Positions 1 through 46,903 of a DNA stretch of 46,903 nucleotides are shown here, one piece after another. A program made the position numbers and the translations under genes. The stretch is from Candidatus Saccharimonadota bacterium (GTDB taxonomy: Bacteria; Patescibacteriota; Saccharimonadia; Saccharimonadales; Saccharimonadaceae). The DNA lies in assembly GCA_017514905.1 (NCBI GenBank), contig JAFWIK010000021.1, forward strand, positions 1-46,903. Direction: 5' to 3'. How positions within the stretch are numbered: position 1 is the stretch's first letter; every line of letters begins with the position of its first letter. The notes beneath the pieces were generated by a model. That model searched no databases. It saw only the letters and a program-made list of their open reading frames with translations, and was not told where the DNA came from.

Positions 1-1557
1 ACATTTACCATTCCAAGTGTCGTCCCGACAGACTCAACTCGTACATTTGATTATTGGGCCACAACGAACATTAGTCCAATTCCTTCATCCGCTCAATATC
101 CCGCAGGAAGTACTATTACTCTTACTAGTGCAAAAACAACTCAAAACCTTTATGCCATTTGGAGGACAGGATCTACTGACCCAGAATATACCATCACTTT
201 AAACGCCAACGGTGGTACAGGTGGTTCAACATCTACAACTGTAACTGAAGGAGCAACAGCTCTTGGTGCCATTACTTTGCCAACTAAAGCCAGTACGACC
301 AATACTAGAACCGTTTCAGGGTTTACTAAAACGTCCAGTGCTTCTGATGCTACTATATCGTCTACTACTACATTAAATAGTACCAGTACTACTTCCTATA
401 CCTTCAATGGTTGGTATAATGAAGCTGCTGCAACTAACAAGATTGCTACTAGTGCTAATATACCAGCATTACAAGCTAACACTAGCTACACTAATGCAAA
501 TGCAGAATGGACTAGTACTGATGAGAATATCACTCTCTATGCTGGCTATTCATCTACTTCTACTCCATATAATTCAGTTACATTGCCAATCATTGAAAAA
601 GATAATTATACTTGTGGTTGGACTACTAACAGTTCTAGTACTAGCTATACCTACGCATCAGGTGCAAGCCTTACTCCAAGTAGTGATTTAGTGCTATATG
701 GTGTATGTAATAACGAAGCCCCAACAACCTATTATTATCAAATACTCTTTGATGGTAATGGTGGTACTGCGTCAACATATTCACTCAATTACGGCACAAC
801 AGAAACGTCACATACTTTCACTATCGGAAGTGGATACACTGCCACTCGTGAAGGCTATGATTTCAAAGGCTGGGCTACTAGTGCTGGAGCAACCACACCA
901 AATGTAGGAAGCACTATTACTCTCAACTCTTCTATGCCAGTTGATGAAGAAGGTTTAATTAGTAAAACCATCTATGCCGTCTGGAAAGAAAGTTCAACAC
1001 CAGTAGATCCTGACGATCCAGTAGGTCCAGACGGCCCAGTAGATCCAGACGACCCGGGCAAATCAAACGAAGAATCTAACGGCAAAAACTATCCTATCAC
1101 AAACAATACTCAAACATTAGGCGAAGATGATGATCTAATTATTAAATCTACTGGTAAAGCTGATAAATTCATCGGTCTAGAGATTGATGGTGAAGAGATT
1201 TCAAAAGAATTATATGAAGTTGAAACCGACCCCAAGACAGGTGGTATTATCATTAGCATTGACCATGATTTCGCTACTGACTTAGAAGATGGTGAACATA
1301 CGATTACCTTAATTTATGAAGATGGTACTTCTAAAGGAATTATCACAAAAAGTGGTGATAGCTTTATCATTGAAAATGTAGATATAGAAGTACCAGACAC
1401 TTCTAGCATTACTCCAGATACAGGTGCTATGACTAAGCATAATGAAAGTATTATTAGCAATGTTTCAATAGCTTTAGTTACTATCATAGTTCTCTCTTCT
1501 AGTATAGTGCTAATTACAAAAAGAAACGGTAAAAAGGTTTGCTTTAGCAAAAAATAA
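1..1557 (+). CDS. InlB/Listeria-Bacteroides repeat surface protein, C-terminal part (5' end outside window)
   Basis: The reading frame is open from base 1, so the gene starts upstream; an internal ATG at 277 is not its start. The product is Ser/Thr/Asn-rich with several Listeria-Bacteroides (InlB B-type) repeats: segments such as ITLNANGGTGG and ILFDGNGGTAS lead to GYDFKGWAT and end in LYAIW/IYAVW. A PVDPDDPVGPDGP linker follows, then a Lys/Asp-rich domain. The C-terminus has a TPDTG motif, a single hydrophobic helix (IALVTIIVLSSSIVLI) and a basic tail (KRNGKK), the layout of a sortase-type or membrane anchor. It is probably a cell-surface adhesin. The sorting function is inferred, since the motif is not a classical LPXTG. 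A strong terminator follows directly. Confidence 0.85.
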   Translation, partial: TFTIPSVVPTDSTRTFDYWATTNISPIPSSAQYPAGSTITLTSAKTTQNLYAIWRTGSTDPEYTITLNANGGTGGSTSTTVTEGATALGAITLPTKASTTNTRTVSGFTKTSSASDATISSTTTLNSTSTTSYTFNGWYNEAAATNKIATSANIPALQANTSYTNANAEWTSTDENITLYAGYSSTSTPYNSVTLPIIEKDNYTCGWTTNSSSTSYTYASGASLTPSSDLVLYGVCNNEAPTTYYYQILFDGNGGTASTYSLNYGTTETSHTFTIGSGYTATREGYDFKGWATSAGATTPNVGSTITLNSSMPVDEEGLISKTIYAVWKESSTPVDPDDPVGPDGPVDPDDPGKSNEESNGKNYPITNNTQTLGEDDDLIIKSTGKADKFIGLEIDGEEISKELYEVETDPKTGGIIISIDHDFATDLEDGEHTITLIYEDGTSKGIITKSGDSFIIENVDIEVPDTSSITPDTGAMTKHNESIISNVSIALVTIIVLSSSIVLITKRNGKKVCFSKK

Positions 1558-1570
1558 AAAATAAAGAAGC

Positions 1571-1603
1571 AAAAAAGTAGCAGAATTAATCTGCTACTTT
1601 TTT
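1571..1603 (+). terminator. Rho-independent terminator
   Basis: A perfect stem (AAGTAGCAG / CTGCTACTT) with an AATTAAT loop is followed by a T-run, immediately after the surface-protein stop codon. The A-run on the 5' side makes it potentially bidirectional. Confidence 0.9.
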
Positions 1604-1628
1604 GTTTGACCATCTACTCTTTAAAGAG

Positions 1629-1634
1629 TATAAT
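1629..1634 (+). promoter_or_regulatory. -10 box of proS, leaderless promoter
   Basis: A perfect TATAAT ends 7 nt before the ATG at 1642, so the transcription start would coincide with the start codon. This supports 1642 rather than the upstream in-frame ATG at 1606, which lies upstream of the -10 box. Confidence 0.75.
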
Positions 1635-1641
1635 AACTGTT

Positions 1642-2865
1642 ATGAAAATGTCACAATCTTTCGTTAAGACTTTACGTCAAGCTTCTAGCGAAGAAACCAC
1701 CAAAAACGGCGCACTTTTAACTCGTGCTGGTTACATACATAAAGAAATGGCCGGTATCTACGATTTCCTACCACTTGGCCTAAAAGTCCTCGAAAACATC
1801 AAGTCAATCATCCGCGAAGAATTAAATCAAATCGGCTGCGAAGAACTTCTCATGTCCACATTACAAAATCCCGAGCCATGGGAAAAAACCGGCCGCTTTT
1901 CTAATCAACAAGTTGACATTTGGTTCAAAACCGAACTAAGCTCCGGTGGCGAACTCGGTCTCGCTCCTACCCACGAAGAACCAATTACTGCCCTCATGAA
2001 AAGCTACGTCAAAAGCTACAAAGATTTACCAATCTCCGCCTACCAATTCCAAACTAAATTTCGAAACGAAAAACGCGCCAAATCTGGCATTCTGCGTGGC
2101 CGTGAATTCTTGATGAAAGACTTATATAGCTTCCACACCACACCAGAAGAGCTAGAATCTTATTACGATAAAATCATGAAAGTTTACCAAAGCATTTTTA
2201 ATCGCGTAGGTATTGGCGATATCACTTTTCCCTGCTTTGCTTCTGGTGGCATTTTTTCAAAATATTCTCACGAATTTCAAACTCTTCTTGATGTCGGCGA
2301 AGATACCGTTTACTATAATCAAGATAAATCCATCGTTCTAAATAAAGAAGTCTATACGGAAGAAGTATTAAATGACCTCGGCGTCAAACCAGAAGAATTA
2401 CAAACAGCTAACGCGGCAGAAGTTGGCAACATCTTCAAACTTCAAACTAAGTTTACTGATCCACTTGATCTTAAGTTTTCCGACGAAAACAATGTTGAAA
2501 AAGTTGTTTACATGGGCTGTTACGGTATTGGCGTTTCTAGACTCATGGGCGTCATCGCCGAAGTTTATGCCGACGATAAAGGATTAGTCTGGCCAGAGTC
2601 CATCGCTCCCTTTAAATATCATCTCATCGCCATTGGCGACGAAGGAATCAAGACCGCCAACGAATTATACAGAAAAAATCCAGAATCATTCCTTTATGAT
2701 AATCGAGAAGGTCTCCGTGTCGGCGAAAAATTCGCTGATGCCGATCTCATCGGTCTTCCCCAACGTATTGTTATTTCCGACAAAACTCTAGCCGAAAAAT
2801 CCGTAGAGATCACCGATCGCAAAACCGGCAAATCTGATCTACAACTTCTTTCTGATTTTTCTTAA
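1642..2865 (+). CDS. proS: Prolyl-tRNA synthetase, compact form without editing domain
   Basis: Charges tRNA-Pro with proline in the cytoplasm. Class II synthetase features are visible: GIYDFLPLG near the N-terminus (motif 1 region), motif 2 at about residues 139-160 (FRNEKRAKSG, GREFLMKDLYSFH) and motif 3 at about residue 292 (GCYGIGVSRLMG). Only about 140 residues separate motifs 2 and 3, against roughly 300 in the usual bacterial enzyme, so the YbaK-like INS editing domain is absent. A short C-terminal anticodon-binding domain follows (LIAIGDEGIKTA). At 407 residues it is much shorter than the about 570 of E. coli ProRS. The start at 1642 is chosen from the leaderless promoter. Its 3' end overlaps the convergent aminopeptidase gene by 56 bp. 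Three tRNA-Pro genes lie about 4.5 kb downstream. Confidence 0.95.
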   Translation: MKMSQSFVKTLRQASSEETTKNGALLTRAGYIHKEMAGIYDFLPLGLKVLENIKSIIREELNQIGCEELLMSTLQNPEPWEKTGRFSNQQVDIWFKTELSSGGELGLAPTHEEPITALMKSYVKSYKDLPISAYQFQTKFRNEKRAKSGILRGREFLMKDLYSFHTTPEELESYYDKIMKVYQSIFNRVGIGDITFPCFASGGIFSKYSHEFQTLLDVGEDTVYYNQDKSIVLNKEVYTEEVLNDLGVKPEELQTANAAEVGNIFKLQTKFTDPLDLKFSDENNVEKVVYMGCYGIGVSRLMGVIAEVYADDKGLVWPESIAPFKYHLIAIGDEGIKTANELYRKNPESFLYDNREGLRVGEKFADADLIGLPQRIVISDKTLAEKSVEITDRKTGKSDLQLLSDFS

Positions 2866-5305
2866 TTAATTCAAGTCTGGCTTTGATTTCATTTTTACCA
2901 ATTTCAATCGCTCGCATGAGCGTCGGGTCATCTTTCATCGGCTCAAAGAACTCACAGAATTTACCGAATTCTTCCCCAGTCCGCGCTAACCTGCCAATCA
3001 CCATCGGATAATCGCTCAGTGTCTTTTCTCCGCCTGTCTTTTTAATCGTCTCCCAATTATTAATCATCCAATCAAACACTTTCATACGCGCCTTCGGATT
3101 TCGGTAAAGCCCTACAAAAAGGTGCAGCTGATCTTGCGGCTTCACCACTTCTGTATCATCCAAAAGTTTCATTACTTTGTTAAGCTCCTTTTGATCGCGC
3201 ACCAAAGTCGCAGCCGCTAGATAATCAAATTTCACATCTGGATCGGCAACTGTTTGATACTTTTCTAAATATTCGTCCACTATTTCGGACTTCAAATAAA
3301 TCTTCGCACTCAAAATATTATCGCGAATCTCCGTATCCATTTTTTTATAGTCTTCTTGGTACCAGTTAGCTAATTCTTTAAAACGCTTCTTATCCTCCGC
3401 ATAATAATCTAGCGCCATCAAATTCGCCCTCAGCCTAATCGTATTTTCACTATCGTTCTCACCCGTTTTCATACCTACTTCGTCCAACTTCCGATCTACT
3501 AATTTCAAAACATATTTCTTTAACATCTTTTCTTCTTCTGATTCATCATCAACATAAACCACCAAATTACTTATGAGCCCTGCCACTTTATTCCAAACTG
3601 CCGCTTGATTATCATCTTTAAAATGCATAGCAAGTGGTACTAGTGAAGCCGCACTCTGTATTCCAGCCTTCGTAATCAAATCTCGATCAATTAGAAGCCT
3701 CAACTTTTCTTCTAATCCTAATTTGTCAAATTTTTCCAATCTTTCCGCAAACTCCGTTTCCGTCAAATTCAACACATAATGCCCGCTCATATCCTCTGTC
3801 ACTCGTGGAATCGGCCACTCGCCTTTCTCGCACGGCCCATCCAACAAAAATCTTTGCTGGTTAAATTTCTCAAAGTTCCCTTCTTCATTAGTAATTACGG
3901 GATAACCTGGTTTGTCAATAAAGGCATGCATTAATCTCTTTGGATCAAATTCAGCGTATGGCTTCAAAGCATCCCACAAATCATCACCCACTGTGTTCCG
4001 ATATTGAAACTTTTTGAAATAATCACGAATTCCTTTGCAAAACTCTTCCCAGCCCGTCAAACGAATGAGCATCAGCATTAATCTCGCGCCCTTCGCATAC
4101 ACAATTGCTCCATCAAATAATGTTGCAATTTCTTCCGGACTTTTTACTTCCTGATGTACCGACTGCACGCCTTTATATGCGTCTCTTAGCAAAGCCGCAT
4201 AAGCATCACTAGTAAAGAACGCCTCAAAAATCTTATACTCCGGATGGATATAATCCGTCGCATAATATTCCATCACCGAAGCAAACGATTCATTCAGCCA
4301 CAGATCATCCCACCATTTCATTGTCACAAGATCGCCAAACCACTGATGTGAAAGTTCATGCGAAACAGTTAAAGCCACCGACTTTTTAGTACCAAGCGTT
4401 GCGTTTGGAGATGCTAGCATCATTGATTCACGATAAGTCACGAGCCCCCAGTTTTCCATCGCTCCTGCCTCAAAATCCGGTAAAGCCACCTGGTCCAATT
4501 TTTTCAAAGGATAAGGTAAGCCAAAATTGTCATCATAAAACTCCAGCGCTCTTGCCGCAATTTCATTAGCAAAATCAACTGATTCAACATCTTGGTTCAA
4601 GGCACAATAGGTTGTAATTTCTACACCATGTTTATTATTCACTGTTCGCCCATGAAACTTGCCAATTACCCAAGCAAGCAGATATGTCGACATCCGTGGC
4701 GTCGGCTCGAACGACACCACTTTAGCGCCAGAGCAAAAATTCGGTTCGGCGCCGCGTCCGGCCGGCCCGTCGCCACGGGCGGCCGGCGCTAATTCTCGCG
4801 CTGCCGCGCTCCGCAATGCGCCGAACCGAACTTTAGCCTCTGGCGTATTAGCCAGTATCGCATCGTTCGAGCCTTTCGGCACGGCTATCGACAGCTCAAA
4901 TACAGCTTTGGCGGCCGGTTCATCAATGCACGGAAACGCTTCCCGCGCATAATGACTCTCGAATTGTGTCGCCACAATCGTTTCAGTTTTACCGTTATAC
5001 TCATACGTCGACAAATATGCACCCTGCATATTTTCATTCAATTTACCGTGATAGAAAATCCTGATTTCCGCATTACCCAGTGACACATCCTTGATCTCTA
5101 AAGTCTTTCCATCAGCTTTATACTGCACTTCCTTACCATCAACAAAAACATCTGTAATTTCCAGATTCACAGCGTGAAACTTAACTATTTCATTTGAAAT
5201 TTTACCAATAACAACTATTTCTCCACCAATCGTCTTTTTATTTTTGTCAATCGCTAGATTTAAAACATACTTCTCTGGTACAAAATAATCTAAAAATCTT
5301 TCCAC
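2810..5305 (-). CDS. M1-family aminopeptidase with in-frame palindromic insertion
   Basis: Zinc metalloaminopeptidase of the M1 (PepN/aminopeptidase N) family, removing N-terminal residues from peptides, probably in the cytoplasm because no signal peptide is visible. It has the exopeptidase motif GAMEN (about residue 280), the zinc site HELSH (about 313-317) and the downstream NESFA glutamate. The start is GTG, preceded by a strong Shine-Dalgarno (AAGGGGGTAAG), 9 nt after the ftsH stop, so ftsH and this gene form an operon. Residues about 145-200, between the conserved VPKG segment and FEPTPRMSTY, carry a GC-rich insert read as [19 protein letters not shown]. This is copy 1 of a three-copy palindromic element (4704-4873). 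The insertion is in frame and the catalytic domain is intact, so the enzyme is probably functional. At 831 residues it is of usual size for the family. Its C-terminus overlaps proS on the other strand. Confidence 0.95.
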   Translation of the reverse strand: MERFLDYFVPEKYVLNLAIDKNKKTIGGEIVVIGKISNEIVKFHAVNLEITDVFVDGKEVQYKADGKTLEIKDVSLGNAEIRIFYHGKLNENMQGAYLSTYEYNGKTETIVATQFESHYAREAFPCIDEPAAKAVFELSIAVPKGSNDAILANTPEAKVRFGALRSAAARELAPAARGDGPAGRGAEPNFCSGAKVVSFEPTPRMSTYLLAWVIGKFHGRTVNNKHGVEITTYCALNQDVESVDFANEIAARALEFYDDNFGLPYPLKKLDQVALPDFEAGAMENWGLVTYRESMMLASPNATLGTKKSVALTVSHELSHQWFGDLVTMKWWDDLWLNESFASVMEYYATDYIHPEYKIFEAFFTSDAYAALLRDAYKGVQSVHQEVKSPEEIATLFDGAIVYAKGARLMLMLIRLTGWEEFCKGIRDYFKKFQYRNTVGDDLWDALKPYAEFDPKRLMHAFIDKPGYPVITNEEGNFEKFNQQRFLLDGPCEKGEWPIPRVTEDMSGHYVLNLTETEFAERLEKFDKLGLEEKLRLLIDRDLITKAGIQSAASLVPLAMHFKDDNQAAVWNKVAGLISNLVVYVDDESEEEKMLKKYVLKLVDRKLDEVGMKTGENDSENTIRLRANLMALDYYAEDKKRFKELANWYQEDYKKMDTEIRDNILSAKIYLKSEIVDEYLEKYQTVADPDVKFDYLAAATLVRDQKELNKVMKLLDDTEVVKPQDQLHLFVGLYRNPKARMKVFDWMINNWETIKKTGGEKTLSDYPMVIGRLARTGEEFGKFCEFFEPMKDDPTLMRAIEIGKNEIKARLELIKKNQKEVVDQICRFCDR
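4704..4873. repeat. Palindromic protein-coding insertion element, copy 1 (in aminopeptidase gene)
   Basis: The 60-bp GC-rich core is at 4754-4813 (starts GCGTCCGGCCGGCCCGTCGC on the plus strand, ends CTGCCGCGCTCCG). It differs from the other cores only at its position 41: copy 3 is identical and copy 2 differs by one base. The core holds two hairpin modules (GCCCGT-CGCC-ACGGGC and GCGC-TGCC-GCGC). It is flanked by imperfect inverted arms unique to this site. The outermost matches are GGCTCGAACGA (4704-4714) with TCGTTCGAGCC (4863-4873). The innermost are TTCGGTTCGGCGC with GCGCCGAACCGAA. The host gene reads through the core without a stop. Confidence 0.9.
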
Positions 5306-5314
5306 CTTACCCCC

Positions 5315-7234
5315 TTAATGCAATTTAGCTGCTGTTGGTAGTTTACTATCCTTTAGAAGTGGAGCCAAATCCGCTTCTTCTAGAGTCTCATGTGTCAGGA
5401 GTTCTTCTGCAAGTTTATCTAGTGTCTTTTTATTCGCTTTCAATACTTCTTCTGCACGTCTAGCCGCTTCATCCGAAAGCTTCTTTATTTCCGCATCAAT
5501 TATTTCAGCAGTTTTTTCTGAATAAGGTTTACCGGCAGTGATTGTATAATATCCCGTCGATTCATCCGGGAAAACCAAGTTTCGAGTTTCCCCGCCCATG
5601 CCTTCTTCTACTACCATCGACTTTGCGAGCTCTGCCACATTTTTGAGGTCCGATGAAGCGCCTGTCGTAATCGCATCAGTACCAAAAATCAATTTTTCTG
5701 CTACTCTACCACCCATGCCACGTGCCAAAATATCCTTCAGCTCAAACACACTCTTATAGCTACGATCTTCTGGCGGCAAAAACCAAGTCACACCGCCCGT
5801 ACTGCCACGCGGGATAATCGTGATCTTGTGCACTGGATCAGAATCGGGTAGCACATGCCCCACAATTGCATGACCAGCCTCGTGATACGCCGTGATCTTG
5901 CGCTCTTTCTCGTTCATCACTTTCGACTTTCGTTCCGGTCCAATCGCCACTCTTTCAAAAGCCTCTACTACGTCTTTGTTCGAAATCGCCCTATGCCCTT
6001 CACGCGCCGCAGTAATCGCTGCCTCATTCGCAATATTTGCAAGATCAGCCCCAGACGAACCTGCAGTCTTTTTAGCTAATGATTCTAGATCCACATCCTC
6101 TGAGACAGGTTTACCCTTAAAATGTACTTTCAGAATCTCTAGACGATCTTTTCTCTCCGGCAAAGTCACATTCACATGTCTATCAAATCGCCCTGGACGA
6201 AGTAACGCTTTATCAAGCATATCTACCCGGTTAGTCGCCGCCATCACAATCACGCCCGAGTCATTATCGAACCCATCCATTTCTACTAAAATCTGATTCA
6301 GAGTTTGCTCATCTTCCCGCCCAGCACCGCCTCTCGCATCACGTTTATGTGCCACCGCATCAATTTCATCAATAAAGATAATTGAAGGAGCATTTTTCTT
6401 AGCTTTGCTAAACAAATCACGCACCCTTGATGCGCCCACACCCACAAACATCTCAGCAAATTCCGAACCCGATATTGAGAAAAACGGCACATTCGCTTCA
6501 CCAGCTACGGCGCGCGCCATCAATGTCTTACCAGTGCCCGGCTCGCCTGCGAGTAGCACCCCACGTGGAATTTTTGCTCCAAGTTTTTCATACTTTTTTG
6601 GGCTTTTCAAAAAGTCCACTATTTCGGTTAAATCCTGCTTAGCCGATTCATTACCAGCCACATCTTTGAAAGTTACTTTCTTTTTATCTGGGCCGTACAA
6701 CTTCGCCCTTGCCTTACCAAAACCAAGCGATTGATTATTTGCCATATTGGCTTGCTTCATCATCCAGGAGAAGAAAACCACAATTGCCACAATTGGGAGC
6801 ACCGTCAGAGCTACATCAAGCACAATCCCCCACGCATCAACATCTTCTTTGTACTCAATAATCGGATATTGCTCCTGGCACTTCGTCAATTCCTCCCCCT
6901 CCAAATCCTCACAATGATTTACTAAGCCTTGGTCATAAAGCGTACCAGAATTATCCTTGCGTGAAGTTTCAGTCGGTTGATCCTTGCCTTTTAAGGTAAT
7001 GTCAAGCGTGTTCCCCGTCACTGTAATTCTTGCAATATCACCATCTGGATCATTTGCTCTCTTAATCACTTCCGAAATCGGCACTTCGGTTTTTTGTGCT
7101 TTACCATAGTTCATACTACTAATCAAAAAAGCTCCAAAAAAAATCAATACCACCGCAAACATCACACTTCGAATAGTATTCGATTTATTATTGACTGGTT
7201 TCCCTTTTGTTTTATTCGTAATATTTTCCGCCAC
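5315..7234 (-). CDS. ftsH: ATP-dependent zinc metalloprotease FtsH
   Basis: Membrane-anchored AAA+ protease that extracts and degrades membrane and short-lived cytosolic proteins as a hexamer. Visible features in order are an N-terminal transmembrane helix ([16 protein letters not shown]), an extracytoplasmic region with a [13 protein letters not shown] segment, a second helix ([20 protein letters not shown]), Walker A GEPGTGKT (about 227-234; the usual second residue is Pro), Walker [10 protein letters not shown], the second region of homology ([10 protein letters not shown]) and the zinc motif HEAGH (about 451-455). The 639 residues are normal. The GTG start has AAAGGAG about 8 nt upstream. 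The aminopeptidase follows 9 nt downstream, giving a proteolysis operon. Its promoter region is shared back-to-back with the tRNA-Pro cluster. Confidence 0.98.
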
Positions 7235-7286
7235 TTAAATTTTCTCCTTTATCTCTTTATTTTACCACATTTATACGAATATATGA

Positions 7287-7292
7287 TATAAT
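7287..7292 (+). promoter_or_regulatory. -10 box of tRNA-Pro cluster
   Basis: A perfect TATAAT lies 10 nt before the first base of tRNA-Pro(TGG), in the 68-bp gap to the divergent ftsH. No tRNA-internal alternative promoter is obvious, so the cluster is probably one transcript. Confidence 0.7.
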
Positions 7293-7302
7293 TTATATGT
7301 GC

Positions 7303-7378
7303 CTGGGTGTGGCGCAGTTGGTAGCGCGCGACTTTTGGGAAGTCGAGGCCGCTGGTTCAAGTCCAGTCACCCAGACCA
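7303..7378 (+). tRNA. tRNA-Pro (anticodon TGG)
   Basis: Acceptor CTGGGTG pairs with CACCCAG, followed by discriminator A and an encoded CCA. The anticodon stem CGACT/AGTCG closes the loop TTTGGGA, with anticodon TGG. First of a proline cluster. Confidence 0.95.
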
Positions 7379-7392
7379 TTTTTTGTAATTTT

Positions 7393-7469
7393 CTGGGATT
7401 GGCGCAGCCTGGTAGCGCGCACGCATGGGGTGCGTGAGGTCGCAAGTTCAAATCTTGTATCCCAGACCA
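7393..7469 (+). tRNA. tRNA-Pro (anticodon GGG)
   Basis: Acceptor CTGGGAT pairs with ATCCCAG and CCA is encoded. The anticodon stem CACGC/GCGTG closes the loop ATGGGGT, with anticodon GGG. It lies 14 nt after tRNA-Pro(TGG) and is probably cotranscribed with it. Confidence 0.95.
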
Positions 7470-7476
7470 AAACCAT

Positions 7477-7540
7477 CTGGGTGTGGCGCAGTTGGTAGCG
7501 CTTTAGCGTAGGGACGCTGAGGTCGTCAGTTCAAGTCACA
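7477..7540 (+). pseudogene. Degenerate tRNA-Pro copy
   Basis: It begins like its neighbour tRNA-Pro(CGG) (CTGGGTGTGGCGCAGTTGG) and shares GACGCTGAGGTCGTCAGTTC. The anticodon loop is one base short (TAGGGA between TAGCG and CGCTG). The 3' T-arm and acceptor are lost: after TTCAAGTCA the sequence is unrelated and no CACCCAG/CCA follows. It is best read as a broken tandem duplicate. It sits between two intact proline tRNAs, so it would be transcribed as spacer. Confidence 0.85.
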
Positions 7541-7551
7541 AATCATCATTT

Positions 7552-7627
7552 CTGGGTGTGGCGCAGTTGGTAGCGCGCAGCGTTCGGGACGCTGAGGTCG
7601 TCAGTTCAAGTCTGATCACCCAGACCA
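7552..7627 (+). tRNA. tRNA-Pro (anticodon CGG)
   Basis: Acceptor CTGGGTG pairs with CACCCAG and CCA is encoded. The anticodon stem CAGCG/CGCTG closes the loop TTCGGGA, with anticodon CGG. It completes a full set of three proline isoacceptors in one cluster. Confidence 0.95.
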
Positions 7628-7697
7628 TCACAGCTAGAGTTGGCGCATTCCAATACCATATTGCACTACAAATACAAAGTTAGGAGTCTAAAAAATG

Positions 7698-7722
7698 TAG
7701 ACAAAAAATTGTCTATTTTTTC
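7698..7722 (+). terminator. Terminator of the tRNA-Pro cluster
   Basis: The stem TAGACA/TGTCTA around AAAAAT is followed by a T-run. It overlaps the last codon of the convergent 79-aa gene and could also act on that strand. Confidence 0.7.
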
Positions 7723-7952
7723 TTTCCTTTTTTACGATTCTTTATTTTTTCAAACAATTCAATTACCCAACCACCCCAAAAAAGAACACCAGGCCATATT
7801 AAAAGGGTTATGATTAATATTAACCACATTTCTGGAGAAGCTTCAGTTTGTCCTCCACAATGACAATCCTTTCCTTCTGGACAACTTGCTAAACACTCGT
7901 AATATTCCTCTTGTTGGCTATAGCTATCTGCTTTTTCTTCATATAAATCCAT
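7713..7952 (-). CDS. Small single-pass membrane protein, unknown function
   Basis: 79 residues. The acidic N-terminus (MDLYEEKADSYSQQEEYYE) leads into a Cys-rich stretch (CLASCPEGKDCHCGG, four cysteines). One hydrophobic helix (MWLILIITLLIWPGVLFWGG) and a strongly basic tail (KNRKKGKKK) follow. The start lies 9 nt after the uvrD stop, with a GGATGAGGA Shine-Dalgarno-like sequence formed by the end of uvrD, so the two genes are probably cotranscribed. I do not recognise the family. The Cys-rich segment could bind metal or form disulfides depending on topology. The coding status is supported by spacing, ribosome-binding site and membrane-protein composition. Confidence 0.65.
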   Translation of the reverse strand: MDLYEEKADSYSQQEEYYECLASCPEGKDCHCGGQTEASPEMWLILIITLLIWPGVLFWGGWVIELFEKIKNRKKGKKK

Positions 7953-7961
7953 TTTTAATCC

Positions 7962-10160
7962 TCATCCCTTAAACACTGGCAAATCATCTGGAAACGGATC
8001 AAAATCCGATTCACCAAAATCACCCGAAAAATCCGAAGAACTTGAAAAATCCATAAACCCATCCCCATTTTCATCTTTATAACCCATCGAACCGACATCA
8101 TACCCTTTGGAGCCAGTACTATATCCCGCCGAACCATATGGATTATATCCTAACTCCGTCAAAAATCGCGACGGCATATTATAGTTTCTCGACCCGTATG
8201 AATATCGCGATGCTGCATAGGTCAAAAAGAGTTTTTTCATTGCGCGTGTCATTCCTACATATGCTAAACGTCTTTCTTCTTCCATTTCTTCTTCTTTTTC
8301 AGCCGCTCTGCCGCCTGGAAAAAGTCCCTCTTCCATCCCTACAATAAAAACTACCGGGAACTCCAAACCTTTCGCTGCATGCAAAGTCATTAGTGTTACG
8401 GAATTTTTCACAGTCGCCTCATCCGCCGACGACATTAAACTCGCATCCGCCAAAAAATCCTCCAAGGTATTATATTCCGCTGCTTGTGCGCCGAGAACTT
8501 CCAAGTTTCGCATCCGCTCTTCACTGCTTGGTGTGCCATCATCCGTAAGAGTTTTAAAATCAAAATACTCCACTACGCGCCTCACAATTTCGCCCGGATT
8601 ATCGCCTTCTTTTACAGACTTCAAAAATCCAATCAATTTTAATAATCCATTTTTTGCCTTCGCCGCATTCAAAACCTCCACAAGATCCGGATCAAGCAAA
8701 GGTTTTTCTCCCGAAATCGCATCTAGTCCCGCCAAAACCTTCGCAAGCGATACCTCTCCCACGCCAGAAAGCACGTTATTAAACACCCGCGCGAGGCTCA
8801 CTTTGTCCCGCTGATTTATGACCAAACGCAAAATCGCTAGCACGTCTTTTACTTCCTTCCGATCATAAAATCTCACTCCACCCACAATTTTATACGGAAT
8901 CTGCATATTCATAAACGCTTTTTCAAACGCATACGACTGTGCATTCGTCCGATAAAGCACCGCAAAATCCGCTAAATCCGGAAATTCGCTCTTCAAATTC
9001 AGAATCTTAAGCGCCACAAAGTTCGCCTCCGCATTTTCATCCTGCAAAGATTCTATGTCTACAGGCTCGCCTTTATCTGCATCAGTAAACAAAGTTTTTT
9101 CTGTTCGCATTTTATTCTCATTAATTATTTTCTGCGATGCCGCCAAAATATTCCCCGTCGAACGATAATTTTGCTCCAGTTTAATCACCTTCGCTCCAGG
9201 AAAATCTTTTTCAAAATTCAGAATATTAGTAAAATCCGCTCCCCGCCACGAATAAATTGATTGCCAATCATCTCCCACTACACAAATATTTCGTTTTTCG
9301 TTCACTAGAAGTCGCACAATATTATATTGCACAACATTCGTATCCTGATATTCATCAATCAAAATATGTTCAAATCTTTCTTGCCACTTTTTTCGAATCT
9401 CCGGAAAGTTTTTCAGAAGCATCAGCTCATATAATAATAAATCGTCAAAATCAAGCGCCGCCGCTTTCTTTTTTTCTTCCTCATAACGGTAAAAAATCTT
9501 CGCAATTTTTTTCTGATTCGGATAAAAAGCCTCTGCTTCATATTCTTCTGGACCTTTACCTTGATTCTTTTCGTTCGAGATAATCGCCTGAATCGATTTC
9601 GGTTTCAAACTTTTATCGTCCGTAAATTTCAACTCCTTCATAATCCGCCGCACTAAAGAAACCTGATCATCCATATCATAAATCACAAAATTCCGATCTA
9701 AGTCTAACGCCTCTGCCTCTTGCCGCAAAATTTTCACCGCAATCCCATGGAACGTCCCCATATACGGCATAAATGACCGCGGCGGCTCAGAAGCTACCTC
9801 CGCAAGAGAAGCATCATTTATGTCTCGACTCGGGGTATTCCGGAGCGCGGCAGCGCGAGGATTAGCGCCGGCCGCCCGTGGCGACGGGCCGGCCGGACGC
9901 GACCCCGAGTGAGATATAAATGATGCATTTTGCGAAAGCAGCTTCCACAGCCTCTCCCGCATTTCATTTGCCGCCTTATTGGTAAACGTTACAGCTAGAA
10001 TATTCGATGGTTTCACACCATGCGCAATTATATTTGCAATTCTATAAGTCAAAGTCCGCGTTTTCCCTGATCCTGCCCCCGCTAGAATCAACACCGGCCC
10101 TTCCAAACATTCCGCCGCCTCTTTTTGCGCCTCATTTAGACCATCAGTTATCTCATTCAT
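7962..10160 (-). CDS. UvrD/PcrA-type superfamily 1 DNA helicase with in-frame palindromic insertion
   Basis: 3'-5' SF1A helicase acting in excision repair and replication-fork maintenance. All core motifs are visible: Q-motif region (LNEAQKEAAE), Walker A AGAGSGKT (about 30-37), Ia (AVTFTNKAANEMRERL), II (ILIDEYQDTN), III (GDDWQSIYSWRGAD), V (TLHAAKGLEFPVVF) and VI (AYVGMTRA). Residues about 73-123, between MRERLWKLL and the GTFHG motif, are a roughly 50-residue insert read as [17 protein letters not shown], where PcrA has about 10 residues. This is copy 2 of the palindromic element, in opposite orientation to copy 1. The C-terminal tail is a Gly/Tyr/Ser- then Asp/Phe-rich low-complexity segment. 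The start at 10160 is chosen over 10163 because TATAAT (10172-10167) lies exactly 6 nt before it. Confidence 0.96.
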   Translation of the reverse strand: MNEITDGLNEAQKEAAECLEGPVLILAGAGSGKTRTLTYRIANIIAHGVKPSNILAVTFTNKAANEMRERLWKLLSQNASFISHSGSRPAGPSPRAAGANPRAAALRNTPSRDINDASLAEVASEPPRSFMPYMGTFHGIAVKILRQEAEALDLDRNFVIYDMDDQVSLVRRIMKELKFTDDKSLKPKSIQAIISNEKNQGKGPEEYEAEAFYPNQKKIAKIFYRYEEEKKKAAALDFDDLLLYELMLLKNFPEIRKKWQERFEHILIDEYQDTNVVQYNIVRLLVNEKRNICVVGDDWQSIYSWRGADFTNILNFEKDFPGAKVIKLEQNYRSTGNILAASQKIINENKMRTEKTLFTDADKGEPVDIESLQDENAEANFVALKILNLKSEFPDLADFAVLYRTNAQSYAFEKAFMNMQIPYKIVGGVRFYDRKEVKDVLAILRLVINQRDKVSLARVFNNVLSGVGEVSLAKVLAGLDAISGEKPLLDPDLVEVLNAAKAKNGLLKLIGFLKSVKEGDNPGEIVRRVVEYFDFKTLTDDGTPSSEERMRNLEVLGAQAAEYNTLEDFLADASLMSSADEATVKNSVTLMTLHAAKGLEFPVVFIVGMEEGLFPGGRAAEKEEEMEEERRLAYVGMTRAMKKLFLTYAASRYSYGSRNYNMPSRFLTELGYNPYGSAGYSTGSKGYDVGSMGYKDENGDGFMDFSSSSDFSGDFGESDFDPFPDDLPVFKG
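9791..9944. repeat. Palindromic protein-coding insertion element, copy 2 (in uvrD)
   Basis: The core at 9841-9900 is the reverse complement of the copy 1 core with one substitution (GAGGATTAGC against GAGAATTAGC). Locus-specific arms flank it: GCATCATTTATGTCTC (9821-9836) plus ACTCGGGGT on the left, and ACCCCGAGTGAGATATAAATG (with a short gap) plus TGCATTTTGCG on the right. Outer AAGCT/AGCTT ends are at 9791 and 9944. The element is oriented opposite to copies 1 and 3 relative to its gene. Confidence 0.9.
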
Positions 10161-10177
10161 CATTCCATTATAGCAAA

Positions 10178-11728
10178 TTAGATCCCGGTTAACGGCTCAA
10201 TATCCGCCCCCAGGTGCCTCAGTCTCGCCGCAAAATCCTGATACCCACGATTAATCGGATACACATTACGTAGAATCGACTTCCCTGGTGCCGCGAGCAT
10301 CCCAATCAAAATCACCACTGCCGGCCGGAGTGCCTGCGGCGCCACCAATTCTGCTGGACGCCAATTCGTCGGCCCTTCCACATACACCCGATGCGCATCA
10401 AGTAGCTCCACTTTCACATTCAAATTCGAAAGTTCCGTCGCATACACCGCCCGATTTTCAAACACCCAATCGTGAATTAGAGTCCGCCCTTCTGCCACCG
10501 CTGCAATTACCGAGAAAAACGGCAAGTTATCGATATTTAATCCCGGGAAAGGCATCGGATGAATCTTGTCTACCGGCGCCACCAAATGAGATTTTTTAAC
10601 CGTCAGATCCACTAGTCGCGTCCGCCCATTTGCCGACAAATATTCCGACGTTTTCTCAAACTTAGCATTCATATTCTTTAAAACCTCAAGCTCAATCTCC
10701 AGGAATTCAATTGGCGCCCGCAGAATCGTGATTTCAGAATTAGTCACGAGAGCCGCCGCAATAAAACTCATTGCCTCAATTGGATCCTCCGAAATTGTAT
10801 ATTCAACATTCATACTATGGCGCGATTTACCGCGCACTACCAATTTAGTTGTCCCAACTCCCTCAATCTTAACGCCAAGTTTTTCCAAAAAGAAGCATAA
10901 GTCCTGTACCATATAGTTTGGTGAAGCGCCCACGATTGTTGTCCTGCCAGAACTCATCGCAGCCGCCATCAATACATTTTCGGTCACCGTATCACCCCGC
11001 TCAGACAACACTATGTAGCGGTCTTCTTTACTCTTCAAAACCTTCTGATCTACTTCCACCTCGTAAAACCCACTATTAGTAGCCGCGTCAACTTTTAGTC
11101 CAAATGAAGCCAACGCCTTCAAATGTGGCTCTACTGTTCTTACTCCCAGCGAACAACCCCCCGCATACGGAATTGTAAACTTCTTATATCTAAAAAGTAA
11201 CGGCCCAAGGAACATAATAATAGACCTTGTTCGCCGCGCCGCCTCTATATTCATTTCTTCTAATTTCAATTCACGTGGTGATATAATTTCTAGATCTCGA
11301 TGACGATTCATCCAATGGCATTTTACCCCAATTGACTCCAAAACTTCAATAATTCTAAACACTTCCTCAATCCTCGCGACTCGATGTAAAACGGTTTTAC
11401 CAGTGTTAAGAAGTGCTGCACAAAGTAGCGCTACAGCCGCATTTTTAGAAGTATTCACAGTAATCTCACCCGCAAGCTCTTTACCTCCTCGAATCATAAA
11501 ACTCTGCGAAACAGAGTCATTTATAGAGAGAATCTGAGTACCAAACACCTCTGACATCTTCTTCACCATCTCAAGCGAAATGTTCTGTCCACCCTTTTCG
11601 ATCCGATGAATCGCTGACTGGCTCGTCCCCACAGCAGCCGCTAGCTCGCCTTGTGTCCAGCCCTTCTCAGTCCGAAGCTGCGTTACAGTTTCACCGATTA
11701 CTTGTTGATACGTCTTCGTTTTTTTCAT
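10178..11728 (-). CDS. murA: UDP-N-acetylglucosamine 1-carboxyvinyltransferase (MurA-type) fused to an N-terminal XRE HTH
   Basis: MurA transfers enolpyruvate from PEP to UDP-GlcNAc, the first committed step of peptidoglycan synthesis. Residues 1-65 are a Cro/C1-type helix-turn-helix (LRTEKGWTQGELAAAVGTSQ, IHRIEKG), an unusual fusion. From about residue 70 the EPSP-synthase fold follows: SKNAAVALLCAALL with the substrate lysine, GGCSLGVRTVEPH with the PEP-binding/catalytic cysteine (fosfomycin site), NIDNLPFF near the usual catalytic Asp loop, and INRGYQDFAARLRHLGADI at the end. The start is set at 11728 because TATAAT (11741-11736) lies 7 nt upstream; the longer in-frame start overlaps the promoter. 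It is divergent from pgk. The HTH may autoregulate or couple wall synthesis to transcription; this is inference. Confidence 0.92.
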   Translation of the reverse strand: MKKTKTYQQVIGETVTQLRTEKGWTQGELAAAVGTSQSAIHRIEKGGQNISLEMVKKMSEVFGTQILSINDSVSQSFMIRGGKELAGEITVNTSKNAAVALLCAALLNTGKTVLHRVARIEEVFRIIEVLESIGVKCHWMNRHRDLEIISPRELKLEEMNIEAARRTRSIIMFLGPLLFRYKKFTIPYAGGCSLGVRTVEPHLKALASFGLKVDAATNSGFYEVEVDQKVLKSKEDRYIVLSERGDTVTENVLMAAAMSSGRTTIVGASPNYMVQDLCFFLEKLGVKIEGVGTTKLVVRGKSRHSMNVEYTISEDPIEAMSFIAAALVTNSEITILRAPIEFLEIELEVLKNMNAKFEKTSEYLSANGRTRLVDLTVKKSHLVAPVDKIHPMPFPGLNIDNLPFFSVIAAVAEGRTLIHDWVFENRAVYATELSNLNVKVELLDAHRVYVEGPTNWRPAELVAPQALRPAVVILIGMLAAPGKSILRNVYPINRGYQDFAARLRHLGADIEPLTGI

Positions 11729-11735
11729 ATAAAAA

Positions 11736-11741
11736 ATTATA
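11736..11741 (-). promoter_or_regulatory. -10 box of murA, leaderless
   Basis: TATAAT on the minus strand is separated by 7 nt from the chosen ATG at 11728. Confidence 0.7.
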
Positions 11742-11787
11742 TCACAGCATGAATATTTGTAAAGCAAAAATCCACTCAAAAATGTGC

Positions 11788-11793
11788 TAAAAT
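11788..11793 (+). promoter_or_regulatory. -10 box of pgk, leaderless
   Basis: TAAAAT is separated by 6 nt from the pgk ATG. No Shine-Dalgarno sequence lies between. Confidence 0.7.
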
Positions 11794-11799
11794 GGTCTT

Positions 11800-12852
11800 A
11801 TGAAAACAATTAAGAATATCGATATCAAGGGTAAAACTTTTTTAATTCGCGTTGACTACAACGTACCAGTAAGAGACGGTAAGGTCACTAACGACCTTCG
11901 TATCCGCGCAAGTTTGCCAACTTTAAACTACTTGCTAGAACACGGTGCCAAACGCTTAATACTGATTTCCCATCTCGGTCGCCCCGAAGGCAAGCTCACG
12001 CCCGAAACCTCTCTCCAGCCGGTAGTTAACGATCTACAAAAGATTTACAAAGACCAAACCATCGGTTTTTATCCACTACCAGACTCTGAACAGCCCATTC
12101 CTATTCCAGAAAATATCAAAATTGCTCTACTCGAAAATCTCCGTACTAATCCCAGTGAAGAAAATAACGACGAAACGTTCATTAAGAATATCGTCAAATC
12201 TACCCAAGCCGATTATTACGTTCAAGATGGCTTTGCCGTTTTACATCGCGCCCACGCCTCTACCGATGCTATCAAAAATATCTTACCAGTTTACGCCGGT
12301 CTCCTAGTTGAAAAAGAAGTCAATAACCTCAAAAAAATTCTCGATAATCCCGAAAAACCACTGCTCGTCATCATTGGCGGCGCCAAAGTCGAAGACAAAC
12401 AACCCTTAATTGATACTTTCCTAAAGAAAGCTGACCAAATCTTTGTCGGCGGCAAGATCGCAAGCTCTGGTTATCAATCAGAAAATCCCAAAATCACCGT
12501 AGCCGACGATTTTGACGAAAATGCCGCTGGCGACAAACTCGATATTGGCCCTCTTTCTACCACCAAACTAGTTAATCTCATTACTGATGCTAAAACCATC
12601 ATCTGGAACGGTCTACTCGGCTATGCCGAAGATCCAGCCTACGCGACTGCTTCCACTATCACTGCCGAAATGCTCGGCGAAAAAGAAAATACCACCACCG
12701 TTATTTGCGGTGGCGATACCACGGGATTCGTTGAAAATTTAATGAAAGAACACAAAAACTTAAAATATACCCTCGTTTCTACTGGTGGCGGGGCTGCTCT
12801 CGAGTTCCTCCTCAAAAAACCGATGCCCGGTCTCAAGGCGATCATCGATTAA
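11800..12852 (+). CDS. pgk: Phosphoglycerate kinase, short form
   Basis: Catalyses 1,3-bisphosphoglycerate + ADP to 3-phosphoglycerate + ATP. Family motifs are visible: LIRVDYNVPV (signature), LISHLGRPEG, LLENLR, HRAHAST, LLVIIGGAKVEDK, TIIWNGLLG and the C-terminal GGDTTGF plus STGGGAALEFL nucleotide-binding loops. At 350 residues it is shorter than the usual 390-415. The segment after FVGGKIAS is shortened (the usual LKA.G..G.S helix region is reduced), and VQDGFAVLHRAHAS replaces the common DAFGTAHRAHAS. It is leaderless from the TAAAAT box. Together with pyk, which converges on it 43 bp away, it represents lower glycolysis in this window. Confidence 0.96.
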   Translation: MKTIKNIDIKGKTFLIRVDYNVPVRDGKVTNDLRIRASLPTLNYLLEHGAKRLILISHLGRPEGKLTPETSLQPVVNDLQKIYKDQTIGFYPLPDSEQPIPIPENIKIALLENLRTNPSEENNDETFIKNIVKSTQADYYVQDGFAVLHRAHASTDAIKNILPVYAGLLVEKEVNNLKKILDNPEKPLLVIIGGAKVEDKQPLIDTFLKKADQIFVGGKIASSGYQSENPKITVADDFDENAAGDKLDIGPLSTTKLVNLITDAKTIIWNGLLGYAEDPAYATASTITAEMLGEKENTTTVICGGDTTGFVENLMKEHKNLKYTLVSTGGGAALEFLLKKPMPGLKAIID

Positions 12853-12895
12853 TCGTCAAAAAGATTCTAATCGCAAAACATTTTTTAGATTACTG

Positions 12896-14323
12896 TCAAA
12901 TCTTCCTAATTTTTATTGTATCTGTACCGACCTTATTATTTTTACCCGACACAATCACTGCCGTTAAATCTTTTTCACCCTCTTTTGTCAGTAAATAACC
13001 AGATTCTTTTAACTCTAAACCTAAATTATAACCAGAATTCCGCGCATAAGGCCTGACAAAAGCCGAGTTCGCATAAATTAACGCCAACTGATTTGCCACT
13101 CTCGCATTATACGTCACTGTTACAATCGGTAAATTCGGTCTTTCCCCTGCCATTTTCATAGCAGTCGCACCCGTTGAAGTCTGACAAATCAAAATGTCTG
13201 CTTCAATATCTTCCGCAAGCCTAGCCGCTGCACTTGAAATCGCATCATAAATCCCCAGCTTTTTTTCGTCCTTATTAATTGGTGCCATTCGAGAATGATT
13301 CTGCGTAAATAAAATCACTTTTTTCATTTCTTTTACCGTCTCAAGCGGATACTTACCCATCGCCGTCTCATCCGAAAGCATCACGGCATCTGCTCCCTGC
13401 ACCACCGCCGTCGCCACATCCGAAACTTCAGCCCGCGTCGGTTCTGGCTCATCCACCATCGAAGCCATCATCTGCGTCGCCACAATACAAAGTTTCGCGT
13501 GCCTACGACAAAGCGCAATCAACTTTCGCTGCACCATAGGCACAACTTCATTACCAGCTTCTACCGCCATGTCGCCACGTGCCACCATAATGCCATCTGC
13601 CGCCTCGACAATCTCCTCCAATTTTTTCTCACTTTCAATCGCCTTTTTTGTCTCAATTTTTGCAATCACCTTAGCCGTTGAACCATACGACAAAAGCAGC
13701 TGTTTTAGTTTAATAATGTCAGCCGCACTTTGCACAAATGAAAGCGACACATAATCATAATCACAATTTGCGCCATATTCAATGTCCGCCAAATCCTTTG
13801 GCGTCAAAATATCTCCACCAAAATCCGTATCTGGCAAATTCAAACCTTTCTTCGACATTACAAAACCATCATTCAAAACCTTCACTTTCACTGCCGTACC
13901 AGACACAATCTCCATTACCTCAGTTTTGATCTTGCCATCAAATAGAAAAATTGGTTCACCAACCGTTACCTTCTCCGCCAAATTATACTGCACTGGCACA
14001 GTAAGCCCACCATCATGTTCAAACTCTTTCGATTCCAACACCATCTCGTCGCCAGTCTTCAAATCCAAATGGTTATCTTTCAAATCGCCTAAACGGATCT
14101 TCGGGCCTTGTAAATCCTGCAAAATCGCCACTGAACGGCCTTTCTTTGCTGCCGCTGCCCGAATCCATTTAATTTGCTGATCTCGTTCTTCATTTGAACC
14201 GTGTGAACAGTTCAATCTACATCCATTCACACCAGCCATAATGATGGCCTCAATCATCTCTGCCGAATTCGTCACCGGGCCAATTGTTGCTAAAATCTTC
14301 GTTCGTTTAAATAATCTACTCAT
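12896..14323 (-). CDS. pyk: Pyruvate kinase
   Basis: Converts PEP + ADP to pyruvate + ATP, the final glycolytic step. Motifs in order: TKILATIGPVTNS, GVNGCRLNCSHG, LQDLQGPKIRLG, a B-domain (residues about 75-170), KDLADIEYGANCDYDYVSLSFVQ, KIETKKAIE (catalytic Lys), IMVARGDMAVE, VATQMMASM and DAVMLSDETAMGKYP. The C-terminal domain carries the conserved TSTGATAMKMAGERPNLPIV. At 475 residues it has normal length. The ATG lies 6 nt after a TAAAAT -10 box, so it is probably leaderless. It is convergent with pgk. Confidence 0.97.
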   Translation of the reverse strand: MSRLFKRTKILATIGPVTNSAEMIEAIIMAGVNGCRLNCSHGSNEERDQQIKWIRAAAAKKGRSVAILQDLQGPKIRLGDLKDNHLDLKTGDEMVLESKEFEHDGGLTVPVQYNLAEKVTVGEPIFLFDGKIKTEVMEIVSGTAVKVKVLNDGFVMSKKGLNLPDTDFGGDILTPKDLADIEYGANCDYDYVSLSFVQSAADIIKLKQLLLSYGSTAKVIAKIETKKAIESEKKLEEIVEAADGIMVARGDMAVEAGNEVVPMVQRKLIALCRRHAKLCIVATQMMASMVDEPEPTRAEVSDVATAVVQGADAVMLSDETAMGKYPLETVKEMKKVILFTQNHSRMAPINKDEKKLGIYDAISSAAARLAEDIEADILICQTSTGATAMKMAGERPNLPIVTVTYNARVANQLALIYANSAFVRPYARNSGYNLGLELKESGYLLTKEGEKDLTAVIVSGKNNKVGTDTIKIRKI

Positions 14324-14368
14324 GTTACAATTTTACCATAAGTTTAATAGTATGATAATATATATAAT

Positions 14369-14845
14369 ATGGCCGCAAGAAGAAAAAACAAATCTCTTGG
14401 TTATTATCAATATCAACGTGTTCGTTCCGTTTATCAATCGAATCCAGCCAAAAAGATCATTCTTGTCGTAATACTGCTAGTTACCATTACGGTTATTATC
14501 GCCTCTATACTCAGCACCACGCTTACTACTGAAAATCAAGTTAAATCTACTATTGATAATATTGCTTCCGATTACTACGAAAACTATTTTTACGAAACTC
14601 TTTATTCGTCACCTGAATTCGACCAAAATAACCCAGGTGCCGCTCTAGAAAAATATCAAACCAAAGGTCTTTCCTCCCTCGCTCTACGCGATTTATTACT
14701 ATATGACAACCAAAAGCACTACGATCAATACGATTATCTCACTCAGCACTGTGACGTAAACCAAACCTACATTCTCTTTTTTCCTGACCCGCCATACGAT
14801 AATTCATCCTATCACACCAAAATCACCTATTCTTGCAATTTTTGA
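14369..14845 (+). CDS. Small membrane-anchored protein, unknown function
   Basis: 158 residues. The N-terminus is basic (MAARRKNKSLGYYQYQRVR), followed by one transmembrane helix (IILVVILLVTITVIIASIL) and an acidic, Tyr/Asp/Asn-rich extracytoplasmic domain with two late cysteines (HCDVN and SCNF). No family is recognised. Overlapping AT-rich -10-like boxes (TATGATAAT, TATATAAT) lie directly upstream, and pyk diverges on the other side. The topology (short basic cytoplasmic end, single helix, external globular part) resembles the 235-aa protein at 19816-20523, but I see no clear sequence match. The start is the only ATG before the helix. Confidence 0.75.
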   Translation: MAARRKNKSLGYYQYQRVRSVYQSNPAKKIILVVILLVTITVIIASILSTTLTTENQVKSTIDNIASDYYENYFYETLYSSPEFDQNNPGAALEKYQTKGLSSLALRDLLLYDNQKHYDQYDYLTQHCDVNQTYILFFPDPPYDNSSYHTKITYSCNF

Positions 14846-14854
14846 TCTTTTTGT

Positions 14855-14860
14855 TATAAT
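14855..14860 (+). promoter_or_regulatory. -10 box of tRNA-Glu
   Basis: A perfect TATAAT lies 33 nt before the tRNA. The leader contains the direct repeat AGCTAGT-CCA-AGCTAGT. Confidence 0.6.
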
Positions 14861-14893
14861 ATAAAAGCTAGTCCAAGCTAGTATTCACGAACT

Positions 14894-14968
14894 GGCCTCA
14901 TAGTATAATGGTTAGTACAACGGGTTTTCATCCCGTCAATGTGGGTTCAATTCCCGCTGAGGTCACCA
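14894..14968 (+). tRNA. tRNA-Glu (anticodon TTC)
   Basis: Acceptor GGCCTCA pairs with TGAGGTC and CCA is encoded. The anticodon stem ACGGG/CCCGT closes the loop TTTTCAT, with anticodon TTC. A normal GGTTCAATTCC T-arm is present. Confidence 0.95.
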
Positions 14969-14974
14969 AAATTT

Positions 14975-15008
14975 TCCATTCCCTGGCGTGTCATCCATAA
15001 TCTGGTAA
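14975..15008 (+). repeat. 34-nt motif downstream of tRNA-Glu, copy 1
   Basis: It starts 7 nt after the CCA end and matches, without gaps, a segment at the same position after tRNA-Cys (30504-30537) at 27 of 34 bases by my count. Shared blocks are TCCA, CCTGG, GTGTC, CCA and TGGTAA. In both places a terminator hairpin and then a FISUMP surface-protein gene follow. Confidence 0.6.
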
Positions 15009-15010
15009 TA

Positions 15011-15034
15011 TCCCCTATTTACAGGGGTTATTTT
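15011..15034 (+). terminator. Terminator of tRNA-Glu
   Basis: The stem CCCCT/AGGGG around ATTTAC is followed by TTATTTTAGTTTT. The remaining bases to 15191 are AT-rich, with a TACAAT -10 (15158-15163) for the next gene and nothing else recognisable. Confidence 0.6.
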
Positions 15035-15191
15035 AGTTTTCAGGGCATTAAAAGCAAAATATAGTATATGCCAATTAATAGCCAATCAAATGACTCCATG
15101 GAAAATTATTATAAATAAAAAAAGTAGAAAATTACCCCACAAAATCAAAAAATATGTTACAATAAGCATAAGCAAATAAATAAGGTCATAC

Positions 15192-16781
15192 ATGCTAAAG
15201 AAAATAAACAATCATCAAAAAACCAAAATAAATGGTTTTAAAAATAGTAAATCTATTTATATTACAGTTGGTTTAACTAGCCTTACTATCCTTTCTGGCC
15301 TAGTCTTATCCAGCTCAACAGTCTCTGCAGATGACGTAGTAGATAACGTAGCTATCACAGTACCAGTATCCTGTACTATGAGTGGTACTGGTATGAATAC
15401 TCATACTAAAGAAGTAGTAAATGGTACCTATGAAGAAAACATTGGTACTACTACTATGAAAGTACTATGTAATGATAACTCAGGCTTTTCTATTTATGCT
15501 ACAGGCTTTACTAATGAAACTATAGCAGAAACAAATAGCAATAAACTAGTAGGAACAAATGCATCAGGAAACGCTACTATAGATACTGGTATAGCTGAGT
15601 CTGGTAATACTTCTAACTGGGCTATGAAACTAGCTACTAATTCTCAAGCTACTTATCCAATTACTATTACGAGTGATGCTGAAGGACCATTCTCTTCTTA
15701 TCATACAGTACCTAATGAATATACTAAAGTAGCCACTAGACTAGCTGGTACTGATACTGGTACTAATGCTGAAGGAGCCACACTTACTTCTACTTACGCT
15801 GCTTACATTTCTAAGACTCAAGCAGCAGATACTTATACTGGTAAAGTTAAATATACTTTAGTGCATCCGAATGATGCTCCAGCTCCTACTCCACCTATAA
15901 CTCCTTCTTGTCCTACTCCAGTACCAAACCTCACATATATGCAAGATCTAAATAGCTCTAATAAAGCCTCCATCCTAGCTAATATGACAGAAGATGCACA
16001 ATACTTCCTAAAAGATAAACGTGATGAAACACCTTACTGTGTAGCCAAGCTAAAAGACGGTAATATCTGGATGACCGAAAGCCTAGATCTAGCCGGCGGC
16101 ACTGCTCTCAGCGCAGAGGATACAGATGTTGCCAGTGCATATATCAGCAGCTTTTCTACCAGCAATAATCTCACCAAATCTGGTAACACCATAGTTCTCC
16201 CACCATCTGCCATTCAAACTGAAAATAATACAAGCCTTACCGACGATACTCAGTTCAGTATCGATAACTACTCCTATGTATTCAACTCGCATTCAAAAGA
16301 AACCTGGAATGGAGACGTGTATGTACCAGCTTATTCCTATTACTCATGGGATGCAGCTACACTTGGTTCTGGTCGTTCTATCAGCACGGAAAACACTGAC
16401 GCTCCTTACAGTATCTGCCCCAAAGGATGGAGACTCCCTACATCAGGAGCTGACCATGATAATGGTTGGAAACGTGGCGACTTTTATAAACTAGCCACTG
16501 CCTATGGCATTGATCTAGAAAACAGCTCTACTAAAAATTACGATAACAGAGATTATTTAAATAAAATTGGCCCCGGCACTCCACCAAACTATTTGCTTGC
16601 TTCTAACTATTCCTACGGTTTCTTTGAATATGAAGGTGAGTTCGGGACTTATTGGAGTTCTACATCTAGTTCCAGCACTGATTATGCTATATCTATGTCG
16701 CTCGACTCTAATATCAACGTAGCCGAAGAATATTATAATCGTTTCTATGGCCAATCAATTCGCTGTCTAGCTAAAAATTAG
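15192..16781 (+). CDS. Secreted surface protein with FISUMP-type C-terminal domain (paralogue 1)
   Basis: 529 residues. The N-terminal hydrophobic segment (SIYITVGLTSLTILSGLVL) with a following VSADD acts as signal peptide or anchor. Residues about 45-230 form a module shared with the proteins at 30732 and 35510: CTMSGTGMNTHT, NGTYEENIGTTTMKVLCND, GFSIYATGFT, NWAMKLATNS, YAAYISKTQAADTYTGKVKYTLVHP. A proline linker follows. The C-terminal half has the Fibrobacter-succinogenes-major-paralogue (FISUMP) layout: VAKLKDGNIWMTESL, ICPKGWRLPTSG, YWSSTSSS and the terminal IRCLAKN. Probably a secreted or surface adhesin; binding partner unknown. TACAAT promoter and a weak AAGG ribosome-binding site lie upstream. 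Base composition is AT-rich with long ACT/GCT runs, unlike housekeeping genes. Confidence 0.85.
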   Translation: MLKKINNHQKTKINGFKNSKSIYITVGLTSLTILSGLVLSSSTVSADDVVDNVAITVPVSCTMSGTGMNTHTKEVVNGTYEENIGTTTMKVLCNDNSGFSIYATGFTNETIAETNSNKLVGTNASGNATIDTGIAESGNTSNWAMKLATNSQATYPITITSDAEGPFSSYHTVPNEYTKVATRLAGTDTGTNAEGATLTSTYAAYISKTQAADTYTGKVKYTLVHPNDAPAPTPPITPSCPTPVPNLTYMQDLNSSNKASILANMTEDAQYFLKDKRDETPYCVAKLKDGNIWMTESLDLAGGTALSAEDTDVASAYISSFSTSNNLTKSGNTIVLPPSAIQTENNTSLTDDTQFSIDNYSYVFNSHSKETWNGDVYVPAYSYYSWDAATLGSGRSISTENTDAPYSICPKGWRLPTSGADHDNGWKRGDFYKLATAYGIDLENSSTKNYDNRDYLNKIGPGTPPNYLLASNYSYGFFEYEGEFGTYWSSTSSSSTDYAISMSLDSNINVAEEYYNRFYGQSIRCLAKN

Positions 16782-16842
16782 AGTATCAGCAAACTTTTAG
16801 TTTTTCAAAATTGGCTTTTTAAGCTGTATTCCCTTATTTAAG

Positions 16843-19761
16843 CTACTCCTCTTCCCAAATAGCATATAATGTATGGTCATTATTAGTAGCTAATTGATCC
16901 GTTTCGACAACAAATCCGACGATATCCCCCCTTTCAAATGCATCTTGGCCAGCATTATTATAAAAAACATTATCAACTAAATCATACAAACCAGCCACAC
17001 CATCACTCTTCCTATAACAAGGGACTAGATCCCTTACTAATTCTCCGTTACTCCAGAACTTCAAATAATACATTTTCCCTTTTAGGTAATTACTTCCTTC
17101 CCTATGTCCAAATCCTAATCGATGATTAAATGATGTAGTTGCACGGGTCAGCGTACTCGCTGGTTCATCGTTTATATAGTTTAATAAATTTGCACCAGTA
17201 TTGTCATGAATAATCGTATAAGGAGTGTTTATAGATAATTTCTTCAAGGTGTTCGATCCAGCTCCCGGAAGTCTGACTTTATAATTACCGGAGTTGTCTA
17301 CCCAAATTTCGTTAGAAGTGTCTGTTGCTCCGAGCGAGCCAAACATATTATTATAATTGTAATGCTGTGTTATATCAAACTTAAATTCCATTTTCCAGTT
17401 TTGATCCTTCCATAACGCATAGTTGGTATCAATATATTGCGTCCCAGTACCTTTAATATAATCTAGCTCACGGTACTCAGCTGGAAGATTACGAAAATCA
17501 GATTCCTGAACATTCAAGCTCCAACCTTTAAACCTATATCCTTCTCTCATCGGCGTTGGTAAAGCTCCATATGTTGAATTATAATCAACCATTTTACTAT
17601 GCGTATCAACAGTCCCACCATTTGCGTCAAATGTTATAATTGGACTTTTAGCCCACTGGGCATATAATGTATGATCCTTATTAGTAACTACTTGCGAATC
17701 ACTATACACATAATGCACCCCACTACCAATATCAAAAACACCACTACCGTTATTCGGATAAAACGCGTCGCCAACCGTATCACATAAGCCAATTGTATTA
17801 TCACTTTTTCTATAACAAGGAAGCAAATTTCTAGCAACATTTCCCGTACTTTTGTTAGTTATTTTGGCATAGTACACTTTTCCATCAAGATTAGCAGTAC
17901 TACCCCGCTTGCCAATCCATAATGTAGTTGGTGAAGCTATGCCATAACCAGATTCCAACAAATCTCCATCTAAGACTATTGAATTATTCTCACCATTATA
18001 CACCAAATGGTGATCCCCTGTCGTCCAACTTCCATAGCCTGTCCAACCTTTATGTCCATCATGTCCAAAGACATACTTGTTGCTGTATGCTGCAGTATAG
18101 TAGTAATCAGAACCACTACTTGTGCCAAATAAAAATTCATCATTAGTATAAGATTCATAGTCAAATTTAATTTCTGTTGTATGATTGGTCGGAATTAACC
18201 CCACGTCTACGTAATTTCCACTTCTAAATTTTATATAATCAGTAATTTCATAATCATCTAGATTAAAACTCCATCCTAGAAATGTATATCCTTCTCTCGT
18301 TGGTGTCGGTAAAGTTCCATACGTTGAATCATAATTAACCATTTTGCTATGTGTACCAACAGTCCCACCATTTGCATCAAATGTTATAACTGGTTTTTTG
18401 TTCCACATTGCGTATAATGTATGATTCTCGCTGCTGATACTTTTTGTAGTTGATTTTATGTATTTCGCACCAGCAATAAATGTATTATTACCACTATTTT
18501 CGTAAAATTCCCCGTTAATAGTATCATATAGACCTATTACATCGTCGCTCTTTCTATAGCACGGGATCATGTTTCGGACTATGTTCCCCGTCGATTTATC
18601 TGTTATCCTTACATAGTATATTTTACCTGCAAAATTAGCACTATCACCTCTTTTTCCGATTAGTAGATTCGTAGGCGATGATATTTCGTAACCTGACTCT
18701 AGCATTTGACCATCCAAAATTATCGAATTATTCTCGCCATTATATATTAAGTGGTGGTTTCCTGTCGTCCAAGTTCCATAGCCAGTCCAGCTTTTATTTC
18801 CGTCGTGTCCAAAAACATATTGATTATTATATGCAGCAGTATAGTAATACCTAGATCCACTAGACGTTCCTAGCAAAAATTCATCCTCAGTGTATGTTTC
18901 ATAATCGAATTCTATCTCAGTTGTATGATTAGTCGGAATTATCCCAGTATCAATAAAACTACCTGCCCTAAATTGAATATAGTCAACATAGACATATGAA
19001 TCCTCATTATGATTCCATCCTGCAAATTCATATCCTTCGCGACTTGTAGTTGGTAATTCTCCGTAATCTTGCCCCGGAACAACTTGCTTCTCGGTAAATG
19101 ATGGAGTAGTACCACCATTTGCATCGAAAGTCACGATAATCCCTGGATCAGAAATCAAATAGTAAGTAATCACTCCGTCATTCGCCAAAGTGTAACTACC
19201 GGCAGCCAAATCGGATGACGTCGAAGCTCCATAGTAAACCGTAATAACATCACCCTCAGCTGATGAAGCAGAGTCTTTGTCATATATCATCGTCTGTTCT
19301 TCGTCCACGGCAAAGAAAGTACTAGACTCCCTTGTAGTGTTAGCATTCATACTAATGCCCCAAGTATTCATCTTGTCGTCACCTATAATCGTAGTAGGAG
19401 CATCCTTCGTGCCAGAGGTTGGTGCTATGTAGTTATCATCGTTACTAGAATCACCATTTAAATATAAATTTCGATCCGTTGAGCCATCAACATACAAAGC
19501 ATAGCCATTGAGACAGTCCGTGTTAACCGTTACATTGTCAGCAACTACTCCACTATCGTTTGTCGTTACGTTTAGCTCTACGGTGCCATCAATAGACAAA
19601 GATGCAGAACAATTGGCATACACATTATTACCAAATATCAAGTCGTAAAATAAACTAAAAAATATCAGAAAACACCAAAAAGCTGAGTATGTCAACATAA
19701 AGCCGACTACCCTTCCAGCTACCCCCGCCTCGCAGCAAGTTAGTTTAGCTCCACTTTTCAT
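16843..19761 (-). CDS. Large secreted protein with LamG-like and InlB-type repeats
   Basis: 972 residues. The N-terminal hydrophobic segment (AFWCFLIFFSLFYDLIFG) ends before NVYANCSAS, a likely signal peptide. A module with NCSASLSIDGTVELNVTTNDS and WGISMNANT follows. Then come three tandem units, each made of an InlB/Listeria-Bacteroides repeat (VTFDANGG, REGYEFAGW or REGYTFLGW, HTLYAMW) and a LamG-like jelly-roll ending in PCYRKSDDVIGLYDTINGEF. Units 1 and 2 are close copies (TNHTTEIEFDYE, GENNSIILDG); unit 3 keeps only the ends. No C-terminal anchor is visible; it ends YAIWEEE. Likely an adhesin or glycan binder. Convergent with paralogue 1. Units 1 and 2 could recombine and change length. 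Confidence 0.85.
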   Translation of the reverse strand: MKSGAKLTCCEAGVAGRVVGFMLTYSAFWCFLIFFSLFYDLIFGNNVYANCSASLSIDGTVELNVTTNDSGVVADNVTVNTDCLNGYALYVDGSTDRNLYLNGDSSNDDNYIAPTSGTKDAPTTIIGDDKMNTWGISMNANTTRESSTFFAVDEEQTMIYDKDSASSAEGDVITVYYGASTSSDLAAGSYTLANDGVITYYLISDPGIIVTFDANGGTTPSFTEKQVVPGQDYGELPTTSREGYEFAGWNHNEDSYVYVDYIQFRAGSFIDTGIIPTNHTTEIEFDYETYTEDEFLLGTSSGSRYYYTAAYNNQYVFGHDGNKSWTGYGTWTTGNHHLIYNGENNSIILDGQMLESGYEISSPTNLLIGKRGDSANFAGKIYYVRITDKSTGNIVRNMIPCYRKSDDVIGLYDTINGEFYENSGNNTFIAGAKYIKSTTKSISSENHTLYAMWNKKPVITFDANGGTVGTHSKMVNYDSTYGTLPTPTREGYTFLGWSFNLDDYEITDYIKFRSGNYVDVGLIPTNHTTEIKFDYESYTNDEFLFGTSSGSDYYYTAAYSNKYVFGHDGHKGWTGYGSWTTGDHHLVYNGENNSIVLDGDLLESGYGIASPTTLWIGKRGSTANLDGKVYYAKITNKSTGNVARNLLPCYRKSDNTIGLCDTVGDAFYPNNGSGVFDIGSGVHYVYSDSQVVTNKDHTLYAQWAKSPIITFDANGGTVDTHSKMVDYNSTYGALPTPMREGYRFKGWSLNVQESDFRNLPAEYRELDYIKGTGTQYIDTNYALWKDQNWKMEFKFDITQHYNYNNMFGSLGATDTSNEIWVDNSGNYKVRLPGAGSNTLKKLSINTPYTIIHDNTGANLLNYINDEPASTLTRATTSFNHRLGFGHREGSNYLKGKMYYLKFWSNGELVRDLVPCYRKSDGVAGLYDLVDNVFYNNAGQDAFERGDIVGFVVETDQLATNNDHTLYAIWEEE

Positions 19762-19815
19762 ACTATACTATCATATTATAGCATAAGTGAGTTAAAAGAT
19801 ATGACTAGTTATGTT

Positions 19816-20523
19816 TTATTCTTCTTCGCAAATTGCGTCTGTGCTACTGACTTCAAAATTAATTGTATATTCCGAAAGATCGAGCGGTGTGCTGTCTAAA
19901 TAGTCTGTCGCTAGTTTTTTATATTGTTCCGGATTGCATGCCGACACAGTTACATCAATTGTTCTTTTTGATTCGTTACCATCCATAAAAACGAGAGGAG
20001 CCGCATCCTCAATTGACGAATCCACCACATAAGGTAAATACAAATCCAAAGAATAAGTATTATTATAGGTCCCCTGACACACTGTTTCTGGATATTTCAT
20101 CAATTCCTGTGGCGGGCAATCCACTATTACTTCATATACTACGCTTTTGTCTTTTGACCAGCCTGTCGAAACCGTATAAGTCTGCTTCAAAGAATCAATG
20201 TCTACAATGAAGTTTACACTTATCGAACCATCTTCATTTTCACTTTCCTCATATGTCCCTTCACGAATCGTCACATCCTTAATGTTATTTCGGTCTACAT
20301 TTGGCACGTTCGATTCAATCAACTGCCAAATATTTTCTTCAATAAAATCTTCGGCATCGCCTGGCATTTCTGAGTCATTCGCATCGTCAATCGTAGCATG
20401 TGGTTTATCTGCCAATGCAAACTGCAAAACCGAAGCTATTATCGCAATTACTAAAATCTGAGCTATCACAACCAAAACAATTTTTTGATTTTTTGTAAGA
20501 TTTCCTAGCAATGTCTTAAACAT
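19816..20523 (-). CDS. Membrane-anchored protein, unknown function, last gene of lytic operon
   Basis: 235 residues. A short N-terminus leads into one transmembrane helix (IVLVVIAQILVIAIIASVL), then an acidic extracytoplasmic domain rich in Asp/Glu with cysteines (VDCPPQELMKYPETVC, SACNPEQ, DAICEEE). I recognise no family. The ATG lies 12 nt after the hydrolase stop, with an AAAGGGG ribosome-binding site, so it is the third gene of an operon with the PEGA-domain protein and the multidomain hydrolase. It could be an accessory or anchoring partner; this is context only. Confidence 0.8.
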   Translation of the reverse strand: MFKTLLGNLTKNQKIVLVVIAQILVIAIIASVLQFALADKPHATIDDANDSEMPGDAEDFIEENIWQLIESNVPNVDRNNIKDVTIREGTYEESENEDGSISVNFIVDIDSLKQTYTVSTGWSKDKSVVYEVIVDCPPQELMKYPETVCQGTYNNTYSLDLYLPYVVDSSIEDAAPLVFMDGNESKRTIDVTVSACNPEQYKKLATDYLDSTPLDLSEYTINFEVSSTDAICEEE

Positions 20524-20535
20524 TCATATCCCCTT

Positions 20536-22920
20536 TCAATCCTTCAAGGCTTCCGTTTTAATCACTTTATCCGTATAAGCATAATTCCAAGTCGAAATTT
20601 CGCTAAACGACTTCTCTACCGCATGTGGAGCATAATACATTGCATTGCGCCCAAACGAGCAAGATGCTTCGCCAATCACCACTTTCTTCTTCTTTTCGTC
20701 CACACCCAAAATCACTCCAGTATGGCCTGCCGCTGACGGACCAGCATGACTAAAGATCGCATATGGTCTCGGCTTCGAACCGGTATCAAGTCCCAGGTCA
20801 CCTGCCACCTTTTTAGCCACACCCACCCCGTTTGTAGTACTTCGCCACGGACCAGCCGTTGTATAAGCATTAATGAACCATTGCGAAAACGCCACACAGT
20901 TATTCATAATCCCAAATGGACAATTCGTATCATGGATTAACCCACCCAAAATCTCCTTATCACCTGGATGCTTCTTATAATATGTACCCATCGCCGCATC
21001 ATGATATTTCTTTACAAAAGTCTGAGCCTCCGCCAAAGTTAGTCCGCCCTCCTTCAACCCCACCAAAGAACCATCCTCACCATCAGTCCCATCGCCACAT
21101 ACATCACATTCCGAACTACCTCCACCACTTTGATTTTCTTTGTTCCGGTAAACCTTTAAATTAGAGAAATAACCACTAGTAATATTACTAGTATCCTTAG
21201 TTATGCCAAAATAACCGTCTCCTGCACCATTTGGATTCGATGCCTGCACTACATAACCCTGACCTCCAGCACCCTCCGCATATATTCCTACATGATTAAA
21301 ATTAGGGCGCCCAAATGCAATCACGTCACCAGATTGATACTCCTTCGTAGACTTCGGATTATCCATCTTGACTTCTTCCCATTTGTCGCTACCAGCAAGA
21401 TATCTCTGTATTGCAGAAGCATTACCAGCCGGAATATCATCATCCACACCAGCATATCTCACTACCGTGTGCACAAACCTATCACAGCTCATTCCACCAG
21501 CGTAGTTCGTGCTCTGGTCTTGTTTAGCCACTGGTAAAGTGTTGAAGAATTTAGTAAATTTATCCGTTGCCCTCTTGTAATATATACTCTTGTCTGTTCC
21601 ATAAGGCCAAGCTAATTCTAACGCGCTCGCACCAATATCATGATTATTTTGTCCAGAAGTTACAAGCCCTGTACCAGAATCTACAGTACCATTATTAGCT
21701 CCCGTCGCCCGAATGACAAAACAGTCGCCTTTGCACCATGTTTTCCTAGTACCTAAGTGACCCCATTTTTTATTATAACTCGCCTCAGCAACTATCAAGT
21801 CACCATTCTCTTCGACTGCAATAAAGGTATGTTGGTAGCTACCATAAAAAGTAATAATATCACCGGACTTTAATTTCGATTTTTCACCGTCCCAATCTAT
21901 CACATCCCACTTTTCTGGGTGGTCCTTTGCATATTCAACCTGTTTTCGTCCATTCAAATTTCCCGGAAAACTCTCATCATAACCAGAATATTGTACCACC
22001 ACACTTACGAAATAGCCGCAATCCGGATGATCCAAATACTTCTTTAAACCAACTTTCTTCGCAGCGCTTTCAAATGCACTTGTTGGCTCACCACCAGGAT
22101 ACTTATAATCTGACTCTTTAGCCGAAAGCGGCCAAGCCAAATCGATTGCTGTTTGAGCAATATTATTATTATTCTGTCCTAAACAAGCCGATGATGCACC
22201 CGTGGAAGATGTTATTGCTTTACCACTATATTTGTTAAAAGCATCGTGCGCCTTTTTCTTGCGAAATTCATCACTATAAACACCAGCCCTTTCCACTCTT
22301 GACCTAAACCAAACCGTAGCATCATCAATTTGATTCTTTTTATAATATTCAGAATAACCTTGATCTAGCTCATTTTTCAAAAACTGAATTTCAAGTTGAA
22401 AGATTTTATTCGCTACATCATCCCCCACTTTTTTAATAAAATCATCGCCAGTTATCTGAGCATTACTATCGTCTTCAAAATATTGAATCAAACTCGGATC
22501 TTGTTCTTTAATAAAATTCAGCAAATTTACCCGTCTACCAAAAGACCATTGAATGAAACCTAGACCTACCTGCGCACTTCTATCATACAAATTTCCACTT
22601 TGCCCCACTTCTCGTCGCACCGGATTATAATTACCATCCTCCTGTCCAATATTCCCCATTATGCCAGCGGCTTGCTCATCCGTCAAAAAGCTAATTAACC
22701 CACTCCAAAGTTTTTCCTCCGCCGTATCACCCGCAATCGTAATATCACCACCAAGTACTGACGAAGTACTAGTACAAGGGTCAAAGAACAAAATGTCATT
22801 TTGCGAATATTGTTCCTCCTCTTCTTCGCTCAAAGCCAACGTCGCATTAATGCAAAAACCTGAAAGAGCTAGAATAGCTAGTATTATAGTTGCATATATA
22901 ATTTTATTCTGTCTTTTCAT
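20536..22920 (-). CDS. Secreted multidomain peptidoglycan hydrolase (phage-type lysozyme plus three Cys/His amidase-like domains)
   Basis: 794 residues. The N-terminal signal/anchor is IIYATIILAILALSGFCI. Residues about 65-180 match the phage tail lysozyme fold (WSGLISFLTDEQAAGIMGNIGQE, GLGFIQWSFGRR). Three NlpC/P60- or CHAP-like modules follow: the first with DCGYFVSVVVQYSGY and HTFIAVEENG, the second with SCDRFVHTVVRYAG and FNHVGIYAEG, the third with NNCVAFSQWF and HTGVILGVD. Each has a candidate Cys and His nucleophile pair. These would cut glycan strands and peptide stems. Its ATG overlaps the upstream PEGA gene's stop (TAATG), so translation is probably coupled. The protein could act on its own wall, but a host-directed role is plausible for an epibiont. 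Confidence 0.88.
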   Translation of the reverse strand: MKRQNKIIYATIILAILALSGFCINATLALSEEEEEQYSQNDILFFDPCTSTSSVLGGDITIAGDTAEEKLWSGLISFLTDEQAAGIMGNIGQEDGNYNPVRREVGQSGNLYDRSAQVGLGFIQWSFGRRVNLLNFIKEQDPSLIQYFEDDSNAQITGDDFIKKVGDDVANKIFQLEIQFLKNELDQGYSEYYKKNQIDDATVWFRSRVERAGVYSDEFRKKKAHDAFNKYSGKAITSSTGASSACLGQNNNNIAQTAIDLAWPLSAKESDYKYPGGEPTSAFESAAKKVGLKKYLDHPDCGYFVSVVVQYSGYDESFPGNLNGRKQVEYAKDHPEKWDVIDWDGEKSKLKSGDIITFYGSYQHTFIAVEENGDLIVAEASYNKKWGHLGTRKTWCKGDCFVIRATGANNGTVDSGTGLVTSGQNNHDIGASALELAWPYGTDKSIYYKRATDKFTKFFNTLPVAKQDQSTNYAGGMSCDRFVHTVVRYAGVDDDIPAGNASAIQRYLAGSDKWEEVKMDNPKSTKEYQSGDVIAFGRPNFNHVGIYAEGAGGQGYVVQASNPNGAGDGYFGITKDTSNITSGYFSNLKVYRNKENQSGGGSSECDVCGDGTDGEDGSLVGLKEGGLTLAEAQTFVKKYHDAAMGTYYKKHPGDKEILGGLIHDTNCPFGIMNNCVAFSQWFINAYTTAGPWRSTTNGVGVAKKVAGDLGLDTGSKPRPYAIFSHAGPSAAGHTGVILGVDEKKKKVVIGEASCSFGRNAMYYAPHAVEKSFSEISTWNYAYTDKVIKTEALKD

Positions 22921-23561
22921 TAGTCAGGCTCCTCATCAAACGTTATTTCATAATCATCTGGATTATACCCAGCCTCACGTATTAGTTCTAAAGCAATTTC
23001 ACGGTTTTTTTCGCCTCCATATACCACCAAACAAATTGCTTTTTCCATGCAAGTGTCTTCACTTTGTTCAATATACACGCCAATCGGTTTTTCTGGGTCC
23101 GAACGGTCATAATATTCAAGAGGTAACTTATTCAAAATACTTGCCATAGCTTCAAATTCATCAATAAAGGCATGCACGCTCTCATCATCCGTCGCCTGTG
23201 CAAGAACCGAAATGTCATCCGGGTTTTTTAAATAGTAATCAAAACCACCATTTTCGTCCAAAAGATAATCCTTTATCCGCTTAAACTCCCCCTCATATAA
23301 TTCAAAATCGAATTCCTTAGTTTGCATCCCCTCCATCGAAATCTTTGCATGGTAGTCGCCTGGAATCAAATTATACGACTCAAAATTACTATAAGATCTA
23401 CCATTTAATTCGATCACAGCCTCACTTGGTGCAACATATATATTAACCGTAGCAGTTTTTGCACTATGTATTACCAAAACTAGTATTGTTACCAAAATCG
23501 CCACTACATTCAAAAAAACTATCAAGCTAACTATTTTATGTCGAGCTACAAAACTAAACAT
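22920..23561 (-). CDS. Membrane-anchored PEGA-domain protein
   Basis: 213 residues. An N-terminal transmembrane helix (IVSLIVFLNVVAILVTILVLVI) is followed by a PEGA-type beta domain (VNIYVAPSEAVIELNGRSY, LIPGDYHAKISMEGM). A helical region and a late cysteine pair (SEDTCMEKAICLVVYGG) follow. PEGA domains are surface-layer or extracytoplasmic folds. It is the first gene of the three-gene operon: TATAAT lies 9 nt before its ATG, and the stop overlaps the next start by one base. LigA ends just upstream on the same strand, 29 bp away. Confidence 0.82.
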   Translation of the reverse strand: MFSFVARHKIVSLIVFLNVVAILVTILVLVIHSAKTATVNIYVAPSEAVIELNGRSYSNFESYNLIPGDYHAKISMEGMQTKEFDFELYEGEFKRIKDYLLDENGGFDYYLKNPDDISVLAQATDDESVHAFIDEFEAMASILNKLPLEYYDRSDPEKPIGVYIEQSEDTCMEKAICLVVYGGEKNREIALELIREAGYNPDDYEITFDEEPD

Positions 23562-23590
23562 TACTATTTCATTATAGCATATTTTAAAAA

Positions 23591-25714
<2,124 letters not shown>

Positions 25715-25722
25715 TTATCACA

Positions 25723-26736
25723 TTAATTATCTAGTAGCCACCGATAATACAAATACAAATATGTCGTCACTAAAACATCCGTAAAGCCACTCATTATCAT
25801 AATACAAATTGGGATAAATGGCACATCTGCCAAAACGCCGTTATTATTCATGGCAGCATCGAGCATAATCAACGGTATCATCACTAAGATCCACAACAGC
25901 ACCACCACTACTATTAACGCTACCAAACGTAAAACAAAATTTATTCTCTTGCCACGCATCAAATCTGCTGCCAAATTTAGAGCCGTCATCGGATACATTC
26001 CCGGCGCGCTCACTGCTACAAAAGCAATCAAACTACTAGATAGTAAGTATCCCGAAATCAAAACCATCAACACTGCAAATCCCAAAAATAACAGCGCGTA
26101 GAACGGATAATTCAAAAACTCCGTTTGCACCGCTGCTGTATATGCGATCAAAAGCATCAAAAGCGGGACGCATTCTATCGCTACCATTATCATAATTACT
26201 GCCGTCGGTACCAGAGGCGCCATTGAATTATACATCGCATCACGCAGCTTAATTTCCTTCTTTGCCAGTAGATAGCGCAAAATAAAAATAGTCGTGAGAA
26301 ACACAAAAATAAAAACTAGTGCTTGAAACACAATAGTCGCGCCCGCCGATCCATTAGACAAACCCATGCTTGAAATTGTTGTAGCAAGAATCACTCCCGC
26401 CTTTCCTACTGGCGCAGTTGATTCATCCACAGAATCCGCTAACTTAGTGTAATCAGACCCACTCATTACCCCCACAAATAATAGATCCAAAACCACCGCA
26501 ATTATGATTAGCGGTAAAAACAATCGAAAGTTTTTAAAAATCATCCTAAAACTATCTACCACTTGCTGCGTAATACTTGGCAAATGTAGTGGCTTTCGAT
26601 AATCTTCTTTGTACGAACGTCGAAAACTTCGATGACGGTAATTTGTTTTTACAGTTTGCTTGTTTTTTTCCGAAGTCTTTTTAGTCTTCGATTTTTTTGC
26701 AGCCTGATCAGATTTTTTAGAAAGTGTTTTTGCCAT
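25723..26736 (-). CDS. Multi-pass membrane protein, unknown function
   Basis: 337 residues. A very basic N-terminus (about 50 residues with many Lys/Arg, ending SFRRSYKEDYRKPLHLP) precedes about six to seven hydrophobic helices, for example LFLPLIIIAVVLDLLFVGV, TIVFQALVFIFVFLTTIFIL and LVALIVVVVLLWILVMIPLI. I recognise no transport motif. The ATG lies 20 bp inside the 3' end of htpX (+1 frame), so it follows lemA-htpX in one operon. It could be an envelope or stress protein. Confidence 0.82.
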   Translation of the reverse strand: MAKTLSKKSDQAAKKSKTKKTSEKNKQTVKTNYRHRSFRRSYKEDYRKPLHLPSITQQVVDSFRMIFKNFRLFLPLIIIAVVLDLLFVGVMSGSDYTKLADSVDESTAPVGKAGVILATTISSMGLSNGSAGATIVFQALVFIFVFLTTIFILRYLLAKKEIKLRDAMYNSMAPLVPTAVIMIMVAIECVPLLMLLIAYTAAVQTEFLNYPFYALLFLGFAVLMVLISGYLLSSSLIAFVAVSAPGMYPMTALNLAADLMRGKRINFVLRLVALIVVVVLLWILVMIPLIMLDAAMNNNGVLADVPFIPICIMIMSGFTDVLVTTYLYLYYRWLLDN

Positions 26737-27595
26737 GTTCTAGTCTCTCAATGCGTTTTTCAAGTGGTGGATGTGACGAGAACAAATTACTAAAAAAACC
26801 CTTCCGAAGCGGATTATTAATATACATCGCTTCCGTTGCAATGTTTTGGCTCTTCATTGGAGCACTGTGCTCTTGTAATCTTTTCAGCGCAGCAATCATT
26901 CCCTCCGGATACCTAGTAATATTAACTGCCGAAGCGTCCGCCAAATACTCTCGTTGTCTCGATACCGCCATCTGCGCGAGACTAGCAAAAATCGGTGCCA
27001 AAATCCCTGCGATAATCACTAAAAGATAGCCCATCGGGCTACCTTCGTTATCTCTCCGTCTACTACCATAAAACATCATTCTAAATGCCAAGTCCGAAAT
27101 TAATCCAATCACACAAGTAAGGCCAAATACCACCATCGAGACCCTAATATCATAATTTTTTACGTGCGACATCTCGTGTGCCATCACCGCCGTCAGTTCC
27201 TTATCATTCATAATGTCTAACAGACCTTTAGTCGCCGCTACCGCCGCGTGCTGTGGATCTCGCCCCGTCGCAAACGCATTCGGTGCCATGTCGTCGATAA
27301 TGTAAACTTTTGGCATTGGAAGGCCCGTTGTAATCGATAAGTTTTCTACCACGTTATACAATCTCGGATTATCTTTTTTGGTAATCTCCTTTGCGCCTGT
27401 CATTGCCATCGTCAACGAAGACGCTGCAAAGTATTGAATTACCGCATAGACGATGGCAATTGTCACCGTCCATACAGCAATCCAGATATCTCCATAAGCC
27501 CAAGCAAAAAGCCCCGCGATTATGCCAATCAAAATAACGAAACCCGTTATTAAAAAGAACGTTTTACGTTTGTTTTCGGCAATTTGCTTATACAT
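26717..27595 (-). CDS. htpX: HtpX-type membrane zinc metalloprotease (M48)
   Basis: Membrane quality-control protease. Two N-terminal helices (FFLITGFVILIGIIAGLFAWAY and WTVTIAIVYAVIQYFAASSL) precede the zinc motif HEMSH (about residues 140-144). The third zinc ligand is EYLADASAV, with internal helices in between and a C-terminal SSHPPLEKRIERL. The 292 residues match the family. It starts 2 nt downstream of lemA, a frequent partner gene, and its end overlaps the next membrane-protein gene by 20 bp. FtsH and HtpX, the two classical membrane proteases, are both encoded within this window. Confidence 0.97.
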   Translation of the reverse strand: MYKQIAENKRKTFFLITGFVILIGIIAGLFAWAYGDIWIAVWTVTIAIVYAVIQYFAASSLTMAMTGAKEITKKDNPRLYNVVENLSITTGLPMPKVYIIDDMAPNAFATGRDPQHAAVAATKGLLDIMNDKELTAVMAHEMSHVKNYDIRVSMVVFGLTCVIGLISDLAFRMMFYGSRRRDNEGSPMGYLLVIIAGILAPIFASLAQMAVSRQREYLADASAVNITRYPEGMIAALKRLQEHSAPMKSQNIATEAMYINNPLRKGFFSNLFSSHPPLEKRIERLEHGKNTF

Positions 27596-27596
27596 T

Positions 27597-28175
27597 TTAG
27601 AACTTTACTTCAGGAGCGTCTTTGATCTTGGCTTTCTCAGCTTCATCAACTTCGAAATAATCACGCTTCTTGAAATGACCTATCATATTATTTACCACAT
27701 TCGTCGGGAAAGTCTTGATCTTGGTGTTAAGATCTTTTGCGCCAGCATTATAGAATCTACGTGCTGCTTGGATTTTATCCTCAACATCTTGAAGTTGCGA
27801 TTGCAATTTCACAAAATTTTCGTTCGCTTTGAGTTCTGGATAAGCTTCAGCTAACGCAAAAATTCTACCCAGTGCGCCTTGCATTTCCTTTTCAGCTTCT
27901 GCGGCTTGCTTCACGGTCTTTGCACCCATCGAAGCCGACCTAGCTTCCGTCACCATTTGGAAGGTTTCTTTTTCGTGTTTAGCATAACCTTTTACTGTCT
28001 CTACCACGTTCGGGATCAAATCCGCTCGGTATTTAAGCTGAACCGTAATGTCTGACCAAGCTTCATTAACTCGCTCATCCAGCTTTACTAAACTGTTATA
28101 AATCCCTACAATCATCGCAATGATCAAAACGACCACTGCTACAATTACAATTGCTATAATTCCACCTATAGGCAT
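27597..28175 (-). CDS. lemA: LemA family protein
   Basis: 192 residues with one N-terminal helix (IIAIVIVAVVVLIIAMIVGIYNSLV) and the conserved LemA core (DERVNEAWSDITVQLKYRADLIPNVVETVKGYAKHE, ARRFYNAGAKDLNTKIKTFP). Its function is poorly defined; LemA is often next to htpX, as here, with a 1-nt gap. A TATAAT box and an AAGGAG ribosome-binding site lie upstream, so this mRNA has a true leader. The extracytoplasmic coiled-helical domain fits an envelope role. Confidence 0.96.
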   Translation of the reverse strand: MPIGGIIAIVIVAVVVLIIAMIVGIYNSLVKLDERVNEAWSDITVQLKYRADLIPNVVETVKGYAKHEKETFQMVTEARSASMGAKTVKQAAEAEKEMQGALGRIFALAEAYPELKANENFVKLQSQLQDVEDKIQAARRFYNAGAKDLNTKIKTFPTNVVNNMIGHFKKRDYFEVDEAEKAKIKDAPEVKF

Positions 28176-28250
28176 GTTTTTCTCCTTATTTACAAAAACA
28201 TTATATCACAATTATTTTAATTATTAAAAAACTGTGTTATAATAATATCA

Positions 28251-28337
28251 ATGCGAGCGTAGCTCAGTTCCTGTTCGAGGCCCTTGTGGCCGAGTTTTAA
28301 AGACAGAACTAAACAACTGAGCGAAGTGAGCATGAAA
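28251..28337 (+). repeat. Insertion/duplication in tRNA-Gly leader: truncated tRNA 5' copy plus antisense D-arm segment
   Basis: The 19 bases ATGCGAGCGTAGCTCAGTT occur at 28251-28269 and again at 28338-28356, the start of the real tRNA. Between them is a 68-bp segment with a short GAGGCCC/GTGGCC hairpin and CTAAACAACTGAGC (28309-28322). That last segment is the exact reverse complement of the tRNA D-arm at 28348-28361. The tRNA promoter TATAAT (28238-28243) is upstream of the first copy, so the segment would be transcribed as leader. Confidence 0.75.
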
Positions 28338-28338
28338 T

Positions 28339-28415
28339 GCGAGCGTAGCTCAGTTGTTTAGAGCGCTTCCTTGCCAAGGAAGAGGTCGAGAGTTAGAGTC
28401 TCTTCGCTCGCACCA
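28339..28415 (+). tRNA. tRNA-Gly (anticodon GCC) with unusual T-loop
   Basis: Acceptor GCGAGCG pairs with CGCTCGC and CCA is encoded. The anticodon stem CTTCC/GGAAG closes the loop TTGCCAA, with anticodon GCC. The T-arm reads GAGAG-TTAGAGT-CTCTT, so the normally invariant C56 is A. Confidence 0.93.
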
Positions 28416-28424
28416 CTCAAATTT

Positions 28425-28450
28425 GCTCCAACTGGAGCTTTATTTTTTTT
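28425..28450 (+). terminator. Terminator of tRNA-Gly
   Basis: The stem GCTCC/GGAGC around AACT is followed by TTTATTTTTTTTT. Confidence 0.85.
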
Positions 28451-28458
28451 CGAAAAAG

Positions 28459-28486
28459 TTGCTTTTTTCTAAAAAAGGCATATAAT
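28459..28486 (+). promoter_or_regulatory. Promoter of the exchanger/EamA operon
   Basis: A TTGCTT -35 and TATAAT -10 are separated by 16 bp, about 30 nt before the ATG at 28516. Confidence 0.6.
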
Positions 28487-28515
28487 ATATAGCATAACAA
28501 TTTTAAAACAAACAT

Positions 28516-29487
28516 ATGGACATTCTATTACAACTTTTACTCTTAATCGTCGGCTTCATCTTTCTAATCAAGGGCGCTGACTGGCTAATTGCTGGCGCCT
28601 CTTCTACTGCCGCCAATTTCAAGGTTAGTAAACAATTAATTGGCCTCACCATTGTAGCTTTCGGCACCGGCGCGCCTGAGCTTGCCGTTTCCATTTCCTC
28701 CCTCGCTTCCGGCAATACCGATATGCTCCTCGGCAACGTCATCGGCAGTAACATAGTCAACATTCTGCTTCTAATTGGAATTGCTGCCACCATCCATCCT
28801 ATCAAAATCAACAAAAACACCATTTCAAAAGAGCTGCCTATGCTCCTCCTCATTTCTACTATCCTTATCGTACTGTTCCTTGATACCAGTATCATTGGCA
28901 GCATTTCTAATAGTATCGACCGTAGCGACGCCCTCATTTGTATCCTTTTCTTTGCAGTCTTCATCTACTATATCTTCAGTATGGCTCGCAAAAACCGCAA
29001 AGAAAAGAAGACTGTCGAAAAACCCGCTTACAAACTTGGTAAATCACTACTTCTTATTATTATCGGCTTAGCGGGCGTCATCGCTGGTAGCCAGCTCGTC
29101 GTCAATTCCGCATCTACAATCGCCGCCGCCATCGGTATAACAGACCGTATTATCGCTCTCACCGTAGTAGCCTTCGGTACTTCACTCCCAGAACTCGTTA
29201 CCACCATTACTGCTGCACGTAAAAATGAGCACGAACTACTCGTCGGCAACATCATCGGCAGCAATATCTTTAATATTTGTATCGTCCTCGGAATTCCTGT
29301 TGCCATCTTTGGCTCTATTACACCCGAAAGCTTCGAGATAATCGATCTCATTATGCTAATCGGCTCCGCCGTCATTCTCTGGCTCGTCGCAAGGACCGAT
29401 ACCAAGGTAACCAGAAAAGAAGGTCTGCTTATGCTTGCTATTTTCGCTATATATTATAGCTATATAATATATGGAGCTTTGGCTTGA
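28516..29487 (+). CDS. Calcium/sodium antiporter (CaCA family, YrbG-like)
   Basis: 323 residues, about ten helices, exporting Ca2+ in exchange for Na+ (or H+) across the membrane. The two alpha-repeats are clear: the first with GTGAPELAVSISSL and GNVIGSNIVNILLLIG, the second with GTSLPELVTTITAA and GNIIGSNIFNICIVLG, giving the paired Glu residues that bind the ion. The middle cytoplasmic loop is short and basic (ARKNRKEKK). Its stop codon overlaps the TTG start of the EamA transporter (TTGA), suggesting coupled translation. The length fits the YrbG/CaCA class. Confidence 0.95.
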   Translation: MDILLQLLLLIVGFIFLIKGADWLIAGASSTAANFKVSKQLIGLTIVAFGTGAPELAVSISSLASGNTDMLLGNVIGSNIVNILLLIGIAATIHPIKINKNTISKELPMLLLISTILIVLFLDTSIIGSISNSIDRSDALICILFFAVFIYYIFSMARKNRKEKKTVEKPAYKLGKSLLLIIIGLAGVIAGSQLVVNSASTIAAAIGITDRIIALTVVAFGTSLPELVTTITAARKNEHELLVGNIIGSNIFNICIVLGIPVAIFGSITPESFEIIDLIMLIGSAVILWLVARTDTKVTRKEGLLMLAIFAIYYSYIIYGALA

Positions 29488-30407
29488 ATTGGGTTATCCT
29501 CGTTATTCTAGCCGTTCTCTCCGATTCCTTCCGGATTTTTATTGACAACTTTTCCGCTGACGTCTATTTCAAAGGCAAAGGCGCCGTCTCACAAAAACTC
29601 TTTTATGGTTATTCATATATCGTAGCGGCTTTTGTGATTTTTGCAGTTACTGGCCTAAATCCAATTTCCATTGCACCAGAAATTCTCGTTCCTCTTGCCG
29701 CGTCTGGTTTTCTCAGTGGCATCGCTAGTATACCTTATTTTCGTGCACTCGAAATCGACAACTCCACCAACCTCGGCATTTTTATTCAACTCAGTCCCGT
29801 TCTATATCTTGTTCTCGGCTGGTTCTTTTTAAACGAAACTTTTTCACCACTCCAAATCGTTGCATTCATTATGATTCTTTCAGCCTCACTCATGGTCGTC
29901 CTCACTGCCCGCAAAAAAAGCCGCAAAATCCGTCTCCGCGCTCTTCTTTTGTCGCTTCTCTATGTCCTAATTAGTGTCATCGGGAATATAATCTTTGTCA
30001 AAATCGATAATACTGGTCTCGACTTCGTCAAAGAAATCGGCATTATTCTCCTCTTTAAAGGCATCACCGACGTCATGATCGTCTATTGTAATCCAGAGTG
30101 GCATCAACGTTTTCGTAACGTCGTCATTTCTAGCCGTTTCAAAGTCTATCGGCCGCTTACTGTCAATTCCCTCTTTGGCATCATCAAAGAGTTCACTTAT
30201 CGTGGCGCTCTTGCCACTGCCCCAGCCGTAGCGCTCGCATCTGTCTCATCTGATTCTGCCGAGCCCATCGCCATCTTCTTCCTCGGCATCATCCTTACCT
30301 TAATCTGGCCTAAATTCGGTCGTGAATCCCTCAATAAAAAAACCGTCCTTGTCCATTTAATTGCTACTATTTTAATAGTTGTCGGCATCATCCTCATGCA
30401 AGTATGA
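29484..30407 (+). CDS. EamA/DMT-type transporter
   Basis: 307 residues, about ten transmembrane helices in two EamA halves (MNWVILVILAVLSDSFRIF, FIQLSPVLYLVLGWFFLNETF; second half ending LIATILIVVGIILMQV). Drug/metabolite-transporter exporters of this type move small metabolites; the substrate cannot be told. The PVLYLVLGWFFLNETFSPLQIVAFIMIL segment is the typical helix 4-5 signature. The start is TTG, overlapping the previous stop by 4 nt. The final TGA abuts the tRNA-Cys promoter. Confidence 0.9.
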   Translation: MNWVILVILAVLSDSFRIFIDNFSADVYFKGKGAVSQKLFYGYSYIVAAFVIFAVTGLNPISIAPEILVPLAASGFLSGIASIPYFRALEIDNSTNLGIFIQLSPVLYLVLGWFFLNETFSPLQIVAFIMILSASLMVVLTARKKSRKIRLRALLLSLLYVLISVIGNIIFVKIDNTGLDFVKEIGIILLFKGITDVMIVYCNPEWHQRFRNVVISSRFKVYRPLTVNSLFGIIKEFTYRGALATAPAVALASVSSDSAEPIAIFFLGIILTLIWPKFGRESLNKKTVLVHLIATILIVVGIILMQV

Positions 30408-30413
30408 TATAAT
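30408..30413 (+). promoter_or_regulatory. -10 box of tRNA-Cys
   Basis: TATAAT directly follows the TGA of the transporter gene, 10 nt before the tRNA. Confidence 0.65.
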
Positions 30414-30423
30414 CAATACAGGT

Positions 30424-30497
30424 GGTGCTTTGGCGGAGTGGTTACGCAGCGGTCTGCAAAACCGCGTACACCGGTTCAATTCCGGTAGGCACCTCCA
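30424..30497 (+). tRNA. tRNA-Cys (anticodon GCA)
   Basis: Acceptor GGTGCTT pairs with AGGCACC, with discriminator T and CCA encoded. The anticodon stem GCGGT/ACCGC closes the loop CTGCAAA, with anticodon GCA. Confidence 0.95.
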
Positions 30498-30503
30498 AAA
30501 AAA

Positions 30504-30537
30504 TCCAGTTCCTGGAGTGTCTGCCAAAATATGGTAA
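30504..30537 (+). repeat. 34-nt motif downstream of tRNA-Cys, copy 2
   Basis: Starts 7 nt after the CCA, the same spacing as copy 1 at 14975-15008, with 27 of 34 bases identical. A terminator hairpin and a FISUMP surface-protein gene follow, as at copy 1. Confidence 0.6.
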
Positions 30538-30577
30538 CTCGTCTCTTCAGAGCATCTATAAGGAAAACAAATTGTAT

Positions 30578-30606
30578 GATCTCCTGGGCCTTTAGGAGAT
30601 CTTTTT
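30578..30606 (+). terminator. Terminator after tRNA-Cys
   Basis: The stem GATCTCCT/AGGAGATC is followed by TTTTT. The stretch from here to the surface gene at 30732 holds only the palindrome at 30650-30677 and a TATAAT promoter box. Confidence 0.8.
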
Positions 30607-30649
30607 GATTATCACACATAGAATGGAGAAGGAAGAATGGTTAATTTTT

Positions 30650-30677
30650 GAGATATTCACCACGTGATGAGTAACTC
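30650..30677. repeat. CACGTG-centred palindrome, copy 1 (imperfect)
   Basis: A 28-bp inverted repeat, GAGATATTCACCACG... to ...GATGAGTAACTC, with flanking AATTTTT/AAAAATT that extends the symmetry. It is a slightly decayed version of the perfect palindrome at 32656-32683. It lies between the tRNA-Cys terminator and the surface gene promoter. Confidence 0.7.
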
Positions 30678-30731
30678 AAAAATTATAATAAGCTCTTGCT
30701 TTTTATTATTTATGTTATAATCATAAGTATC

Positions 30732-32204
30732 ATGGCTCATACAAATAGACATATTAAAAAATTTGTTAGTGATCAAGCTAATAATAATTTATTCTTATTT
30801 TTAGTTTTAACTCTAGTTGCCTTTACTTCTGTCTCTACCTTGATACTTTCTTCAACTTTTGTGTCTGCTGATGAATCTTCAGCTAACGCAACGGTAAATG
30901 TACCAGAAGCTTGTACTATGACTGGCAGTGGTATGAATACCCATACCGCAGAAATACCAAATGGTACTTATAGAGCAGATATTGGTGCTACTACTATTAA
31001 AATAGTCTGTAATGATCCTAACGGCTTTTCTATTTATGCTATCGGATTTACTGGAGACGAATATACTGGTACTAATCATACTAAACTAGTAGGAACCACT
31101 GCATCAGGAAACGCTACAATAGCTACTGGTACTGCTACTAGTGGAAGTACTTCTAACTGGGCTATGAAACTAGCTACAAATTCCTCTGCTACTTATCCTA
31201 TTACGCTCACAAATGGTTATGGTTCCTATAGTAACGTTCCTGATACTTATACTAAAGTAGCTCAGCGTACTTCTGGTACTGATACTGGAACCTCTGCTAC
31301 TGGAGCAGAACTAACTACTACTTATGCTGCCTTCATTTCTAGTGCTCAAGTTGCTGATACTTATGTAGGTAAAGTTAAATATACTATGGTGCATCCGTAT
31401 GATGCGGAAGCACCAGAGCCAACTTATGATATGCAAAATCTATCTATTGATAAATGCCCAGCAGCTTCACCCATTAATGTTGTAGACGTCCGCGACGGTG
31501 AAGTCTACAAAGCTCAAAGACTCGCTGATGGCAAATGCTGGCTTCTTGATAACTTAAGATTAGATCCTACTGCTGTTTCTTTGACTGACCTTCAAGGTAA
31601 TACTAATGCGTCCAATCAGACTCTCACTTACTTCAAGAATGGTGGTGGCGCTAGCCCATATCCAGCTAATGGAGTTAATACTACTTGGGCTAGTTCTTCT
31701 GATAATAAATATGATGAGCCAAAAGTAGTAACTACCTATAAAGACACTACTACTACAAGCTATGGTGCTGGTTCTGGTAAGATTGGTGTCTATTATAACA
31801 ACTGTGCTGCCTCAGCTGGATCAAGATGTAGTGAAGGCTACAGCTCTACCGCCGATGAGGATATCTGCCCAGCTGGTTGGAGAATGCCTACCGGTGGTTT
31901 TAGTGGTGAATATGCAGCACTTTGCAAAGCGTATAATAGCGGTATTGATTGTGCCTACTCTTATAATTATACTTCTATGGATGCTACATCTACTTCAAGT
32001 CTTCAATATAATCTTTCTACGCCTCTCTCTGGCTCCTTCTACTCTGGTTCGGCGAAAGAGCAAGACATACAGGGTTCCTTTTGGTCTTCTAGTCCAGAAG
32101 CTGCTAATTACAGGCACAATCTAGATGTAAAAGATGATGGCCTCAGGCCAAGCTATAACAAACCTAGTCAATGGGGTGTCTCCGTTCGTTGTGTGCTTAA
32201 GTAG
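30732..32204 (+). CDS. Secreted surface protein with FISUMP-type C-terminal domain (paralogue 2)
   Basis: 490 residues from the ATG at 30732, chosen because a TATAAT box ends 10 nt upstream; the longer in-frame start at 30696 overlaps the promoter. The hydrophobic N-terminal segment (NNLFLFLVLTLVAFTSVSTLIL) ends near VSADESS. The shared N-terminal module follows: CTMTGSGMNTHTAEIPNGTY, GATTIKIVCNDPNGFSIYAIGFTG, WAMKLATNSSATYPITL and ADTYVGKVKYTMVHP. The C-terminal FISUMP part contains VYKAQRLADGKCWLLDNLRL, DICPAGWRMPTGG, GSFWSSSPE and the terminal VRCVLK. Probably a surface adhesin. The gene lies inside a 2-kb stretch bounded by two copies of a CACGTG palindrome. Confidence 0.86.
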   Translation: MAHTNRHIKKFVSDQANNNLFLFLVLTLVAFTSVSTLILSSTFVSADESSANATVNVPEACTMTGSGMNTHTAEIPNGTYRADIGATTIKIVCNDPNGFSIYAIGFTGDEYTGTNHTKLVGTTASGNATIATGTATSGSTSNWAMKLATNSSATYPITLTNGYGSYSNVPDTYTKVAQRTSGTDTGTSATGAELTTTYAAFISSAQVADTYVGKVKYTMVHPYDAEAPEPTYDMQNLSIDKCPAASPINVVDVRDGEVYKAQRLADGKCWLLDNLRLDPTAVSLTDLQGNTNASNQTLTYFKNGGGASPYPANGVNTTWASSSDNKYDEPKVVTTYKDTTTTSYGAGSGKIGVYYNNCAASAGSRCSEGYSSTADEDICPAGWRMPTGGFSGEYAALCKAYNSGIDCAYSYNYTSMDATSTSSLQYNLSTPLSGSFYSGSAKEQDIQGSFWSSSPEAANYRHNLDVKDDGLRPSYNKPSQWGVSVRCVLK

Positions 32205-32655
32205 TTGATCGAGTTCGAATCCAAATTATAAAAACTAAAGTTATACTTTCCAGGCTAAGTAAAGTAATAGTAATTGGCAGGTGTTTATAGTGAACTCATA
32301 GACGTTTCTCGTAGAGAGGGCATCTAACAATATTCCAGAAAATCTGCAATAATATTTCTCTAAGCTGATTGACATTCGCGTAAAAAATACTATTAATTCA
32401 GAGTCAAGGGGGAATAATAGAATGCTTGGGAACAATAGTGTGGATCTGGAAAATTATAAGTTGACCTGAACACTAGATAGTGATAGACATGGAACATGTC
32501 TTCAAATCTGTCGTGGGAAATAGAATTGCAATTCAATATTTGATAGTTTTGAAAGAATGGTCGACGGCAAAGGAAAATGGTCGACGGCTACCCCTGACAC
32601 TCCAATATACGTACATCTACAAAAACTGAAAAGCTGAATAAGAATAGTTATTTTC
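32205..32655. other. 450-bp region without convincing gene
   Basis: No ORF here looks coding; a 64-codon minus-strand frame lacks a ribosome-binding site and family features. It contains GAGTTCGAATCC just after the surface-gene stop (like a tRNA T-arm fragment), a small hairpin AGACATGGAACATGTCT, and the tandem repeat AATGGTCGACGGC (twice, 32555-32590). It could be decayed sequence or an untranslated RNA. Confidence 0.5.
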
Positions 32656-32683
32656 GAGATACTCACCACGTGGTGAGTATCTC
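32656..32683. repeat. CACGTG-centred palindrome, copy 2 (perfect)
   Basis: A perfect 28-bp palindrome with half-site GAGATACTCACCAC. It lies 6 bp from the stop of the convergent glycosyltransferase. It is followed by AAAAATT rather than a T-run, so a standard terminator role is doubtful on the plus strand. Confidence 0.8.
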
Positions 32684-32688
32684 AAAAA

Positions 32689-33666
32689 TTATTTATCCAG
32701 TTTAATCAAAATTTGTTTGTCTTTCGCTAACTCCGCACCTTTTTTAATCAGTGCCCCCACTTTTTCATGATCAATGCGTTGTTTTTCTTCATCAAATGCT
32801 GCTTGCTGCCGTTTCAAATCTCCTGTAAAACCCGTCCCCTTCGCTGCATTCCAAAAGATCCTTTCGCATGGCACATTTTTATAATGCCAAGGCTTGTTAA
32901 ATAAATTAAAATGCACCAATTTTACCGCTTTTGGTAAATCTTTCACCGGCTCTGCATTCCAATTTGGGTCAAGGTGCAAAATCTGACCTTTCAAAATCAC
33001 ATTAAGATAATCCTGATCCGGCGCCACCAAATCTGCATCATATTTTTTAATCAAATCAATCATTGTAGAAAGATATTTCATCTTGCGCATTTTTTTGAGG
33101 CTCATCACCATCACACCATCATTTACATACTCTTTATGTGGCACACCCAAGGCTATATCAACATAATCGCGAAATTCCGGGATCACAGTTACCTTTGGAT
33201 CTACCACCGCCGCTACCACTTTTTCGCCTAAATCTACATCAAATAATTTACCTATGTCATCCCGTAAAATCGTGTCACTATCTATGTAGACTGCTTTTTC
33301 ATAAATCGGAAACAAACGTGGAATGAAAAAACGATAATAATAAACTGCCGACGAGAAAAAGTCGCCCGCGCCTTTTTTCCGCCGCGTACAATATGCCACA
33401 ATTGCTTTCAAGTACAAACTTCGCGTCATTTTTTTAAATTGAATCGCGCAGTTTTTGGTTACCAAATGTCTAAGTCTTATGCGATTTACCAGATTCAAAC
33501 CATCATGTAAAACTATCACCCGGTAATATCTCTTTGGATCAGTATGCTGCATAAGAGAATTAATCGCTGCCGCCGCATACGGCGCATAAGCACTATTAAT
33601 CGTCAAAAAAATCGGCACTACCTTAAATTTGTTGAGCGGGTTAATCCCAGTGTAGAAAATACTCAT
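32689..33666 (-). CDS. Glycosyltransferase family 8-type protein
   Basis: 325 residues. GT-A fold features are present: IFLTINSAYAPYAAAAINSLM, the VIVLHDG strand, the metal-binding DXD motif in KAVYIDSDTILRDDI, the acceptor-side EYVNDGVMVMSLKKMR and PDQDYLNVIL, and a C-terminal VKLVHFNLFNKPWHY with the second metal-binding His. It probably transfers a hexose to an envelope glycan or lipid. The ATG overlaps the acyltransferase stop (ATGA), so the two are coupled. A C-terminal Lys-rich amphipathic tail could bind membrane. Donor and acceptor cannot be deduced. Confidence 0.9.
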   Translation of the reverse strand: MSIFYTGINPLNKFKVVPIFLTINSAYAPYAAAAINSLMQHTDPKRYYRVIVLHDGLNLVNRIRLRHLVTKNCAIQFKKMTRSLYLKAIVAYCTRRKKGAGDFFSSAVYYYRFFIPRLFPIYEKAVYIDSDTILRDDIGKLFDVDLGEKVVAAVVDPKVTVIPEFRDYVDIALGVPHKEYVNDGVMVMSLKKMRKMKYLSTMIDLIKKYDADLVAPDQDYLNVILKGQILHLDPNWNAEPVKDLPKAVKLVHFNLFNKPWHYKNVPCERIFWNAAKGTGFTGDLKRQQAAFDEEKQRIDHEKVGALIKKGAELAKDKQILIKLDK

Positions 33667-34484
33667 TTTTTCTTATACTCAAAATACTTATAACTATTCT
33701 TCTGACTATATTTTACCATAGAATCATAAGTTTTTTTCGCTAACTCCGCTCGATTCTCATCTTCCGTTTTTTTCGGATCTGGGAAAAACGGCCCATCCAC
33801 ATAAATATCCATCCGTGGTAATTCCCCACGCTTATTGTCTTTTCGCTTATGGTACGTAGTAATCATGGTGAAAACTGGCAAATTATTCCGCACCGCATAC
33901 GTGAAAGATTTATCGCCTGCCGGAAATTTCCTTATTCCTGTATAGTATGGCCAAAGATGCGCTTCCGGGTAAATCACTAGACAATTCCCTTGTTTCAAAC
34001 GCTTGTCAGCCGCCTCGTGGAAGGCTTTTTTCTCTTCCTTAGTTTTACCGAGCGGTAGCCCACCAATGTATGGCAAAAATTTGCCAATGCCAGGCACCTT
34101 TAAATTTACCGGACTAATAATTGTAAAAATCCGCCTATTTGCTGCAAGGGCCGGACCAAACACATCATGAAAAGGATTAGTATGATTACAATATAATACA
34201 TAACCTTTGCCTTTAGCTTTTTTTAATTTCTCACGTCCATAAAACTTCGCCTGCCAATAACCACGTTCATAATACTGACCGAATAATTTAAAAATCCTAT
34301 ATAGTACCGCAGAATAAATCTTTTTAAACGGTCCTTTCGGAATAAATTCATAACCCTCCGGCAGCCCTACTTCTTCATGCTTCTCTTGTTCTTTAGTCTG
34401 AATTGGATCGTCAGTCTCTTTTTCATAATAAATCACCCGCTCTTGTTTTGGAATATCTTTTTGAAATAGTTCTGCTTTTGCCAT
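33663..34484 (-). CDS. PlsC-like 1-acyl-glycerol-phosphate acyltransferase family protein
   Basis: 273 residues. Acyltransferase motifs are NHTNPFHD (the catalytic His and Asp are separated by five residues rather than the usual four, a known variant), GGLPLGKTKEE, VIYPEAHLWP (in place of FPEGTRS) and NNLPVFTMITTYHKR. It would acylate a glycerol or glycolipid substrate at the membrane. The start at 34484 is supported by TATACT 6 nt upstream; the longer frame begins inside the promoter. It is translationally coupled to the GT8 gene, which suggests a joint lipid/glycan step. Confidence 0.88.
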   Translation of the reverse strand: MAKAELFQKDIPKQERVIYYEKETDDPIQTKEQEKHEEVGLPEGYEFIPKGPFKKIYSAVLYRIFKLFGQYYERGYWQAKFYGREKLKKAKGKGYVLYCNHTNPFHDVFGPALAANRRIFTIISPVNLKVPGIGKFLPYIGGLPLGKTKEEKKAFHEAADKRLKQGNCLVIYPEAHLWPYYTGIRKFPAGDKSFTYAVRNNLPVFTMITTYHKRKDNKRGELPRMDIYVDGPFFPDPKKTEDENRAELAKKTYDSMVKYSQKNSYKYFEYKKK

Positions 34485-34505
34485 AGTATAAGTATAGCAC
34501 AAAGT

Positions 34506-34583
34506 GGACGGGTGACCGAGCTTGGGGGACCCCCAGCCGAGCTTTAGCGAGGATGGGGGAAAATGCGAGGGCAGGACCCGTCC
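34506..34583. repeat. 78-bp inverted-repeat unit between envelope genes
   Basis: The ends are perfectly inverted: GGACGGGT (34506-34513) and ACCCGTCC (34576-34583). Inside are a GGGGGACCCCC palindrome and GAGCTTTAGCGAGG. No T-run follows on either strand, so this does not look like a simple terminator. It separates the GT8 gene at 34587-35414 from the acyltransferase. Confidence 0.65.
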
Positions 34584-34586
34584 AAA

Positions 34587-35414
34587 TTATAAACTATCCT
34601 TTAACTTATCGTATTCTTTTAAAATATCATCATACTCATGTATTTTCAAAATCTCATGCACTTTTTCAACTTCAAACGGCTTCACTTTCTGTACGTGAAA
34701 AACCGGCCAAAACTTAAAGTTATTACTAAAATGATGCAAAACCGTATCTTCCTTTGGCCTTTCGGCCTGTTCATTATACTTTCTTGGCATTAATTTACGA
34801 CGCGAAATTGACTTATTTAATGCCGCCTGATCTGCCAACATCATCCATCTTTCCATACAAAGCTTAACGGCTTTTTCAAACATTTTTGACTTCAAACATT
34901 CCGGTAAATTAAATAACATCACGCCAGAATTCATATAATCAAAATTAAACAGCCCGTGGTAATGATAAAAGTTTTTACCATAAATATCTAGCACCCCTGC
35001 CGCTTCAATGCCATCTAGATCCGTATCATAAAAAACTTGTATATCTTTTCGGCAGATCACATCATAGTCTAAGTACAAAATCCGATCAAGTTTATTCAAT
35101 TCCGGTATTTTATCAATATATAATCGAAGCATTGAACACGGTGTAAAATACGAACTCATATTTTTTCCTGGCAAATTTTTTACGAAAACTTCCGTCGCAT
35201 CAATTAGACGCACCGAGTTTTTAGGATTATATTTTTTGACCAGCTCATTCAAGAATTTCGCAGTATCTTTTTCAAACGGTTTTACACCTTTATATTTAAC
35301 CGTCATAATATATATATTATATATAGCGTCTTTTTTACCTCGTTTTAAAAGCGACAAAATCGAAACTAGGACCCCCCGACTAATTCCTTCGTCACCGCAA
35401 TATAAAATATTCAT
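34587..35414 (-). CDS. Glycosyltransferase family 8-type protein
   Basis: 275 residues, homologous in layout to the GT8 protein at 32689-33666: NILYCGDEGISRGVLVSILSL, the DXD-type metal site in RILYLDYDVICRKDI, NFDYMNSGVMLFNLPECL, LADQAALNKSI and a C-terminal VLHHFSNNFKFWPVFH with the late metal-binding His. It has the LgtC/galactosyltransferase type of order and probably modifies an envelope glycan. It is leaderless: TATAAT lies 7 nt before the ATG. It belongs to the same strand cluster as the acyltransferase and second GT8 gene but is separated from them by the 78-bp inverted-repeat unit. Confidence 0.9.
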   Translation of the reverse strand: MNILYCGDEGISRGVLVSILSLLKRGKKDAIYNIYIMTVKYKGVKPFEKDTAKFLNELVKKYNPKNSVRLIDATEVFVKNLPGKNMSSYFTPCSMLRLYIDKIPELNKLDRILYLDYDVICRKDIQVFYDTDLDGIEAAGVLDIYGKNFYHYHGLFNFDYMNSGVMLFNLPECLKSKMFEKAVKLCMERWMMLADQAALNKSISRRKLMPRKYNEQAERPKEDTVLHHFSNNFKFWPVFHVQKVKPFEVEKVHEILKIHEYDDILKEYDKLKDSL

Positions 35415-35467
35415 ATTAATTATTATAGCAAGTTACTATCCCACCATCAATTTTTATTTAAAAACCA

Positions 35468-35496
35468 TTGACATTTTTTGCATAAAAACCTACAAT
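35468..35496 (+). promoter_or_regulatory. Consensus promoter of surface-protein paralogue 3
   Basis: TTGACA and TACAAT are separated by exactly 17 bp. The predicted start of transcription falls after the in-frame ATG at 35498, so translation is expected from 35510. Confidence 0.8.
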
Positions 35497-35509
35497 AATG
35501 ATAAGCATT

Positions 35510-37261
35510 ATGGGAAACAAGATATTAAAGACAGACGGTATAATTGCCACTACAATAGTACTTTCTAGCTTGGCCGTCTTTTCTGGTTTCGTTCTATCTT
35601 CTGAAATAGCTTCTGCTGACTCTTCTTCATCAAATGCCGCAATCACCGTACCATTAGCCTGTACTATGAACGGTAGTGGTATGAATAATCACAGCGCAGA
35701 AATTTCAAATGGTACTTACCAAAGTGAAATTGGCACTACGACAATCAAAGTAGTCTGTAATGATCCAAGTGGTTTTTCCATTTATGCTGTGGGCTACACC
35801 GGAGATTCCTTGACTGATACTAACCATACTAAGCTAGTCGGGGCCACCAGCAATGTGACTATTGCTACCGGCACCGCTACTACCGCCGGAAATCCTGACG
35901 TTTCTAACTGGGCAATGAAATTAGCTGCAAATAGCAGCGATGCATATCCAGTTACTCTACAAAATGGCTATGGTTCATACAGCATTGTTCCTGATACTTA
36001 TGTTAAAGTAGCTTCTAGAACTTCCAACACTGATAGCGGAGTAAATGCAATTGGCTCCACCATAACAACTTCATACGCCGCCTACATAGCCAAAAATCAA
36101 ATTGCCGACACTTATAATGGCAAAGTCAAATACACCTTAGTTCATCCTCATAACGAAACGCCTCAACAGCCACAGCCATCACAAAGCAATATTATCTCTT
36201 ACTACCCGAACGCTAATTTAACAACCGGTACTATGAGCGGACAATGGATTAACGTTGGCGATACTCCAGCCCTTATAGCTAGTAATTTTGCTAGAACTGG
36301 TTACGGCTTTGCTGGTTGGAACGACGCATACGATTATAGTGGCACTTTCTATGGCATGAACGAGACCGTTAATGTCACCTCCGAAATGGAAACTAATGGC
36401 CTTAGCCTATATGCCGTCTGGGTGGAATCCGAAGGATACCTGCAAGACTCCAGCACAGTAGCAAGTGTTTGTAACAGGCTTACAGCCGCCTCAGCATCGA
36501 CTGCCAATACTCTCAGCAGCGTCTCTGCTCTCACTGACCGCCGCGATGGCAATACGTATGCCATCGCCAAACTAGCCGATGGTAAATGTTGGATGATTGA
36601 AAATCTCAGATTATCTAATTCTACCGAACTAACCACTAGTAATACCCATAACCCTCTCACTATTAATAATATAGTTTCTATCCTAAATGACGATGGCACC
36701 ACCACTAACCATCTTTCTGCCACTAGTAGTAACTGGTGTCTTGAAGAAACCAGCGCCTGCGTAGACCAATCCAAATTGAATACTGACAACACTGCACTTT
36801 ATCTATCTAACACCACCGGCTCTAAAACTGGCAACGTATATAGCTATGGCAACTACTATAACTGGTATTCCGCTACTGCCGGACATGGTATCAGATATAC
36901 ATCAGCTAGTTTCACCTCACCCGGCGACATCTGCCCATCTGGCTGGCGTCTACCTACTGGTGGTTCATCAAATAGCGAAATCATCACAATCAATAATCTT
37001 GCAAATAGCGGTTCAACTACTACCAGCGCTGGGCTGAGAACCTTCCCTAACAATTTCGCCTTTGCTGGAATGGTTAGTACAAATTCCGGGAATATCTCAG
37101 ATCGTAGCTGGTATGGTAACTATTGGACAGCAACAGACAGTTATGGCGGAGCCTATGGGCTCAAAATCGCCGATGGCGGTGGCGGAGCCAGCCCCACCGA
37201 TCTCCCATGGAAATACACTGGCCATAGCGTTCGCTGCATCGCTGACCTTCAATATAATTAA
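35510..37261 (+). CDS. Secreted surface protein with InlB repeat and FISUMP-type domain (paralogue 3)
   Basis: 583 residues from the chosen ATG. The hydrophobic segment (IIATTIVLSSLAVFSGFVL) precedes SEIASADSSS. The shared N-terminal module follows (CTMNGSGMNNHSAEISNGTY, TIKVVCNDPSGFSIYAVGYTG, NWAMKLAANSSDAYPVTL, ADTYNGKVKYTLVHP). Unlike paralogues 1 and 2 it then has one Listeria-Bacteroides/InlB repeat (IISYYPNANLTTGTM, TGYGFAGWNDAY, SLYAVW). The C-terminal FISUMP half contains YAIAKLADGKCWMIENLRL, DICPSGWRLPTGGSS, GNYWTATDS and SVRCIAD. It has a strong promoter and is probably a highly expressed surface adhesin. Convergent with the YolD-like gene, 15 bp away. Confidence 0.87.
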   Translation: MGNKILKTDGIIATTIVLSSLAVFSGFVLSSEIASADSSSSNAAITVPLACTMNGSGMNNHSAEISNGTYQSEIGTTTIKVVCNDPSGFSIYAVGYTGDSLTDTNHTKLVGATSNVTIATGTATTAGNPDVSNWAMKLAANSSDAYPVTLQNGYGSYSIVPDTYVKVASRTSNTDSGVNAIGSTITTSYAAYIAKNQIADTYNGKVKYTLVHPHNETPQQPQPSQSNIISYYPNANLTTGTMSGQWINVGDTPALIASNFARTGYGFAGWNDAYDYSGTFYGMNETVNVTSEMETNGLSLYAVWVESEGYLQDSSTVASVCNRLTAASASTANTLSSVSALTDRRDGNTYAIAKLADGKCWMIENLRLSNSTELTTSNTHNPLTINNIVSILNDDGTTTNHLSATSSNWCLEETSACVDQSKLNTDNTALYLSNTTGSKTGNVYSYGNYYNWYSATAGHGIRYTSASFTSPGDICPSGWRLPTGGSSNSEIITINNLANSGSTTTSAGLRTFPNNFAFAGMVSTNSGNISDRSWYGNYWTATDSYGGAYGLKIADGGGGASPTDLPWKYTGHSVRCIADLQYN

Positions 37262-37276
37262 TTTAAAGCTAGGTTA

Positions 37277-37501
37277 TTAATCATTAGTCAAATAATCTGT
37301 TCCTTCATTTTCGATATCTGAAATAATTACCCTTCGACTTCTTAACTCATTACACTGTGCCGTTCTTTTAACTGCTTGATCGTATCCAGCAAGCGCCGCA
37401 TACGGCGCAAATTGTGCTGCCCGCATTTCCCTAGACATTCGTGGATGATGTTTCGGCTCATAGTGCGAATGCTGCAAAATCTCCTCATACTCTTTTCTCA
37501 T
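37277..37501 (-). CDS. YolD-like small protein, partner of Y-family polymerase
   Basis: 74 residues with the conserved core HPRMSREMRAAQFAPYAAL and GYDQAVKRTA, typical of the YolD-like family found beside UmuC/UvrX genes in Firmicutes. Its ATG overlaps the polymerase stop by 4 nt, so the two genes are coupled. By analogy with other UmuC partners it may be an accessory of the translesion polymerase, but its biochemical role is not established. The pairing suggests acquisition from a Firmicute or a mobile element; this is inference. Confidence 0.85.
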   Translation of the reverse strand: MRKEYEEILQHSHYEPKHHPRMSREMRAAQFAPYAALAGYDQAVKRTAQCNELRSRRVIISDIENEGTDYLTND

Positions 37502-38853
37502 GCTTTGTGCCCCCCAATCTGCCGATTTCTCTCTCGCCCCGTCGCCCCTTTTTCAAAATTAATCCCCTTTAAAATTGCATTTTTACCATAACGCTTCTTA
37601 ATTGCAATTACCGCCTCATTAGCTCGCTTTTCCTTATCCAATTCTTTCTTCTGGCCTTTATTTTCAAACAAATCCAATTGTCTCAGCATTTTCCCAGCAT
37701 CTTCTTCTCGTTTCACATGGTTTACGTCAATCATAATTCGCCGAACTTTCAAATCCGGATTCACCTCCTCTTTAAAAATCTCTTGCACTGCTTTCGAAAT
37801 CAAATGCGTAGAAGCCGTGAAACAACCCAAATTATGAGTCCCATGTGCATGCTTTGGCACTAAACGCCCATAAAAATCCTCCGCCGTTTCGCCATGATAG
37901 TTTTCTAAACTAGATTTGTCATACCCAATCGTCAAAATTACTTGATCAGTCACCAATTTTCTATTTAAAAGATTCAGCCCCACTTCTTCCGCCATTTCCA
38001 TCGCCACCACCTTCGCCTCATTGTAGCTATACGGTTCTTTCAAAACCTGCCCCGACGAAAAGGAATGGCTCTCTGGTTGATAACTTTTAATATCAGAAAT
38101 CTCGCACGGTTCCCATCCCCAAGCATGGTCAATTAAAAGTTCCGCATTCATGCCAAATAGCTGATAAAGAAAGCCTTCGTCTTTTTCTGAGCAAATCGCC
38201 ACGTCGCCCATCGTAAAAAGTCCGTGTTTTTCTAAACTTCGCAAATATCCTTTTCCCACGCGCCAAAAATCCGTCAAAGGCCGATGCTCCCAAAGTTCCT
38301 TCCGGTAGCTCACTTCATTTAGCTCCGCAATCCTCACACCATCTTTATCTGGCTCTTTATGCTTCGCTACAATATCCATCGCTACTTTCGCGAGATATAA
38401 ATTCGTACCAATCCCAGCCGTCGCCGTCACGCCAGTTTCCTTTAAAACTTCTTTAATCATCTTCATCGCGAGTTCTCTAGCCGTCATATTGTAAGTTTTT
38501 AAATACGGCGTCGCATCAATAAAAACCTCATCGACCGAATAAACATGAATGTCTTCTTCTGCAATATACCTTAAGTATATATTATATATACGCGTACTGT
38601 AGCTGATATAATATGCCATCCGCGGCTTTGCAATGATAAAATCCTTAGCCTTTTGCTTTACTTCATAGAGCCTAGCCCGTCCAGGAATACCTAACTTTTT
38701 TAAAGCCGGCGAAACCGCGAGACATATCGTCTTATCAGTCCGCGATTCATCCGCCACCACTAGCTTCGCCGTCAAAGGATCTAGCCCCCGCTCCACACAC
38801 TCCACCGACGCGTAAAAAGACTTTAAATCTATCGCAATATAAACCTTCCCCAT
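37498..38853 (-). CDS. Y-family translesion DNA polymerase (UmuC/DinB-like)
   Basis: 451 residues. Catalytic acidic motifs are AIDLKSFYASVECVERGLDP at the N-terminus and YSVDEVFIDATPYL; the HhH-like region is TATAGIGTNLYLAKVAMDI and the little-finger domain follows (SFSSGQVLKEPYSYNEA). Near the C-terminus RQLDLFEN contains a clamp-binding QLDLF motif. The start at 38853 is supported by TATAAT 6 nt upstream; the longer frame begins upstream of the promoter. It bypasses DNA lesions with low fidelity. The YolD-like gene overlaps its end. No LexA-like operator was recognised. Confidence 0.95.
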   Translation of the reverse strand: MGKVYIAIDLKSFYASVECVERGLDPLTAKLVVADESRTDKTICLAVSPALKKLGIPGRARLYEVKQKAKDFIIAKPRMAYYISYSTRIYNIYLRYIAEEDIHVYSVDEVFIDATPYLKTYNMTARELAMKMIKEVLKETGVTATAGIGTNLYLAKVAMDIVAKHKEPDKDGVRIAELNEVSYRKELWEHRPLTDFWRVGKGYLRSLEKHGLFTMGDVAICSEKDEGFLYQLFGMNAELLIDHAWGWEPCEISDIKSYQPESHSFSSGQVLKEPYSYNEAKVVAMEMAEEVGLNLLNRKLVTDQVILTIGYDKSSLENYHGETAEDFYGRLVPKHAHGTHNLGCFTASTHLISKAVQEIFKEEVNPDLKVRRIMIDVNHVKREEDAGKMLRQLDLFENKGQKKELDKEKRANEAVIAIKKRYGKNAILKGINFEKGATGRERNRQIGGHKA

Positions 38854-38938
38854 ACTAATATTATAACAATAATCTTGCACTAGTTGCCAGTTTATGATGT
38901 TTATGCTAAAATCAAGCTAACTTAACTAAGGAACTAAA

Positions 38939-39949
38939 ATGGACCCTACCACACCAAATGAAAATCAAAACAATCCTGAACCAGCCACGCCACCGCAGCC
39001 AGAGCCAACGCCAGAGCCTACTCCTACACCGGCTCCAGAACCGATCCCAGCTCCGGAACCAACACCGGAACCAACTCCAGCGCCGGCTCCAGAACCAACC
39101 CCAGCACCGACTCCTACGCCAGAACCGACCCCAACTCCGGAACCAACACCAGAGCCTACTCCTACTCCAGCTCCGGAACCTGTACCAGTATCGGAACCAC
39201 AACCTACTCCAGCTCCAGAACCCGCAGCAGAGCCTACAACTACCCCAACTCTAACCTCAGCTCCAGAACCAGCTTTAGCTCCTACACCGCAGCCAGCTCT
39301 AGCAGACGAGCCTAAAAAGAAGAACAACCTAATCATTCTCATTATAGTCATCGTTGCCATTCTAGCTATCATTGGCGTTGTCATCGCTGCAGCCCTCGGC
39401 GCCTTTGGTGGTGGTGGTTTATTCGGCGATCCTACTCCTACACCCGAACTCGCCAAATCCGTCTGTGAAAAACACGGCGGTGAGTTTAAAGACATTCTTG
39501 ATACTTCCTCTTCTTATCAAGAAGAATATCAGGCCGCTTTCATATGTAGCAGGACTGAACAAGAAGACATCAGCTCAGCCTTTGAATACTACGTCTACTT
39601 CATTAAAGACGAAAAGAAAGAAGAGTTTTGGTCGAAAGCCAAGTCAAGCCTCGACAATGACTACTATACTGTACTTGAAGACTCTGATTCTTACATCAAA
39701 GTTTACGACAGCTTGTCAAATGACTCTCGAACCACCACTAATTATATGTACGAAGTGCTATATAAAAATGCCGTCGGTGCTGTCATGACCTTAGATGGTC
39801 CCCTCGCCGAACAACTCTTAGTAGAACTCGGATTCCCAGACCGCAGCCACGCCAATTTTAGCACTAGCGGTACTCCCGAGCAAACTTCAGACTACGTCGT
39901 CACCTCCAAAAAATCCAGCCCGACTAGCTTATTCCAATTCGATTATTAA
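38939..39949 (+). CDS. Pro/Glu-repeat membrane protein with extracytoplasmic domain
   Basis: 336 residues. Residues about 15-120 are a PEPTPEPTPTPAPEP-type repeat, then a Lys-rich KKKNN, one transmembrane helix (LIILIIVIVAILAIIGVVIAAAL), a GAFGGGGLFGDP hinge and an acidic C-terminal domain (residues about 175-336) with two cysteines (SVCEKHGG, FICSRTEQE). No family is recognised. The positive charge before the helix suggests an N-in topology, so the proline-rich arm would be cytoplasmic, unlike TonB. TAAAAT and an AAGGA ribosome-binding site lie upstream. The repeat DNA (CC-A-GA-CC-A units) is prone to length change. Confidence 0.8.
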   Translation: MDPTTPNENQNNPEPATPPQPEPTPEPTPTPAPEPIPAPEPTPEPTPAPAPEPTPAPTPTPEPTPTPEPTPEPTPTPAPEPVPVSEPQPTPAPEPAAEPTTTPTLTSAPEPALAPTPQPALADEPKKKNNLIILIIVIVAILAIIGVVIAAALGAFGGGGLFGDPTPTPELAKSVCEKHGGEFKDILDTSSSYQEEYQAAFICSRTEQEDISSAFEYYVYFIKDEKKEEFWSKAKSSLDNDYYTVLEDSDSYIKVYDSLSNDSRTTTNYMYEVLYKNAVGAVMTLDGPLAEQLLVELGFPDRSHANFSTSGTPEQTSDYVVTSKKSSPTSLFQFDY

Positions 39950-40061
39950 AACCAATCAACCCGATTCCTAATCAATCTTAACCAAATAGCCCCATATTCT
40001 TCTCGCATTTAATAATTCCATTATGCATATTAAATCTATCTCAAATCTTAGGCCATTATAA

Positions 40062-40166
40062 ATTCGAAGTTGAGAGGCGTCAGATTGGTGTTTTCTCCGT
40101 GCGAAGCGCGATTATTGATCGAGCGAGCACGAAAAAACGCCAAGATGGCGCCTCTCAATTCGAATT
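40062..40166. repeat. 105-bp quasipalindrome with embedded terminator after tRNA-Leu
   Basis: The arms ATTCGAAGTTGAGAGGCG (40062-40079) and CGCCTCTCAATTCGAAT (40150-40166) are inverted. The similarity continues inward (GGTGTTTTCTCCGTGC against GCACGAAAAAACGCC) to an apex with CGATTATTGATCG. Read on the minus strand, the right arm contains CGCCATCTTGGCG followed by TTTTTT, a Rho-independent terminator for tRNA-Leu. The larger structure is more than a terminator needs. The 110 bp from 39950 to here are otherwise empty. Confidence 0.75.
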
Positions 40167-40167
40167 A

Positions 40168-40252
40168 TGGTGCCCGAGATGGGACTTGAACCCATACGGA
40201 TTTCTCCATTCGATTTTAAGTCGAACGCGTATACCAATTCCGCCACTCGGGC
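40168..40252 (-). tRNA. tRNA-Leu (anticodon TAA)
   Basis: Acceptor GCCCGAG pairs with CTCGGGC, with discriminator A and CCA encoded. A long class II variable arm is present, and the anticodon loop CTTAAAA lies between TTCGA and TCGAA. TATAAT is 8 nt upstream (40266-40261). Confidence 0.95.
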
Positions 40253-40271
40253 ACTACATTATTATATCACA

Positions 40272-41042
40272 TTATCCCAGATATTGCACCGCCGCTGTAG
40301 CTGCATTCGCACCATCTCCTGCCGCTGTCACCAGTTGCCGCAATTTTTTAGTCCGGCAATCCCCTGCTACAAACACCCCTGAACAAGAAGTTTTGCAATC
40401 TTCTCCGGCCACCACGTATCCATCTTTATCTAAATCTACTAAACCATTCAAAAAACCAGTTTCTGGCACCCGGCCAATCGCCACAAATACCGCCTCTGCT
40501 TCTTTCGGCAAAGGATCATCGTGGTGCACGTGATAGACTTTTGATGCAATCTTTTTGAGATACATTATTTCATATTTCGCCGTATTACCACTGCCTACCA
40601 CTACTACTGGTTTATTTTTATAAAGCGCCCCGTCACAAGTCGCACAATACGAAATCGGACGCTTTCTGGCTTCCTTGGTCTGCTTTTCGCCTAACTTTCT
40701 CGGCTCCGTCCCCATCGCCAATATTATCGCACCAGATGCATATTCACTTTCATCTGTTTTTACTACAAAACCACCATTTTCCTCTTTATTAACCACTGAA
40801 ATTGCTTCTTCCTCTTTAAATAAAACGCCAAAATTATGCGCTTGGTGATATATTTTTTTCATTAAATCTGCACCCGAAACGCCTAAATCTCCTGGCCAAT
40901 TATCCACTTTTAACGAATTTATAATTTGCCCGCCAAACACTTTTTTCTCTAATACTAAAACTTTGCATCCTGCTCGCACCGCATAAATCGCTGCCGTCAT
41001 TCCAGCCATCCCTGCCCCTATAATAATCACGTCGTATTTCAT
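40272..41042 (-). CDS. trxB: Thioredoxin reductase-like flavoprotein with shortened NADPH domain
   Basis: 256 residues against about 310 for the family. The FAD-binding GAGMAGMTAAIYAVRAG, ILAMGTEPRKLG, the redox-active CATC (Cys133, Cys136) and the C-terminal GVFVAGDCR, RQLVTAAGDGANAATAA are all present. The NADPH fold starts normally (VVVVGSGNTAKYEIMYLKKI), but after KVYHVHHDDPLPK it jumps directly to AEAVFVAIGRVP. About 50 residues are missing there, including the usual HRR(D/E) phosphate-binding segment. It may use NADH, another electron donor or a reduced domain; that is open. No frameshift is seen. Confidence 0.9.
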   Translation of the reverse strand: MKYDVIIIGAGMAGMTAAIYAVRAGCKVLVLEKKVFGGQIINSLKVDNWPGDLGVSGADLMKKIYHQAHNFGVLFKEEEAISVVNKEENGGFVVKTDESEYASGAIILAMGTEPRKLGEKQTKEARKRPISYCATCDGALYKNKPVVVVGSGNTAKYEIMYLKKIASKVYHVHHDDPLPKEAEAVFVAIGRVPETGFLNGLVDLDKDGYVVAGEDCKTSCSGVFVAGDCRTKKLRQLVTAAGDGANAATAAVQYLG

Positions 41043-41107
41043 TTTTACTCCTTTTACTTATTATCTATCAAATCAATTCATTTTTCAACCAGTTTTTACT
41101 CCTGAAC

Positions 41108-41136
41108 TTGCTTTTTTATCTCAAATATGCTATCAT
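41108..41136 (+). promoter_or_regulatory. Promoter of the 112-aa gene
   Basis: TTGCTT and TATCAT are separated by 17 bp, about 40 nt before the ATG at 41175. Confidence 0.6.
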
Positions 41137-41174
41137 TAAATAAGCGCATTAAAAATTAGCAAGGGGGTAATAAG

Positions 41175-41513
41175 ATGTTTCAAACTAAACTCGGCAAAAC
41201 TGCAACAAAGCTAGTTAATTTAACTAATGAGACTATTCACGTTTACGAAAAAAGTTCTGGTAAAATTGTCACGCTAGAACCTAGTCAAAAGCAATTGCCA
41301 GAAACACCTCAAAACGATTTGGATAAAACCATGTACATTGTCAATCAGGAAGTCGCCAGAAAACTAATCGGTTCCGCAAATAGGGACGTTTCGGATCTTG
41401 CCATTGTTCATCATCAAGATAATGGTAGACATAATATCAAAATAACCTATCTTGTCTGGGTCGAAGATTTTAAAACTGACGTCTTTCTATTTAATCATCC
41501 AAGAAACATTTAG
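41175..41513 (+). CDS. Small conserved-looking protein, unknown function
   Basis: 112 residues, no signal peptide or membrane segment. An AAGGGGGTAATAAG ribosome-binding region precedes the ATG, a promoter is present and a clear terminator follows, so it is a well-defined single-gene unit. The opening KLVNLTNETIHVYEKSSGKIVTLEPS and middle YIVNQEVARKL resemble small phage-type or accessory proteins that begin VNLTPHAI and contain a YIVS..VA segment. This is a resemblance from memory, not a proven family. Acidic/basic mix; probably cytoplasmic. Confidence 0.75.
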   Translation: MFQTKLGKTATKLVNLTNETIHVYEKSSGKIVTLEPSQKQLPETPQNDLDKTMYIVNQEVARKLIGSANRDVSDLAIVHHQDNGRHNIKITYLVWVEDFKTDVFLFNHPRNI

Positions 41514-41518
41514 CGCTA

Positions 41519-41544
41519 CGCGGAGTAATTACTCCGCGTTTTTT
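41519..41544 (+). terminator. Terminator of the 112-aa gene
   Basis: The perfect stem CGCGGAGT/ACTCCGCG with an AATT loop is followed by TTTTTT. Confidence 0.9.
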
Positions 41545-41564
41545 CAATGCCTAGTTTCTAATAA

Positions 41565-43697
41565 TTAGACTTTATTAATCACTGGTATCACAATCGGCGT
41601 ATGTCCAGTCGCATCAAACAGAATATGCTCAATATCTTCTTTAATTTCTTCCTTCAAGACTTTCATCTCTGGATCAGATGCAATAGATTTATCTGTCTTT
41701 TGTCTGAGGTAATGTCGAATTTTGCCAATCAACTCTTCCGAATTATCTAGATAAATAAATGCCCTCGACACAATATCGGGCGTCTTCATTAGATGACCAG
41801 TTTTCTTGCTGAGCGTCAAAACAATCATAAATATTCCCTCACGCGAAATATGAATCCGATCCTTTACCACCGCTTCGTGCACCTGCTGATCCGCATCATC
41901 AAACAGTTTGTTCCCTACATGAATCCTACCAGCCTTACGAATCGTTTTCTCCGGCGTCAGCTCTACGATGTCCCCATCGTCTGAAAGTAAAATTCGCGAC
42001 CGATCTAGACCAATTACGTTTTCCGCCATCTCGGCATTATGCTCCAGCATATAAAATTCCCCATGATATGGCATATAATTCAAAGGATGTAGCCTTGTCA
42101 CAAAATCCACATGATCCTCAAAATATGCATGACCAGATAAATGCAATGGCCCAATATTAGTCAGATGCGTTTTACCATTTTGAATCACCTGTGCCCCTTC
42201 ACGCAAAAGTCCATCTACGGTTGAAACCACATGCGGCTCATTTCCTGGAATCGGATTCGAAGAAAACACGATCGTGTCAGTCGATTTAATCTTGATATAT
42301 TTGTGCGCCCCCGTCACCATCCGATTTAGCACCGCGTTCAATTCTCCCTGAGATCCCGTGCATACAATACAAACCTTCTCATCCGGCATCTTGATGATGT
42401 CTTCCATTTTTACAATTGTGTCTTTCGGTACCTTCACAGCTTTAGATCTAAGTGCCACCTCGACGTTATTAATCATCGAAAAACCCGAAAAGGCTACTTT
42501 GCGTCCTCGCGCCGCCGCCTCTTTCAAAATCAGTTCAATCCTTGATATTTGTGACGAAAAGCACGAAATAATCACTCGCCCATTCGCATAATGATCCATT
42601 ACTTTACCGAGATTTTCACCTACATCATACTCCGAATGTGGATGATGTCCTGGCGAATCAATATTAGTCGATTCATTCACCAACAAATCAATTCCCTCCT
42701 TGGCCACAATCTCGTCAATCCGTTCATAATCTGTCTGTACCCCCATTGGATGATTTTCGTGTCGCCAGTCACCAGAGAAATAGATTAACCCATTTGGCGT
42801 TCGCACCACAATAGCTGCGTTCCCCGGAATCGAGTGTAAAGTATGAATAAATTCCACCGAAAAATGTTCACTTACCTGGTATATCTGGTGTTTCAAAGGA
42901 TCCACTACCTGATAATTCAAATCCGGTTCTTCATCTTCAAGTTCCGACATCTGCTTTTTGATCATGCCAAGCGTAAAATCCGTCCCGTAAATCGGCGTAA
43001 GCGGCGAAAACTTCGGCAGTAGATGCCGACAAGCCCCAATATGATCAAGGTGTGCATGCGTAAAACAGATAGCTTTCACATTATTCTTGTTATCTTCTAG
43101 ATATTTAATATCCGGAATCAAATAATTCACCCCTGGATAATCATCACCTGCGAAAAGCACTCCCATATCAATTACAATCATCTCGGTCTTATATTCTAGA
43201 ATTGTCATATTTTTGCCAATACCAAATTCACCTACGCCCCCAATCGGAATAATCCGTACCGAATCCGGATCTGGCCGCATCTGTTTCAACTTCGCATTGG
43301 TAACCTGTTCACCATTATAGCCATTATAACGTGATTTATTTACTGGCACCCCAATAATATGCTGCGTCGCCTGCGCATTCACATCCTGTGAAAGCATCCT
43401 CTGATGATGTACCATTTCACCTTTTTTCGCTGAAACTGACAAATTGACCTTTCTCTGCTCTGCTTCTAACTTCGCTTGAGACTTTTCGGTTTTCTTTACC
43501 ATCTTTTTCGTAGATTTAACCGCCTTTTTTGTCGCTTTTGGTGCCTTTGACACCAATTTTTCATCTTTACCGCCTGGCTTAAAATTCGAATTAAAGTTTC
43601 TATTTTGAGCTTCTTCGAACTGTCTCTTGATGTCTGGCAGTCTTTCCGCTCTAGATTTTAACAGCCTAGCACGGCGTTCTTCTTCTTTTATATTCAT
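41565..43697 (-). CDS. rnj: Ribonuclease J
   Basis: 710 residues, beta-CASP metallo-beta-lactamase RNase with 5'-3' exo- and endonuclease activity in RNA maturation and decay. The zinc motif THAHLDH is at about residues 213-219, with GDYPGVNYLIPD before it, YFSGDWRHENHP, and the beta-CASP segment VIISCFSSQISRI, VCIVCTGSQGELNAVL and LSGHAYFEDHVDFV. An N-terminal extension of about 135 residues is Lys/Ala-rich (KKAVKSTKKMVKKTEKSQAK) and probably disordered RNA-binding. The ATG has an AAAAGGA ribosome-binding site. Divergent promoter with nusA. Confidence 0.97.
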   Translation of the reverse strand: MNIKEEERRARLLKSRAERLPDIKRQFEEAQNRNFNSNFKPGGKDEKLVSKAPKATKKAVKSTKKMVKKTEKSQAKLEAEQRKVNLSVSAKKGEMVHHQRMLSQDVNAQATQHIIGVPVNKSRYNGYNGEQVTNAKLKQMRPDPDSVRIIPIGGVGEFGIGKNMTILEYKTEMIVIDMGVLFAGDDYPGVNYLIPDIKYLEDNKNNVKAICFTHAHLDHIGACRHLLPKFSPLTPIYGTDFTLGMIKKQMSELEDEEPDLNYQVVDPLKHQIYQVSEHFSVEFIHTLHSIPGNAAIVVRTPNGLIYFSGDWRHENHPMGVQTDYERIDEIVAKEGIDLLVNESTNIDSPGHHPHSEYDVGENLGKVMDHYANGRVIISCFSSQISRIELILKEAAARGRKVAFSGFSMINNVEVALRSKAVKVPKDTIVKMEDIIKMPDEKVCIVCTGSQGELNAVLNRMVTGAHKYIKIKSTDTIVFSSNPIPGNEPHVVSTVDGLLREGAQVIQNGKTHLTNIGPLHLSGHAYFEDHVDFVTRLHPLNYMPYHGEFYMLEHNAEMAENVIGLDRSRILLSDDGDIVELTPEKTIRKAGRIHVGNKLFDDADQQVHEAVVKDRIHISREGIFMIVLTLSKKTGHLMKTPDIVSRAFIYLDNSEELIGKIRHYLRQKTDKSIASDPEMKVLKEEIKEDIEHILFDATGHTPIVIPVINKV

Positions 43698-43735
43698 AAA
43701 TTCCTTTTTTATTACAAGTAACTAACAGTACTCCC

Positions 43736-43779
43736 ATTATATCAAATCGCTTGCATTTTTTCAAGACCTTTGTTATAAT
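43736..43779. promoter_or_regulatory. Divergent rnj/nusA promoter pair
   Basis: TATAAT faces rnj at 43741-43736 and another faces nusA at 43774-43779, so two RNA-metabolism genes share one control region. The nusA leader holds an ACCG..CGGT hairpin (43797-43816) followed by TTATTTTATT, a possible attenuator. Confidence 0.65.
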
Positions 43780-43849
43780 AAAACTATACCTTATTGACCG
43801 GCTCTTTAGAGACGGTTATTTTATTAGAAGATACTAAAAAAGGAGTAAA

Positions 43850-45064
43850 ATGGAGAATCTAGACCTCAAACAAATGTCTACCATGGTAGACGTGATTGCT
43901 GAAGAAAAGGGTTTACCGAAAGAAACCGTCCTAGACGTCATCGAGCAAGCCATTGCCGCTGCTTGGCGCAAAGACAATGGTGATCGCGAAATGAATGTCC
44001 GTGCCGTCCTCAATACCAAAACTGGTGAAGCAGATGTTTTTGTTATTCGAGAAGTTATCGAAGACGGTTTGGCTTACAACCCTTCTACCGAAATCCCCCT
44101 AAAGGATGCTGGCAAAAATGCCAAAGTTGGCGAAACTGTCGAAGAAAAATTCAAAGTCTCATCCTTTGGCCGCGTTGCTGCTCAAACTGCTAAACAAGTT
44201 GTCATTCAACGTCTCCGTGAAGCTGAAAACGACGCCGTTCTCAGTGCCTTCGAAGACAAAATTGGCACCATCGTAACTGGCACCGTTTCACGTGTTGAAC
44301 CTAAGCTCGTCCGTATCGACCTCGGACGCGCCAACGGTATTATGCCTAGAAGTGAACAAACCGACGGCGAATACTACACCGTCGGCAACCGTATTAAGGT
44401 CTACGTCAAAAATATCGAGCACGGTGATCGTGGCGCTCAACTGATTTTGTCACGTGGCTGCGCCGAATTTATCGAATGTCTCTTCCGCCAAGAAGTACCA
44501 GAACTCGAAACCGGCACTGTTGCCATTAAGGGTATTGCCAGGGAAGCTGGCAAACGCACTAAAATTTCTGTCATGGCCACCACGCCTGGCATCGATCCAG
44601 TTGGCACCTTCGTCGGCGGCCGCGGTATCCGCGTCGGCGCCGTTATGAACGAAATCGGCGATAAAGAAAAAATCGACATCATTACTTGGAGCGATAACGA
44701 TTCTGAATACATTCGCGAAGCTCTTTCTCCTGCCGAAATTGCCAAAGTTGAAATTTTGAATTCCTCTGACGAAGCCAAAGGCAAAGACAAAAAAGCCAAA
44801 GTCTACGTTACTGAAGATCAACAGTCAATCGCCATTGGGAAACAAGGCCAAAACGTCCGTCTTGCTTCTAAACTTACTGGCTATGATCTCGACATCGAGC
44901 TCATGAAAGCTCCACACAAGAAAAAGAAGCAAAATGTTGAAGACGCATTACTTAGCGCCATCGAAGAGGAAACCGCTGAAGAAGCCGAAGCACCAACCCC
45001 AAAAACAGCTAAAACAACTTCAGAGGCGAAAAAATCCGAAGCTAAAGCAGACTCCAAAGAATAA
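43850..45064 (+). CDS. nusA: Transcription termination/antitermination factor NusA
   Basis: 404 residues. Binds RNA polymerase and controls pausing, termination and antitermination. The N-terminal polymerase-binding domain (TMVDVIAEEKGLPKETVLDVIEQAIAAAWRK) is followed by an S1 domain (about 137-205, IVTGTVSRVEPKLVRIDLGRANGIMP) and two KH domains (RTKISVMATTPGIDPVGTFVGGRGIRV; VYVTEDQQSIAIGKQGQNVRLASKLTGYDLDI). No acidic-repeat domains follow; it ends in an acidic/Lys-rich tail (EEETAEEAEAPTP). An AAAAAGGAG ribosome-binding site precedes the ATG. The leader hairpin may allow autoregulation, as is common for nusA. Confidence 0.97.
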   Translation: MENLDLKQMSTMVDVIAEEKGLPKETVLDVIEQAIAAAWRKDNGDREMNVRAVLNTKTGEADVFVIREVIEDGLAYNPSTEIPLKDAGKNAKVGETVEEKFKVSSFGRVAAQTAKQVVIQRLREAENDAVLSAFEDKIGTIVTGTVSRVEPKLVRIDLGRANGIMPRSEQTDGEYYTVGNRIKVYVKNIEHGDRGAQLILSRGCAEFIECLFRQEVPELETGTVAIKGIAREAGKRTKISVMATTPGIDPVGTFVGGRGIRVGAVMNEIGDKEKIDIITWSDNDSEYIREALSPAEIAKVEILNSSDEAKGKDKKAKVYVTEDQQSIAIGKQGQNVRLASKLTGYDLDIELMKAPHKKKKQNVEDALLSAIEEETAEEAEAPTPKTAKTTSEAKKSEAKADSKE

Positions 45065-45107
45065 ACCCTATTTGCACTTCAAACTAGCGCGAATCGGCAT
45101 TTTATGC

Positions 45108-45171
45108 TATAATCACAACAACGGAACTGGGCGCCTAGCCCAGTTTCTTGTACCTTTATTCCTCTAGGAGG
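45108..45171 (+). promoter_or_regulatory. ahcY promoter and structured leader
   Basis: TATAAT (45108-45113) precedes a leader of about 60 nt. It contains a perfect 8-bp hairpin AACTGGGC/GCCCAGTT (45125-45145) with loop GCCTA. The loop CCTA (45134-45137) is complementary to TAGG (45165-45168) in the Shine-Dalgarno TAGGAGG, so a loop/Shine-Dalgarno pseudoknot is possible. Confidence 0.5.
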
Positions 45172-45178
45172 TGTTTAT

Positions 45179-46414
45179 ATGTCTAAAATCAACGATCCGG
45201 AGCTTGCCCTCACCGGTAAGCAAAAAATTGAATGGGTCAAAGATTTTATGCCAGCCCTCACCAAAATCGGTCAAGAATTGAAAGAAAAACGCACATTTGC
45301 TGGTCGTAAAATCGGTATGTCTATTCATATGGAAGCTAAGACAGCATATCTAGCGCTCATTCTAAAAGAAGCCGGCGCCAGAGTCTATGCTACAGGCTGT
45401 AATCCTCTCTCCACCCAAGACGACGTCGCCGCTGGACTTGCCAGTCTCGGTGTCCAAGTTTATGCCGCTCATGGGGTTAGCGAGAACCTATATCGTCAGC
45501 ATTTGCGCAAGGTCCTCCAAAATCAACCCGATCTCATCATCGATGACGGAGGTGATTTATTAGAGACCTATTGCAAATTGCCCGAAGACGCCAAATGGAC
45601 GGTCATCGGTGGCTGCGAAGAGACTACTACCGGCATTATCCGCTTGAAAAAACGAGAAAGAGCCAAAACCCTACCTTTCCCTATGATGGACATCAACGAT
45701 GCTTGCTGTAAGCACTATTACGACAACCGATTCGGTACCGGACAATCCACTTGGACCGCTATCATGGATACCACTAACGTACTAGTAGCCGGCAAAACGG
45801 TAGTAGTAGCAGGCTATGGCTACTGCGGCAAAGGTATTGCTATGCGTGCTCGTGGTATGGGAGCAGATGTTATCGTCACCGAAGTTGACCCAGTAAAAGC
45901 CATCGAGGCCAACCTCAACGGTTTTAGGGTTATGACCATGGACGAAGCTGCTCCACTCGGTGATTTCTTCATCACTGCAACCGGTTGCAAAGACGTCATT
46001 ACCGCCAGGCATTTCATGGTTATGAAAGATAATGCTTTTCTGGCCAATTCCGGGCACTTTGACGTGGAAATCAATTTAGACGATTTAGCCAGCCTCGCTT
46101 ATAGCTCTAGCGAACGTCGCGAAAACATCACTGGCTACGTCCTCGAAGGCGGACGTACGCTTAATGTTCTCGCCGAAGGACGTCTAGTCAACTTGGCCGC
46201 TGGTAAGGGCCATCCTGCCGAAATAATGGATATGAGTTTTTCGCTTCAGGCACTTGGACTTGAATGTCTAATCAAACACTGTGGCGAACTCGAAAACAAA
46301 GTCTATGTACTTCCAGATTATCTCGACCAAAAAGTCGCTGATATCAAGCTCGATGCCATGGGTATCAGAATCGACCATCTTACTCAGGATCAGGCAGATT
46401 ATCTTAACATTTAG
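45179..46414 (+). CDS. ahcY: Adenosylhomocysteinase
   Basis: 411 residues. Hydrolyses S-adenosylhomocysteine to adenosine and homocysteine, removing the methyltransferase product inhibitor. Family features are SIHMEAKTAYLALILKEAGARVYATGCNPLSTQDDVAAGL, DDGGDL, GGCEETTTGIIRLK, DNRFGTGQS, the NAD-binding VVVAGYGYCGKGIA (about 206-218), TATGCKDVI, NSGHFDVEI, and the C-terminal GRLVNLAAGKGHPAEIMDMSFSLQAL. DNRFGTGQS and the short length resemble the archaeal/thermophile type rather than the E. coli-associated or eukaryotic type. AGGAGG lies 7 nt before the ATG. A terminator follows. No other methyl-cycle gene is in the window. Confidence 0.97.
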   Translation: MSKINDPELALTGKQKIEWVKDFMPALTKIGQELKEKRTFAGRKIGMSIHMEAKTAYLALILKEAGARVYATGCNPLSTQDDVAAGLASLGVQVYAAHGVSENLYRQHLRKVLQNQPDLIIDDGGDLLETYCKLPEDAKWTVIGGCEETTTGIIRLKKRERAKTLPFPMMDINDACCKHYYDNRFGTGQSTWTAIMDTTNVLVAGKTVVVAGYGYCGKGIAMRARGMGADVIVTEVDPVKAIEANLNGFRVMTMDEAAPLGDFFITATGCKDVITARHFMVMKDNAFLANSGHFDVEINLDDLASLAYSSSERRENITGYVLEGGRTLNVLAEGRLVNLAAGKGHPAEIMDMSFSLQALGLECLIKHCGELENKVYVLPDYLDQKVADIKLDAMGIRIDHLTQDQADYLNI

Positions 46415-46427
46415 ACCCACCCCCAAA

Positions 46428-46455
46428 TGCCCTGCCAAAAGCAGGGCATTTTTTT
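46428..46455 (+). terminator. Terminator of ahcY
   Basis: The stem ATGCCCTGC/GCAGGGCAT around CAAAA is followed by a T-run. Confidence 0.9.
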
Positions 46456-46457
46456 AT

Positions 46458-46546
46458 AAACAAAAAACGAGTTGGGGACCTCCAAATCGCCCCGCGATTT
46501 GTTATCAAACAAAAAACGAGTTGGAATTCACTTCCAACTCGTTTTT
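46458..46546 (-). terminator. rRNA operon terminator with duplicated half
   Basis: Read on the minus strand, AAAAACGAGTTGGAA (46546-46532) pairs with TTCCAACTCGTTTTT (46526-46512), a strong terminator after 5S rRNA. AAACAAAAAACGAGTTGG occurs twice on the plus strand (46458-46475 and 46507-46524), with a small hairpin CAAATCG/CGATTTG between, so half of the terminator has been duplicated. A further stem (AAACTTTCTTT/AAAGAAAGTTT, 46566-46589) lies nearer to the 5S gene. Confidence 0.75.
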
Positions 46547-46599
46547 CATAATAGTTTCTTTGCTAAACTTTCTTTTTAAAGAAAGTTTAAGCCATAATT

Positions 46600-46703
46600 T
46601 GGCACCTTCCTAGTTTCCCGCTATTGCAGTATAATCGGCGCGACTGGGCTTGACTTCTGTGTTCGGAATGGTAACAGGTATTTCCCCAGCGCTATGGGCA
46701 CCA
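46600..46703 (-). rRNA. rrf: 5S ribosomal RNA
   Basis: On the minus strand it begins TGGTGCCCATAGCGCTGGGG, contains CCATTCCGAACACAGAAGT (the highly conserved loop) and ends GCGGGAAACTAGGAAGGTGCC. It is about 104 nt, slightly short. Ends are approximate. Confidence 0.93.
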
Positions 46704-46799
46704 ATTTAAGCCCCTCTCTCAATTGATGTCCATCAGGTGCGATAAAAATTTTAAAGATTTCGCGGTGTAATTAAACACCGGTTGCTAGCTAAGTCCAGG

Positions 46800-46903
46800 G
46801 CATAAAAAGGCGATGGACCTATTAGTACTTCTCAGCTCCACGCGTTACCGCGCTTCCACTTAAAGCCTATCAACCTAGTCATCTACTAGGAGTCTCCTTG
46901 GGA
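46800..46903 (-). rRNA. rrl: 23S ribosomal RNA, 3' end (partial, runs off window)
   Basis: The minus strand contains GACTAGGTTGATAGGCTTTA and GAGCTGAGAAGTACTAATAG, the conserved 23S 3' terminal region. The 3' end is placed near 46800 by analogy. About 96 nt of spacer separate it from 5S, with no tRNA seen. Confidence 0.9.

Follow-up and report, generated by a model that had tools for sequence, protein, structure and literature searches.

It is not yet understood how the wall of the host is breached or bridged by epibiotic Patescibacteria; their type IV secretion system (T4SS) is essential, yet it has no known substrate or wall-opening step. Two studies report that the T4SS genes SEML1_0006-0019 are essential for epibiotic growth (PMC10633639) and that the 'peptidase and lysozyme homologues' encoded just after virB4 are essential (PMC12102498). 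We analysed a stretch of 46,903 nucleotides (contig JAFWIK010000021.1 of assembly GCA_017514905.1, Candidatus Saccharimonadota; 'the window') that contains a three-gene set, a testable candidate for the tool that opens a cell wall in these tiny parasitic bacteria. We think that this operon is probably the wall-hydrolase module of the Saccharibacterial T4SS in a copy detached from the chromosomal secretion cluster, that is, an anchor-docked enzyme for VirB1/PrgK-like wall opening in the service of the T4SS.

A three-gene operon beside ligA

The features of the locus are as follows.

22920..23561, minus strand: N_pega, 213 aa; N-terminal TM, PEGA/transthyretin-like domain and a C-terminal alpha/beta domain common with C_anch
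20536..22920, minus strand: LYS, 794 aa; four-domain secreted peptidoglycan hydrolase
20524-20535, minus strand: 12-nt spacer from the LYS stop to the C_anch start; GGGG ~6 nt 5' of the C_anch ATG, ribosome-binding-site-like
19816..20523, minus strand: C_anch, 235 aa; TM helix 11-37, cystatin/NTF2-like domain ~47-146 and the C-terminal alpha/beta domain common with N_pega
23591..25705, minus strand: ligA, 29 bp upstream of N_pega; a conserved neighbour, given as context outside the module

The original prediction of a three-gene operon with a TAATG overlap and 12-nt spacing is confirmed in its coordinates, strand, overlap and spacer; in the overlap, one base is common to the N_pega stop codon (22922-22920) and the LYS start codon (22920-22918). 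Because only 29 bp separate N_pega from ligA, which precedes it on the same strand, the transcription unit may exceed three genes; a scan for promoters and terminators gave counts like those in shuffled sequences and no usable signal. Of 11 orthologous loci, 9 have the operon after ligA; in the other two (L100, L101) LYS occurs without adjacent called anchors and without ligA. The three-gene unit is under purifying selection (dN/dS 0.13-0.15 versus the nearest orthologue); given this selection and the recurrent ligA adjacency, we rejected a chance arrangement of the three genes.

The chromosomal neighbours of the operon are ligA, htpX and lemA. The housekeeping character of the ligA neighbourhood would suit an autolysin that serves the epibiont's own growth, division or separation, and multi-domain autolysins are known in free-living monoderms. 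We regard this explanation as quite unlikely: in the same genome, ftsE/ftsX-like genes are immediately followed by one for a CHAP protein (in our naming, a PcsB-like division candidate), and both the module content and the location of the unit vary among close relatives.

Domains and catalytic residues of LYS

The four domains of LYS are listed here.

22222..22725, minus strand: lysozyme domain, residues 66-233; PF18013, catalytic Glu94, fold of the phi29 tail lysozyme 3csq
21694..22173, minus strand: NlpC/P60-like domain 1, residues 250-409; Cys301/His364, fold match MepS 8xud
21121..21648, minus strand: NlpC/P60-like domain 2, residues 425-600; Cys479/His543, fold match Tse1 4f4m and 8er5
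20554..21066, minus strand: CHAP domain, residues 619-789; PF05257, Cys675/His733, fold match 8ej5

The two outer domains are Pfam members: Phage_lysozyme2 (PF18013) matches residues 79-231 with an E of 3.6e-14 (53.5 bits, cut-off 28.2), and CHAP (PF05257) matches residues 673-750 with an E of 1.4e-10 (42 bits, cut-off 26), Cys and His both being present. The two middle Cys/His modules give sub-threshold matches only, no NlpC/P60 match exceeding the Pfam cut-off in the window's LYS; we call them NlpC/P60-like rather than scored members since 7 of 16 relatives do have the Pfam match and the fold agrees. LYS found no sequence match in the PDB at E <= 1, and its best match in PHROGs (E 0.00057) is annotated as of unknown function.

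The structure models were compared with known folds: the lysozyme domain aligns with 3csq (Z 12.9, rmsd 2.5, 133 residues aligned, 23% identity), NlpC/P60-like domain 1 with MepS 8xud (Z 9.1, rmsd 3.2, 115 aligned), NlpC/P60-like domain 2 with both Tse1 4f4m (Z 10.3, rmsd 3.2, 129 aligned) and 8er5 (Z 10.3, rmsd 2.8, 112 aligned), and the CHAP domain with 8ej5 (Z 10.7, rmsd 3.1, 127 aligned). The modelled folds agree with four wall-hydrolase domains, and the catalytic residues, far from missing, are conserved: Glu94 in 17/17, C301 in 16/17 and H364 in 17/17, C479 and H543 in 10/10, and C675 and H733 in 11/11. This agrees with the predicted four-domain hydrolase (a phage-type lysozyme plus three Cys/His modules). 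Sequence comparison and models support LYS as a putative secreted wall hydrolase that combines a single glycosidase with three papain-fold Cys/His domains, the predicted catalytic residues of all of them being conserved.

PF18013 is the phage-tail lysozyme family, and 18 viral contigs code for something weakly related to the lysozyme domain, as a remnant of a prophage lysis cassette might lead one to expect. The viral matches are, however, weak and short (29-52% over short stretches, E 7e-7 to 3e-4), and the neighbours are chromosomal (ligA, htpX, lemA), with ligA adjacency conserved in most of the orthologous loci; on these grounds we rejected a prophage origin, which we hold to be extremely improbable.

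A tag shared by enzymes with different lytic domains

Directly after the signal peptide, LYS carries a short segment that recurs in its relatives.

22771..22809, minus strand: N-terminal tag YSQNDILFFDPCT, LYS residues 38-50, 13 residues

Its surroundings (residues 22-58) have pLDDT <50 in the model. The tag is common to LYS-family enzymes, whichever lytic domain comes next. A tag score >= 12 was obtained for 78/90 context-selected proteins (leave-one-out) versus 0/1311 other ORFs, a count that is partly circular in that the lysozyme profile used (residues 1-240) contained the tag. With a tag-free lysozyme profile, 66/87 proteins are tagged, and 14 of the 21 untagged ones are found in loci L143 and L145-L157; with selection by adjacency to anchors, 70/110 are tagged, 20 of those without a lysozyme core, and many of the 40 untagged proteins come from adjoining housekeeping genes, for example ligA and dnaJ-like genes. 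A stricter first text pattern recovered 40/123 lysozyme-profile matches and 0/1311 others. In a few members of the family the tag is degenerate (L104 and L126, score 3.0) or absent.

The PF18013-type lysozyme core is missing from 24/90 tagged proteins. Among 72 of the 85 complete tagged proteins (the 13 left out are mostly close orthologues), we found PF18013 in 53, CHAP in 16, C39 in 11, GDSL in 11, NlpC/P60 in 10 and glucosaminidase in 9. That the tag is shared whatever lytic domain follows suggests, at the level of sequence, a docking role.

Two membrane anchors

N_pega and C_anch are two single-pass anchors that are kept in relatives, in line with the proposal that the partner proteins are dedicated anchors. 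The PEGA assignment of N_pega held in part: the window's protein has no Pfam match to PEGA (PF08308), and among its relatives at E <= 0.1 PEGA is found in 8/18 and CarboxypepD_reg in 11/18. The C-terminal domains of the two anchors are related (hhalign probability 96%, E 3.7e-9, one comparison). Profiles built from each in five rounds match the other's proteins, so we used them as 'anchor' labels only; this cross-matching is partly explained by the shared C-terminal domain, and the TM helix may contribute. A 15-row C_anch profile has matches in 8/192 genomes of the phylum, four of them outside the family (E 5e-4 to 8e-4, short parts), and gauges close relatives only, being silent in a genome (G001) that has the other type of anchor on its T4SS side.

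Domain 1 of C_anch weakly resembles cystatin-fold proteins (chemerin, Z 5.5; a designed cystatin fold, Z 5.1). Cystatins are inhibitors of papain-fold peptidases, so the two partners, instead of docking LYS, might act as immunity proteins and restrain its Cys/His domains on the surface of the cell that makes it. All structural matches of this domain have Z <= 5.5, however, and Foldseek returned none for C_anch at E <= 1e-3 (a lack of clear matches that does not argue for a new fold); moreover, the retention of TM and shared C-terminal domains in both proteins fits scaffolding. We judge immunity very unlikely; docking is the role that fits best. A VirB8 identity was also considered for C_anch and is not established: CagV (Z 5.0) and TraM (Z 4.4) stand among many similar scores, no better than unrelated proteins in the list, and the best Foldseek E is 0.083.

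The same family lies beside virB4 in relatives

In relatives, the same enzyme and anchor family follows immediately on virB4 within the chromosomal T4SS cluster, in the order VirB6/TrbL - PrgI - VirB4 (P-loop_TraG, E 3e-30) - (M23 protein) - LYS-type hydrolase - anchor. P-loop_TraG is above the cut-off in 53/60 genomes of the genus, an even draw that covers a subset of species. We scored linkage by pairing LYS matches with VirB4 matches; two genomes (G176, G187) were assigned as linked by hand, G169, G188 and G191 were set aside (the contig ends at the site), and G164 (M23 but no LYS after virB4) and G162 (unit nowhere found) were scored as unlinked. In the 50 scorable genomes, the unit is virB4-linked in 33 (7 with an additional unlinked one) and not found after virB4 in 17, of which 16 carry it elsewhere; 3 further genomes are indeterminate. 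This either/or pattern has a Fisher p of 7e-7 when kinship is ignored; a kinship-aware pair test is not significant (5 pairs, median p 0.25).

The window's own assembly (86.8% complete) has no VirB4 above the cut-off (best 16.6 bits), no match to a relative's VirB4 and no PrgI; at this completeness, the genes may lie in the part that the assembly lacks. LYS does combine a glycosidase and Cys/His peptidase on one exported chain, as expected of a VirB1-like hydrolase; encoding within a T4SS cluster is a property of the linked relatives, the window operon adjoining ligA. By sequence comparison, the window operon is a detached unit of a T4SS-associated hydrolase family.

Detachment from virB4 would also be compatible with LYS being a free-standing weapon: displayed by its anchors, it would lyse the host wall or weaken it, independently of the T4SS. 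The varied lytic modules of tagged relatives are as expected with differing host walls, and the T6SS amidase effector Tse1 is among the closest folds of the third LYS domain. We consider this unlikely, because most scorable genomes have the unit beside virB4, linked and detached arrangements substitute for each other, and membrane anchors point to local use.

A proposed role in wall opening

According to the T4SS-serving reading, LYS would be exported via Sec, and its tag would dock it on the membrane-anchored N_pega and C_anch or on the T4SS they work with. Peptidoglycan would next be cleaved at that site by the glycosidase and the three Cys/His peptidase/amidase domains, which matches the action of VirB1/PrgK/CwlT in monoderm conjugation; this would allow the envelope-spanning machine to form, and with it a contact site with the host bacterium. 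Both the service to the T4SS and the inclusion of the host wall among the substrates are our inferences; the host wall is a plausible target, since lytic modules are swapped between relatives and a separate PcsB-like candidate exists for self division.

A bolder version, which we offer tentatively and rather doubt, is that one tag docks interchangeable lytic enzymes (lysozyme, glucosaminidase, amidase, NlpC/P60, CHAP, C39, GDSL esterase) on paired PEGA/NTF2-like anchors at the T4SS; the cutting head could then be exchanged according to the host wall, while the anchors would replace VirB8, which is hardly found in the class. Such a family of tagged hydrolases, swappable and accompanied by anchors of their own, offers defined genes, catalytic residues and a motif of 13 residues that are testable in an existing genetic system.

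Comparison with known systems

T4SS-linked hydrolases are already known and published; the consulted portions of the literature on Saccharibacterial T4SS hydrolases contain no description of a detached form, a tag or paired anchors. The original prediction did not foresee the T4SS association of the LYS family. The peptidase and lysozyme genes of Ca. Southlakia epibionticum ML1 (PMC12102498 and PMC10633639) have the same position as the linked LYS relatives and encode the same enzyme class; unlike the LYS operon, they are virB4-linked.

The phi29 tail lysozyme (3csq) has a fold like that of the first LYS domain; unlike LYS, it is a virion tail protein without tag or anchors. In VirB8-like proteins (CagV, TraM of pIP501, TcpC), one TM precedes a domain that can be weakly aligned with C_anch; in contrast to them, C_anch, which has no sequence match to these proteins, carries a further domain in common with N_pega.

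The VirB1-like hydrolases of monoderm (MPF_FATA) T4SS (PrgK of pCF10, TraG of pIP501, CwlT) are, like LYS, exported multi-domain enzymes with a glycosidase and Cys/His peptidase domain(s), and LYS relatives are likewise encoded beside VirB4/VirB6/PrgI. LYS differs in having a PF18013-type lysozyme in place of the SLT domain, three papain-fold domains and an N-terminal tag; it also comes with two dedicated anchors and is encoded away from virB4. Judged by analogy, its nearest functional counterpart is a VirB1/PrgK/CwlT-type hydrolase of a monoderm T4SS, not a free lytic weapon.

The operon and its surroundings

The operon lies downstream of ligA and consists of a secreted wall hydrolase (LYS) and two membrane anchors (N_pega and C_anch):

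22920-23561, minus strand: N_pega, 213 aa
20536-22920, minus strand: LYS, 794 aa
19816-20523, minus strand: C_anch, 235 aa

The original prediction of a three-gene secreted lytic operon holds as regards its ORFs, TAATG overlap and 12-nt spacer. Purifying selection acts on each of the genes when compared with the nearest orthologue, L094 (dN/dS 0.14 for N_pega, 0.13 for LYS and 0.15 for C_anch; dS is 1.4-1.9, so the comparison is near saturation). ligA precedes the operon in 9 of 11 orthologous loci; in the two exceptions, L100 and L101, no anchor gene was called adjoining LYS. The assembly contains 700,269 bases in 26 contigs (86.8% complete), with the window as contig 7 (46,903 bases). Its source is probably a gut Saccharibacterium, because the lysozyme segment has its closest named relative, at 86% identity, in a sheep-jejunum genome of Candidatus Saccharibacteria.

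Several other features were recorded in the window:

4746-4830, 9830-9908 and 25119-25202: GC-rich element of ~80 nt with inverted repeats
15192-16781, 30696-32204 and 35498-37261, plus strand: large secreted proteins with repeats in common at the DNA level (236 and 142 nt; repeats 64-78% alike)
16843-19761, minus strand: 972-aa protein with Listeria-Bacteroides repeats, directly after C_anch (internal repeat of 181 nt)

The GC-rich element, which we liken to the Rickettsia palindromic elements, is located inside three unrelated genes (aminopeptidase-like, UvrD-like and ligA) whose reading frames stay open; 20 full or partial copies were detected in the assembly, and the long insert in ligA is absent from the three ligA orthologues aligned. 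The three large secreted proteins are a paralogous surface-protein family.

Domains and catalytic residues of LYS

By Pfam, LYS contains a lysozyme of the phage-tail type as well as a CHAP domain. The AlphaFold2 model (mean pLDDT 76.9, pTM 0.37, 17 sequences) contains four folded units that align, in order, with the phi29 tail lysozyme (Z 12.9), MepS (Z 9.1), Tse1 and NlpC/P60 (Z about 10.3), and CHAP endolysins (Z about 10). Missing catalytic residues had been named as grounds for rejecting the original prediction; this refutation fails because the residues taken to be catalytic by analogy with the families are conserved in the aligned rows having each domain: E94 of the lysozyme (17/17), C301 (16/17) and H364 (17/17) of the first NlpC/P60-like domain, C479 and H543 of the second (10/10), and C675 and H733 of CHAP (11/11). 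In one orthologue (L100 5878-8838), Ser occupies the position equivalent to C301; judged by this substitution, that copy of the domain is possibly inactive, that is, binding-only.

Two genome neighborhoods

With LYS as the query, 84 of 151 family genomes and 53 of 60 genus genomes yielded relatives. Their neighborhoods have two arrangements. In one, on the side of the type IV secretion system (T4SS), genes for TrbL/VirB6-like, PrgI and VirB4-like (P-loop_TraG) proteins are followed by the enzyme and an anchor gene, often with an intervening protein of about 1000 residues containing an M23 domain (Pfam); in the other, to which the window operon belongs, the unit stands alone as anchor-enzyme-anchor.

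VirB4 scored over the cut-off in 53 of the 60 genus genomes, and the genes downstream of virB4 were inspected wherever no linked enzyme had turned up. The unit is linked, that is, downstream of virB4, in 33 genomes (7 with an extra unlinked unit), unlinked in 17 and indeterminate in 3; the enzyme was found elsewhere in 16 of the 17 unlinked genomes (Fisher p 7e-7, kinship not accounted for). Mapped on the VirB4 tree, the unlinked label must have changed 8 times, and 5 or more of these changes fall on branches with good support; the unit has thus been relocated repeatedly. In tree-independent pairs differing in both traits, the direction is nearly always that of replacement, with the 5 pairs too few for the test to reach significance (median p 0.25). 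We read this distribution as a single function retained as the location of the unit shifted.

The window's assembly yielded neither a VirB4 above the cut-off nor a PrgI, and nothing in it matched the VirB4 of a relative. Completeness is 59 to 90% in the 7 genus genomes that lack a VirB4 above the cut-off, so the simplest explanation would be an assembly gap. No PF18013 protein other than LYS was found in the assembly, which encodes two further CHAP proteins. One of these follows genes that resemble ftsE and ftsX by sequence; PcsB in other bacteria is encoded after ftsE/ftsX, and by this analogy that CHAP protein is the better candidate for self division.

A short N-terminal motif

The enzymes have a 13-residue motif (the tag) after the signal peptide; in LYS this is YSQNDILFFDPCT, residues 38-50, and the model has no confident fold there (pLDDT <50 for residues 22-58). 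Scored leave-one-out with a weight matrix, 78 of 90 non-identical proteins chosen by context reach >=12, a score attained by none of the 1311 remaining ORFs in these loci (best 11.1) and by none of 1800 shuffled N-termini (best 8.5). Because the first selecting profile included the tag, we recounted with a tag-free lysozyme profile: 66 of 87 proteins are tagged, and 21 are untagged, 14 of them in loci L143 and L145-L157 and 7 with a degenerate or absent tag (L104, L123, L126, L137, L138, L141 and L144). The PF18013-type lysozyme is absent, by the tag-free profile, from 24 of the 90 tagged proteins; a domain scan of 72 tagged proteins identified PF18013 (53), CHAP (16), C39 (11), GDSL (11), NlpC/P60 (10), glucosaminidase (9), amidase_2 (2), SLT (2) and VanY (1). 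The motif persists in front of differing enzymes; this suggests that the tag is a putative docking or sorting signal.

Six T4SS clusters (L037, L050, L090, L091, L093 and L126) contain two tagged enzymes, in tandem except in L126, where one is on the opposite strand; this suggests duplication and exchange of lytic modules.

The anchors

N_pega contains a TM segment and a PEGA/transthyretin-like domain, the latter supported via relatives (PEGA in 8 of 18, CarboxypepD_reg in 11 of 18). The C_anch model (pLDDT 81.5, pTM 0.54) contains a TM helix and a cystatin/NTF2-like domain, and the C-terminal domains of the two anchors align with one another (probability 96%). The weak structure matches of C_anch include the VirB8-type proteins CagV (Z 5.0; 85 residues aligned at rmsd 3.1) and TraM (Z 4.4; 79 residues at rmsd 3.8), which stand among unrelated proteins of similar Z; Foldseek returned no match at E <= 1e-3. 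The model thus offers a VirB8-like C_anch as a lead only. The lead is of interest because PMC12102498 reports VirB8 as rare in classes other than ABY1 and detected no structural VirB8 homologue in S. epibionticum; however, a review lists VirB8-like components for the S. epibionticum T4SS (PMC12857230), so the published accounts differ on this point.

A 158-aa single-pass protein (14369-14845, plus strand) is recognized by the C_anch profile grown over five rounds (E 2e-7) and has no adjoining hydrolase; a similar protein is encoded at L074 6522-7019.

Comparison with known T4SS hydrolases

The patescibacterial T4SS is of the monoderm MPF_FATA class (PMC12102498), the S. epibionticum T4SS cluster is essential for epibiotic growth (PMC10633639), and the peptidase and lysozyme genes immediately 3' of its virB4 are reported as essential (PMC12102498); a T4SS-linked lysozyme was therefore already known. 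The tag, the anchor pair and detached units are unmentioned in the passages covered by a word-based literature search, which is blind to motifs. The window operon is a VirB1-like wall-hydrolase module that is tagged, anchor-paired and detached from the T4SS cluster; by analogy, it would function like VirB1/PrgK. VirB1-like hydrolases are expected in the T4SS cluster; the relatives of the window operon are encoded there, but the window operon is not.

Follow-up and report, generated by a model that had tools for sequence, protein, structure and literature searches.

The tRNA-Gly(GCC) locus

The window, by which we mean the whole 46,903-nucleotide stretch analysed here (contig JAFWIK010000021.1, forward strand), carries an intact tRNA-Gly(GCC) gene with an encoded CCA at 28339-28415 (+), followed by an intrinsic terminator at 28425-28448 (+). 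Two flanking genes served as synteny markers: a divergent, putatively LemA-like neighbour at 27597-28175 (-), and a downstream membrane protein gene at 28516-29487 (+), whose product is probably of the Na+/Ca2+ exchanger family. An extended -10 promoter element, TGTTATAAT, lies at 28235-28243 (+) with its TATAAT at 28238-28243, and from this sequence transcription would be expected to start near 28250. The promoter assignment agrees with the TATAAT-to-tRNA spacing of ~8-10 nt in relatives that lack the element described below. These relatives have the tRNA itself at this distance; in the window, 9 nt separate the extended -10 from a duplicate of the tRNA 5' end, copy 1.

Copy 1 (28250-28269, +) comprises tRNA positions 1-17 at 28253-28269, preceded by AAT. 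Direct reading and a repeat search agree that the sequence AATGCGAGCGTAGCTCAGTT recurs with 20/20 identity at 28250-28269 and 28336-28355, with a period of 86. The initial annotation had described 19-bp copies on both sides of a 68-bp insert between promoter and tRNA; the duplication is real and so placed, but it extends to 20 bp, and the interval is 67 bp between 19-bp copies or 66 bp between the 20-bp copies.

Between the copies lies a conserved core, CTGTTCGAGGCCCTTGTGGCCGAGTTTTAAAGACAG (28271-28306, +), which is delimited by two covariance models (R1 and R2) and by covariation among 15 distinct sequences. It has an outer stem CTGT/ACAG and an inner stem that pairs 28276-28282 with 28288-28294 and includes tandem G-A mismatches. 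We found no origin for the core elsewhere in the same genome. The core is followed by the antisense segment CTAAACAACTGAGC (28309-28322, +), which, as had been proposed, is the exact reverse complement of the tRNA D-arm segment at 28348-28361 (+), tRNA positions 10-23, and whose last 8 nt are also able to pair with copy 1. In 200 shuffles of the linker the longest complement averaged 6.5 nt and never exceeded 10, compared with 14 nt in the window, and the 60 nt upstream of 31 element-free tRNA-Gly loci reached a top pairing score of 9.9, compared with 14. Next comes GAAGTGAGCAT (28323-28333, +), placed by fold prediction and by-eye comparison with four other Gly elements (G156, G086, G179 and G101) as the strand opposite copy 1 in the stem closing the leader hairpin. 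This closing stem consists of AUGC/GCAU, GC/GU and a GA facing a GA. Because we found no second tRNA-Gly(GCC) in the 87%-complete genome, the tRNA behind this element must be made.

A family of tRNA-leader elements

Short hairpin elements before tRNA genes in Saccharibacteria apparently form a family without earlier description, and the literature searched, largely open-access papers, contained no precedent for them. We found about 40 related elements, sometimes in tandem, with the order promoter, 5' tRNA copy, ~37-nt hairpin core, linker and intact tRNA. The core consensus is CTGTnCGAGG-stem-CCGAG-n-ACAG, and at least eight isotypes carry the element: Gly, Ile, Lys (both), Val, Ala, Thr, Gln and Met.

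A spacer search of 174 congeners recovered the same arrangement before tRNA-Gly in three genomes (G156, G086 and G179) and, in G121, before tRNA-Ile, where that tRNA's own 5' end is duplicated. A loose core pattern added G101, G005 (Ile), G008 (Lys) and tandem arrays in G094 and G115, in both of which the contig ends within the array, and covariance model R1 of the core added Lys and Val cases. The strict model places the element in 13/174 congeners, and the overall figure is ~15-17/174. With R1, a phylum-wide search gave no match outside the genus; nevertheless, restriction to the genus was rejected when the broader model R2, built from 17 copies and run across the family, found members throughout it. 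R2 gave 17/174 congeners at E≤0.1, the last two of them weak, and 41/394 genomes in 16/61 genera of the family at E≤0.02. About 90% of genomes are thus without the element.

Thirty-nine further places were inspected, and in 32 a downstream tRNA has its 5' end copied before the core; the rest comprise weak matches and units of arrays that run into a contig end. No convincing core match fell outside tRNA leaders and contig-end arrays of tRNA 5' copies, and core matches without a tRNA (e.g., L295, L302 and L289) are weak or due to chance. The tandem arrays have periods of ~103-129 bp (L278 on G693:C40, with three copies; L117 in G094; L118 in G115; L300 in G708; L307 in G648). A pattern scan of 85k species matched at least 80 records. 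Among the matches listed, all seven from Saccharibacteria, whose sources include the gut of sheep, goat and roe deer, lie in a tRNA leader or a tRNA-copy array, about 73 are chance matches with no tRNA nearby, and none outside Saccharibacteria is near a tRNA. Misassembly, which the initial annotation had named as a way for its proposal to fail, is excluded because the same architecture recurs in independent assemblies.

Candidate identities of other kinds were also considered. A known RNA family or ribozyme was rejected, since an Rfam search was empty apart from tRNA: at the window locus the tRNA alone reached the gathering threshold (the best leader match had an E of 0.64), and 13 related loci returned tRNA only. 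A phage, plasmid or viral carrier was likewise rejected. The exact core pattern had no match in genome-contig and viral-contig collections, phage and plasmid collections gave no core match, and three viral-contig matches without a tRNA are apparently chance.

The elements track their host tRNA

Copy 1 starts at tRNA position 1 and extends to position 17-24, or to 29-30 in tRNA-Gln. In many elements a short sense stretch after the core completes the stem of the arm (AGCACC in Lys, GAGCGCC in Val and, as the anticodon-stem strand, TCCCGT in Gln), followed by a tight turn, the antisense strand, a spacer and the tRNA. From the extent of copy 1 and the stem-completing stretch, it follows that the core stands where the loop of a tRNA arm would be: the D-loop in all isotypes but Gln, and the anticodon loop in Gln. 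A promoter directly precedes copy 1 in most loci.

Uninterrupted pairing of the linker with its own tRNA spans 9-19 bp in 36 of 42 elements. Long antisense is absent from the Ile elements, some Lys elements (these two making up what we call type B) and one Val element. The mean pairing score was 12.7 with the element's own tRNA versus 8.4 with tRNAs of other isotypes. The control values were 6.3 for the 31 Gly loci without an element and a mean of 6.5 for the 38 tRNA kinds of the window genome, the window's tRNA-Gly included. Antisense:tRNA pairing is conserved between isotypes, with G-U pairs tolerated, and the antisense mirrors lineage-specific tRNA changes: T or C at position 16 of Thr, an extra D-loop base in G589, GAGCGT versus GAGCGC in Val, changes at Val 28-29, and changes in Ala-GGC.

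The core itself covaries. Across the 15 distinct cores, 99.2% of stem cells are paired, the stem pairs varying among C-G, G-C and U-A, and at two of these pairs both partners have changed, in 10 cells altogether, versus 2.2 in shuffles and 0-2 in slid controls. The closing stem on copy 1 was compared by eye in five Gly elements. Position -2 is A-U, U-A or G-C; positions 5-6 are GC/GU, GC/GC or AU/AU, following the tRNA acceptor stem; and in G101 copy 1 has an A opposite U where its tRNA has a G. These paired changes would reflect either selection on the folded strand or repair of the arm by template switching.

Such local copying could in principle account for the whole arrangement. If so, the element would be a neutral scar left behind by template switching or by an unequal duplication in tandem, its core neither mobile nor functional. 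Direct and inverted copying beside an original is the mark of template switching (PMC8794818), and the window genome is rich in tandem tRNA copies and in fragments of tRNA 3' ends. Nevertheless, the same ~37-nt core with a covarying stem stands at the junction in dozens of loci, it does not come from the neighbourhood, and it is absent elsewhere in the genome. We therefore consider a neutral scar improbable.

Predicted folding of the leader and the tRNA precursor

Fold prediction turns the window leader alone into one long hairpin closed on copy 1 (-27.8 kcal/mol, z -2.8). Leader and tRNA together give a fold of -66.6 kcal/mol (z -4.6) in which the antisense strand holds the D-arm and copy 1 pairs with the 3' acceptor strand of the tRNA. 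The leader hairpin plus the cloverleaf sums to -54.0 kcal/mol, so that the D-arm-trapped fold is better by 12.6 kcal/mol, an equilibrium value for unmodified RNA that ignores tRNA modification and co-transcriptional order. The earlier suggestion that the precursor can misfold so as to hide the D-arm is thus supported by prediction, and the antisense pairing recurs, with other sequences, before other tRNAs. On the same basis, the trapped state is favoured by 11-16 kcal/mol in five Gly elements and one Lys element and by 7 kcal/mol in the other antisense-bearing Lys element.

These folds raise the possibility of a cis-acting RNA leader that controls tRNA maturation through two alternative antisense pairings. 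The antisense would lie either on copy 1, leaving the tRNA free, or on the D-arm, with copy 1 on the 3' acceptor strand and the tRNA trapped, and a signal or the folding kinetics would set the choice. The predicted trapping in the Gly and Lys elements, the conservation of antisense:tRNA pairing between isotypes, the paired changes in the Gly-group leader hairpin and the promoter immediately 5' of copy 1 in most loci would all fit such a model. In the Gly group both pairings are indeed possible. However, the antisense of Gln and many Lys elements can pair with the tRNA only and not with copy 1, and for this reason a two-state switch common to all elements was rejected. Furthermore, the folds disregard tRNA modification and co-transcriptional order, the isotype varies without pattern, and ~90% of genomes, the nearest relatives among them, do without the element; so diverse a set of tRNAs and so patchy a distribution speak against a dedicated regulator. 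Taken together, we regard regulation of tRNA maturation as unlikely, though it is the strongest competitor of the reading that we favour.

T-box and other switching leaders also use alternative pairings, one partner being a tRNA. The tRNA-leader element differs from a T-box in that its pairing partner is the tRNA of the same transcript, and Rfam recognised no T-box or other family in the leader, the tRNA alone being found.

Empty sites and turnover

The same locus was compared in related genomes. The nearest relatives, G111 (phosphoglycerate kinase, PGK, 84% identical) and G127, share the LemA/tRNA-Gly/exchanger synteny and have no 5' element, and copy 1 of the window stands where their tRNA stands. 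An insertion with target duplication, as first suggested, therefore fits this locus, but a one-off scar does not, given the ~40 related elements. Element-bearing genomes are scattered on a PGK tree and require 5 changes, at least 3 of them on well-supported branches, in a tree of one protein whose bootstrap values are unsettled. The tRNA-Ile cores of G005 and G121 are one base apart, and these genomes lie far apart on the tree, their PGK being 56% and 62% identical, respectively, to that of the window genome.

Three states of the tRNA-Gly locus occur within a single clade (G179, G008 and G022) that has one upstream gene in common: G179 has the 5' element, G008 is empty, and G022 has a downstream tRNA-like copy with a related core. 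The last of these (L011) lies directly 3' of tRNA-Gly(GCC) and is a complete tRNA-Gly-like sequence whose D-loop contains a core-like hairpin; a GC hairpin with a GAA loop replaces its anticodon arm, the T-arm is intact and CCA is present.

This complete version, with its T-arm, CCA and GAA-loop arm in place of the anticodon arm, would suit a derived tRNA-like RNA gene, in which the truncated copy, its D-loop bearing the core, gives a stable small RNA beside the parent tRNA. The conserved core fits as well, and the leader would be freed as a discrete RNA when RNase P cuts the downstream tRNA. On the other hand, most copies lack the 3' half, occurrence is sporadic, and copy 1 has decayed in several Thr, Val and Ala elements. 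We give this explanation little credence.

Other repeats in the same genome

The window genome contains further tRNA-derived repeats. Of its 41 tRNAs, 14 have a 12-22-nt duplicate of their own 3' end no more than 350 bp downstream (examples are loci L069, L075, L082, L212, L064 and L072); the shortest, behind Pro-TGG, is explained by a neighbouring tRNA-Pro. Several of these copies sit behind hairpins with a stem antisense to the copy. At Arg-TCG, Val-TAC, Asn and Leu-CAG the 3' copy closes a junction-type RNA fold, and at other such loci a short hairpin is antisense to the T-arm and in some cases repeated in tandem (Tyr, Ser-CGA and Arg-CCT). A degenerate tRNA-Pro copy at 7476-7551 of the window lies directly 5' of tRNA-Pro(CGG); it is 92% identical over tRNA positions 1-61 and has lost the 3' acceptor strand.

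In-frame GC-rich insertions occur at 4740-4830, 9811-9926 and 25097-25217 of the window, in minus-strand genes for a putative M1-type aminopeptidase, UvrD/PcrA-type helicase and NAD-dependent DNA ligase, respectively. They have in common a 61-bp GC-rich core, which is matched at 19 places in the genome, mostly with >80% identity, and each has locus-specific inverted arms of ~11-28 bp; they resemble palindromic elements within coding genes. At the nucleotide level neither G111 nor G127 has the insert in its LigA or M1 gene, while in G111 the same site of UvrD is occupied by a GC-rich insert different from this one. A core common to the tRNA-leader and in-gene elements was rejected by sequence. 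The echo between the two that the initial annotation had noted is thus one of analogy, each having a conserved core and locus-specific inverted arms. The 3' tRNA-fragment elements, as a mirror image, and the in-gene elements, as a parallel, may share an arm-copying process.

Comparison with known systems

Palindromic elements of Rickettsia (RPEs), which belong with other short interspersed palindromic repeats, are tolerated inside essential genes. They are short structured repeats scattered in a reduced bacterial genome (PMC2694212), and in this respect the tRNA-leader elements are alike. However, RPE arms are element sequence and recur at unrelated sites, including protein-coding genes, whereas in the tRNA-leader elements only the core is common, copy 1 and the antisense match each host tRNA, the target is duplicated, and the core is found only in copies of tRNA arms.

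Template switching creates and repairs hairpin arms (PMC8794818) and likewise gives local reverse-complement copies. It introduces no foreign sequence, in contrast to the conserved foreign ~37-nt core of these elements; template switching alone does not supply a shared core at dozens of junctions.

Tycheposons and other tRNA-targeting islands are 4-200 kb long and use a tyrosine recombinase (PMC10872708). They share with the tRNA-leader elements a tRNA gene at the border and partial tRNA copies. The elements could be attachment-site remnants of such an integrative element, and the 3' fragments of 12-22 nt at 14 of the 41 tRNA genes in the window genome would be in keeping with this. But tyrosine-recombinase elements duplicate the 3' end of the tRNA, whereas the tRNA-leader elements copy the 5' end, and their units of ~80-150 bp (66 bp between the copies in the window) hold no gene and have no coding room. 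Nor was a larger integrase-bearing element with the core at its end seen, phage and plasmid collections lack the core, and the viral-contig matches are due to chance. An attachment-site remnant is very improbable.

A proposed origin: a sporadically gained element with template-switched arms

The same core in eight isotypes implies repeated movement or repeated capture, and arms matched to the host imply copying from each target or repeated co-adaptation. Because shared core and host-matched arms occur together, we favour, on balance, a structured, mobile-like element that is gained sporadically, spares the tRNA on insertion and has its tRNA-matched arms made by template switching. In a shortened second copy of the tRNA 5' end, the conserved ~37-nt core would replace the loop of an arm, as a rule the D-loop, so that the promoter is followed by this copy with its core, then by the antisense linker and the intact tRNA (an 86-bp period in the window). 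Local copying in direct and inverted orientation would generate the direct copy and the antisense and perhaps maintain their match to the tRNA, which would survive because a complete copy remains downstream. We infer that the core moves and that template switching makes its arms; gain and loss would be patchy, as for a mobile or laterally spreading sequence. We also infer co-transcription with the tRNA, from which RNase P would be expected to cut the element off as a leader of 80-90 nt.

No transposase, integrase or other mobilising enzyme linked to the element was identified. Against a mobile origin, the paired-change closing stem on copy 1 looks like the result of selection on the transcript and not like a neutral residue, and the missing long antisense of the type B elements also counts against it. 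In addition, shared ancestry with very many losses may be an alternative to repeated gain.

A bolder version is possible, although we would sooner doubt than accept it: a mobile RNA-like element that targets tRNA arm loops, rebuilds the adjacent intact tRNA and re-templates its terminal arms for each target, with the 3' tRNA-fragment and in-gene GC-rich elements as sister families using the same arm-copying. If this is true, each insertion would carry sense and antisense strands matched to its target. If the favoured reading holds, ultra-small symbiotic bacteria would host short elements that exploit their most conserved genes, persist by duplicating the 5' end of the target and carry strands matched to it. 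This would bear on how hairpins originate and whether selection or copying maintains their pairing, and on the maturation of essential single-copy tRNAs downstream of a leader that is predicted to trap the D-arm.
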